From assembly GCA_017938205.1 (NCBI GenBank), contig JAGBCA010000054.1:1-33996 (forward strand): a DNA stretch of 33,996 nucleotides, in the 5' to 3' direction. The notes beneath the pieces are model-generated. The model was not told where the DNA came from and did no database searches. It saw nothing but the letters and a program-made list of their open reading frames with translations. Positions 1-33,996 of the stretch are shown here, one piece after another (within the stretch, counting starts at the first letter, position 1; each line of letters begins with the position of its first letter). The position numbers and the translations under genes were made by a program. This stretch comes from Clostridia bacterium. GTDB taxonomy: Bacteria; Bacillota; Clostridia; Oscillospirales; CAG-272.

Positions 1-263
1 AAATGGTATCGAGGTTGAAAACCTACGGTTTTCTCCGTTTGAATTCGTTTTTTATTCTATCGCCGTTTCCTCGCTCGGTGTACCCTTGTACACCTCTCGC
101 TCGTCATCCGACGATTTCTCCTCTAAATCCGTTCGCCCCCGATGTGTTCTCATTAAGAATCCGCCAAGATTATAGATCTTACTGCATTTTTCTCTTTTTT
201 GCCTTGATTTTATTGGATTCTTAATGAGACAGCCCCTTTTCATTGTTTATAATCAAAGGAAAT
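1..263. repeat. Repeat-like segment, possible mobile-element end
   Basis: No convincing gene is seen here. Two arms TCTCATTAAGAATCC (148-162) and GGATTCTTAATGAGA (215-229) form a perfect 15-bp inverted repeat around a 52-base AT-rich core. Small perfect hairpins lie at 17-33 (GAAAACC-TAC-GGTTTTC) and 77-94 (GGTGTACCCTTGTACACC). Read on the minus strand, the right edge (226-240) begins AAAAGGGGCTGTCTCATT, which resembles the termini of some insertion sequences and MITEs. The left side is cut by the window edge, so the element type cannot be settled. Short ORFs crossing it lack support. Confidence 0.4.
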
Positions 264-800
264 TTATTGCTCGCCAACGATGCGCTTGAGGCAGGGGAGC
301 AGATAACGGAAATTGCCTTGCGCATGCGCGGCACCGGTGAGGAGGATCTCGGAGATAAAGGGGGCAACCGTTGGGTCAAAGAGAAAGCCGAAGCGAACGC
401 CCAGGGGGCGAATCTGATCGCTGAGTTTATCGATCAGCTCTTTGTGGTATTTTTGTCGAATGGCTCTGTAATTCTGCGGACCATGAAAGCTATCCCAGGC
501 GGTGCGATAGGTATCTGCAAAGGCGCGGATCTCATCGAATACGATTTCGAGACCCTCGGAGGCGGTGGTTGCGGAGGGGATCTCGCTTTCCATTTTGCGC
601 AATGCGTTTTCCCAATCCTCCAGCATTACGGCGGCCACGAGGTGCTCCTTTGAGGGAAAATAGTTGTAAAGCGTGCCTGCGGCAACGCCCACCGTGCTCG
701 CGAGCGTACGCATATTCAGTCCCGCAAGCCCCTTTTCCGTGAGAAGCTGCTTTGCCGTTTGCATTATATTATCTTTTGCATTCTTGATGAGCTTTGGCAT
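264..800 (-). CDS. TetR/AcrR-family transcriptional regulator
   Basis: A 178-aa one-component repressor. Residues about 8-55 are a TetR N-terminal helix-turn-helix with the diagnostic run GVAAGTLYNYFPSKEHL near residues 38-54. The remaining C-terminal helices would form the ligand-binding and dimer domain, which is not conserved enough to name a ligand. The ATG at 800 is preferred over an upstream in-frame ATG at 869 because an AAGGA ribosome site lies about 10 bases before it and the upstream extension overlaps the promoter. The gene is divergent from the cation-transporting ATPase at 1136, so it may autoregulate or control that neighbour; no operator could be assigned. The family call is firm and the target is inference. 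Confidence 0.9.
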   Translation of the reverse strand: MPKLIKNAKDNIMQTAKQLLTEKGLAGLNMRTLASTVGVAAGTLYNYFPSKEHLVAAVMLEDWENALRKMESEIPSATTASEGLEIVFDEIRAFADTYRTAWDSFHGPQNYRAIRQKYHKELIDKLSDQIRPLGVRFGFLFDPTVAPFISEILLTGAAHAQGNFRYLLPCLKRIVGEQ

Positions 801-834
801 TGGATCTCGGTCCTTTCTCGAAAACAATATCATC

Positions 835-863
835 ATTATAATCGAAGCAAAAGAAAAAAGCAA
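835..863 (-). promoter_or_regulatory. Promoter of the TetR gene
   Basis: On the minus strand TTGCTT (858-863), a 17-base spacer and TATAAT (835-840) match a sigma-A promoter. It lies 35 bases upstream of the TetR start codon. Confidence 0.6.
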
Positions 864-934
864 GAGCAAACGGTGTTTTTTTTAACGGATTTTTTCTTCC
901 AAACGAAGAAAAAATGAATTTTTCAAAAAAGCCA

Positions 935-963
935 TTGACAAGCCGGCGCTTTTTTGCTAAAAT
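935..963 (+). promoter_or_regulatory. Promoter of the Mn-type leader and P-type ATPase
   Basis: TTGACA (935-940), a 17-base spacer and TAAAAT (958-963) with an upstream TG (extended -10). It would start an RNA near 970, immediately before the riboswitch-like leader, giving a leader of about 165 bases. Confidence 0.75.
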
Positions 964-979
964 ATTCCATAGCAAATCC

Positions 980-1066
980 TCTTTTTCAAGGGAGTAGTCA
1001 GCACAATGTGCGGTTAAGTCAACAGCATGGAATTTTTCCTGGCTTAACCTTAAATGACGAGACTGA
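980..1066 (+). promoter_or_regulatory. yybP-ykoY family (Mn2+-sensing) riboswitch
   Basis: Conserved pieces of the yybP-ykoY manganese aptamer appear in the right order: GGGAGTAG (990-997, loop L1), a helix GGTTAAG (1012-1018) pairing with CTTAACC (1043-1049), the internal GTCAAC and CTGGC bases flanking that helix, and GACGAGAC (1056-1063, loop L3). The last piece is also the 5' arm of the terminator that follows, so ligand binding and termination compete for it. In this family Mn2+ generally turns expression on by blocking the terminator. The closing helix P1 could not be drawn confidently by eye. Confidence 0.75.
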
Positions 1067-1105
1067 TTCATGCGTATAATACGTATGAGAGTCTCGTCTT
1101 TTTTT
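1056..1105 (+). terminator. Riboswitch-controlled intrinsic terminator
   Basis: GACGAGACT (1056-1064) pairs perfectly with AGTCTCGTC (1090-1098). Further pairing inside the loop (CATGCGTAT with ATACGTATG) extends the stem, and seven T follow. Its 5' arm is shared with the aptamer L3 region, as expected for the expression platform. Confidence 0.8.
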
Positions 1106-1135
1106 CTACGATATATTATTATGGAGGTAAAAACC

Positions 1136-3754
1136 ATGAAAGCACATAGCAAAGACAAGGAAGCGCTTCTTGCCGAGCTTCAAACGAGTGAGACCGTCGG
1201 TCTTTCGGGCGAGCGTGCGAGAGAGCTGCTTTCCGAGGTGGGCGAAAACCGCCTGCGTGAAAAAAAGAAAAAGGGCATGCTTCGCCGCTTTTTCGATCAG
1301 TTTAAGGACGTGATGATCCTCATCCTTCTGGCGGCTGCTGCCGTTTCCTTCACGATCGCCTGCATTGAGGGCAATCCCAAGGAATTTTTTGAGCCTGCAT
1401 TGATCCTTTTGATCGTGGTGCTGAACGCGGTGATGGGCGTGATGCAGGAGAGCAAGGCGGAAAAGGCACTGGATGCGCTGAAAAGCATGTCTGCGCCGCA
1501 CGCACGCGTGATCCGTGACGGCAAGGTGCAGGTGATCGATGCAAAGGATCTCGTTCCGGGTGATATTATCCACCTGGAGGCGGGCGATTTCGTGCCTGCG
1601 GATGCAAGGCTTCTGACGAGCGCGGGACTGAAATCCGAGGAATCTGCCTTGACGGGTGAATCCGTTCCCTCCGAGAAGGATGCCTCTGCCGCCGTGAAGG
1701 AGGATGCTCCCCTCGGCGACCGCACAAATATGGTATTTTCGGGCTGCAGCATTACCTATGGTACGGCGACTGCCGTTGTTGTTGCCACGGGAATGCAGAC
1801 CGAAATGGGCAAGATCGCAGGACTTCTGGATGGTGAGGCTGAAACGCAAACGCCCCTGCAGCAGAAGCTTGCACAGCTTGGTAAGTATCTCGGTATTCTG
1901 GCACTTGCGGCCTGCGGCGTGATCTTCGTTGTCGGCCTTTTGAATAAGATCCCTCCGCTGGAGATCTTTATGACGGCGATCTCTCTTGCCGTTTCTGCCA
2001 TTCCCGAGGGTATGCCCGCGATCGTAACGATCGTGCTTTCAATCGGCGTGCAGCGTATGGTAAAGAAAAATGCGCTGATCCGCCGTCTTCCCGCCGTGGA
2101 AACGCTGGGAAGCGCCTCGGTTATCTGCTCGGATAAGACGGGAACGCTCACGCAGAACCGCATGACGCTCACCAAGGCCTATGTGGAGGGCGCAGAGATC
2201 GAGCTGATCTCGGCAGAAAACAGCGAGGCCGTGCGCCGCCTTCTGACCTACGGAACGCTTTGCTCGGACGGAACGGTCGTGGTGGAGGGAGATTCGGTGC
2301 GCCATATCGGTGACCCGACGGAGACCGCCATCGTATACGCCTCATATAAAAACGGTGCGCCCAAGGAAACGCTCGATGCGGCCTATCCCCGCCTTGGCGC
2401 GATCCCCTTTGATTCTGACCGTAAGCTGATGAGCACCATCCACGAGATGGAAGGCAAGCGTATCGTGATCGTGAAGGGCGCGTTTGATATGATGGCAGAG
2501 CGCTGTATTTCGGGCGATCTTGAAAGGGCGCGTGCCATTACGGAGCAGATGAGCGCGGATGCACTGCGCGTGCTTGCCGTAGCTTATAAGGAAATAGAAG
2601 AGCTGCCCGCGGTGCTTACCTCGGAGACGGTGGAAAACGGGCTTACCTTCCTCGGTCTCGTTGGTATGATCGACCCGCCGCGCCCCGAGGCGAAGGAGGC
2701 CGTTACCATCTGCCGCCGCGCAGGCATCAAGCCCGTAATGATCACGGGTGACCATGTGGTAACTGCGACCGCCATTGCCAAGGAGCTTGGCATCTATCTT
2801 GAGGGCGATATGGCCATCACGGGTGCACAGCTGGATGCGATGGACGATGCCGCTCTGGATGCCGCCGTAGAAAATATTTCGGTATACGCCCGTGTTTCGC
2901 CCGAAAACAAGATCCGTATCGTCAAGGCATGGCAGAGAAAGGGGCAGGTCGTTTCCATGACGGGAGACGGCGTAAACGATGCGCCTGCTCTGAAGGCCGC
3001 CGATATCGGATGTGCAATGGGTATCACGGGTACGGACGTTGCCAAGGGTGCGGCCGATATGACCCTGACGGACGATAACTTTGCGACCATCGTGGACGCC
3101 GTGCGTGAGGGTAGAGGCATTTACGCCAACATCCGCAAGGTGGTTGGCTTCCTGCTCGGTACGAATATCGGCGAGGTGATCACCGTGTTCGTTGCGATGC
3201 TTTTGTGGCACAAAACGCCCCTGCTTTCGATGCAGCTGCTCTGGATCAACCTCGTGACCGATAGCCTTCCCGCGATCGCCCTCGGCATGGAAGCCGTGGA
3301 AAAGGACGTCATGCTTCGTCGCCCGAAGCCGAAGGATGAGGGTATTTTTGCCCACGGGCTCGGTTTCCGCGTGGTATGGCAGGGCTGTATGTTCGCGCTT
3401 CTGACGCTGATCGGCTTCGTGCTTGGTGAGCAGGTGATGGGAACGCTGGCAGGCGGCCAGACGATGGCATTCATGGTGCTGGCGCTTTGCCAGGTGGTGC
3501 AGGCCTTCAATATGCGAAGCGAGCATTCGCTCTTCAAGATCGGTCCTTTCGGAAACAGAAATCTCAATCTTGCCGCCCTCGCCTCCACGGCGCTTGTGGC
3601 ACTCGTTGTGTTCACGCCCATTCGCACGGCCTTTGGTCTCGTGGTGCTGAAGCCTTGGTTGTATTTCGTTGCCCTCGGTCTGATCATCCTGCCTTTCTTC
3701 GTTATGGAGATCTACAAGCTGATCGTATATCTGCGTGAAAAGAAGAACGCATAA
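1136..3754 (+). CDS. P2-type cation-transporting ATPase (probable Mn2+/Ca2+ exporter)
   Basis: An 872-aa P-type ATPase of the SERCA/PMR1 (P2A) type, which uses ATP to move divalent cations out of the cytoplasm. Visible in order: an N-terminal cation-ATPase domain, actuator TGES at 173-176, phosphorylated Asp333 in SDKTGT, the hinge TGDGVND at 609-615, and C-terminal membrane helices. In the membrane, the fourth-helix motif PEGMPA, the fifth-helix NIGE and the sixth-helix NLVTD keep the residues that form the single shared Ca/Mn site (site II). There is no CPx motif, so it is not a heavy-metal P1B pump. The start ATG at 1136 follows GGAGGT at 1123-1128. The yybP-ykoY leader points to manganese export rather than calcium. 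Family is certain; metal is inferred from the leader. Confidence 0.93.
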   Translation: MKAHSKDKEALLAELQTSETVGLSGERARELLSEVGENRLREKKKKGMLRRFFDQFKDVMILILLAAAAVSFTIACIEGNPKEFFEPALILLIVVLNAVMGVMQESKAEKALDALKSMSAPHARVIRDGKVQVIDAKDLVPGDIIHLEAGDFVPADARLLTSAGLKSEESALTGESVPSEKDASAAVKEDAPLGDRTNMVFSGCSITYGTATAVVVATGMQTEMGKIAGLLDGEAETQTPLQQKLAQLGKYLGILALAACGVIFVVGLLNKIPPLEIFMTAISLAVSAIPEGMPAIVTIVLSIGVQRMVKKNALIRRLPAVETLGSASVICSDKTGTLTQNRMTLTKAYVEGAEIELISAENSEAVRRLLTYGTLCSDGTVVVEGDSVRHIGDPTETAIVYASYKNGAPKETLDAAYPRLGAIPFDSDRKLMSTIHEMEGKRIVIVKGAFDMMAERCISGDLERARAITEQMSADALRVLAVAYKEIEELPAVLTSETVENGLTFLGLVGMIDPPRPEAKEAVTICRRAGIKPVMITGDHVVTATAIAKELGIYLEGDMAITGAQLDAMDDAALDAAVENISVYARVSPENKIRIVKAWQRKGQVVSMTGDGVNDAPALKAADIGCAMGITGTDVAKGAADMTLTDDNFATIVDAVREGRGIYANIRKVVGFLLGTNIGEVITVFVAMLLWHKTPLLSMQLLWINLVTDSLPAIALGMEAVEKDVMLRRPKPKDEGIFAHGLGFRVVWQGCMFALLTLIGFVLGEQVMGTLAGGQTMAFMVLALCQVVQAFNMRSEHSLFKIGPFGNRNLNLAALASTALVALVVFTPIRTAFGLVVLKPWLYFVALGLIILPFFVMEIYKLIVYLREKKNA

Positions 3755-3770
3755 AAAAATAAAATAAACA

Positions 3771-3806
3771 CGGCGCGGTGAGTTTTTCCACCGCGTCGAT
3801 CTTTTT
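3771..3806 (+). terminator. Intrinsic terminator of the P-type ATPase gene
   Basis: CGGCGCGGTG (3771-3780) pairs with CACCGCGTCG (3789-3798) with one G-U pair, followed by a T-rich tail (ATCTTTTT). It sits 16 bases after the stop codon. Confidence 0.8.
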
Positions 3807-3830
3807 AAAGATTTGCATAAGTTTGATTGA

Positions 3831-3898
3831 AATAAAATGCCGATTTCGGAAAAAACTTATGAAAACAATGAAGAAAATGCCGAAATCGGAATTTTATG
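3831..3898. promoter_or_regulatory. Paired palindromic boxes next to a -35 element, possible operator
   Basis: Two near-identical boxes, AAAATGCCGATTTCGGA (3834-3850) and AAAATGCCGAAATCGGA (3874-3890), repeat at a 40-base interval. Each has a palindromic core (CCGATTTCGG, CCGAAATCGG). The outer flanks are also inverted (AATAAAAT against ATTTTAT). The right box ends directly before the -35 hexamer at 3899, a usual position for a repressor or activator site. No regulator was assigned. Confidence 0.4.
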
Positions 3899-3927
3899 TT
3901 GACAATCTGCGTATAATATAGTATAAT
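3899..3927 (+). promoter_or_regulatory. Consensus promoter of the DUF4143 ATPase gene
   Basis: TTGACA (3899-3904), a 17-base spacer and TATAAT (3922-3927): a full match to the sigma-A consensus, 39 bases before the start codon. Confidence 0.85.
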
Positions 3928-3965
3928 GGTTATGCAAAGAATAATCATCAAGGGAGGATGATGGT

Positions 3966-5216
3966 ATGGTACAGCGTAATGAGTATTTGGAGCAATTGAT
4001 AAAATGGAAGGATGAACAGGTAATCAAGGTGGTTACCGGCATTCGTCGCTGTGGAAAGTCTACCTTGCTTGAAATGTATCAGGACTATTTAAAAACGCAG
4101 GGTGTTTCGGAAGATCAGATCATATCAATAAATTTTGAAGAATTGGAATATGAGGACCTTTTGGATTATAAAGCTCTCTATAACTATGTAAAAGAGAGAT
4201 TGCATGAGTCCAAGCCAACGTATGTATTTCTTGATGAAATCCAGCAGGTTGAGGATTTTCAGAAAGCGGTGGACAGCTTATACGTTAAGAAAAACGTAGA
4301 CGTATATATCACCGGTTCTAACGCATATTTGCTTTCCGGTGAGCTTGCTACACTTCTTTCCGGAAGATATATCGAGATAAAGATGCTTCCTCTTTCTTTC
4401 GCTGAATTTTATGAGTTGAAGTCCGGTGGAGATAAAGAGGTTTTGTTTGCCGAATATATGAAAAACGGTGGCTTGCCTTACGTTACTGTGCTTGGCAATG
4501 ACAGTGATAAGATAGATACTTATTTGGAGGGTATCTATAATACGATAATGGTAAAGGATGTTGAAGAGCGTCAGCGCCGCAAGGAGATAGATCCCAATAA
4601 GCGCAAAATCACGGATATAGCACTTTTGAAAAATATATCCAAGTTCCTTGCAAGCTCTATAGGCAGTCCTGTTTCGGTGAAGAGTATAGCCGATTATGTG
4701 ACCTCAAGCGGTCGTAAAATATCTCAAAACACCGTGGATGATTATGTAGAGGCCTTGGTTGAGCCGTATATCTTCTATCCGGCTGAGCGTTTTGACGTGC
4801 TTGGCAAGCAGCTCTTGAAAAAGAATCAGAAGATGTATATCGTTGATCTTGGTTTGCGTCGTCATCTTCTTGCAAGAGGCAAGTACGATTTAGGTTTTTC
4901 TCTTGAGAATATAATCTATTTCGAGCTTTTACGTCGTGGTTACAGTGTAAATATAGGTAAGGTTGGTGCAACAGAAATCGATTTTGTTGCAAGAAAGAAC
5001 GAGGAAGTTCTTTATTATCAAGTAACGGCATCTATGGTGGAGGAAGCTACTTTTGAAAGAGAGATGACTCCGCTTCGGAATATAACCGATAATTATCCGA
5101 AGACTGTTATAACCCTCGATCGTTTCACTCTTGGCAATTACGAGGGAATAACTGTTGTAAACGCAATCGATTGGCTACTGGATGGAGCAAGCCGTTTCCA
5201 AAGAAAAACTGACTAA
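3966..5216 (+). CDS. AAA-type ATPase with C-terminal DUF4143 domain
   Basis: A 416-aa cytoplasmic protein of the widespread ATPase-DUF4143 family. The N-terminal part carries Walker A GIRRCGKST (25-33), Walker B YVFLDE (86-91) and a sensor region YITGSNAYLLSGE, characteristic of this AAA_14-type ATPase. The C-terminal DUF4143 part contains RGY, EIDFVA and YYQVT in series, a pattern like PD-(D/E)xK nuclease folds; activity is unproven in this family. Start ATG 3966 is chosen from three close ATGs because AGGGAGGA (3951-3958) is at ideal distance. The coding sequence is much more AT-rich than the flanking GC-rich genes. It has its own promoter and terminator, consistent with a mobile single-gene cassette. 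Cellular role is unknown; family members are often called accessory or defence-like. Confidence 0.9.
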   Translation: MVQRNEYLEQLIKWKDEQVIKVVTGIRRCGKSTLLEMYQDYLKTQGVSEDQIISINFEELEYEDLLDYKALYNYVKERLHESKPTYVFLDEIQQVEDFQKAVDSLYVKKNVDVYITGSNAYLLSGELATLLSGRYIEIKMLPLSFAEFYELKSGGDKEVLFAEYMKNGGLPYVTVLGNDSDKIDTYLEGIYNTIMVKDVEERQRRKEIDPNKRKITDIALLKNISKFLASSIGSPVSVKSIADYVTSSGRKISQNTVDDYVEALVEPYIFYPAERFDVLGKQLLKKNQKMYIVDLGLRRHLLARGKYDLGFSLENIIYFELLRRGYSVNIGKVGATEIDFVARKNEEVLYYQVTASMVEEATFEREMTPLRNITDNYPKTVITLDRFTLGNYEGITVVNAIDWLLDGASRFQRKTD

Positions 5217-5237
5217 GCGAGGCTTAGTCAGTTTTTT
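5204..5237. terminator. Bidirectional terminator between convergent genes
   Basis: AAAAACTGACTAAGC (5204-5218) and its complement ending in six T (5222-5237) form a long perfect hairpin with A and T tracts on both sides. It can therefore stop transcription from both strands. The stop codon of the ATPase gene is inside the left arm. Confidence 0.85.
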
Positions 5238-5250
5238 GGTTTGAAGAAGA

Positions 5251-5517
5251 TTATGCCTTTTCCGAAAATTCTATAAGAAACGCTGTTGCGAATCGGCATC
5301 CCTTGAAGAATGCTTTTTTAACGAAAGATTCCTGCATCTCACATAATGTATCAATGTAAGCTTCAATCGCATCGCTTTGCTCCTTCGTTAGTAGGTCATT
5401 TGCAATTTTGTGCTTCTTCAATGCTTCTTTTGCAAGTACCCGTTCTTCTTCGGTATCCATCACTGCGCATTTTTCTGCAAGATATTCATTCCATAAGCCT
5501 TCGAGTGTTTTTCTCAT
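5251..5517 (-). CDS. Small conserved protein, probably DUF6809 family
   Basis: An 88-aa, highly charged, mostly helical protein. The opening (MRKTLEGLWNEYL) and the pattern of a central Lys/Glu-rich helix followed by a phenylalanine-rich C-terminus (KGCRFATAFLIEF) resemble DUF6809 proteins common in Clostridia, whose function is not known. ATG 5517 is preferred to ATG 5523 or 5562 because AGGAG at 5526-5530 would be too close to the ATG at 5523 but is well placed for 5517. It faces the DUF4143 ATPase across a shared terminator and is similarly AT-rich, so the two may have been acquired together. No signal peptide or membrane segment is seen. DUF assignment is by memory of the family, so moderate. 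Confidence 0.65.
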   Translation of the reverse strand: MRKTLEGLWNEYLAEKCAVMDTEEERVLAKEALKKHKIANDLLTKEQSDAIEAYIDTLCEMQESFVKKAFFKGCRFATAFLIEFSEKA

Positions 5518-5586
5518 TGACATTTCTCCTGTACACGTTCGTAGATGTATGTAGTATATCATGCTTCTCTTGCTTGCACATAGACA

Positions 5587-5606
5587 TATACATTATCTAA
5601 TGTATA
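5587..5606. promoter_or_regulatory. Perfect 20-bp palindrome upstream of the small gene
   Basis: TATACATTA (5587-5595), TC, TAATGTATA (5598-5606), with a second palindrome AATGTATACATT overlapping at 5599-5610. It lies 70-90 bases upstream of the minus-strand gene and just upstream of a plausible minus-strand -10 (TATACT, near 5555). It may be an operator. Confidence 0.35.
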
Positions 5607-5631
5607 CATTACATATAAAATGATAGAGGGA

Positions 5632-5669
5632 TAAAAAATCGCCCACCTCGATCAAAGTCGGGATGGGCG
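5632..5669 (-). terminator. Terminator of the first GH20 gene
   Basis: On the minus strand CGCCCA and TGGGCG close a hairpin with inner CCGA/TCG pairs (5640-5669), followed by ATTTTTTAT. It lies 17 bases after the stop codon. Confidence 0.75.
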
Positions 5670-5686
5670 TTTACTTTATTTAATGA

Positions 5687-7312
5687 TTACTGCGAGCCCC
5701 AGAGGGTGCTGGGCGTTGCGATCGTATCGTAGTCGTTGGCAACGGCAATGCCCCTTCCCGGCTCGAGGGGAAGGATCGCTTCGGCAAGCTCGGGAATTTC
5801 GTCGATCTCGCCCTTGCAATATGCGAGCAGGCGTTTTTTGCAGGACTCCACGCGCGTGATCACGCCGCCGATGCGCAGCTCCTGCACATCAAAGCCGAAG
5901 GGCTTGTTCTCGGTGTACCACTGCTTGCGGAAGGCTTCGAGATATTCCGAAAGCTGCTTATAAAGCAGGGTGTAGTCCTCCTTGGCAAGGCGGAGAAGCT
6001 CGGTCTTGTCGCCCGCCTGGTAGGCCTCGCGGGTTTTCTTGCCGAGGGTGTATTTGGTAGCGAATACGGCGCACATCTTTGCGTGGTTGTCAAAGAGATA
6101 GCGCCATTTGAGAGATTTCTTTGCGTAAGCCTTGTATTCCTCGGAGAGGGCGGCAAAGATCTTGTCCTGGCCTTCCTTGATGATCGCATCGTGATAGCCG
6201 ACGAAGAGATCCGAGAAGAGCACGCGCTTGGAGGCACGCTCAAATTTTGACGGCCCAAAATGCACGAAATCCGGCTCATCCAGGCGCATAAAGGCATCGT
6301 AGTCCATGCCGAAGATGCGCTTGAATTTCGCTTTGATCTTAGCTTCGTCCGTGTTGCCACGCATATATTCTGCGAGGTAGAGCAGGGAGGGAAGGTTGGC
6401 AAAGCGGGAGCATTCGCAGCCGTTATCGCCCCAGGTGGTCAGCACGACGTGCTTGATCTTTGCCTCGCGGCAGGCCTCAAAGGCGGGTACCATGCTTTGG
6501 ATCGACCAGCGGTTGTTCGGAACGAGTGTGCGCCAGTTCCAGACCGCACCACCAAACCAGGTCTCACAGCCAAACTGCGCGTGCGTTTTAAACTGGTTGA
6601 GGTAGCGCTCCTTCTTGTCGGAGTAATAATCCCAATATACAAGCTCCACGTCCTTGGGAACGGCATCAACGATCTCCTTCGGCACGTCGAGAACGCCTTT
6701 GTCGCCGAGCGCACAGTAAACACCGCCGTTCCAGGGACGAATGAACATATCCGACCAGAGGATGGAGCGGCAACCGTATTTTTTCACGATGGCGTTTACC
6801 TTTTCAAGGTGGCGCTTCATAATGGAAATGCCGTCCTCGTGGCCGTATTGGTCAAGGTGCTGGCCGCGGCCAAGCTCCCACGCCTCGTCCATACCGATGT
6901 GGATGCGGCGGGTCTTGAAGCATTCCGAAACGGTCTTGATCATATGCTCCACAAGCTCGTAGGTGCGCGGATCGTCCACGAGAAGGGTGTCGTTCATCTC
7001 AAACTTTGCCTTCTTCCATCTGGAGAAGGAGCGCAGGTGCGCCAGCGTCTGGATGCAGGGGATGATCTCAATGCCGAGCGAGTCTGCAAAGGCATCCAGC
7101 TCCTTCATTTCCTCCACGGTGTAGCGGCCGCGCAGGTAGCCGAAGAAGGGCTCCTCGGGGATCTCATAGCAATCCTCGTTGTAGAAATACAGGCAATTGT
7201 AGCCCATCTTGTTCAGATACACGAGATACTGCTTGAAGGCAGGAATGCTCATCACCGCATTGCGCGAGAGATCCAGCATCGTGCCAAAGGTTTCGGGCTT
7301 GTAGGCTTTCAT
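5687..7312 (-). CDS. GH20 beta-N-acetylhexosaminidase-like enzyme, copy 1
   Basis: A 541-aa glycoside hydrolase family 20-like protein. It begins directly in the catalytic barrel, without the usual N-terminal GH20b domain or a signal peptide, so it should act in the cytoplasm on imported oligosaccharides. The catalytic Asp-Glu pair of substrate-assisted GH20 enzymes is D142-E143 in HIGMDEAWELGRG. Other barrel signatures are GIEIIPCIQTLAHLRSFSRW and LVYWDYY. Residues after about 350 form a helical C-terminal region. Start ATG 7312 aligns with the second copy and has GGAG just upstream; ATG 7324 is less likely. It lies downstream of copy 2 (7580-9205), from which it is separated by a terminator and its own weak promoter. 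N-terminal halves are very similar, so this is a recent tandem duplication. Confidence 0.88.
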   Translation of the reverse strand: MKAYKPETFGTMLDLSRNAVMSIPAFKQYLVYLNKMGYNCLYFYNEDCYEIPEEPFFGYLRGRYTVEEMKELDAFADSLGIEIIPCIQTLAHLRSFSRWKKAKFEMNDTLLVDDPRTYELVEHMIKTVSECFKTRRIHIGMDEAWELGRGQHLDQYGHEDGISIMKRHLEKVNAIVKKYGCRSILWSDMFIRPWNGGVYCALGDKGVLDVPKEIVDAVPKDVELVYWDYYSDKKERYLNQFKTHAQFGCETWFGGAVWNWRTLVPNNRWSIQSMVPAFEACREAKIKHVVLTTWGDNGCECSRFANLPSLLYLAEYMRGNTDEAKIKAKFKRIFGMDYDAFMRLDEPDFVHFGPSKFERASKRVLFSDLFVGYHDAIIKEGQDKIFAALSEEYKAYAKKSLKWRYLFDNHAKMCAVFATKYTLGKKTREAYQAGDKTELLRLAKEDYTLLYKQLSEYLEAFRKQWYTENKPFGFDVQELRIGGVITRVESCKKRLLAYCKGEIDEIPELAEAILPLEPGRGIAVANDYDTIATPSTLWGSQ

Positions 7313-7362
7313 AAAAATCTCCATTCTGCTTTTTCGGGGCCGATATCCCCGTTCGTATTTTC

Positions 7363-7368
7363 ATTATA
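7363..7368 (-). promoter_or_regulatory. Probable -10 element for GH20 copy 1
   Basis: TATAAT on the minus strand, 50 bases upstream of the start codon. No good -35 lies at 17 bases, which suggests dependence on an activator. The rest of the interval up to 7521 is AT-rich with no other feature seen. Confidence 0.45.
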
Positions 7369-7523
7369 CCACAACTCTTCCGATGAGGAAAGGTCAAAAA
7401 ATGATTTTTTCGTGTCAATTTTTGTGATGTGTCATTTTTCGTTGCTTCCTGCATCATTGTATCACGAAAAAGGGAAAATGTATGTATTTTTTATTTCATA
7501 AAGAGGGATTCTTGTTTCAAATT

Positions 7524-7563
7524 AAAAAAACAAACGGCCGTCCCGAAGAAACGGAGCGGCCGT
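7524..7563 (-). terminator. Terminator of GH20 copy 2
   Basis: On the minus strand ACGGCCG (complement of 7557-7563) pairs with CGGCCGT (7534-7540) with further CCG/CGG pairing inside, followed by TTGTTTTTTT. It lies 16 bases after the stop codon. Confidence 0.8.
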
Positions 7564-7579
7564 AGCCGGTATTGAAAAA

Positions 7580-9205
7580 TTACTGCTGCCCCCAAAGGGT
7601 GCTTGCGGTTGCGATCGCATCGTAGTCATCCGTGACAACGGCGAATTTGTCCGTATACAAGGGCAGAAGCTCCTCTTCAAGCTCCTCGATCCGATCGATC
7701 TTGCCTGCACAGTAGTCAAGCAGGCGCGCCTTGCAGGACTCCACGCGCGCGATCACACCGCCAACGCGGATCTCCTGGCAATCAAAGCCGTAGGTTTTAT
7801 TCTCGGCGTACCATTGCTTGCGGAAGGCGGGGAGAAATTCTCTGAGCTGCTTATAAAGCAGGGTATAGTCTTCCTTGGCAAGGCGGAGAAGCTCCTCCTT
7901 GTTACCTGCCTTGTAGGCTTCTCTCGTCTTGCAACCGAGCTCGTATTTCGTGGCGAACACGGCGGCCATCTTTGCATAGCAATCGAAGAGGTAATTCCAT
8001 TTTCTGCTCTTTTTCGCGTGCGCCTGTAGCTTTTCTGCAAGAGCGGCGTATTCCTCCCCCTGTCCTCTCTTCACGTAAAGATCGCAGAAGCCGCCGAACA
8101 GATCGGAATAGAGCGCCTTTCTCGAGGTGCGGCCGGGGCCTTTTTTCTCGGGATAAATAATATCCAGCTTGTCGAGGAGCATAAAGGCATCGTAATCGTA
8201 GCCGAAGATGCGCTTAAACTTTGCCTTGATCTTTTCCTCGTCCGTGTTGCCGCGCATATATTCCGCGAGGTAGAGCAGGGCAGGGAGCGTTGCGTAGCGG
8301 GAGCATTCGCAGCCGTTGTCACCCCACATCGTCATAACGATATGCTTGGTTTTCATCTCACGGCAGGCATCGAGGGCGGGAACCATCGTGTCGATGGAAA
8401 AGGTGTTGGAGGGCGCAAGCGAACGCCAGCACCAGACGCCGCCCGCAAACCAGATCTCGTTGTTATACTGCGCGTGTACCTTGAGGTTTTTGAGATAATG
8501 CTCCTTGGTGAGAGAATAATAATCCCAATAAACCAGCTCCACGTTTTTCGGCACGGAGTCAATGGCCTCCTGCGGCACGGTGCGCACGGTTTCCTCGTCA
8601 CCGAGCTTGAGGTACTTTCCGCTCCAGGTTTTGACAAACATATCCGACCATACGATCGCGCGGCAGCCGTATTTTTCAACGATGGCGTTCACTCTTGCAA
8701 GGTGGCGCCTCATCATTTCTTGGAAATTCTCGTAGCCGTATTTCGAGAGATGCTGGCCTCTGCCAAGCTCAAACGCCTCGTCCATACCAACGTGGATGCG
8801 GCGGGTGCGGAAGCATTCGCTGACGGTTTTGATCATTCTGTCCACGAGCTCGTAGGTGCGCTCGTCATCCACCATCAGGGTATCGTCGATTTCAAAGGAG
8901 GCCTGCTTCCAGCGGGAGAAGGAGCGCAGGTGCGCCAAGGTCTGGATGCAGGGAATGATTTCGATGCCGAGCGAATCCGCGTATGCGTCCAGCTCCTTCA
9001 TTTCGGCGATGCTGTAGCGGCCTCGCATATAGCCGAAGTAGGGCTCCTCGGGGATCTCGTAGCAATCCTCGTTATAAAGATAAACGCAGTTGTAGCCCAT
9101 CTTATTGAGATACACGAGATACTCCTTGAGGGCTTTGAGGCTCATCACGGCGTTGCGCGACACGTCGAGCATCACGCCGAAGGTTTCAGGCTTGTAGGCT
9201 TTCAT
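7580..9205 (-). CDS. GH20 beta-N-acetylhexosaminidase-like enzyme, copy 2
   Basis: A 541-aa paralogue of the 5687-7312 product, exactly the same length and with catalytic D142-E143 at the same place (HVGMDEAFELGRG). Over the first 150 residues the two differ at only about one position in six, while the C-terminal helical parts are more diverged. There is no N-terminal GH20b domain and no signal peptide. The start ATG 9205 follows AAAGGAGA at a good distance; the reading frame is open further upstream but that part overlaps the AraC gene and has no start support. The gene lies 64 bases after the PocR-type AraC regulator on the same strand, with no terminator between, so the two should be cotranscribed. 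Exact linkage specificity cannot be told from sequence. Confidence 0.88.
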   Translation of the reverse strand: MKAYKPETFGVMLDVSRNAVMSLKALKEYLVYLNKMGYNCVYLYNEDCYEIPEEPYFGYMRGRYSIAEMKELDAYADSLGIEIIPCIQTLAHLRSFSRWKQASFEIDDTLMVDDERTYELVDRMIKTVSECFRTRRIHVGMDEAFELGRGQHLSKYGYENFQEMMRRHLARVNAIVEKYGCRAIVWSDMFVKTWSGKYLKLGDEETVRTVPQEAIDSVPKNVELVYWDYYSLTKEHYLKNLKVHAQYNNEIWFAGGVWCWRSLAPSNTFSIDTMVPALDACREMKTKHIVMTMWGDNGCECSRYATLPALLYLAEYMRGNTDEEKIKAKFKRIFGYDYDAFMLLDKLDIIYPEKKGPGRTSRKALYSDLFGGFCDLYVKRGQGEEYAALAEKLQAHAKKSRKWNYLFDCYAKMAAVFATKYELGCKTREAYKAGNKEELLRLAKEDYTLLYKQLREFLPAFRKQWYAENKTYGFDCQEIRVGGVIARVESCKARLLDYCAGKIDRIEELEEELLPLYTDKFAVVTDDYDAIATASTLWGQQ

Positions 9206-9269
9206 TTTCAGGTCTCCTTTAAGCTTTGGTTTTTGAATATTTTGTAAGCAATTATTTGCAAATATGAGC

Positions 9270-10166
9270 TTAACAGCAGTCGATGTCGGGAGAAAATTCG
9301 GGCGGAGCGATAACGGCGGTTTTGATCTCCGGCTCACTTTCCGGCTTTCCTTCGTTAGCCTTTTTCCATTCGCCGGGCGGACAGCCGTGCTCCTTTTTGA
9401 AGCAACGGGAGAAGTATTCCACGTCCGAAAAGCCGCAGAGCAGCGCGATCTCCTTGACCGATTGATTGGTCTCACGGAGAAGCTTTTCGGCCTGCGCCAT
9501 GCGCTTTTTCATTACGTATTCCATCACCGTGATTCCGAATTCCTTGCGGAAATGCTCCGTGATCGTCACGGTGGAACAATGCAGATGCCAGGAAAGATCG
9601 GCCAAGGTGATCTTGTCCGCAAGATGGGTGCGGATGTAGTCCTTTGTTTGCCGCGCGATGGAGGGCAGCGCATCCTCGAAAAGATTGCTCCTTGCGATCT
9701 CCTCCGCGATCAGGGTGAGAATGGCGTGATAGGCGCGAAAATCCTCGCTTGAAAGGTGCGGCATACCCCCAACCTCCCTCAGCACCTCTTTATAGGAAAG
9801 GGTGGGAGCGATCGAAAGGATATGGTGGGCAATGGCCTCGTCATCCCCGTCCACGATGCCCATCGAGCAGAAGATGTAGCCGAGCTTTTCATCGTTTTTC
9901 ATGATGGGAATGTGCGTTTTCGTCATACCGAAGGGGCAGATGTAGATCAGGGGCTCGCGGCTCTCGCCTGCAAGCGCAAAGCGCTCCTTATCCGATGCGC
10001 GGCACATATCGAGGCAGATCGGCGCGCGGTGGATCATCGTGCAAAGATTGCCCGGCAGGCTGCGCTTGCTCGTAACGGTGCGGAAGCTTGTATTTTGCAC
10101 CACGACCTCCATACCCGAAATTTGATAAAAGTGACGGATCAGATCCTCGGCTCTTTTATTGGACAC
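9270..10166 (-). CDS. AraC-family regulator with PocR-type sensor domain
   Basis: A 298-aa transcription factor. Residues about 8-150 look like a PocR ligand-binding domain, with the cysteine pattern C51-x3-C55 and C77 in YICPFG. PocR domains are PAS-like sensors for small hydrocarbon or sugar-derived ligands. Residues about 168-268 are the AraC double helix-turn-helix (ITLADLSWHLHCSTVTITEH and SVKEIALLCGFSDVEYFSRC). A Ser/Glu/Pro-rich tail ends in two cysteines. The start is GTG (10164-10166), supported by AGGAGGT upstream. It is first in an operon with GH20 copy 2 and divergent from a Gfo/Idh/MocA gene, so it probably activates one or both in response to a glycan-derived ligand. Confidence 0.85.
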   Translation of the reverse strand: MSNKRAEDLIRHFYQISGMEVVVQNTSFRTVTSKRSLPGNLCTMIHRAPICLDMCRASDKERFALAGESREPLIYICPFGMTKTHIPIMKNDEKLGYIFCSMGIVDGDDEAIAHHILSIAPTLSYKEVLREVGGMPHLSSEDFRAYHAILTLIAEEIARSNLFEDALPSIARQTKDYIRTHLADKITLADLSWHLHCSTVTITEHFRKEFGITVMEYVMKKRMAQAEKLLRETNQSVKEIALLCGFSDVEYFSRCFKKEHGCPPGEWKKANEGKPESEPEIKTAVIAPPEFSPDIDCC

Positions 10167-10194
10167 GGACGGCTACCTCCTCTCTTTTAATGCC

Positions 10195-10223
10195 ATTATA
10201 GCAGATAAATTCAGACTTTGCAA
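10195..10223 (-). promoter_or_regulatory. Promoter of the PocR-AraC / GH20 operon
   Basis: On the minus strand TTGCAA (10218-10223), a 17-base spacer and TATAAT (10195-10200) preceded by TG (extended -10). Confidence 0.7.
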
Positions 10224-10321
10224 TAGATTTTCAAAAAATAGCACTGTAATATCAAAAAGACATCTTTTATCGATTTTCCATGCTTCTTTATGGATTTGTC
10301 ATTCCATTTGCGATCTGCCTT

Positions 10322-10330
10322 TGCTATAAT
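10322..10330 (+). promoter_or_regulatory. Extended -10 promoter of the Gfo/Idh/MocA gene
   Basis: TGCTATAAT on the plus strand. No consensus -35 lies 17 bases upstream, so activation by the divergent AraC protein is plausible. The divergent minus-strand promoter has the same TGCTATAATGG core. Confidence 0.55.
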
Positions 10331-10379
10331 GGTCTTGTACTTAAATTTAGCGGCACCGCCGCGGAAAGAGGAAAAACAA

Positions 10380-11423
10380 ATGAGAGAAATGAAGGATCTT
10401 GTAGTTGCCGTCGTTGGTCTGCGCTTCGGCGCACAGCACCTCAAGGGCGTGATCGAGAACGGTGCAACCGTTGGCATGATCTGCGATAAGAATGCAGACA
10501 GACTGAACGAGGTTGGCGAGGAGTGCGGCATTCCCGCAGAGAAGAGAACCACCGAGCTGCAGGACATTCTTGATAACAAGGAGATCGAGGTCGTTATCCT
10601 TGCAACCCCTGATATGACGCATAAGGATCAGATCGTTGCGCTCCTGAATGCAGGCAAGCACGTGCTTTGCGAGAAGCCCCTTGCGCTGGAAAAGAGCCAT
10701 CTTGACGAAATCGTTGCCGCTGTAAAGGCGCATCCCGAGTGCAAGTTCATGGTTGGCCAGATCTGCCGCTTCACCCCTGCCTTCGTGATGGCAAAGGAGA
10801 TCATCGACTCCGGCCGCGTTGGCGAGATCTACTTCGTAGAGTCCGAGTATGCGCATGACTACGAGGCGATCTTCAACGATCCCACCCGTCAGTGGAGAGC
10901 GGATCCCAAGCGTCACGGCGTGATCGGCGGCGGCTGCCATGCAGTTGACCTGCTCCGTTGGCTCGTTGGCGGCGATCCCTACGATATTTACGCATACGGC
11001 ACGCATAAGATGCTGAAGCAGCTTCCCTATGACGATTCCACTCTTGCGATCATGAAGTTCCCCGGCGACATCATGGGTAAGGTATTCGTTTCCACGGGCT
11101 GCAAGCGCGGCTACACGATGCGCACGCTCGTATACGGCACGAAGGGAACGCTCATTTTCGACAATAAGTCCGAGACGATGTCCTTCTTCGAGGTAAATCC
11201 CGAGGATCCCAACCACAAGGCAGAGGAGAAGATCCTTCCCGTGGATGTAAACAACCACAATGCGGCATCCGAGTTCAAGACCTTTGCGGATCACATCCTG
11301 AACGATACCCCCGTAACCACGGACGTAATGGAGGGTGCAAAGACCGCTCTTGCCTGCATCGCGATCGTGGATTCCTCCATGACCGGAAAGATTATTAGCC
11401 CCGACTACACCTTTGGTGCATAA
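10380..11423 (+). CDS. Gfo/Idh/MocA-family oxidoreductase
   Basis: A 347-aa NAD(P)-dependent sugar or cyclitol oxidoreductase. The N-terminal Rossmann fold has an atypical nucleotide loop (VVGLRFGAQH, residues 12-20) instead of GxGxxG, then the family EKP motif at 98-100 (HVLCEKPLAL). The C-terminal substrate domain carries GGGCHAVDLLRW with H187 and D190, the usual catalytic/binding pair. The start ATG 10380 has GAGG 8 bases before it; the reading frame is open further upstream but only across the promoter. It is divergent from the PocR-AraC regulator and near the tandem GH20 genes, so it probably acts on a hexosamine-derived or other released sugar. Some Gfo/Idh enzymes are NAD-dependent glycosidases (GH109); that alternative cannot be excluded. 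Very GC-rich codon use. Confidence 0.88.
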   Translation: MREMKDLVVAVVGLRFGAQHLKGVIENGATVGMICDKNADRLNEVGEECGIPAEKRTTELQDILDNKEIEVVILATPDMTHKDQIVALLNAGKHVLCEKPLALEKSHLDEIVAAVKAHPECKFMVGQICRFTPAFVMAKEIIDSGRVGEIYFVESEYAHDYEAIFNDPTRQWRADPKRHGVIGGGCHAVDLLRWLVGGDPYDIYAYGTHKMLKQLPYDDSTLAIMKFPGDIMGKVFVSTGCKRGYTMRTLVYGTKGTLIFDNKSETMSFFEVNPEDPNHKAEEKILPVDVNNHNAASEFKTFADHILNDTPVTTDVMEGAKTALACIAIVDSSMTGKIISPDYTFGA

Positions 11424-11426
11424 ACA

Positions 11427-11563
11427 GGACGGTGCCTTTGGGCATAAAAGTGCCGCTCGCTTCCTCTCGACGTACGCTTGTACGCCTTCGGGGCGCGAAT
11501 CTACATTTTCTGCACCAAATCCCCTCGCCCTGTTACACGGACGGTGCCTTTGGGCATAAAAGT
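11427..11563. repeat. 25-bp direct repeats flanking hairpin-rich spacer
   Basis: A 25-base sequence starting GGACGGTGCCTTTGGGCATA occurs at 11427-11451 and 11539-11563, 112 bases apart. Each copy contains a mini-hairpin TGCC-TTT-GGGCA. Between them are CGTAC-GCTT-GTACG and TGCACCAAA (11510-11518), which is the complement of TTTGGTGCA at the end of the preceding gene. Non-coding; it resembles the hairpins at 77-94 and in the array at the right end of the window. Confidence 0.6.
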
Positions 11564-11568
11564 AAATG

Positions 11569-11606
11569 AAAAAAGAGAGAACACGGCTTGTCGTTCTCTC
11601 TTTTTT
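11569..11606. terminator. Strong intrinsic terminator
   Basis: AAAAAAGAGAGAAC (11569-11582) and GTTCTCTCTTTTTT (11593-11606) pair perfectly around a 10-base loop. It ends the Gfo/Idh/MocA transcript and is also T-tailed on the other strand. Confidence 0.85.
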
Positions 11607-11631
11607 GTTTGTTATTTGTAACCCAACTATA

Positions 11632-11660
11632 CTTACAAGAAAAAAACGATATGTTATAAT
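11632..11660 (+). promoter_or_regulatory. Upstream promoter (P1) of the barstar locus
   Basis: CTTACA (11632-11637), 17 bases, TATAAT (11655-11660) with TG one base upstream (extended -10). It would give the 28-codon ORF a leader of about 50 bases. Confidence 0.5.
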
Positions 11661-11677
11661 GAGCACATCAAATCGAT

Positions 11678-11706
11678 TTGACAAGCGTTTATATTTCATG
11701 TATAAT
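11678..11706 (+). promoter_or_regulatory. Consensus promoter (P2) of the barstar locus
   Basis: TTGACA (11678-11683), 17 bases, TATAAT (11701-11706): a full consensus. The RNA would start near 11713, within or just after the AAGGAGG site (11707-11713) of the 28-codon ORF. P2 transcripts should therefore translate that ORF poorly but the barstar gene normally. Confidence 0.75.
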
Positions 11707-11718
11707 AAGGAGGAAAAA

Positions 11719-11805
11719 ATGAGTTATATAACCGAAGCAGATCCGTATCTTTCCGGTGACAGCACAACATGGAAAAATTGGCAAAATGAGGTGATGAAAT
11801 GTTAG
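11719..11805 (+). CDS. 28-codon ORF coupled to the barstar gene
   Basis: A short ORF (starts MSYITEADPY, ends NEVMKC) with a strong AAGGAGG site 5 bases before the ATG. Its stop overlaps the start of the next gene (ATGTTAG), a classic coupling arrangement. No family is recognised. It could be a leader peptide that couples translation, or the surviving C-terminal tail of a lost toxin gene. The spacing to consensus promoter P2 means it may be translated only from P1 transcripts. It is AT-rich like the barstar gene. Confidence 0.45.
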   Translation: MSYITEADPYLSGDSTTWKNWQNEVMKC

Positions 11806-12122
11806 AAATCTGTAACTACAAAGTGGACTTTAAGGCTGTTCGAAATTATTGGGATATTCATGAAATATTAAATGAAAGCTTGCAGTTTGCAGAAAATTAT
11901 GGGGGTGACCTGGATTCACTATACGATTGTCTTACAGATATGCTTTGCGATATATCAATTATAGAAATTTACGGTATCGAAAAGTTAAAGAAATACGATG
12001 GATATGATCAAAAATTGATTGAAGTTTTTTCGGAGGCTAAGCACGATTGGGGTGATGAGTATTCCGACAGATTTCTCGTTACTATCGTGCATGAGGACGG
12101 CACGCGAGAGGAGATTCGTTAA
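11799..12122 (+). CDS. Barstar-family protein (RNase inhibitor-like immunity protein)
   Basis: A 107-aa acidic protein. Residues about 14-52 match the barstar core: a helix containing the IHEILNESLQF segment, then ENYGGDLDSLYDCLTD, equivalent to the YGENLDALWDCLT region of barstar that fills the barnase active site. The C-terminal beta strand (FLVTIVHEDG) also fits. In barstar systems such a protein neutralises a secreted or injected ribonuclease. No barnase-like or polymorphic toxin gene is visible in the window, so it is an orphan. The start overlaps the stop of the 28-codon ORF, with GAGGTG upstream. Codon use is AT-rich compared with the flanks, suggesting transfer. Family call is good; partner unknown. 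Confidence 0.8.
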   Translation: MLEICNYKVDFKAVRNYWDIHEILNESLQFAENYGGDLDSLYDCLTDMLCDISIIEIYGIEKLKKYDGYDQKLIEVFSEAKHDWGDEYSDRFLVTIVHEDGTREEIR

Positions 12123-12149
12123 AACTAAGGCACTCCCTTGTTTTGTTGC

Positions 12150-12178
12150 TTGACAAAGTGGGCTTTTTGCTTTATAAT
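12150..12178 (+). promoter_or_regulatory. Consensus promoter of the cysteine hydrolase gene
   Basis: TTGACA (12150-12155), 17 bases, TATAAT (12173-12178), 28 bases before the start codon. It probably drives the three genes to 14784. Confidence 0.8.
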
Positions 12179-12206
12179 TGGATAAAGGAAAACGGAGGAC
12201 GGGAAA

Positions 12207-12737
12207 ATGAAGGATATTTTGATCGTTGTTGATATGCAAAGGGATTTCACCACGGGGGCACTTGCCAATGCGGATGCCGTGGCCATCATAGAGGGGATCA
12301 GGGAGAAGATCGCATCCTTTTCGGGCCGCGTGATCTTCACGAGAGATACCCACGGTGAGGATTATCTTGCCTCTATGGAAGGAAAAAATCTGCCCGTGCC
12401 GCATTGCATCGAGGGCACGGCGGGGCATGAGATCGAGCCTTTACTTTGGAAGGCGGCAAAGGATAATTGTGCCGTTACCGTCGAGGTGCTGGATAAGCCG
12501 AATTTCGGCGCAGGCACGCGCCTCTATGAGAAGATCGCAGAGGGCGAGGCACCGGGGAAGATCTTTTTCTGCGGCACCTGCACGGACATCTGCGTGGTTT
12601 CCAACGCGCTGATCTTGAAGTCGCTTTTGCCCGAGGTGCCCATGGCGGTATATGGCGGTCTTTGTGCAGGACTTTCTCCCGAAAAGCACGCGGCGGCGCT
12701 TTCCGTGATGGAAAGCTGTCAGCTTGAAATTCTTTGA
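12207..12737 (+). CDS. Isochorismatase-fold cysteine hydrolase (nicotinamidase-like)
   Basis: A 176-aa cytoplasmic amidohydrolase of the isochorismatase superfamily. The catalytic triad is visible as D9 (IVVDMQRDF), K97 (DKPNFGAG) and nucleophile C129 (GTCTDICVVSNA). D47 and H49 (TRDTHG) correspond to the metal site of nicotinamidases, with H66 following. The complete triad and metal residues favour nicotinamide or another small amide as substrate (NAD salvage), but PncA cannot be distinguished from related cysteine hydrolases by eye. ATG 12207 follows GGAGG by eight bases. It is followed after 44 bases by the unknown 561-aa gene on the same strand without a terminator. Confidence 0.88.
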   Translation: MKDILIVVDMQRDFTTGALANADAVAIIEGIREKIASFSGRVIFTRDTHGEDYLASMEGKNLPVPHCIEGTAGHEIEPLLWKAAKDNCAVTVEVLDKPNFGAGTRLYEKIAEGEAPGKIFFCGTCTDICVVSNALILKSLLPEVPMAVYGGLCAGLSPEKHAAALSVMESCQLEIL

Positions 12738-12781
12738 TTTTGAAAACAATTCTTTGCAAAAAAGCATATTTGGAGGGGAAA

Positions 12782-14467
12782 ATGAAAAAGCAACGCTATA
12801 TTGAGGCGATGGCAGGCGCGCTTTCCGCCTATACGGACGAGCATATCAAGTCCTATTTTGAAAGAGTGAAAAAAGAGGGGATCACGGAGCACGGCTTTCC
12901 CCGACTGACGGCCAATATCGGCATTCTGCTCTGCCGCGGCCATCGCGAAAATCTTTTGCCGCTTTTCGTTGAGATGATGGATCTCTGCATTGCCGATATG
13001 GCCAACCCGAGAAACGATATCAGCAAAGGAAACGGCAACGATTTTTCGGTGAAGGAGCTGATCTTCTGCTTATTGGAGGTAGAGAAGCACGCCCTCGTTC
13101 CTAAAGAAAAAACTGAGGGGTGGCGCAAAACGCTTGCCACGATCGAGCCCGAAAAAACCTACACGCAGTTTGCAAGAAGATCCACCGATATCGTAAACAA
13201 CTGGGCGGTCTTCACCGCCGTCAGTGAATGGATGCGTCAGGCGATCGGCCTTGCCGACACCAGGGATTTCGTGGATCTGCAGCTTTCCTCGCAGACGAGA
13301 TATATCGATTATAACGGTATGTACCGCGATCCTCACGAGCCGATGGTGTACGATCTTGTTACGCGCGGTCTGTTCTGCGTGCTTCTGCATTTCGGGTATG
13401 ACGGTGTGTATCGCGAGCTGATCGATGCGGCGCAGAAAAAGGCAGGACTTTTAACGCTCAAAATGCAGTCCGTTACGGGAGAGCTCCCCTATGGAGGCCG
13501 CAGTGCGCAGTTTATGCATAACGAGGCACAACTTGCTTTGAATATGGAATTTGAGGCGAACCGATATAAAAGAGAGGGCAACACGGCACTTGCCTCGCTC
13601 TTCAAGGCGCGCGCAGAGCAAGCACTTGAAAACATCGAATATTGGTTTAAGAAGAACCCTATCCACCATGTGAAAAATCGCTATCCTTTGGAGAGCGGCT
13701 TTGGTTGTGAGGGCTATGCGTATTTCGATAAATACATGATCACGGCGGCCTCCTTCCTCTACGTTGCGTATCTCGTTGCAGATGACGAGATTGAGGCAAA
13801 GGAGTCACGGAGAGAGCCCTCCGTTTCCTTCACCTCGGAGCATTTTCATAAGTGCTTTATGGAGGCAGGGGAGTATTTCCTTGAATTTGATCTTCTCGCA
13901 GATCTGCATTACGATGAGGACGGCCTTGGCCGCGTGCATAAAAAGGGCGCACCCTCGCCGCTTTGTCTCTCCACCTCTATGACCGCAACGCCGACCTATA
14001 CGCTTTCCGCTCCGCGCGCGGCCTCGATGGCGCCGGGCTATAAGGAAAGCGGGGAAATGATTCTTGCACTCTCCCACGCGGCAACCTACCGCCCGATCGG
14101 AACGCAGACAACGGCTGATACCGCCGCCGTGCAGATGCTCTCCGAGTTTGAAAACGGAACGGTGCTTCTGCACGATTATAAGGTAAGCGAAGGCGACGTG
14201 GATATTACCGTGCGCGAGGCGAAGGGTGAAAAGGCGCCCTGCTTCTCCTTCCTTGCCTTTGATTTTGACGGTGAGACAAACACTGAGATCGCGACAAGCG
14301 AAACGAGCGTTTCTGTGACCTACGAGGGCTGGAGATGCACCTACGAAACGAACGGCCGCATTTTCACGAAGGACGAATACGCGGAAAACCGCAACGGCCG
14401 CTATCGTGTATTCTATGCGGAGGCGAAGGATACGCTTTCTCTGCATATCGCCATTGAAAAGGTGTGA
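12782..14467 (+). CDS. Uncharacterised protein, probable (alpha/alpha)-toroid polysaccharide-active enzyme
   Basis: A 561-aa protein with no family recognised with confidence. Residues about 1-340 are helix-rich with aromatic and acidic signatures typical of (alpha/alpha)6-toroid glycosidases and lyases: NNWAVF (139-144), YIDYNGMYRDPHEP near 174-187, and GELPYGGRSAQFMHNEA (233-249), where H246, N247 and E248 could be catalytic. The C-terminal 200 residues look beta-rich. It has no signal peptide. The ATG at 12782 follows TGGAGGGG; the longer open frame back to 12734 has no ribosome site. It is two bases upstream of the MGMT-like gene. A damaged copy of its 3' end is present at 20104-20255. 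Heparinase II/III-like, GH88/105-like or GH154-like folds are possible. Confidence 0.6.
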   Translation: MKKQRYIEAMAGALSAYTDEHIKSYFERVKKEGITEHGFPRLTANIGILLCRGHRENLLPLFVEMMDLCIADMANPRNDISKGNGNDFSVKELIFCLLEVEKHALVPKEKTEGWRKTLATIEPEKTYTQFARRSTDIVNNWAVFTAVSEWMRQAIGLADTRDFVDLQLSSQTRYIDYNGMYRDPHEPMVYDLVTRGLFCVLLHFGYDGVYRELIDAAQKKAGLLTLKMQSVTGELPYGGRSAQFMHNEAQLALNMEFEANRYKREGNTALASLFKARAEQALENIEYWFKKNPIHHVKNRYPLESGFGCEGYAYFDKYMITAASFLYVAYLVADDEIEAKESRREPSVSFTSEHFHKCFMEAGEYFLEFDLLADLHYDEDGLGRVHKKGAPSPLCLSTSMTATPTYTLSAPRAASMAPGYKESGEMILALSHAATYRPIGTQTTADTAAVQMLSEFENGTVLLHDYKVSEGDVDITVREAKGEKAPCFSFLAFDFDGETNTEIATSETSVSVTYEGWRCTYETNGRIFTKDEYAENRNGRYRVFYAEAKDTLSLHIAIEKV

Positions 14468-14483
14468 AAATGAAGCCTGTTTT
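14112..14483 (+). repeat. Source segment of the duplication found at 20104
   Basis: Bases 14112-14224 reappear at 20104-20216 with three mismatches, and 14425-14483 at 20213-20271 with few. The 204 bases between are missing from the second copy. The two parts meet at a short repeated GAGGCGAAGG. Confidence 0.9.
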
Positions 14484-14784
14484 TGATGCGAAGGCGCTCT
14501 ATGAATTGCTTCTTGTGATCCCGCGCGGCAAGGTCGTTACCTACGCAACGCTTGCCGAAATGATGGGCAATCGCGGCTTTGCCAGAGCCGTCGGCAACGC
14601 ACTGCATAAAAATCCCGATGGCGATAAATACCCCTGCTACAAGGTGGTGAACGCGAAAGGACAGCTTGCCCCCGCCTTCGTGTTCGGCGGCATCGACGAG
14701 CAAAAGCGCCGCCTCGAGGCCGAGGGCATCGAGGTCAAGGATGGCCGCGTGGATCTTGAAAAATATGGGTACAATTTGTTCTAA
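14470..14784 (+). CDS. MGMT-family (O6-alkylguanine transferase-like) protein
   Basis: A 104-aa protein corresponding to the C-terminal DNA-binding domain of O6-alkylguanine-DNA alkyltransferases. It has the helix-turn-helix KVVTYATLAEMMGN and the arginine-finger region GFARAVGNALHKNP. The active-site motif is PCYKVV (55-60): the acceptor cysteine C56 is kept but the usual PCHRV histidine is tyrosine, and the N-terminal half of Ada/Ogt proteins is absent. It is therefore a small MGMT/ATL-like protein that could be a weak repair enzyme or a lesion-flagging protein. ATG 14470 begins two bases after the preceding stop, so translation is probably coupled; an in-frame GTG at 14464 is less likely. 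Confidence 0.85.
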   Translation: MKPVFDAKALYELLLVIPRGKVVTYATLAEMMGNRGFARAVGNALHKNPDGDKYPCYKVVNAKGQLAPAFVFGGIDEQKRRLEAEGIEVKDGRVDLEKYGYNLF

Positions 14785-14814
14785 AAAAAGAGCGAGAATT
14801 TCTCGCTCTTTTTT
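14784..14814. terminator. Bidirectional terminator between convergent operons
   Basis: AAAAAAGAGCGAGA (14784-14797) and TCTCGCTCTTTTTT (14801-14814) pair perfectly around a 3-base loop. It ends the plus-strand MGMT operon and the minus-strand GH20 gene. Confidence 0.85.
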
Positions 14815-14819
14815 CGTTT

Positions 14820-16598
14820 TTAAACCAAGATCATTTTCTCAAGCTCTGCTTGTCTTGCATCCAAAATGCCGAGGAAGGATCGCACGCCCTCCTCATAATT
14901 CTGTGCTTTCCAAAGGGCTTCAAATTCACCCTTCAGCGTTTCGATCAGAGAGATCAGCGCCCTTGCCTTTTCTTCGCCGATCTCCTCGCCCATACGCAGC
15001 TTGCAAAGCTCGGCCGCCAAAATAACGGATGTTGCGCCCACGGCGATCTCTTGGAGATACATTTTGTCAACGGCAAGCGCTTGGACCTCTTCGAGGATCT
15101 CGTTTACGTAGCGGATCACGTTGTTAAAATAGAACGCATCGCCGCAGGCCTCAAGATCGAAAAACGCGCCGTAGCTCGTTTTGTCAAGCGGTTGCCAAAG
15201 CGTCATGCCACACATCGTTCCGAGACGCACGCGCTCGGGCTCGAGCAGATGGTAATTTCCGAGGCGGTGCAGGTGCTTGGAAATGCTTTCGCCGCCGAAA
15301 ATGAAAAAGTCCAGAAATTTTTCAGAGAGCCTTTCAAAGTAGGTCTCCATAATGAGTCCCTTTTGCTCCTGTTCGATGTTCCAGAAATGCTGGCCGCCGA
15401 GGGCAATGGGCAGATAGCTCCAGATCAGGGAGTGCGGATGTCCCTCCTGATCCATGCTCCAATCGGTGAGCATACAGCCCTTTGCGCCGTACATTCTGCC
15501 AAGCTCCGCGCTCGTGCGGATGTTGTAGGCCGAAACCTCAAACCGCCCCGTCAGGCTGAAATGCGTATTGCAGGAGGGACACATATAAAAGCGGATCCCT
15601 TTTTCTTTCAGAAAGCGGCAATGCCCCTCCATAATGCGCTCATTGCGAAGCTCGTAGCCCCATTCCAAAAGGGTGGCATCCTTTGGCAGTCTTGCCAGCG
15701 TTTCGGGGTAGCCGATGATCATATCCGACCAGAACTGCACGCGCTTTCCGTGCTTTTTCCGAATATAGTCCGCAACGCGGCAGAGATGCTCCATAAAAAG
15801 GGTGTCCTTGCCGTGCTTTTTGCAGTATTCCTCCAGCTGAAATCTTCCGAGCCCGTAAGCCTCGTCCAGCCCAATGTTCACGCTGTCCGAGGAAAAGCTT
15901 GGGAGAAGGGAATCGAAGATCTTCTCCAAAAGCTCTTGCGCCTCGGGGAGCAGAGGATTGATTGTAAATGTCCTCTCCTTGCCGTCCGATACCTCCAGCG
16001 CCTTGTATTCCTCTCTTTCAAGCCAAGCGCCCATATGCCCAAGGCAGTTCTGGTTGGGAACGAGGTCGATAAAACGGTCGCGGCAGTAGGCATCAAGCTC
16101 TTTTATGTCCTCGGGGGTAAGGCAGTCAAAGCCCTCGGTCACCTCGGGGAAGAGGGGATAGGCAAAGCAGAAGTTCTCCATATAGAGCTGAAATTCATTG
16201 TATTTGAGGAGCGCAAGCAGGTCGATCAGCCGCTTGATCGTTTCGGGCTTCGGCATTCGTCCACGGCTGATGTCAAGCATATAGGCACGCCTTTCAAAGT
16301 CGGGCCTATCCGAAACGGTTGCAAAAGCGATCTCGCCGTTTCCTCTTTTATAGATCTGAAAAAGGGAGGTAACGGCACGGAACGCGCCCTCGTCGCACGA
16401 TGAGAGGATGCGAACGCCCGTCTCTTCGATGTGAAGGGTGTACGCCTCCTTTTCAAGTGCCATATCCTTTATAAAAACGATTTCTCCCGAGGTCAGGCAG
16501 GCAAGGTAAAAGGCATAGAGATCTCTGTCTGCCATCTTGTTTTTGAAATGATATGTGCCCTCATGGGCGGTGTATGCTTTTGGGGTTGGAAATATCAT
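14820..16598 (-). CDS. GH20 hexosaminidase-like enzyme with N-terminal domain
   Basis: A 592-aa GH20-like enzyme, distinct from the two tandem copies. Residues about 1-110 match the alpha/beta GH20b-type domain that precedes many hexosaminidases (AFRAVTSLFQIYKRG). The barrel starts near 125 (RAYMLDISRGRMPKPETI) and carries the catalytic D245-E246 pair in NIGLDEAYGLG. LLEWGY and WSDMIIGYP are later barrel strands. After about residue 430 a helical C-terminal part follows. No signal peptide, so cytoplasmic. The ATG at 16598 has AAAGGTG upstream. It is 41 bases downstream of the GH99-like gene on the same strand and is probably its operon partner. A substrate with a terminal N-acetylhexosamine is expected, by family. 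Confidence 0.85.
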   Translation of the reverse strand: MIFPTPKAYTAHEGTYHFKNKMADRDLYAFYLACLTSGEIVFIKDMALEKEAYTLHIEETGVRILSSCDEGAFRAVTSLFQIYKRGNGEIAFATVSDRPDFERRAYMLDISRGRMPKPETIKRLIDLLALLKYNEFQLYMENFCFAYPLFPEVTEGFDCLTPEDIKELDAYCRDRFIDLVPNQNCLGHMGAWLEREEYKALEVSDGKERTFTINPLLPEAQELLEKIFDSLLPSFSSDSVNIGLDEAYGLGRFQLEEYCKKHGKDTLFMEHLCRVADYIRKKHGKRVQFWSDMIIGYPETLARLPKDATLLEWGYELRNERIMEGHCRFLKEKGIRFYMCPSCNTHFSLTGRFEVSAYNIRTSAELGRMYGAKGCMLTDWSMDQEGHPHSLIWSYLPIALGGQHFWNIEQEQKGLIMETYFERLSEKFLDFFIFGGESISKHLHRLGNYHLLEPERVRLGTMCGMTLWQPLDKTSYGAFFDLEACGDAFYFNNVIRYVNEILEEVQALAVDKMYLQEIAVGATSVILAAELCKLRMGEEIGEEKARALISLIETLKGEFEALWKAQNYEEGVRSFLGILDARQAELEKMILV

Positions 16599-16639
16599 AT
16601 TTGCACACCTTTGTTTGCATTTTTATGGTAAAACAGCCT

Positions 16640-17770
16640 TTATTCGCCAAATACTTCCTTCACGGCATCGAGATAGCCGTAGCCGAAAAGATCGTCCGGC
16701 TCAAGGTAACTGCCCTCCGTCCATTCGTTCCAGCTGTTGATGGTAACGAGCGGCACGCGGTCGGGATGCGTTTCTAAAAATGCTTTTGCGTTCATCAGCG
16801 CTTTTTTGAAAAGCGCGGGACAAGCACCCTCCAGCTGCACGGTTTTGACGGATCTGAAGCGCGGATTGTTATCCCATCCGCAAGAGACCTGCGGAAAATA
16901 CGGCACGGGACTGTCACCGTTCAGGCGCTCCCAGCCCTCCGCCGCCTTTTCCACCGCATCGGCATACGTACCCCATGGCTTTTCGAGAACGTTCACCATC
17001 TGATAGTTGGTGCAGCTTTCAAAGCCGAAATAGCGTATGACCTCGTCGATCGTCATGTGGCGGTCGCCGTCGTGAATGTCATAGCAGACCTTGTGCATAT
17101 TCAGCTGCAGGTGCACGCCCTTCAACCCCTTTTCCACGCATCGGCTTTTCAGCCAATCGAGCGCCTCCTTGGTTTTTTGAACGCCGCCGAGCCCTTCGAT
17201 GAGAATGGGTAGGGTGAAGATCATAAAAACCGGCTTTCCGTCGATCATGTAGTATCTCGGATGCTTGAAATACCGATCGATCAGCCGATCGGCGACGGCC
17301 TCAAACTGCTCTCTTGAAACGCGGCCGGTGTAGAGCATACTCCGGTTCAGCTGCTCTAAGGTATAGTCGCCCTCCATGTCGCTGTTTCGTATATCCCAGC
17401 TGTAGCCGATGTTATGGTTGGCCCACATGATGTAGAATTTCATGCGGTCGTTGTTGGAGGCCTTCAAAAAGCCGTCGTTTAAGCAGTTTTCAAGGAAGGG
17501 GCGTCCATCGTACCAATACCAGTCGTAGATAAATACGTTCACGCCGTGGCTTACCGCCTCGTCGATCTCCATTTCCATCACGGACTTATCCGCCTCGTTC
17601 ACGTAGCCCCACAGGGGCTTTCTCGGCCACTTATGGCCTTCGAATTTCGGCCGCGCGTTTTGAACGGCCTCCCATTCTCCGATGCCCTTCGGCCAGAAGA
17701 TCCTCGTTCGCAGCTCATCGCCCGTATATGCAGGCCAAACGAAGGCCGCCACGTCAAATTTCCGTTTCAT
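16640..17770 (-). CDS. GH99-like / WbsX-family glycan enzyme
   Basis: A 376-aa protein of the WbsX/GH99-like family. Diagnostic features are the opening AAFVWPAYTGDE, VFIYDWYWYDG near residue 80, HPRYYMIDGKPVFMIF in the middle and the C-terminal signature INSWNEWTEGSYLEPDD. Related domains are endo-alpha-mannosidase-like (GH99) or are found in O-antigen loci, where the reaction is not established. It lacks a signal peptide or lipobox. The ATG at 17770 follows AAGGAGC. It lies between the Gfo/Idh/MocA gene and the GH20 gene, with its own promoter, so it likely cleaves a mannose- or glucose-containing part of the same glycan. Substrate is inference. Confidence 0.85.
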   Translation of the reverse strand: MKRKFDVAAFVWPAYTGDELRTRIFWPKGIGEWEAVQNARPKFEGHKWPRKPLWGYVNEADKSVMEMEIDEAVSHGVNVFIYDWYWYDGRPFLENCLNDGFLKASNNDRMKFYIMWANHNIGYSWDIRNSDMEGDYTLEQLNRSMLYTGRVSREQFEAVADRLIDRYFKHPRYYMIDGKPVFMIFTLPILIEGLGGVQKTKEALDWLKSRCVEKGLKGVHLQLNMHKVCYDIHDGDRHMTIDEVIRYFGFESCTNYQMVNVLEKPWGTYADAVEKAAEGWERLNGDSPVPYFPQVSCGWDNNPRFRSVKTVQLEGACPALFKKALMNAKAFLETHPDRVPLVTINSWNEWTEGSYLEPDDLFGYGYLDAVKEVFGE

Positions 17771-17803
17771 ATATGCTCCTTCGGGTAAGATCTCTTTATC
17801 CGT

Positions 17804-17832
17804 AGTATATCACAGTCTTTGTCGGAATGCAA
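17804..17832 (-). promoter_or_regulatory. Promoter of the GH99-like / GH20 genes
   Basis: On the minus strand TTGCAT (17827-17832), 17 bases, TATACT (17804-17809) with TG one base upstream. It lies 33 bases before the GH99-like start codon. Confidence 0.65.
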
Positions 17833-17847
17833 TAGAGCTTCTTTTGC

Positions 17848-19104
17848 TTATGCGTGCACCTTGACGAGCGCGCCGCCCGCCTTGCGGGATTCCTCGGCGG
17901 CAATGCCCATCAGATGGCATTCCACGGACTTTGCAAGCGAGGTCGTCATATCGCGCGTACCCGTCAGCATCTCGTAAAGCGCATCAATGATCGCGCTGTC
18001 ACCGCCGCCATGGCCGATGCTGCCCTTGATCAGATCGCCGATCTTGATGACGGTCTTTTTCTTGCCGAAGGGGAGAATTTGGATCTCGTCCATGCGCTCG
18101 TCAAGAATGATCTCGCCGTAGGTGCCGTAGAAGGTGATGCGCCTGCCGGAGGCTTCGGCAAAGATCATCTTCAGCGAGGCGTGAATGCCGTTTTTGAAGG
18201 TCATCTGCACCATCTGATGGTCGATCATATCCACCCTCTGCTTGAAGGCACAACGGCCAAATTCGTGTGTTTTGATGCCTTCAATGAGGTTTTTCTCGGT
18301 CGTGGGGTAGACGAGGCTGATCTTGTTGAAGGGCCAATCAAATTTCGGCTCGCCCGCTTCGTGCCAGGCATCGATATAGATGCGCTTTGCGCTGTAGGGG
18401 CAGGTGTCCTTGTGGATGCATTCAAAGCAACGGTCGGCCGCACCCTCGGGTGCGTTTTCTTTCTTAAAGAAGCTAAGGTCGCCGATCGAGGAAAGCGTGT
18501 CGCACTCGCTGTCCGCATAGCCGACGAGGATGTCCAAGTCGTGGCAGCATTTTGCGAGGATCGCAGGGTGCGAAAGCTCCATATTCGCCCACATGCCCTT
18601 CACGTAGGCCTGCGACCAATGCCAATAGGCAACGCGCTCGTTGGCATCGATGGCGTAAAGCTTGCCGATCGTGCCGCTTTTTATCAGCTCGCCGCACTTC
18701 ACGAAGGCGGGCGCATAGCGAAGCACGTGGCAGATGATGATCTTGCCGCCGTACTTTTTCTGTGCCTTGACGAGCGCATCGATCTCCTCGCGGCTGTCGC
18801 TGATCGGCTTTTCAAGAAGAATATCATAGCCGAGCGCAAGTGCCTTCAGCGCTTGGGGCACGTGCACTCTGTCGGGCGATGCGATCACTACAACGTCGGC
18901 GCGCTTTTCTTTGAAAAATTCCTCGGGATCTGAAAATACCGATGCGCTCTTTAGGGAAAGCACGCTTTTCATTTTTTCGATCTGTGCGGGGTTTGGATCG
19001 CAAAGCGAAACGATCTCGTATTGATCGGGGTTCTTTGCCATATTTTCAGAGTAGGAAAGACCTCTGTTTCCGCAGCCGCAGATGGCAACCGTAAACTTTT
19101 TCAT
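17848..19104 (-). CDS. Gfo/Idh/MocA-family oxidoreductase with Cys cluster
   Basis: A 418-aa NAD(P)-dependent oxidoreductase. The nucleotide loop GCGNRG (10-15) and the EKP motif (98-100, LLEKPISDS) are classical, and KCCHDLDILVG carries the H188/D191-type substrate residues. An insertion near 224-238 contains C226, C229 and C235 (CFECIHKDTCPYS), followed by a long segment before the C-terminal strands (HGGGDSAIIDALYEM). C186 and C187 add to the unusual cysteine count. A metal site is possible. The start ATG 19104 with AGAGGT upstream is preferred over the upstream in-frame codons. It is the first gene of the minus-strand run and faces an AraC gene across an operator-like region. Substrate is unknown, presumably a sugar from the neighbouring glycosidases. 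Confidence 0.88.
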   Translation of the reverse strand: MKKFTVAICGCGNRGLSYSENMAKNPDQYEIVSLCDPNPAQIEKMKSVLSLKSASVFSDPEEFFKEKRADVVVIASPDRVHVPQALKALALGYDILLEKPISDSREEIDALVKAQKKYGGKIIICHVLRYAPAFVKCGELIKSGTIGKLYAIDANERVAYWHWSQAYVKGMWANMELSHPAILAKCCHDLDILVGYADSECDTLSSIGDLSFFKKENAPEGAADRCFECIHKDTCPYSAKRIYIDAWHEAGEPKFDWPFNKISLVYPTTEKNLIEGIKTHEFGRCAFKQRVDMIDHQMVQMTFKNGIHASLKMIFAEASGRRITFYGTYGEIILDERMDEIQILPFGKKKTVIKIGDLIKGSIGHGGGDSAIIDALYEMLTGTRDMTTSLAKSVECHLMGIAAEESRKAGGALVKVHA

Positions 19105-19169
19105 AAGTATTACCTCTTTGTTTTTCATAATCATTGTTGCGGTCGGCGTTTTGAGCCGCCGCTACTATG

Positions 19170-19216
19170 ATTGTAGCACGGAACGCATATAACTTACCAA
19201 CACAATCATATAACTT
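19170..19216 (-). promoter_or_regulatory. AraC-type operator and activator-dependent promoter
   Basis: Two exact copies of CATATAACTT at 19186-19195 and 19207-19216 are 21 bases apart, two helical turns, as for AraC-family direct half-sites. On the minus strand the -10 is TACAAT (19170-19175). The position expected for the -35 (19193-19198) is poor (GGTAAG) and overlaps the proximal copy, the layout of a class II activated promoter. The divergent AraC protein is the natural candidate regulator. Confidence 0.6.
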
Positions 19217-19230
19217 TTCGCAACAATATG

Positions 19231-19260
19231 TTGACAAGCGAATGCCGTCTGTGTTATCAT
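19231..19260 (+). promoter_or_regulatory. Promoter of the AraC regulator at 19298
   Basis: TTGACA (19231-19236), an 18-base spacer and TATCAT (19255-19260) with TG upstream. The strong -35 contrasts with the weak divergent promoter. Confidence 0.6.
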
Positions 19261-19297
19261 TATTTTGTAAAATAAAAGGAAAAACGAGGTGAATTTC

Positions 19298-20110
19298 GTG
19301 AAAACCGTATCTCCGGAAGAGCTTTTTCGATATAATTATTCGGTACAGCCGATCAATTCCCTCAGACAGTATTGGCGCTTTGGAAAAACCTTTTCCTGCC
19401 TGAACAAAGCGAAGGTGCAGAATATATTCGTTTTTCTGAATGGGTGCTCGGCCGTATATACGGATGCGGACGGAAGGACCGCAAAGGCGGAATCGGGCGC
19501 GCTGATCTATGCGCCCGAGGGCATACGCTACTCTGCGCGCTTTTCGGATTTTGAAAGTGAAAACGCTTGCACTGTGGGGATCAATTTCCGCTTGTTTGAA
19601 GAAGCGGGAGAGCCGCTGATCTTTGAGAATGAGATCAAGGTTTACAGAAACGCGGCCTTTCGCGAGCTTGTGGAAAAGATCGACCGCGCGGACAGAGGCA
19701 CCGTGCCCTGCTATGCCGCCATGAAATCCGGGATCTACGATATCATTTCCATCCTCGGAAGCACGCAGAGCACGCTCGAGGATAAATACAAGGTGATCGG
19801 GAAGGGAATCGAGGCGCTGGAGGGCGGAAATTTCACGGCGTCGATCGAGGATCTTGCCGAGGCCTGCAACGTAAGCGTCAGCTATTTCAGACGGCTTTTC
19901 AAGGAATACAGCGGCGTATCTCCGATGGAGTACCGTATGCAAGCTAAGATCGCCAAGGCGAAGGACTATCTTTGCCAAACGCATCTGAATTCTTCCGAGA
20001 TCGCGGATCTGCTCTCTTTTAGTGACACCTCGTTTTTCTGCCGATATTTTAAAAGAGTGGTGGGCGTATCCCCCGAGGCGTTTCGGAAGGATCATAAAAA
20101 AAGCGGCTGA
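19298..20110 (+). CDS. AraC-family regulator with cupin-type sensor
   Basis: A 270-aa regulator. Residues about 30-110 form an AraC-type cupin sensor (IFVFLNGCSAVYTDADG, GALIYAPEGIRYS). Residues about 165-263 form the two helix-turn-helix motifs (SIEDLAEACNVSVSYFRRLF and NSSEIADLLSFSDTSFFCRY), ending in the family run VVGVSPEAFRKD. The start is taken as GTG 19298 with GAGGTG just upstream; GTG 19289 with AAGGA is an alternative adding three residues. The gene is divergent from the Gfo/Idh/MocA-GH99-GH20 cluster and probably activates it through the paired CATATAACTT sites. The last two bases before the stop, and the stop itself, come from the duplicated fragment that starts at 20104, so the original C-terminus may have been slightly different. 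Confidence 0.87.
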   Translation: MKTVSPEELFRYNYSVQPINSLRQYWRFGKTFSCLNKAKVQNIFVFLNGCSAVYTDADGRTAKAESGALIYAPEGIRYSARFSDFESENACTVGINFRLFEEAGEPLIFENEIKVYRNAAFRELVEKIDRADRGTVPCYAAMKSGIYDIISILGSTQSTLEDKYKVIGKGIEALEGGNFTASIEDLAEACNVSVSYFRRLFKEYSGVSPMEYRMQAKIAKAKDYLCQTHLNSSEIADLLSFSDTSFFCRYFKRVVGVSPEAFRKDHKKSG

Positions 20111-20255
20111 TACCGCCGCCGTGCAGATGCTCTCCGAGTTTGAAAACGGAACGGTGCTTCTGCACGATTATAAGGTAAGCGAGGGCGGCGTGGATATTAC
20201 CGTACGCGAGGCGAAGGATACGCTTTCTCTGCATATCGCCATCGAAAAGGCGTGA
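20104..20255 (+). pseudogene. Truncated, internally deleted copy of the 12782-14467 gene 3' end
   Basis: The segment repeats the last part of the unknown 561-aa gene. Reading ADTAAVQMLSEFENGTVLLH onward, it matches that protein, then skips 68 codons (204 bases, in frame) and resumes at DTLSLHIAIEK to the stop at 20255. Similarity runs on to about 20271 and includes the first codons of the MGMT-like gene (MKPVFDA in the source, MKAALDV here). The deletion endpoints share GAGGCGAAGG, so it probably arose by recombination between short repeats. No start codon or ribosome site of its own. It overlaps the last seven bases of the AraC gene. Confidence 0.9.
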
Positions 20256-20289
20256 AAATGAAGGCTGCGTTGGATGTAAATAAAATACC

Positions 20290-20339
20290 AAAAAGCACTT
20301 ATGATATACGACAAAAATCGTGTGTCATAAGTGCTTTTT
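20290..20339. terminator. Bidirectional terminator
   Basis: AAAAAGCACTTATGA (20290-20304) pairs with TCATAAGTGCTTTTT (20325-20339), with partial pairing inside. A and T tracts on both sides serve the plus-strand AraC gene and the minus-strand operon ending at 20403. Confidence 0.85.
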
Positions 20340-20402
20340 ACTTGCTTATGTCTTACCTACCGAAAGTGATCAGCCTCTTAGCTTTTGATATCGGTTTGCC
20401 GA

Positions 20403-21374
20403 TCAATAGCCAACCTTCTCCCAGCATTCAAACGGAGCGGCAAGCTCATCGCTGATGTAGACCTGGGTTTTCTTGGTCTGAAGCATTGTGCTGGGGAGAT
20501 ATGGGGTGATCGGGCCGTGCGTGCACAGACGGGAGGTCATTCTTTGCCAGGAGGAGAAGGTGCCGCAGGTAGCCAGCGCGTGCACCTCGATGCGCTCCTT
20601 GGCGCGCATAACGTCGATCGGGCCGATGGTTGCGGCTTTGGGCGGTACGTTAGCGATATCGCCGGACTGACCGAACGTACCGTTGAGAGAGTTCTGCATG
20701 ATGGTCATAGGGTGCAGGGTAACAATCTGTGCGGGTTGGTTGAGCCATTCCTCAATGTCACCTGAGCCGATAAACTCCGGAATCGGATCAACGAATGCCA
20801 TGTGTCCTGCCCATCCGGGAGAGGTGGAAGCGATGTCGGCACCGCCCTCGGAAACGTCGTTGATGATCTTAGAGTAATCCGCAATATTTTCGTTTGTGGG
20901 AAAATGCACGTTTTCCATTGGCATACGGAGCTTGGGATCGATTTGGCAGTATAGGTATTTGATCATGGAATGAGCAAAGCCTGCCTCGTAGGTAATCGGC
21001 GCGATGTTGCCGTCCTCGTCAGCCCACTCATCCTCTGCAAACAGGTGCACCTTGGAGCAGTCGATCTTGAAGTAGTTGATCAGCTGTGCGAGAGGAATAT
21101 AGGTGTCGGGCTCGGGGTTGCCGAGAATCATCGTAAAGGTCTTTCCTGCCTCGGATGCCGCGCGCAAACGCTCAAACAGCGTTGCGATCAGCACGGGGTG
21201 CGGGTTCATCATAACCTTCACCTCGAATTCCGGATGCCACCATGGCTCACGCTGCTCAAGCTCCTTGCCGCTCATCTTGCGAACGCGCTCGCAGACCTCG
21301 CGGTCCTTGAACGGAACGAAGTCGGCAGGAGTAAAGCGAAACTTGGTTGCGGGATCGACGATAAAGTCTTTCAT
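20403..21374 (-). CDS. Divergent NagB-like (glucosamine-6-phosphate isomerase superfamily) protein
   Basis: A 323-aa protein of the NagB/RpiA sugar-isomerase superfamily. The phosphate-loop and turn region (FTMILGNPEPDTYIPLAQL, near residues 80-97) and the active-site segment SPGWAGHMAFVDP fit, but key residues differ. In NagB the segment reads GxDGHIAFNEP; here the Asp before Gly-His is Ala and the Glu after Phe-Asn is Asp, while the His is kept. Deaminase/isomerase activity on glucosamine-6-phosphate is therefore doubtful. ATG 21374 with AAGGAGA is chosen; the frame upstream to 21428 overlaps the nagA-like 3' end. It is last in a four-gene operon (28 bases after the NagA-like gene). It may act on an altered amino sugar, for example an oxidised one. 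Confidence 0.78.
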   Translation of the reverse strand: MKDFIVDPATKFRFTPADFVPFKDREVCERVRKMSGKELEQREPWWHPEFEVKVMMNPHPVLIATLFERLRAASEAGKTFTMILGNPEPDTYIPLAQLINYFKIDCSKVHLFAEDEWADEDGNIAPITYEAGFAHSMIKYLYCQIDPKLRMPMENVHFPTNENIADYSKIINDVSEGGADIASTSPGWAGHMAFVDPIPEFIGSGDIEEWLNQPAQIVTLHPMTIMQNSLNGTFGQSGDIANVPPKAATIGPIDVMRAKERIEVHALATCGTFSSWQRMTSRLCTHGPITPYLPSTMLQTKKTQVYISDELAAPFECWEKVGY

Positions 21375-21402
21375 GTATAGTGTCTCCTTGTTAAATAATT
21401 TT

Positions 21403-22551
21403 TTATGAAAATGCCTGCCATTTACCATTGAGCATTACGCGGCAGACCTTCATCCTGTGGTCAACGAGAACGAGATCTGCACGCTTCCCAACGGCAATCT
21501 CTCCGCGATCGAAAAAGCCCACCGCACGGCAGGGGTTGTAGGACGCAAACTTGAATACGTCAACGAGAGAAGCCCCCGTGTGTTTGATCATATTGCGGCA
21601 TGCGATATCCAACGTCATTTTTGAGCCGGCGATCTCTCCCGTGCAGTCGAAATTGATGTCGTCCACGTCATCGTATCCGGGGGGCACGGGGCCGTCGCAG
21701 GCATAGGCATCAGAGATAAGAATGATACGGTCATCACCCTTGATTCGGCGCACAAGGCGGAGCATATAGGGATCTACGTGGATGCCGCGGATGTCACAGA
21801 TCAGCTCGGCATAGATCTCGCGGTTGTAGTTCACGGCCTCGTCCACGCAGACTCCGCGGCACTCGGGGTACATGGGACGGTCACCCGTGGCATTGGTGTG
21901 ATGTGTTCCGATACGAAGCCCGTAGGGCATAAGGGCCTCGATTTGCCATGGAGACGCTTCACTGTGAGCAACGGCAAAGACGGCGGCAGGGTTCTTCGTT
22001 CTGACATCATGCACAAAGTCCATGATGTTCTCTCGCTCGGGCGCGAGTGCCCATACGCGCGCAATATCGTAGGCTGCCTCGATGATCGGCAGATGCTTGG
22101 ATGCATCGATGGGGCCCTGCCAGGGGTTGGATCCCTTATCGCAGCCGAATTTTGGGTTTAGGTAAGGGCCTTCCATATAAAGACCGCCGATATTTTCGCA
22201 TGCGGGCTCCTTCATGGCATCGCGGAGCGTATGGATCGCATCCAAATAGCCTGCGGTGTCCATGCTGAAATAGAGCGCGGGGAGCAGGGTAGTGGTGCCG
22301 TGCATCAGGTGATGGCGGCTTGCGGTTTTTGGATCGTCCTGAAAGAAGATCTTGCCGTCCGAGTGCGTGTGGATATCCACAAGCCCGGGGCCGACGTATA
22401 GTCCCTCGGCATTCACCGCGTCGCACCCCTCGGGGATCTTTGTTTTGCGCATTTCACCGTAGCCGACGATCCGTCCTTCGTTTACGAGAATGACGGCATC
22501 GGGGATAAAGTGATCGCGCATGACGAGTGTAGCGTTTTTTATAGCGATCAT
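21403..22551 (-). CDS. NagA-like N-acetylhexosamine-6-phosphate deacetylase
   Basis: A 382-aa metal-dependent amidohydrolase. Family residues are present in order: H61 and H63 in DIHTHSDG, E127 in YMEGPYLNP, H196 in AVAHSEA, H217 in GTHHTN, and catalytic D281 in ISDAYACDG. These fit the NagA branch, which removes acetate from N-acetylglucosamine-6-phosphate or related sugars in the cytoplasm. The region between 130 and 160 (KFGCDKGSNPWQGPID) is not standard for NagA, so the sugar may differ. The start ATG overlaps the stop of the ceramidase-like gene by four bases (ATGA), implying translational coupling. The next gene is NagB-like, so it is the second step of a probable amino-sugar pathway. 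Confidence 0.85.
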   Translation of the reverse strand: MIAIKNATLVMRDHFIPDAVILVNEGRIVGYGEMRKTKIPEGCDAVNAEGLYVGPGLVDIHTHSDGKIFFQDDPKTASRHHLMHGTTTLLPALYFSMDTAGYLDAIHTLRDAMKEPACENIGGLYMEGPYLNPKFGCDKGSNPWQGPIDASKHLPIIEAAYDIARVWALAPERENIMDFVHDVRTKNPAAVFAVAHSEASPWQIEALMPYGLRIGTHHTNATGDRPMYPECRGVCVDEAVNYNREIYAELICDIRGIHVDPYMLRLVRRIKGDDRIILISDAYACDGPVPPGYDDVDDINFDCTGEIAGSKMTLDIACRNMIKHTGASLVDVFKFASYNPCRAVGFFDRGEIAVGKRADLVLVDHRMKVCRVMLNGKWQAFS

Positions 22552-23900
22552 ATCTGCTTGCTCATTTCCTTCAAAAGTTGCTTGCCTTCGGCAATGATCT
22601 GCTCGGCAACGCCGGCCTTGAAGCGGGAGCTTCTTGCCTCGTATCCCCCTTCGTCATATGCCTCCTTCATAGGAAAATATCCCTCGTAGCCGTTGGTGCA
22701 GCAGCAGGGCAGAATGAGAGAGTAACCCTCTGCTTCTTTCAGACGGCGGCCAACATTCGTAAAGGGCTCGCCGGGGATGCCGATAAGGGCAACGGGGCCG
22801 ACGGTGATACCGGAAAGCACTGCGGGGAAAGCGGCGGGGCCGTTTTCAAGCAGAACCATTCTGGCCGCCTCGGCTACCACGGTGGTCAGGAGCATGCCCG
22901 TGTAGGGAAGCTCGCTGTCACGTCCTGCCTTGTGAAGGTCGTTAATGCGGCGTGCCTCGGGAATGTCCTTCTTTTTGGGCATATTGGAGGGGAGATTGAC
23001 GATCCTTTGCGCAAAGCGTACGCGGTCGGTATCAACGTATTCAACCTTGTCAAAGGCCTGAAGAACACCGCCCGTGACAACACGTGCAATGTAGCGTGCG
23101 TGACCGTAGCCGCGCGAAACGTCATCGAAATCTATAAACATATCGTTGAGGTCACCGCCCCTCGGATGTACGTTGACGTGGTTGACGTCGCCTTGTGCGC
23201 CGTTGAAGAATATACACCTTGTATTATCGAGCGTCTTTTCCACGGTCGCACGGAGGAGCCCCGGCCAGTCTGCCGAGATCTTGCAGCCGCCCACAACGTC
23301 GGGATGGCTTGCGAAGTTGACAAGGATCAGCGTTTGTGCGCCCTCGCGGTCAAAGCGGAGAACGTTGACACGCTCATCCACGTCACCGATGGGCGCAAGG
23401 ATGTCGGGGTTATTAACACCGGGGTTGGTGCGGATGCTGCCATCCTTCATGCGAAAACGGCGGATGAAGGCAATGTTCGGCGCTTCGCCGACACCGAAGC
23501 CCATCCTGGCGGGCTTCAGATCTTCAAGCGCGAATCGGGCTGCATCCGCGATTTTGTGAAAAACAAAGCGCAGGTACTCTCGCACCTTCTCACTTTCACT
23601 TCCGTCAACAAGATGAGGCGCGGTGTGTGTGTGCGTGGCTGAGATAAAGATCGCATCGGCGGGAACGCCTGTCACCTCGGCAACGTGTGCACGGAAGGCG
23701 CGGGAAAGCTCGGCACGAATCCCCAAGCTGTCCAGATTGATGAGAAGAACGCGGGTGCTGTCGTCGGCAAGCGCGAGGACGTTGATCTCGAGCTCGTCAA
23801 GAATCCCGTCGGCATTGCGCGGAATATAGTAGCCTGCAATGCTGATGCCCATCATAGGGGTGATATTGACGCGGCCGAAGCCGGCCTTTAAGGTGTTCAT
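22548..23900 (-). CDS. Neutral/alkaline ceramidase-fold protein, probable non-ceramidase hydrolase
   Basis: A 450-aa protein resembling the N-terminal zinc domain of neutral/alkaline non-lysosomal ceramidases. Zn ligands appear as H90, H92 and H96 in SATHTHTAPH and H199 in NFASHPDVVG. The ceramidase nucleophile Ser of GDVSPN corresponds here to N240 in NGAQGDVNHVN, so classical ceramide hydrolysis is unlikely. There is no signal peptide and the C-terminal ceramidase domain is absent, unlike secreted ceramidases. Proteins like this occur beside glycan genes in gut bacteria. It follows the Gfo/Idh/MocA gene after 53 bases and overlaps the NagA-like gene, so it should act on the same metabolite, perhaps as a deacylase or lactonase. 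That role is inference. Confidence 0.8.
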   Translation of the reverse strand: MNTLKAGFGRVNITPMMGISIAGYYIPRNADGILDELEINVLALADDSTRVLLINLDSLGIRAELSRAFRAHVAEVTGVPADAIFISATHTHTAPHLVDGSESEKVREYLRFVFHKIADAARFALEDLKPARMGFGVGEAPNIAFIRRFRMKDGSIRTNPGVNNPDILAPIGDVDERVNVLRFDREGAQTLILVNFASHPDVVGGCKISADWPGLLRATVEKTLDNTRCIFFNGAQGDVNHVNVHPRGGDLNDMFIDFDDVSRGYGHARYIARVVTGGVLQAFDKVEYVDTDRVRFAQRIVNLPSNMPKKKDIPEARRINDLHKAGRDSELPYTGMLLTTVVAEAARMVLLENGPAAFPAVLSGITVGPVALIGIPGEPFTNVGRRLKEAEGYSLILPCCCTNGYEGYFPMKEAYDEGGYEARSSRFKAGVAEQIIAEGKQLLKEMSKQI

Positions 23901-23953
23901 GGAAAACCTCCCAAAACATAATTTGTGCGCGGATCTATCGTTTCCTTTTATTT

Positions 23954-24997
23954 TTAAATGCCTCTGAGATCCGCGAGCTTATGGTTCTTTTCCGCGTTGT
24001 AAAGCTCCCAGATCACGCGCAGGCTGCGCAGAGCGCTTCTGCCGTCGGTGATCGGGGTTTTATGATTCAAAACGCAGTCGGTGAAATGTGCGATCTCGTG
24101 CTGCGTCATCTTGCCCGCGTCCTCATCGCGCTTCCAGACAACGGTGTATTTGCGGTTCTTGTTTTCTTCATTGTAGCCGGGGCGATGCTCGCCGTTTTCG
24201 TCATAGACGCGCACCTCACCGCCGGTATGGTCGTATTCGAGCATTCCTTTTTCGCATTGGATCTGGAAATCATAGCCGAGGCGCGTGCCTCTTGCGCCCC
24301 AGGTGGCGCCGTGATAGCCGACCGCGCCGCTTTCAAATCGGAGAATGACGGCGCTCGTGCCCTCTTTTAAGAGCCAGGGCGTGCCGATGCGCGTGCCGAC
24401 GTGCGCACCCTCCACGGGGTTGCCGAGGAAGCGGAGCATCAGGTCGATATAATGACAGCCGTGGCTGAAGAGCTGGCCGCCGCCGAGCCTTGCCGTTGCT
24501 GTCCACGTGCGCTTGTTGAGATCGCAAACGGTGAGCTGCTCGGTCCAGACCGACATCTGCATCACCCTTCCGTATTCGCCCGAATCCACGAGAGCCTTGA
24601 GCGTTTTCACGCCCGGCCAGAAGGGAACGGGATAGGCACACATCAAGGTGAGCCCGCGTGCCTCGCAGGTCTCGATCAGGGAGAGGCACTCCTCCTCGGT
24701 GTTGCAAAGCGGCTTCTCCATCAGGATATGCTTATCGCGCAGGGCGAAAAACATACCGCATTCGTAATGCAGATCGTGGGGCAACGCGATCAGCACGGCA
24801 TCCACCTCGTCCACCATTTCTTTATAATCTGTGTAAACCTTTGGGTGATTGGGAAGCTCTTGGCTCACTCTCTGCGCATTCTCGCGGTCGATATCGCAAA
24901 CGCAGACGATCGCCACGTTGTTTAACATCTGCACGCCCCTCACGTGCGCACCCATCATTTTTCCGCAGCCGATCAGGCCGATCCTTAAACGATCCAT
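23954..24997 (-). CDS. Gfo/Idh/MocA-family oxidoreductase (first gene of the NagA operon)
   Basis: A 347-aa NAD(P)-dependent oxidoreductase. The Rossmann loop GLIGCGKMMGAH, EKP at 94-96 (ILMEKPLCN) and the substrate motif LGGGQLFSHGCHYIDLML are typical. The start ATG 24997 is preferred because AGGAG lies eight bases upstream; the frame open to 25063 crosses the promoter region. It is divergent from the AraC regulator at 25150, whose promoter overlaps this one. Operon order dehydrogenase, ceramidase-fold protein, NagA-like, NagB-like suggests that a sugar is oxidised before or around deacetylation. The substrate itself is not readable from sequence. Confidence 0.88.
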   Translation of the reverse strand: MDRLRIGLIGCGKMMGAHVRGVQMLNNVAIVCVCDIDRENAQRVSQELPNHPKVYTDYKEMVDEVDAVLIALPHDLHYECGMFFALRDKHILMEKPLCNTEEECLSLIETCEARGLTLMCAYPVPFWPGVKTLKALVDSGEYGRVMQMSVWTEQLTVCDLNKRTWTATARLGGGQLFSHGCHYIDLMLRFLGNPVEGAHVGTRIGTPWLLKEGTSAVILRFESGAVGYHGATWGARGTRLGYDFQIQCEKGMLEYDHTGGEVRVYDENGEHRPGYNEENKNRKYTVVWKRDEDAGKMTQHEIAHFTDCVLNHKTPITDGRSALRSLRVIWELYNAEKNHKLADLRGI

Positions 24998-25015
24998 CTT
25001 TTTTCTCCTTTTTCG

Positions 25016-25044
25016 TTGACAAGCTTTGTTTGATATGTTATACT
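25016..25044 (+). promoter_or_regulatory. Promoter of the AraC gene at 25150
   Basis: TTGACA (25016-25021), 17 bases, TATACT (25039-25044) with TG upstream, giving a leader of about 100 bases. A tandem ATATCCAT-type repeat (CATATCCATATATCCATT) follows at 25048-25064 and may be a regulator half-site pair. Confidence 0.7.
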
Positions 25045-25061
25045 GACATATCCATATATCC

Positions 25062-25070
25062 ATTTTAGCA
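25062..25070 (-). promoter_or_regulatory. Extended -10 for the NagA-type operon
   Basis: TGCTAAAAT on the minus strand with no clear -35, overlapping the start region of the divergent AraC promoter. The overlap implies mutual influence between the two directions. Confidence 0.45.
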
Positions 25071-25149
25071 CACGAAAAGGCGCTTGTATTTACATAAATA
25101 GGGCAAAAATTTGCACGATCGGGCGTTTTTTTGAAAAGGGGAAGGGTTT

Positions 25150-25974
25150 ATGATATACGAAATGACGGAGCTTGCCGATGCGATACGGATCGATGGCATT
25201 TGTACGGTGCTGAAGGCGGATTATATGAAAAACGGCGGCGTTGGCGAATCGCACGATTTTCCCGAGCTTATGTATTGCGCGCGCGGTGAGCATTGGGGCG
25301 TGCGGGACGGCGTGGATATTTTTTTCCGAGAGGGGGAGATGACGCTGATCGCTCCCGGCACCTTTCATAAAAAGAAAAAGCCCTCCGATTGCGAGGGCTG
25401 GATCATCAGCTTTGCCTCGCGCTCGCCGATGCTGGAGGGGCTTTACAATCAAACGATCGCTTTGACGGGCGAGGAGAGGGAGGAGCTTGCCGCGGTTTTT
25501 TCATTGGGGCTTCGCTGCTTTCAAAGAAAGCCGCAGGGCGGTATGGCGGTTTCTCCCGAGGCGGACGTCTATATGCTGACGGGCCTTAAAAAGCGGCTGG
25601 AGCTTTTTCTTCTCGGGCTGCACCGCCGCTACGGAAGGGAGGTCGCGGAGGAGAAGCGGCAGGAGATCGCGGAGGTGGCGCGCGTTTGCATCCTTCTTTC
25701 CGAGCATATTGCGGAAAATCTCACCGTGGAGCAGATCGCCGCCCTTGCCAATATCTCGGTTTCCAAATTAAAGCGGCTGTTTCGGGAAAAGGGCGGCGTG
25801 CTTCACGCCTTTATCCGCATGAAGGTGGAGCGAGCGAAGGGAATGATCCGCGCGGGGCAAATGAATTTTTCCGAGATCGCGGAGGCGCTCGGCTTTGCCT
25901 CTCTCCATTATTTTTCGCGCACCTTCAGGTCTGTCACGGGGATCTCGCCGTCGCAGTATCGAAAAATTTTGTAA
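25150..25974 (+). CDS. AraC-family transcriptional regulator
   Basis: A 274-aa regulator. The N-terminal cupin-like sensor spans roughly residues 15-110 (HDFPELMYCARGEHWGV and LIAPGTFHKKKKPSDCEG). The C-terminal AraC double helix-turn-helix begins near 175 (NLTVEQIAALANISVSKLKR, then MNFSEIAEALGFASLHYFSR) and ends VTGISPSQYRKIL. The ATG at 25150 follows a GGGGAAGGG ribosome site. It is divergent from the dehydrogenase/ceramidase-fold/NagA/NagB operon and almost certainly controls it, sensing a sugar pathway intermediate by analogy with other AraC catabolic regulators. A terminator follows. Confidence 0.88.
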   Translation: MIYEMTELADAIRIDGICTVLKADYMKNGGVGESHDFPELMYCARGEHWGVRDGVDIFFREGEMTLIAPGTFHKKKKPSDCEGWIISFASRSPMLEGLYNQTIALTGEEREELAAVFSLGLRCFQRKPQGGMAVSPEADVYMLTGLKKRLELFLLGLHRRYGREVAEEKRQEIAEVARVCILLSEHIAENLTVEQIAALANISVSKLKRLFREKGGVLHAFIRMKVERAKGMIRAGQMNFSEIAEALGFASLHYFSRTFRSVTGISPSQYRKIL

Positions 25975-25981
25975 AAATAGA

Positions 25982-26032
25982 GGATGGGGATGGCGCCTCC
26001 CCGCGCAATTTTCGCGTGGGATCCCCCTATCC
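25982..26032. repeat. Nested palindromic element
   Basis: GGATGGGGAT (25982-25991) faces ATCCCCxTATCC (26021-26032), and inside it TCCCCGCG faces CGCGTGGGA around AATTTT. Both arms of this REP-like hairpin lie between the AraC gene and its terminator. Confidence 0.4.
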
Positions 26033-26045
26033 CCTTAACGCATTC

Positions 26046-26091
26046 GAGGGTAGCTCAAGTTTTTAAAGCTTGAGCTACCCTCATCCTTTTT
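26046..26091 (+). terminator. Terminator of the AraC gene at 25150
   Basis: GAGGGTAGCTCAAG (26046-26059) and CTTGAGCTACCCTC (26069-26082) pair perfectly for 14 bases, followed by ATCCTTTTT. The opposite strand has no T tail, so it serves the plus strand. Confidence 0.8.
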
Positions 26092-26109
26092 GTATTATAA
26101 TGAAAGAAT

Positions 26110-27099
26110 TCATTCAAACGCATCCTCTGAAAGCGTGAGCGCCTCGGTGAGGGCTTGTTCCATTTCGGCATAAGTGGAAGCCGTGTGGATCTTTGCGCGC
26201 AGGGAGGCGGCACCGCGCTGGCCCTTTAAGTAAGCGGAGATCTGCTTGCGCCCCTCTGTTACGGCAAGAGCCTCGCCCTTTTGCGTGATGGAGAGGGAGA
26301 GCTGCAAAAGCGCGGCCTCGATGTGATCCTTTGCGCTTGGCGGCGTATAGAGGCGGCCTTCCAATGCGGCCGCGATCTCAGCGAAGAGAAAAGGGTTTCC
26401 AACCGCGCCTCTTGCGATCATAAGACCGTCTGCTCCCGTTTCGTTTTTCATGGCGATCGCATCGGCGGCGGTGTAGATATCTCCGTTTGCAATAACGGGT
26501 ATTTGCACACTGTTCTTTACATTTTTGATGATCTCACGGTCGGCAAGGCCGGAATACATCTGCGTTCGGGTGCGCCCATGCACAGCAATGAGCGATGCCC
26601 CTGCGGCCTCTGCGGCCTTGGCACATTCCACGGCATTTCTGTGCTTTTCATCGATGCCGGCGCGGAGCTTTACGGTTACGGGGATGCGGATCGCTTTTTT
26701 TACGGCGGAAACGATATCAAAAATAAGAGAGGGGCTTGCCATCAAGGCACTCCCCTCGCCGTTGCCGAAGATCTTCGGCACGGGACACCCCATATTGATA
26801 TCGATGGCCGCAGGCGCGGCGCCGCCGCCCGCACCCTCGGAAAGCATCCTCGCCGCCTCGGCCATCACGGCAGGCTCGCTGCCGAAGATCTGAATGGCAC
26901 AGGGGCTTTGACTTTCGGGGAAGTAGGCAAGCGCGCAGGTCTTCTTGTCGTTATGAAGCACCGCCTTGGCGCTGACCATCTCCGTCACCAGATATTCCGC
27001 ACCCATCCGCTTGCAGATCTCGCGCATACCGTAGTCGGTATAGCCCGCCATCGGCCCGAGAAAGAGGCCGTGGCGGAGCGTATGGTTTCCTATCTTCAT
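26110..27099 (-). CDS. dusB: tRNA-dihydrouridine synthase
   Basis: A 329-aa FMN enzyme that reduces uridine to dihydrouridine in tRNA. Expected motifs are present: GPMAGYTDYGMRE at the start, INMGCPVPKIFG with catalytic C105, VKLRAG with K144, VHGRTRTQMYSG with H174, and IARGAVGNPFLF near the phosphate site. Length and C-terminal helical domain are normal for DusB. The start is ATG 27099 with only a weak ribosome site, 25 bases after the nrdD stop on the same strand, so it is probably cotranscribed with nrdD and translated by readthrough coupling. DusB is the usual Bacillota name; the exact Dus subtype is less certain. Confidence 0.88.
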   Translation of the reverse strand: MKIGNHTLRHGLFLGPMAGYTDYGMREICKRMGAEYLVTEMVSAKAVLHNDKKTCALAYFPESQSPCAIQIFGSEPAVMAEAARMLSEGAGGGAAPAAIDINMGCPVPKIFGNGEGSALMASPSLIFDIVSAVKKAIRIPVTVKLRAGIDEKHRNAVECAKAAEAAGASLIAVHGRTRTQMYSGLADREIIKNVKNSVQIPVIANGDIYTAADAIAMKNETGADGLMIARGAVGNPFLFAEIAAALEGRLYTPPSAKDHIEAALLQLSLSITQKGEALAVTEGRKQISAYLKGQRGAASLRAKIHTASTYAEMEQALTEALTLSEDAFE

Positions 27100-27124
27100 A
27101 AGGTGAGTCTTTCTTTTTTGTGCA

Positions 27125-29299
27125 TTACAGATGCAGAACTCTGTCCTTGATCTCGGAGGTTCTGCCCTGGTTCCAATACTGCGTGCCGATATAGCCGCAG
27201 GTTCTTCTCGCTACGTTCATCTTCGCCTGATCGCGGTTTTTGCAGTTCGGGCATTCCCAAACGAGCTTTCCGTCCTCATCCTCGCAGATGGCGATCTCGC
27301 CGTCATAGCCGCAAACCTGGCAATAGTCGCTCTTGGTGTTCAGCTCGGCATACATGATATTATCGTAGATAAACTGCATCACGCCGAGAACCGCCTCGAT
27401 GTTGTTCTGCATATCGGGCACCTCCACGTAGGAGATCGCGCCGCCGGGCGAGAGCGCCTGGAATTTTGCTTCAAGGGTGAGCTTGTCGAAGGCATCGATC
27501 GGCTCGGTCACGTGCACGTGATAGGAGTTGGTGATATAGTTGCGGTCGGTCACGCCGGGAACCATGCCGAAGCGCTTCTGCAGGCACTTTGCAAACTTGT
27601 AGGTCGTGCTCTCCAGGGGCGTTCCGTAAAGAGAATAATCGATATTCTCAGCCGCCTTCCACTTTGCGGTGTATTCGTTGAGCTTCTTCATGATCTCAAG
27701 GCCGAGCGCTTCTCCTTCGGGCTCGGTGAGCTTCTTGCCGTTCAGGGCGTAAACGCACTCCCAAAGGCCTGCATAGCCAAGAGATAGGGTGGAATATCCG
27801 CCGTGCAGATACTTGTCGATGGTCTCACCCTTGGCAAGACGCGTCAGCGCGCCGTACTGCCAGAGGATGGGAGCGGCATCCGAGAGCGTACCGCTCAGAC
27901 GCTCGTGGCGGCACTGCAGTGCCTTGTGGCAGATCTCCATTCTCTCGTCGAATACCTGCCAGAATTTTTCCATATTTCCTTCCGCCGAAAGGCCGATGTC
28001 CACAAGGTTTACGGTAACAACGCCCTGGTTGAAGCGGCCGTAATACTTCGGCTTTCCGTCCTCGTCGATATAGGGCGTGAGGAAGGAGCGGCAGCCCATG
28101 CAGGTGTAGCAATGCCCCTGCCCGTTCTTATCGATCTTGGAGCGGAGCATGATCTTTTCGGAGATATAGTCGGGCACCATGCGCTTGGCGGTGCATTTTG
28201 CCGCAAGCTCGGTAAGATAATAATACTTGGAATCGGGAGTAACGTTCTGCTCCTCCAAAACGTAGATCAGCTTCGGGAACGCAGGCGTGATCCAAACACC
28301 CGCCTCGTTCTTCACACCGCGGTAGCGCTGGGTCAGCGTTTCCTCGATGATCATGGCAAGATCGGCCTTCTCCTGCTCGTTCTTTGCCTCGCCGAGGTAC
28401 ATGAATACGGTGATAAAGGGAGCCTGGCCGTTCGTTGTCAGAAGCGTTACGACCTGATACTGAATGCACTGAACGCCCTTGCGCACCTCGTCACGCAGTC
28501 TTTCCTCGGTGATGGAGGCGATGAGCTTTTCGTCCGTCACGCCGGCGCGGCCAAGCTCGTCCTTCACCTGGGCGGTGATCTTCTCGCGGCTGATCTGCAC
28601 GAAGGGTGCAAGATGCGTAAGGCTGATGGACTGACCGCCGTACTGGTTGGATGCAACCTGCGCGATGATCTGCGTTGCAATGTTGCAAGCGGTGGAGAAG
28701 CTGTGGGGCTTCTCGATCATCGTGCCGCTGATCACGGTACCGTTCTGGAGCATATCCTCGAGGTTGACGAGGTCGCAGTTGTGCATATGCTGTGCGAAAT
28801 AATCGCTGTCGTGGAAATGGATGAGCCCCTCCTCGTGTGCCTTCACAACGTCCTCGGGAAGAAGCAGACGGCGCGTGATGTCCTTCGATACCTCACCTGC
28901 CATGTAATCTCTCTGCACGGAGTTTACGGTGGGATTCTTGTTCGCGTTTTCCTGCTTGACCTCCTCGTTGTTGCACTCGATCAGCGAGAGGATCTTCTCG
29001 TCCGTCGTATTGGAGCGGCGCACGAGCGCGCGCTTATAACGATAGGTGATATAGGCCTTGGCGAGCACGTAGGCGCCCTTTGCCATCAGCTCGGTCTCAA
29101 CGAGGTCCTGCACCTCCTCCACGCTGACGGAGCGATGCAGCCTTGCACACTGCTCCTCTACGCGCAGGGCAATTGCCTCAATTTCGGAATCGGTGATCCT
29201 CTCGTATTCTTCAACGGCATCGTTTGCTTTTGCGATCGCGGCGGAGATCTTGGATCTTGTGAAGATCGTTTCCGAACCGTTTCTCTTGATCAGCTTCAT
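27125..29299 (-). CDS. nrdD: Anaerobic ribonucleoside-triphosphate reductase (class III)
   Basis: A 724-aa glycyl-radical enzyme making deoxyribonucleotides without oxygen. Residues 1-90 are the ATP-cone allosteric domain (MKLIKRNGSETIFTRSKIS). The catalytic part includes CYTCMGCRSF and the loop residues of the 10-stranded barrel. A zinc ribbon of two CxxC pairs follows (CQVCGYDG, CPNCKN), and the C-terminal radical site is RTCGYIG with glycine near 702. The ATG at 29299 is preceded by AAAGGAAAGG. The activating enzyme NrdG, usually next to nrdD, is not in this window; dusB follows instead. Regulation is readable: a promoter with two NrdR boxes and a structured leader, listed separately. Confidence 0.95.
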   Translation of the reverse strand: MKLIKRNGSETIFTRSKISAAIAKANDAVEEYERITDSEIEAIALRVEEQCARLHRSVSVEEVQDLVETELMAKGAYVLAKAYITYRYKRALVRRSNTTDEKILSLIECNNEEVKQENANKNPTVNSVQRDYMAGEVSKDITRRLLLPEDVVKAHEEGLIHFHDSDYFAQHMHNCDLVNLEDMLQNGTVISGTMIEKPHSFSTACNIATQIIAQVASNQYGGQSISLTHLAPFVQISREKITAQVKDELGRAGVTDEKLIASITEERLRDEVRKGVQCIQYQVVTLLTTNGQAPFITVFMYLGEAKNEQEKADLAMIIEETLTQRYRGVKNEAGVWITPAFPKLIYVLEEQNVTPDSKYYYLTELAAKCTAKRMVPDYISEKIMLRSKIDKNGQGHCYTCMGCRSFLTPYIDEDGKPKYYGRFNQGVVTVNLVDIGLSAEGNMEKFWQVFDERMEICHKALQCRHERLSGTLSDAAPILWQYGALTRLAKGETIDKYLHGGYSTLSLGYAGLWECVYALNGKKLTEPEGEALGLEIMKKLNEYTAKWKAAENIDYSLYGTPLESTTYKFAKCLQKRFGMVPGVTDRNYITNSYHVHVTEPIDAFDKLTLEAKFQALSPGGAISYVEVPDMQNNIEAVLGVMQFIYDNIMYAELNTKSDYCQVCGYDGEIAICEDEDGKLVWECPNCKNRDQAKMNVARRTCGYIGTQYWNQGRTSEIKDRVLHL

Positions 29300-29352
29300 G
29301 ATTTTTTTCCTTTCCTTTTCTTTCTTTAATCGGATGCAATTTGCATGAGGCG

Positions 29353-29441
29353 AAAAAAGGGCGAAAGTTTCCTTTCACCACTTCGCTTTTTCTATGTGAG
29401 CCGGGCGAAATTCGGCTTTCGCCACCTGCCGAGCCCGACTC
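29353..29441 (-). promoter_or_regulatory. Structured nrdD leader with attenuator-like alternatives
   Basis: Read 5' to 3' on the minus strand, the leader forms a 9-bp stem GAGUCGGGC/GCCCGGCUC (29433-29441 and 29398-29406) with an inner UCGGC/GCCGA stem. A terminator-like hairpin GGUGAAAG-GAAA-CUUUCGCC (29360-29379) with six U (29353-29358) follows. The GGCGAAAG inside the first stem (29416-29423) is exactly complementary to CUUUCGCC of the terminator arm, so an antiterminator can form instead. Family not recognised: it does not match the cobalamin, THF or other named classes I could recall. Confidence 0.5.
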
Positions 29442-29486
29442 CTTTTTGTCTTTGCCGCATACATTTGCTATTTTGTATGTGCATCT

Positions 29487-29516
29487 ATTATACACCATAT
29501 CTTGTGCTTTTGTCAA
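29487..29516 (-). promoter_or_regulatory. nrdD promoter
   Basis: On the minus strand TTGACA (29511-29516), an 18-base spacer and TATAAT (29487-29492), a consensus pair. An RNA would begin near 29480, giving a leader of about 180 bases. Confidence 0.8.
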
Positions 29517-29539
29517 GAGAAAAAAACTATATATTGTGT
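29492..29539 (-). promoter_or_regulatory. Two NrdR boxes over the nrdD promoter
   Basis: Box A ACACCATATCTTGTGC (29492-29507) lies in the promoter spacer. Box B (29524-29539) reads AAACTATATATTGTGT on the plus strand, close to the NrdR consensus ACACwATATATwGTGT. Their starts are 32 bases apart, about three helical turns, the normal spacing for NrdR, which represses RNR genes when dATP is high. No nrdR gene is in the window. Confidence 0.75.
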
Positions 29540-29797
29540 TTTTGGCGTTTTGAACAAAAAGAGCCGTTGCTTTTCTCCCTTTTGCCGAAAGAACGCAAAA
29601 AAGCCCGTTTGGCGGTCGCGGCTCACGCTGCTGAGAAAAAGGGTTGCGCGCCTTGTAAAAAACAAAGATCGAGGGGATTTTCGGGGGATACGCACGTTTT
29701 GACAAAAGGTTTAAAAAAAATTCGCAAGTTTCATAAAAAATATTTATATTTCTCTATTATAATTATCCTGTAATAATATCGAAAAAAGGAAAACGCA
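29540..29797. other. AT-rich intergenic region before the ABC exporter gene
   Basis: No gene is seen. It contains a TATAAT (29758-29763) as a possible -10 of the exporter gene, without a good -35 at the right distance, and a distant TTGACA at 29699. AAGGA precedes the exporter start codon. A short ORF crossing 29345-29773 has no ribosome site or recognisable protein. Confidence 0.4.
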
Positions 29798-32557
29798 ATG
29801 CTCAAACTAAAAAACATACGTAAGGTATATGTGACTGCATCGGAGCGGGTGGAGGCCCTGCGTGACGTATCTCTTTGTTTCCGTAAAAGTGAATTTGTTT
29901 CGATCCTCGGCCCCTCGGGGTGTGGCAAGACCACGCTTCTGAATATCATCGGCGGTCTGGATCACTATACGTCGGGCGATCTCTCGATCAGCGGTAAGAG
30001 CACGCGTGCTTTCCGTGACAGAGACTGGGACGTATACCGCAACCATCGCGTTGGCTTTATCTTCCAGAGCTACAATCTGATTCCGCATCAGACCGTGCTG
30101 GAGAACGTGGAGCTTGCGCTCACGATCGCGGGCGTTTCCAAGGAGGAACGGCGCAGAAGAGCGAGGGAGGCTCTGGACCGCGTAGGGCTTGCGGGAAAGT
30201 ATTATCAGCGCCCCAATCAGCTTTCGGGCGGCCAGTGTCAGCGCGTTGCGATCGCAAGAGCCTTGGTCAACGATCCTGAGATCCTTTTGGCGGATGAGCC
30301 CACGGGCGCGCTCGATACGCAGACCAGCGTGCAGATCATGAATCTGATCCGCGAGATCTCGAAGGAGCGCCTCGTGATCATGGTAACGCACAACCCCGAG
30401 CTTGCGGAGGAATACTCTACGCGTATCATCCGTCTGCTGGACGGCCAGGTGATCGAGGATTCCAATCCCTTCTCCGAGGCGGGCGACCGCATGGAGACCG
30501 CGCTTTACCGTAAATACGAGAAAAAGAAGCGTCGCGGCGGCAGGGAAAGGGCAAAAATGTCCATTTTCACGGCCTTTCGCCTTTCGGCGAAGAACCTGAT
30601 CTCCAAAAAGGGAAGAACGGCGATGGTCGGCTTTGCAGGCTCGATCGGTATCATCGGTATTGCGCTCGTGCTTGCACTCTCCGCGGGCATCAAGGGCTAC
30701 GTTGCCTCCATGCAGGACGATATGCTTTCGGGCAACCCCATCCGCATTATGGAAACGGCGTACGATTTTGAGGCGATCACCGATCTGATGTCCAACATTG
30801 ATTTTGACGAGATCAAGCAGGAGGACGGAAAGGTCTTTATCAACTCCATGCTGGAGTACGTCTCCAAGATGCAGGACGCAACGGATGCCGTGGTGCTGAA
30901 AAACGAGATCACCAAGGAATATATCAAATACGTAACGTCCATGCCGGAGGAATATTATGCGGATATGGTCCTCGGCTACGATATAGATCTTACCAATAAT
31001 ATTTATATTGATTTCGTGGGAGAGGGAAACGAGCACCGTACGCTCTCCATCAGCGCGCTCACCGCGCTTTATACCTCGGTTCTGCAGAGGACCGAGTTCA
31101 AGGATTACGCCGCCTTTATCTCGATGCTCGTGCCGAACTTCAGGCAAGCACCCACCAACGGCTCGTATATCTCGGATCAGTACGATGTGCTGGCAGGTGA
31201 GATCGCAAACGAAAAGGGCGAGATCATGCTCGTTTTGGATTCGGATCGCCGCATTTCGGATCTTTTGCTTGCAAGGCTCGGCTATTATACGCAGGAGCAG
31301 TTTGTGAACATCGTCCACGAGGCGACCGAGAGCGAGAATTTCGATCCCCAAAAATATAAGGAATACTTCACCTACGAGGAGCTTCTCGGCAAGACGATGA
31401 CCTGGTATGCAAACGATGCCGTCCTTCGCCCGAACGAGAATGCGATGACGGCACCGCTCTCTCCCTTTATCTACGATCATTCGGCAGAGGGTGTGACCGA
31501 GGAGGGACTTTCTCTCAAGGTTGTCGGCATTCTTCAGCCCAAGGAGACCATCTCTTACGGATGTATGACCTCCGGCGTGTATTACACCGAGGCGCTGACC
31601 GACTATATGCTGGAAAAGAACGTCGGCTCGAAGATCGTTTCTTACCTGAACGAAACGGAGAAGGAAGCCATCCAGAGCATGACCGTCAACGGCATGAAGA
31701 TGGGTCTTTACTACGATCTTTCGTATAAATATGAAGGCAATTCCTACACCGACACCGTCTTCGTCGGCAGTGACATTTCCTCCTCGCTGATGCTCGGCGG
31801 CATGGGCGCTGCCGGCGGTATGGGAGGCATGGGCAGTGCAGGCGGTGCGGGAGGCGCAGGCGGCACGGGCGGTGCAGGTGGCACGGGCGGTACCGGTGGC
31901 ATGGCCGCAGGCATTCAGCAGATGTACGTGCTTTCGCTTCGCCAGCTCGGCGGCAACGATCTTGCAAACTCCGTTGCCATCTATCCCAACAACTTTGAGA
32001 CCAAGGATCTTGTGACCGACTATCTTGATAAGTGGAACGAGAACGTTGATCTCGTTGTAGATGGAAAAACGCTTACCAAAGACGATCGCTCCGATGTGAC
32101 CTTCACGGATGCTCTGGAGCTCGTGATCGCGATGATCAACACGATGATCGATATTATTTCCTACGCGTTGATCGCCTTTACCTCGATCTCTCTGGTGGTT
32201 TCCACGGTAATGATCGGTATTATCACCTACGTTTCCGTTGTGGAGAGAATCAAGGAGATCGGTGTTATCCGCTCGATCGGCGGTCGTAAGAAGGACGTTT
32301 CCCGCCTCTTCACGGCAGAGACCGTGATCATCGGTCTGCTCTCCGGTCTATTCGGCGTTGCTGTGACCTACGGCGTTTCCGCGATCATCAATATCATTCT
32401 GAAGAACGTGGCAAACATTCCCGCCATTGCAAAGCTGCCGCTCTCACAGGCAGGGCTGATGATCCTGCTCAGCGTGTTCCTCACGCTGATCTCGGGCGTA
32501 TTCCCCGCACGCTCGGCGGCAAAGAAGGATCCCGTTGTGGCCTTGCGCACGGAGTGA
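29798..32557 (+). CDS. MacB-like ABC exporter, ATPase and FtsX permease in one protein
   Basis: A 919-aa fusion. Residues 1-235 are an ABC ATPase of the LolD/MacB type with Walker A GPSGCGKTT (38-46), signature LSGGQ (142-146) and Walker B ILLADEP (162-168). A membrane segment follows near 275-300 (MVGFAGSIGIIGIALVLALS), then a large extracellular domain, then three membrane helices of the FtsX type near 780-910 (VERIKEIGVIRSIGG, GVFPARSAAKKDP). Such proteins move peptides, lipids or drugs outward. A low-complexity Gly-rich block (667-705; GGMG, GGAG and GGTG steps) sits inside the extracellular domain. No membrane-fusion partner, two-component system or peptide gene is adjacent, so cargo is unknown. 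Translation starts at ATG 29798 after AAGGA. Confidence 0.88.
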   Translation: MLKLKNIRKVYVTASERVEALRDVSLCFRKSEFVSILGPSGCGKTTLLNIIGGLDHYTSGDLSISGKSTRAFRDRDWDVYRNHRVGFIFQSYNLIPHQTVLENVELALTIAGVSKEERRRRAREALDRVGLAGKYYQRPNQLSGGQCQRVAIARALVNDPEILLADEPTGALDTQTSVQIMNLIREISKERLVIMVTHNPELAEEYSTRIIRLLDGQVIEDSNPFSEAGDRMETALYRKYEKKKRRGGRERAKMSIFTAFRLSAKNLISKKGRTAMVGFAGSIGIIGIALVLALSAGIKGYVASMQDDMLSGNPIRIMETAYDFEAITDLMSNIDFDEIKQEDGKVFINSMLEYVSKMQDATDAVVLKNEITKEYIKYVTSMPEEYYADMVLGYDIDLTNNIYIDFVGEGNEHRTLSISALTALYTSVLQRTEFKDYAAFISMLVPNFRQAPTNGSYISDQYDVLAGEIANEKGEIMLVLDSDRRISDLLLARLGYYTQEQFVNIVHEATESENFDPQKYKEYFTYEELLGKTMTWYANDAVLRPNENAMTAPLSPFIYDHSAEGVTEEGLSLKVVGILQPKETISYGCMTSGVYYTEALTDYMLEKNVGSKIVSYLNETEKEAIQSMTVNGMKMGLYYDLSYKYEGNSYTDTVFVGSDISSSLMLGGMGAAGGMGGMGSAGGAGGAGGTGGAGGTGGTGGMAAGIQQMYVLSLRQLGGNDLANSVAIYPNNFETKDLVTDYLDKWNENVDLVVDGKTLTKDDRSDVTFTDALELVIAMINTMIDIISYALIAFTSISLVVSTVMIGIITYVSVVERIKEIGVIRSIGGRKKDVSRLFTAETVIIGLLSGLFGVAVTYGVSAIINIILKNVANIPAIAKLPLSQAGLMILLSVFLTLISGVFPARSAAKKDPVVALRTE

Positions 32558-32587
32558 TACACGCACAAAACAATCTCGCATAGATCA

Positions 32588-32628
32588 AAAAAAGGTGCGG
32601 GGCACTGCAGCAAAAGCACGCCCCGCAC
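32588..32628. terminator. Terminator after the ABC exporter
   Basis: GTGCGGGGC (32595-32603) pairs with GCCCCGCAC (32620-32628). The plus strand tail is only TTATTATAT, whereas the other strand has a strong seven-T run (32588-32594), so orientation is uncertain. Confidence 0.6.
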
Positions 32629-32666
32629 TTATTATATAGTAAAGCTCGCAAAGGAAGGTGATCGTT

Positions 32667-33209
32667 TTGAATTTTACGGAAATTGCAAAGGCGCGGCAGT
32701 CCTGCCGTTCCTATGATAAAGAGCGCGAGGTAGAAAAGGAAAAGCTTTCCGCGGTCCTTGAGAGCGCGCGCCTTGCCCCCTCGGCCTGCAACGGCCAGCC
32801 GTATCATATCACGGTTTGTAAGGGCGAAGCCGCCGCAGAGGTGGCAAAGGCCGTGCAGGGCATGGGAATGAATAAGTTTGCTTCGGATGCGAAAATATTG
32901 CTCGTGATCTCCGAGGAGCCGTACGTTGCCTCGGCGGCACTCGGCGCAAAGATCAAGAAAAACGACTATCGCTCCATTGACATCGGCATCCTTTCGGCGT
33001 ATATCACGGCGGAGGCCGCCGCGCAGGGGCTTTCTACCTGCATACTCGGTTGGCTTGACGATGGGAAGATCCGCAAGGTCTGCGGTCTTGACGGCGCTGT
33101 GCGCCTTGTGATCACGCTCGGATACGCAAAAGAGGGCGATCCTCTGCGCGAGAAAAAAAGAAAACCGCTCTCCGCGCTCGTCACCGAGTGCGAAAATGCG
33201 GTTGAATAA
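32667..33209 (+). CDS. Nitroreductase-family FMN oxidoreductase
   Basis: A 180-aa flavoprotein of the nitroreductase superfamily. The FMN-binding start ARQSCRSYDKERE, the segment LAPSACNGQPYHI and the C-terminal ITLGYAKEGDPLREKKRK (conserved phosphate-binding Arg/Lys) are typical. Start is taken as TTG 32667 because GGAAGGTG (32653-32660) is at the right distance; a GTG at 32658 overlaps that site. Such enzymes reduce quinones, nitro compounds or flavins with NAD(P)H. It is 17 bases upstream of the flavin-reductase-family gene, so the two form an operon. Confidence 0.85.
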   Translation: MNFTEIAKARQSCRSYDKEREVEKEKLSAVLESARLAPSACNGQPYHITVCKGEAAAEVAKAVQGMGMNKFASDAKILLVISEEPYVASAALGAKIKKNDYRSIDIGILSAYITAEAAAQGLSTCILGWLDDGKIRKVCGLDGAVRLVITLGYAKEGDPLREKKRKPLSALVTECENAVE

Positions 33210-33226
33210 TATAAAGGAGAAAAAAT

Positions 33227-33790
33227 ATGCGTAAGAATTTTGGAGTAAAGCCTTGGCTTTATCCGATGCCCGTTTTGATCCTTGGAACCTACGGCGAGGA
33301 CGGAACGCCCTGCGCCATGAACGCCGCCTGGGGTGGCATCAGCGAGGAAAACGAGATCTCGGTCTGTATCAGCGAGGATCATAAAACCACGGAAAATCTT
33401 CTGAAAAGCGGCGCATTCACGGTCAGCGTTGCCACGGCGGATACCGTGGTCGCGGCAGACTACGTCGGCATCGTCAGCGGCAATAAGATCACGGATAAGA
33501 TCGCAAAATGCGGGTGGACGGCAGAGAAGAGCACATTCGTCAACGCGCCGCTTTTTAGGGAGCTGCCCTTTGCCTTGGAATGCCGCGTGAAGTCTTATGA
33601 TCCCGAATCCTGCCGCCTCGTCGGTGAGATCGTCAATGTTTCGGCGGATGAGAGCGTTCTTGGTGCGGATGGCAAGATCGACGTAAAGAAGCTCGATCCC
33701 ATCGTTTACGAGCCCGTATCGCACACTTACCTTCGCCTTGGCGAGGTCGTCGGACACGCGTTTTCGGACGGAAAGAGACTTGATCAATAA
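33227..33790 (+). CDS. Flavin reductase-family (FMN-binding split barrel) protein
   Basis: A 187-aa protein of the flavin reductase / DIM6-NTAB family. The opening KPWLYPMPVLILGTYGEDGTPCAMNAAWGG is the FMN-binding split-barrel signature, and KTTENLLKSGAFTVSVAT and YVGIVSGNKITDK are the following strands. It usually reduces or binds FMN and is often an electron-transfer partner. AAGGAG precedes ATG 33227. It pairs with the nitroreductase gene upstream; together they may detoxify redox-active or nitroaromatic compounds. The 5' neighbour is an unrelated ABC exporter. Confidence 0.88.
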   Translation: MRKNFGVKPWLYPMPVLILGTYGEDGTPCAMNAAWGGISEENEISVCISEDHKTTENLLKSGAFTVSVATADTVVAADYVGIVSGNKITDKIAKCGWTAEKSTFVNAPLFRELPFALECRVKSYDPESCRLVGEIVNVSADESVLGADGKIDVKKLDPIVYEPVSHTYLRLGEVVGHAFSDGKRLDQ

Positions 33791-33811
33791 TGCAAAAAAG
33801 GAAGCATCTCA

Positions 33812-33837
33812 GCGTAGTGCCCTTAAGGACACTACGC
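33812..33837 (+). terminator. Hairpin after the flavin reductase gene
   Basis: GCGTAGTG (33812-33819) pairs with CACTACGC (33830-33837), with CCTTAAGG inside. There is no T tail, so it is either a weak terminator or the first unit of the repeat array that follows. Confidence 0.4.
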
Positions 33838-33840
33838 AAC

Positions 33841-33996
33841 TAAGTTTGCCCTTACGGGCAAGTGAAGTTTACTTCGTAAGTGAAGTTATCCTGCGGATAG
33901 TGAAGTTTTGCCTTCGGCAAAGTGGGCAAACTTAACTTCACTCGGTGCGTAAAAGTTGCAAAGCAACTTTGCACGAACTTCACTGCAAAGCAACTT
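33841..33996. repeat. Mini-hairpin repeat array at the right end
   Basis: Successive short hairpins separated by GTGAAG linkers: TTGCCC-TTAC-GGGCAA (33845-33860), TTAC-TTC-GTAA (33869-33879), TATCC-TGC-GGATA (33887-33899) and TTGCC-TTC-GGCAA (33908-33920). AAGTTTGCCC (33842-33851) and GGGCAAACTT (33924-33933) enclose them. AACTTCACT appears inverted after them, and GTTGCAAAGCAAC plus GCAAAGCAACTT close the visible part. The array continues past the window. No protein coding is supported. Confidence 0.8.

Follow-up and report, generated by a model that had tools for sequence, protein, structure and literature searches.

A NagA-NagB-like operon with a ceramidase-fold gene in a Clostridia bacterium and its possible role in catabolism of an N-acylated amino sugar lacking a 6-phosphate

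The window analyzed here, the whole 33,996-nucleotide stretch of contig JAGBCA010000054.1 from an uncultured gut Clostridia bacterium, carries a minus-strand run of four co-directional open reading frames (24997-20403) encoding a Gfo/Idh/MocA dehydrogenase (GFO1), a ceramidase-fold protein, a NagA-like protein and a NagB-like protein (Table 1). An initial annotation had described a four-gene operon with a 4-base overlap between the ceramidase-fold and NagA-like genes and a divergent AraC gene, and the reading frames bear this out, the overlap spanning 22548-22551. GFO1 starts with ATG and has AAGGAG upstream. Two start candidates exist for the NagB-like gene, at 21428 and 21374; AAGGAG precedes the ATG at 21374, and near the upstream candidate several relatives carry a stop inside the match. 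The sequence thus points to the ATG at 21374 as the probable start, in which case the gene does not overlap its NagA-like neighbor. Consensus matching identified no operon promoter in the divergent intergenic region, where the best match, TTGACA-17-TATACT at 25016-25044, lies on the plus strand and points to the AraC gene.

Table 1. Coordinates of the operon and of neighboring features in the window
Feature	Position	Strand	Basis
GFO1, Gfo/Idh/MocA-family NAD(P)-dependent oxidoreductase, operon gene 1	23954..24997	-	Pfam, EKP motif
Ceramidase-fold hydrolase (predicted), 450 aa, one catalytic domain	22548..23900	-	PF04734, profile against PDB
NagA-like amidohydrolase, probable N-deacylase	21403..22551	-	TIGR00221, PDB NagA match, metal ligands
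NagB-like isomerase/deaminase (predicted) without 6-phosphate site, 323 aa	20403..21374	-	Profile against PDB
Divergent intergenic region, operon / AraC gene	24998..25149	.	Consensus match only
AraC-family regulator, divergent from operon	25150..25974	+	Pfam HTH_AraC/HTH_18
Second AraC-family regulator, divergent from GFO2/WbsX/GH20 genes, converging on operon	19289..20110	+	Pfam
GFO2, second Gfo/Idh/MocA oxidoreductase, neighboring gene set	17848..19134	-	Pfam
WbsX/GH99-like protein, neighboring gene set	16640..17770	-	Pfam WbsX, 172 bits
GH20 hexosaminidase (predicted), neighboring gene set	14820..16598	-	Pfam Glyco_hydro_20, 69 bits

The GH20 protein of the neighboring gene set has no evident signal peptide, as judged by eye, and is a possible source of free N-acetylhexosamine in the cytoplasm; the genome holds 20 GH20 matches, three of them in the window. 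Of the 26 window proteins, 17 were scanned, and these include no PTS protein or sugar kinase. Elsewhere in the genome there is a canonical NagA (contig C73; 329 bits, over the TIGR00221 cut-off) and a canonical-looking NagB, present as two unjoined pieces at contig ends that retain the motifs PTGSSP, DGHIAFNEP, NSRFF and GHNKA. A set of FGGY, TIM-like, SIS and YjbQ genes (G000:C60, locus L156) lies in the same genome on another contig, not adjoining the operon.

The NagB-like protein gave no Pfam match and only weak NCBIfam matches, and its family profile (A1) matches solved GlcN6P deaminases in the PDB with a best E of 3.9e-8; a scan of viral contigs with this profile gave no relative. Residues were counted in 98 aligned sequences, 93 of them distinct, with E. 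coli NagB numbering, in which we take Asp72 and His143 to be catalytic, Asp141 and Glu148 to lie beside His143, and the GGT loop, Arg172 and Lys208 to form the 6-phosphate site. The Asp72 and His143 positions are kept in all 98 sequences. The Asp141 position is Asp in none, and the Glu148 position carries Asp in 93 sequences and Glu in the other five. At the phosphate site, the Arg172 position is Leu in 98/98, Gln aligns with Lys208 in 97/98, and the GGT loop is replaced throughout, by N-P-x-P (89), N-Q-x-P (4) or, in the phylum-level relatives, V-G-P-x-P (5). Judged from the alignment, the NagB, which had indeed been annotated as altered, has lost its 6-phosphate site and kept its catalytic positions, so that N-acetylhexosamine phosphates are probably the wrong first assay substrates. 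The AlphaFold model was weak (mean pLDDT 63.6, pTM 0.66), and no conclusion was drawn from it.

The NagA-like protein scores 146 bits against TIGR00221 nagA, below the cut-off of 225.65, and its best PDB NagA match has an E of 1.7e-29. The window protein has the NagA metal ligands (HxH, Glu, His, His, Asp; PMC6016474). They also stand in the printed variants of an alignment of 93 sequences, where at most the 14 commonest variants of each motif were shown; five of the 93 are control rows, which were left unused, three being wrong reading frames and C73's canonical NagA not being represented properly. This protein is, by its sequence, a probable N-deacylase. Phosphate contacts in MSNagA are Asn212 and Arg219/220; the NagA-like protein keeps the phosphate-contacting Asn and has a conserved Arg close by, out of register with the phosphate Arg position, and it might therefore still take a 6-phosphate.

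The ceramidase-fold protein falls just under the cut-off of PF04734 (Ceramidase_alk; 31.5 against 32.1 bits), which its relatives L172, L175, L246 and L247 exceed. Its family profile (A2) matches human neutral ceramidase at 1.1e-30 and the Pseudomonas enzyme at 5.3e-29, and at E up to 0.01 it matched nothing in the PDB but neutral ceramidases. The alignment, in which the human number was inferred to be the chain number plus 98, places equivalents of His194, His196, Arg257, His303, Glu540, Tyr579 and Tyr591 in the window protein. Of these, His194, His303 and Glu540 are presumably the zinc ligands. The protein, which has no evident N-terminal signal peptide by eye, has 450 residues against 646 and 688 in the ceramidase chains and is missing the second half of neutral ceramidase. 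His196, Arg257, Tyr579 and Tyr591 are named as catalytic, and Ser354 is said to place Arg257, in PMC6952831; aligned to 2zws, the window protein has Asn in place of this Ser354. In other Bacillota some genes of this ceramidase-fold (CERA) family stand within sugar operons with PTS, NagA and SIS genes. Among further CERA loci, 6 of 19 resemble PTS operons of the mannose family, whose sugar would carry a 6-phosphate, and this counts against a phosphate-free substrate.

GFO1 has a Pfam GFO_IDH_MocA match of 83 bits, Rossmann and C-terminal domains over cut-off (PF01408, PF22725, PF02894) and a readable EKP motif. Its best NCBIfam match is UDP-GlcNAc 3-dehydrogenase, at 113.6 bits against a cut-off of 450, and it is therefore not a member of that family. 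In the fetched loci, outside the window's own DNA, it has no close counterpart, the best match reaching 101 bits against 825 to itself.

We surveyed gene neighborhoods around relatives of the NagB-like gene, where the named loci are the 80 fetched of 490 counted relatives; these are close relatives (79-94% identity), with some genomes met twice. Loci with 4 kb or more of sequence on each side were taken as well-flanked (n=66), and a neighbor counted as near when it scored above 45 bits and lay no more than 8 genes and 9 kb away. A NagA-type gene is near 51 of the 66 and a CERA gene near 28, so that NagA-NagB is a conserved core with the ceramidase-fold gene as a frequent partner; the earlier proposal that the genes serve one pathway is supported. 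One NagA without CERA or PIG-L occurs at 26/66 loci, and all three are absent nearby at 9/66. An FGGY kinase is near 24 loci, and 35 have one or more of the FGGY, TIM-like, SIS and YjbQ genes nearby; at the other 31 none of these four was seen. FGGY, SIS and TIM-like proteins are broad families. On the tree, the partner association re-forms, with 16 label changes of which at least 9 are forced. Across 295 genomes of the order, the NagB-like gene occurs in 16, the TIM-like gene in 29 and both in 11 (p 3.7e-9); since 18 genomes have the TIM-like gene without the NagB-like gene, the downstream set is not specific to the latter. GH20-like genes occur at only 6/66 loci, the window included, and were rejected as a conserved partner; the GH20 argument therefore rests on the window and a few others. 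The ceramidase-fold gene is kept in all five phylum-level relatives. In three of these (L174-L176), which also have a dehydrogenase and a DegT aminotransferase, NagA gives way to a PIG-L deacetylase, a non-orthologous replacement. GFO-type genes are near 6/66 loci (the window, L073, L095 and L174-L176), which makes the dehydrogenase the least conserved member, and the idea of a fixed four-gene unit was rejected because GFO1 is not conserved with the others.

Our reading of these data, to which we give a probability of about 0.5, is that the operon serves the catabolism of an N-acylated amino sugar which reaches these enzymes without a 6-phosphate. The initial annotation had suggested an oxidized or acylated amino sugar processed in the cytoplasm; an acylated one, apparently cytoplasmic, is supported. 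We infer the substrate and every reaction as follows. Oligosaccharides would enter the cell, where intracellular GH20 hexosaminidases would free the amino sugar. The NagA-like and/or ceramidase-fold protein would, to judge from the kept metal and catalytic residues, hydrolyze its amide bond or bonds. The NagB-like protein may then open the ring and move the C2 proton via Asp72 and His143, releasing ammonia and a free ketose. Only then would an FGGY-family kinase phosphorylate the ketose, for processing by SIS, TIM-like and fructose-6-phosphate-aldolase-like enzymes, with GFO1 possibly bringing a less common substrate to the required oxidation state. In contrast to the textbook route, phosphate would probably be added only after the acyl and amino groups have been stripped. 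Against this reading count the phosphate-contacting Asn of the NagA-like protein, the 31 well-flanked loci at which no gene of the downstream set was seen, the 9 with neither NagA nor CERA nor PIG-L, the separate contig of that set in this genome and the closeness of the surveyed relatives.

It is possible, though doubtful, that the substrate is instead an N-acyl amino sugar in C3-oxidized (3-keto) or otherwise oxidized form and that the route depends on the GFO1 step. A GFO gene immediately precedes CERA in L175 and L176, and L174 brings together GFO, CERA, DegT, the NagB-like gene and PIG-L. GFO genes recur in more distant NagB-type operons, lying near 9 of 17 genes of a sister NagB branch (PIG-L near 13, PfkB kinase near 7), in which L053 has the row PIG-L, NagB-like, GFO, CERA, PfkB, ROK, and in the C72 and C3 operons of the window's own genome GFO stands together with deacetylase and NagB-like genes. 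The best NCBIfam match of GFO1 points the same way, though far below cut-off. Against this stand the scarcity of GFO-type genes near well-flanked loci and the lack of a close relative of GFO1 in those fetched, and the oxidized sugar suggested in the initial annotation is unproven. We regard as unlikely a pathway that breaks down a diamino sugar with two N-acyl groups, for example a 2,3-diamino-2,3-dideoxyhexose such as GlcNAc3NAc. The ceramidase-fold protein and NagA or PIG-L would remove one acyl group each. Removal of the C2 amine would fall to the NagB-like protein or, in PTS versions, to a SIS protein, and that of the C3 amine to GFO, alone or together with DegT. C3-dehydrogenase and aminotransferase are a known biosynthetic pair, which would here run backwards. 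This would explain the co-recurrence of CERA, GFO and DegT genes (L174-L176, there with PIG-L, L237 and L240) and the content of L247, a PTS version that combines three SIS genes with CERA and an amidohydrolase of NagA type, but fits poorly with the loci that have one NagA and neither CERA nor PIG-L, or none of the three.

A diverged duplicate of ordinary GlcNAc-6-phosphate catabolism, with NagA then NagB acting on 6-phosphates and two passenger genes, would account for the NagA-NagB gene order and for the metal ligands and phosphate-contacting Asn of the NagA-like protein. We nevertheless consider it quite improbable, because canonical NagA and NagB pieces exist elsewhere in the genome and the phosphate site of the NagB-like protein is lost; the scanned window proteins without PTS or sugar kinase and the recurrent FGGY kinase also speak against it. 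In agreement with the initial annotation, the substrate is thus probably not ordinary GlcNAc-6-phosphate. That the ceramidase-fold protein is a lipid or fatty-amide hydrolase, and the recycled compound a lipid with an acylated amino sugar instead of a small sugar, is very improbable, since its retained catalytic set is offset by the missing second half, the Asn at Ser354, the lack of an evident signal peptide and the sugar operons of some of its relatives.

Mucin, chitin and cell-wall amino sugars are an important gut source of carbon and nitrogen, and homology-based annotation tends to name NagA, NagB and "ceramidase" as though the route were known. If the NagB-like protein works on free amino sugars, this would represent a second catabolic logic, in which deamination comes first and phosphorylation later. 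We recognized no description of such a pathway in the open-licence literature, judged by titles and abstract openings. NagS, the GlcNAc-6P dehydratase of Streptomyces, is likewise a departure from NagA-NagB, with NagA acting on an unusual acylamino sugar, but it is a SIS-fold enzyme not encoded in the window operon; NagS-type dehydration was rejected, as NagS is reported to be confined to Streptomycetaceae, with negligible activity in a Clostridium homologue and none in those of Paenibacillus and Acidothermus (PMC12680351). The PIG-L/NagB-like/GFO/PfkB clusters of C72 and relatives, of which the searches made found no characterized member, share a deacetylase, a GFO, a sugar kinase and a NagB-like protein that, in C72, the one member aligned, lacks the GGT loop, and differ in having another NagB branch (29% identity), PIG-L for NagA and PfkB for FGGY. 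Like the canonical nagA-nagB operon, the window operon has adjacent NagA and NagB homologues from which deacylation and then deaminating isomerization are expected. It departs from that operon in the lost 6-phosphate site, the 17 scanned proteins without PTS or sugar kinase, the added ceramidase-fold and dehydrogenase genes, and the FGGY kinase and TIM-like/SIS/YjbQ/FSA partners of its relatives. If the NagB-like protein does act on free amino sugars, a testable role as sugar-pathway amidases also opens for short bacterial "ceramidases" of this kind. The window protein shares its catalytic domain and residue equivalents with neutral ceramidase (human ASAH2, 4wgk; Pseudomonas, 2zws), yet it is short, single-domain and apparently cytoplasmic, has Asn at the Ser354 position, and belongs to a family found in amino-sugar operons.

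The initial annotation had described an operon of dehydrogenase, ceramidase-fold, NagA-like and NagB-like genes, and all four were found as it stated, including the overlap of 4 bases between CERA* and NagA*. GFO1 is a complete Gfo/Idh/MocA protein in a Pfam scan, and its start (24997), like that of NagB* (21374), is supported by AAGGAG; 21374 is also suggested by stops that several relatives have close to the alternative, upstream NagB* start. The window spans the whole of contig G000:C49, which belongs to a draft genome of 2.36 Mb (completeness 84%). Metagenome-assembled genomes labeled Oscillospiraceae, Lachnospiraceae or Clostridia are its closest named relatives; most of their titles mention a sample from the gut of a ruminant (goat, roe deer, sheep, yak, water buffalo and others), and some mention no sample. 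The best reading of this operon, based on the families and residues of its enzymes, is deacylation and deamination followed by ketose phosphorylation. In this route an amino sugar would be deacylated by NagA* and/or CERA*, the unphosphorylated sugar would undergo deaminating isomerization by NagB*, and the resulting ketose would then be phosphorylated.

Coordinates of the operon and of other features in the window and in loci of relatives
Feature	Location	Strand	Content
GFO1	23954..24997	minus	Gfo/Idh/MocA dehydrogenase
CERA*	22548..23900	minus	ceramidase-fold protein
NagA*	21403..22551	minus	NagA-like protein
NagB*	20403..21374	minus	NagB-like protein
Genes adjoining the operon	14820-20110		GH20, WbsX/GH99-like and GFO2 genes; divergent AraC gene
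Second HexNAc-glycan gene set	5687-11423		two tandem GH20C-type hexosaminidases; AraC/PocR-type regulator; third Gfo/Idh/MocA gene (10380-11423)
CBM9_2 protein	L077:11199-11798		199 aa
Antibiotic_NAT (aminoglycoside N3-acetyltransferase) fold protein	L172:9938-10816; L173:1992-2852		in NagB*/CERA/ABC-transporter cluster (Pfam on the L172 copy)
PTS-like CERA region	L247:137-8332		EIIA, IIB, IIC, three SIS_2, amidohydrolase, Ceramidase_alk

NagB* matches no Pfam family and gives only weak NCBIfam matches, and the profile of its family (A1) matches solved GlcN-6-P deaminases in a PDB search. Residue roles and numbers (Asp72, Asp141, His143, Glu148, Arg172, Lys208 and the GGT loop) refer to E. coli NagB; no paper that names Lys208 and Arg172 turned up in a literature search. 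Among 98 sequences 290 aa or longer, of which 93 are distinct, equivalents of Asp72 and His143 are present in all 98, the Glu148 position has Asp in 93 sequences and Glu in the other 5, and Asp occurs at the Asp141 position in none. Leu occupies the Arg172 position in 98/98, Gln is aligned to Lys208 in 97/98, and the phosphate-holding GGT loop is replaced by N-P-x-P (89), N-Q-x-P (4) or, in the five phylum-level sequences, V-G-P-x-P. The genome's own canonical-looking NagB, in two pieces at contig ends that as such score under the TIGR00502 cut-off, has the loop and the Asp, Glu, Arg and Lys residues in place. The model predicted for NagB* was of too low quality to be used.

NagA* retains, as do the motif variants listed from the alignment, the metal ligands given in PMC6016474. 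That paper describes two mycobacterial NagA enzymes that do not turn over GlcNAc without its 6-phosphate, so a NagA active on free sugar would represent a real change. Two further NagA proteins of the genome, on C73 (329 bits) and C3 (234 bits), score above cut-off. Two or three consecutive NagA* paralogues adjoin NagB* in L074, L076, L088, L038 and L134, which suggests several acyl substrates. CERA* scores 31.5 bits against Pfam Ceramidase_alk, marginally below the cut-off of 32.1, and a profile of 16 CERA* relatives (A2) matched only neutral ceramidases in the PDB at E up to 0.01 (human, 1.1e-30; Pseudomonas, 5.3e-29). His90, His92, Arg147, His199, Glu378, Tyr408 and Tyr420 of CERA* align with His194, His196, Arg257, His303, Glu540, Tyr579 and Tyr591 of the human enzyme (numbering inferred as chain number + 98), where His194, His303 and Glu540 are the zinc ligands. 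Six of the seven are invariant across the A2 rows, His199 being present in at least 90%, and alignment to 2zws places Asn at the Ser354 position. According to PMC6952831, His196, Arg257, Tyr579 and Tyr591 are important in neutral ceramidase, and Ser354 helps place Arg257.

In a pattern search that matched 575 stretches, 490 encode relatives; within nine genes on each side (>60 bits), the best 80 of the 490 have NagA* near 60, CERA* near 25, YjbQ, SIS and TIM-like genes near 25 each, FGGY kinase near 23 and fructose-6-phosphate-aldolase-like (FSA) genes near 13. Relatives of a small CBM9-like (CBM9_2) protein lie near NagB* in 24 of these 80. The full set comprises 104 loci with 105 NagB* calls, of which 66 loci, the window among them, are flanked on either side by 4 kb or more. 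At >45 bits, within 8 genes and 9 kb, these have NagA near 51/66, FGGY or TIM-like/SIS/YjbQ near 35/66, CERA near 28/66, GFO near 6/66, PIG-L near 4/66 and DegT near 3/66. Redundancy affects these counts: 62/66 tree rows are distinct, and some G genomes are identical to named ones. NagA lies immediately upstream on the same strand in 51/105 calls (median gap 14 bases), and CERA, NagA and NagB are consecutive in 14/105, five with the 4-base CERA/NagA overlap. Even so, relatives with 39-53% identity (L042, L043, L045, L047) have an FGGY gene nearby, L045 and L047 also TIM-like, SIS and YjbQ genes. On a tree with some long branches, the neighborhood label switches 16 times, and supported branches require at least 9 of these switches; shuffles show that the label is also clustered.

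In a sample of 295 genomes from the order, 16 have NagB* (E <=3e-44; weaker matches in 64 other genomes set aside), 29 have the TIM-like gene (18 of them without NagB*) and 11 have both (Fisher p 3.7e-9, kinship not accounted for). In a sample of 398 genomes from the phylum, 6 have NagB* (strong matches; five genomes with weaker ones set aside), 33 have CERA and 6 have both (p 2e-7, kinship not accounted for), a test biased because A2 includes CERA rows from four of the six NagB* genomes. Contig C60 of the window's own genome carries TIM-like, SIS, YjbQ, FGGY and FSA genes and a protein with an L-fucose-isomerase C-terminal domain, accompanied by an MFS transporter and another ceramidase-fold gene; by a parallel we infer, the fucose-isomerase-like enzyme and NagB* would each feed a ketose to an FGGY kinase. 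Of the window's 26 called genes, Pfam scans covered the proteins of 17, and no sugar transporter or kinase was found among these. Three GH20 genes, two of GH20C type, lie in the window (20 GH20 matches genome-wide), their proteins have no signal peptide evident by eye, and they could be a cytoplasmic source of free HexNAc, though this argument is weak because GH20-like genes are near only 6/66 well-flanked NagB* loci, window included.

CERA was called in 19 of 20 further regions from the phylum sample, examined over five genes on each side. Six (L241, L242, L244, L246, L247, L250) resemble mannose-family PTS operons in sequences and matches, L247 being confirmed by Pfam, and these cases point to a link of the CERA family with amino-sugar operons generally, not specifically with unphosphorylated sugars. 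In L247, one SIS_2 gene is of PRK02947 type (312.8 bits) and the amidohydrolase of NagA type. Four regions (L243, L244, L245, L247) have a NagA-like gene close to CERA, and seven (L236, L237, L238, L240, L242, L245, L252) have GFO (>=60 bits, excluding a weaker match in L251) or DegT. The listed neighbors of the 19 CERA genes include no best match to TIM-like, YjbQ or FGGY and three weak SIS matches (29-44 bits), and thus serve as a rough control. On contig C25 (L201) of the window's own genome, a ceramidase-fold gene adjoins four tandem ~620-aa proteins, heparinase II/III-like by eye.

CERA is near NagB* in 5/5 phylum-level relatives (Pfam covering proteins of L172 and L175). L174-L176 have PIG-L deacetylase, DegT aminotransferase and GFO genes without NagA, with a ROK gene too in L175 and L176. 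The clusters of L172 and L173 comprise genes for an ABC transporter, for a NagA-like protein and for the Antibiotic_NAT-fold protein. In a sister NagB branch (17 genes in 21 loci examined), which lacks the GGT loop in the one member checked (C72), PIG-L is near 13, GFO near 9, PfkB near 7 and CERA near 2. The window's own genome holds a C72 operon (L050) of PIG-L, GFO, NagB-like and PfkB genes, and a C23 operon (L051) of two NagB-like genes, an FGGY kinase and a NagA-like gene. The C23 operon also has AGE-type epimerase-like, kinase-like and aldolase-like genes, and a C3 operon (L198) combines NagB-like and sugar isomerase-like genes with GFO and NagA; the GGT loop is absent from the NagB-like genes of all three operons, in which some genes were named by eye. 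A deacetylase, a loop-less NagB and a kinase thus recur with different enzyme families filling the same roles, and we regard this recurrence as the strongest argument that deamination precedes phosphorylation.
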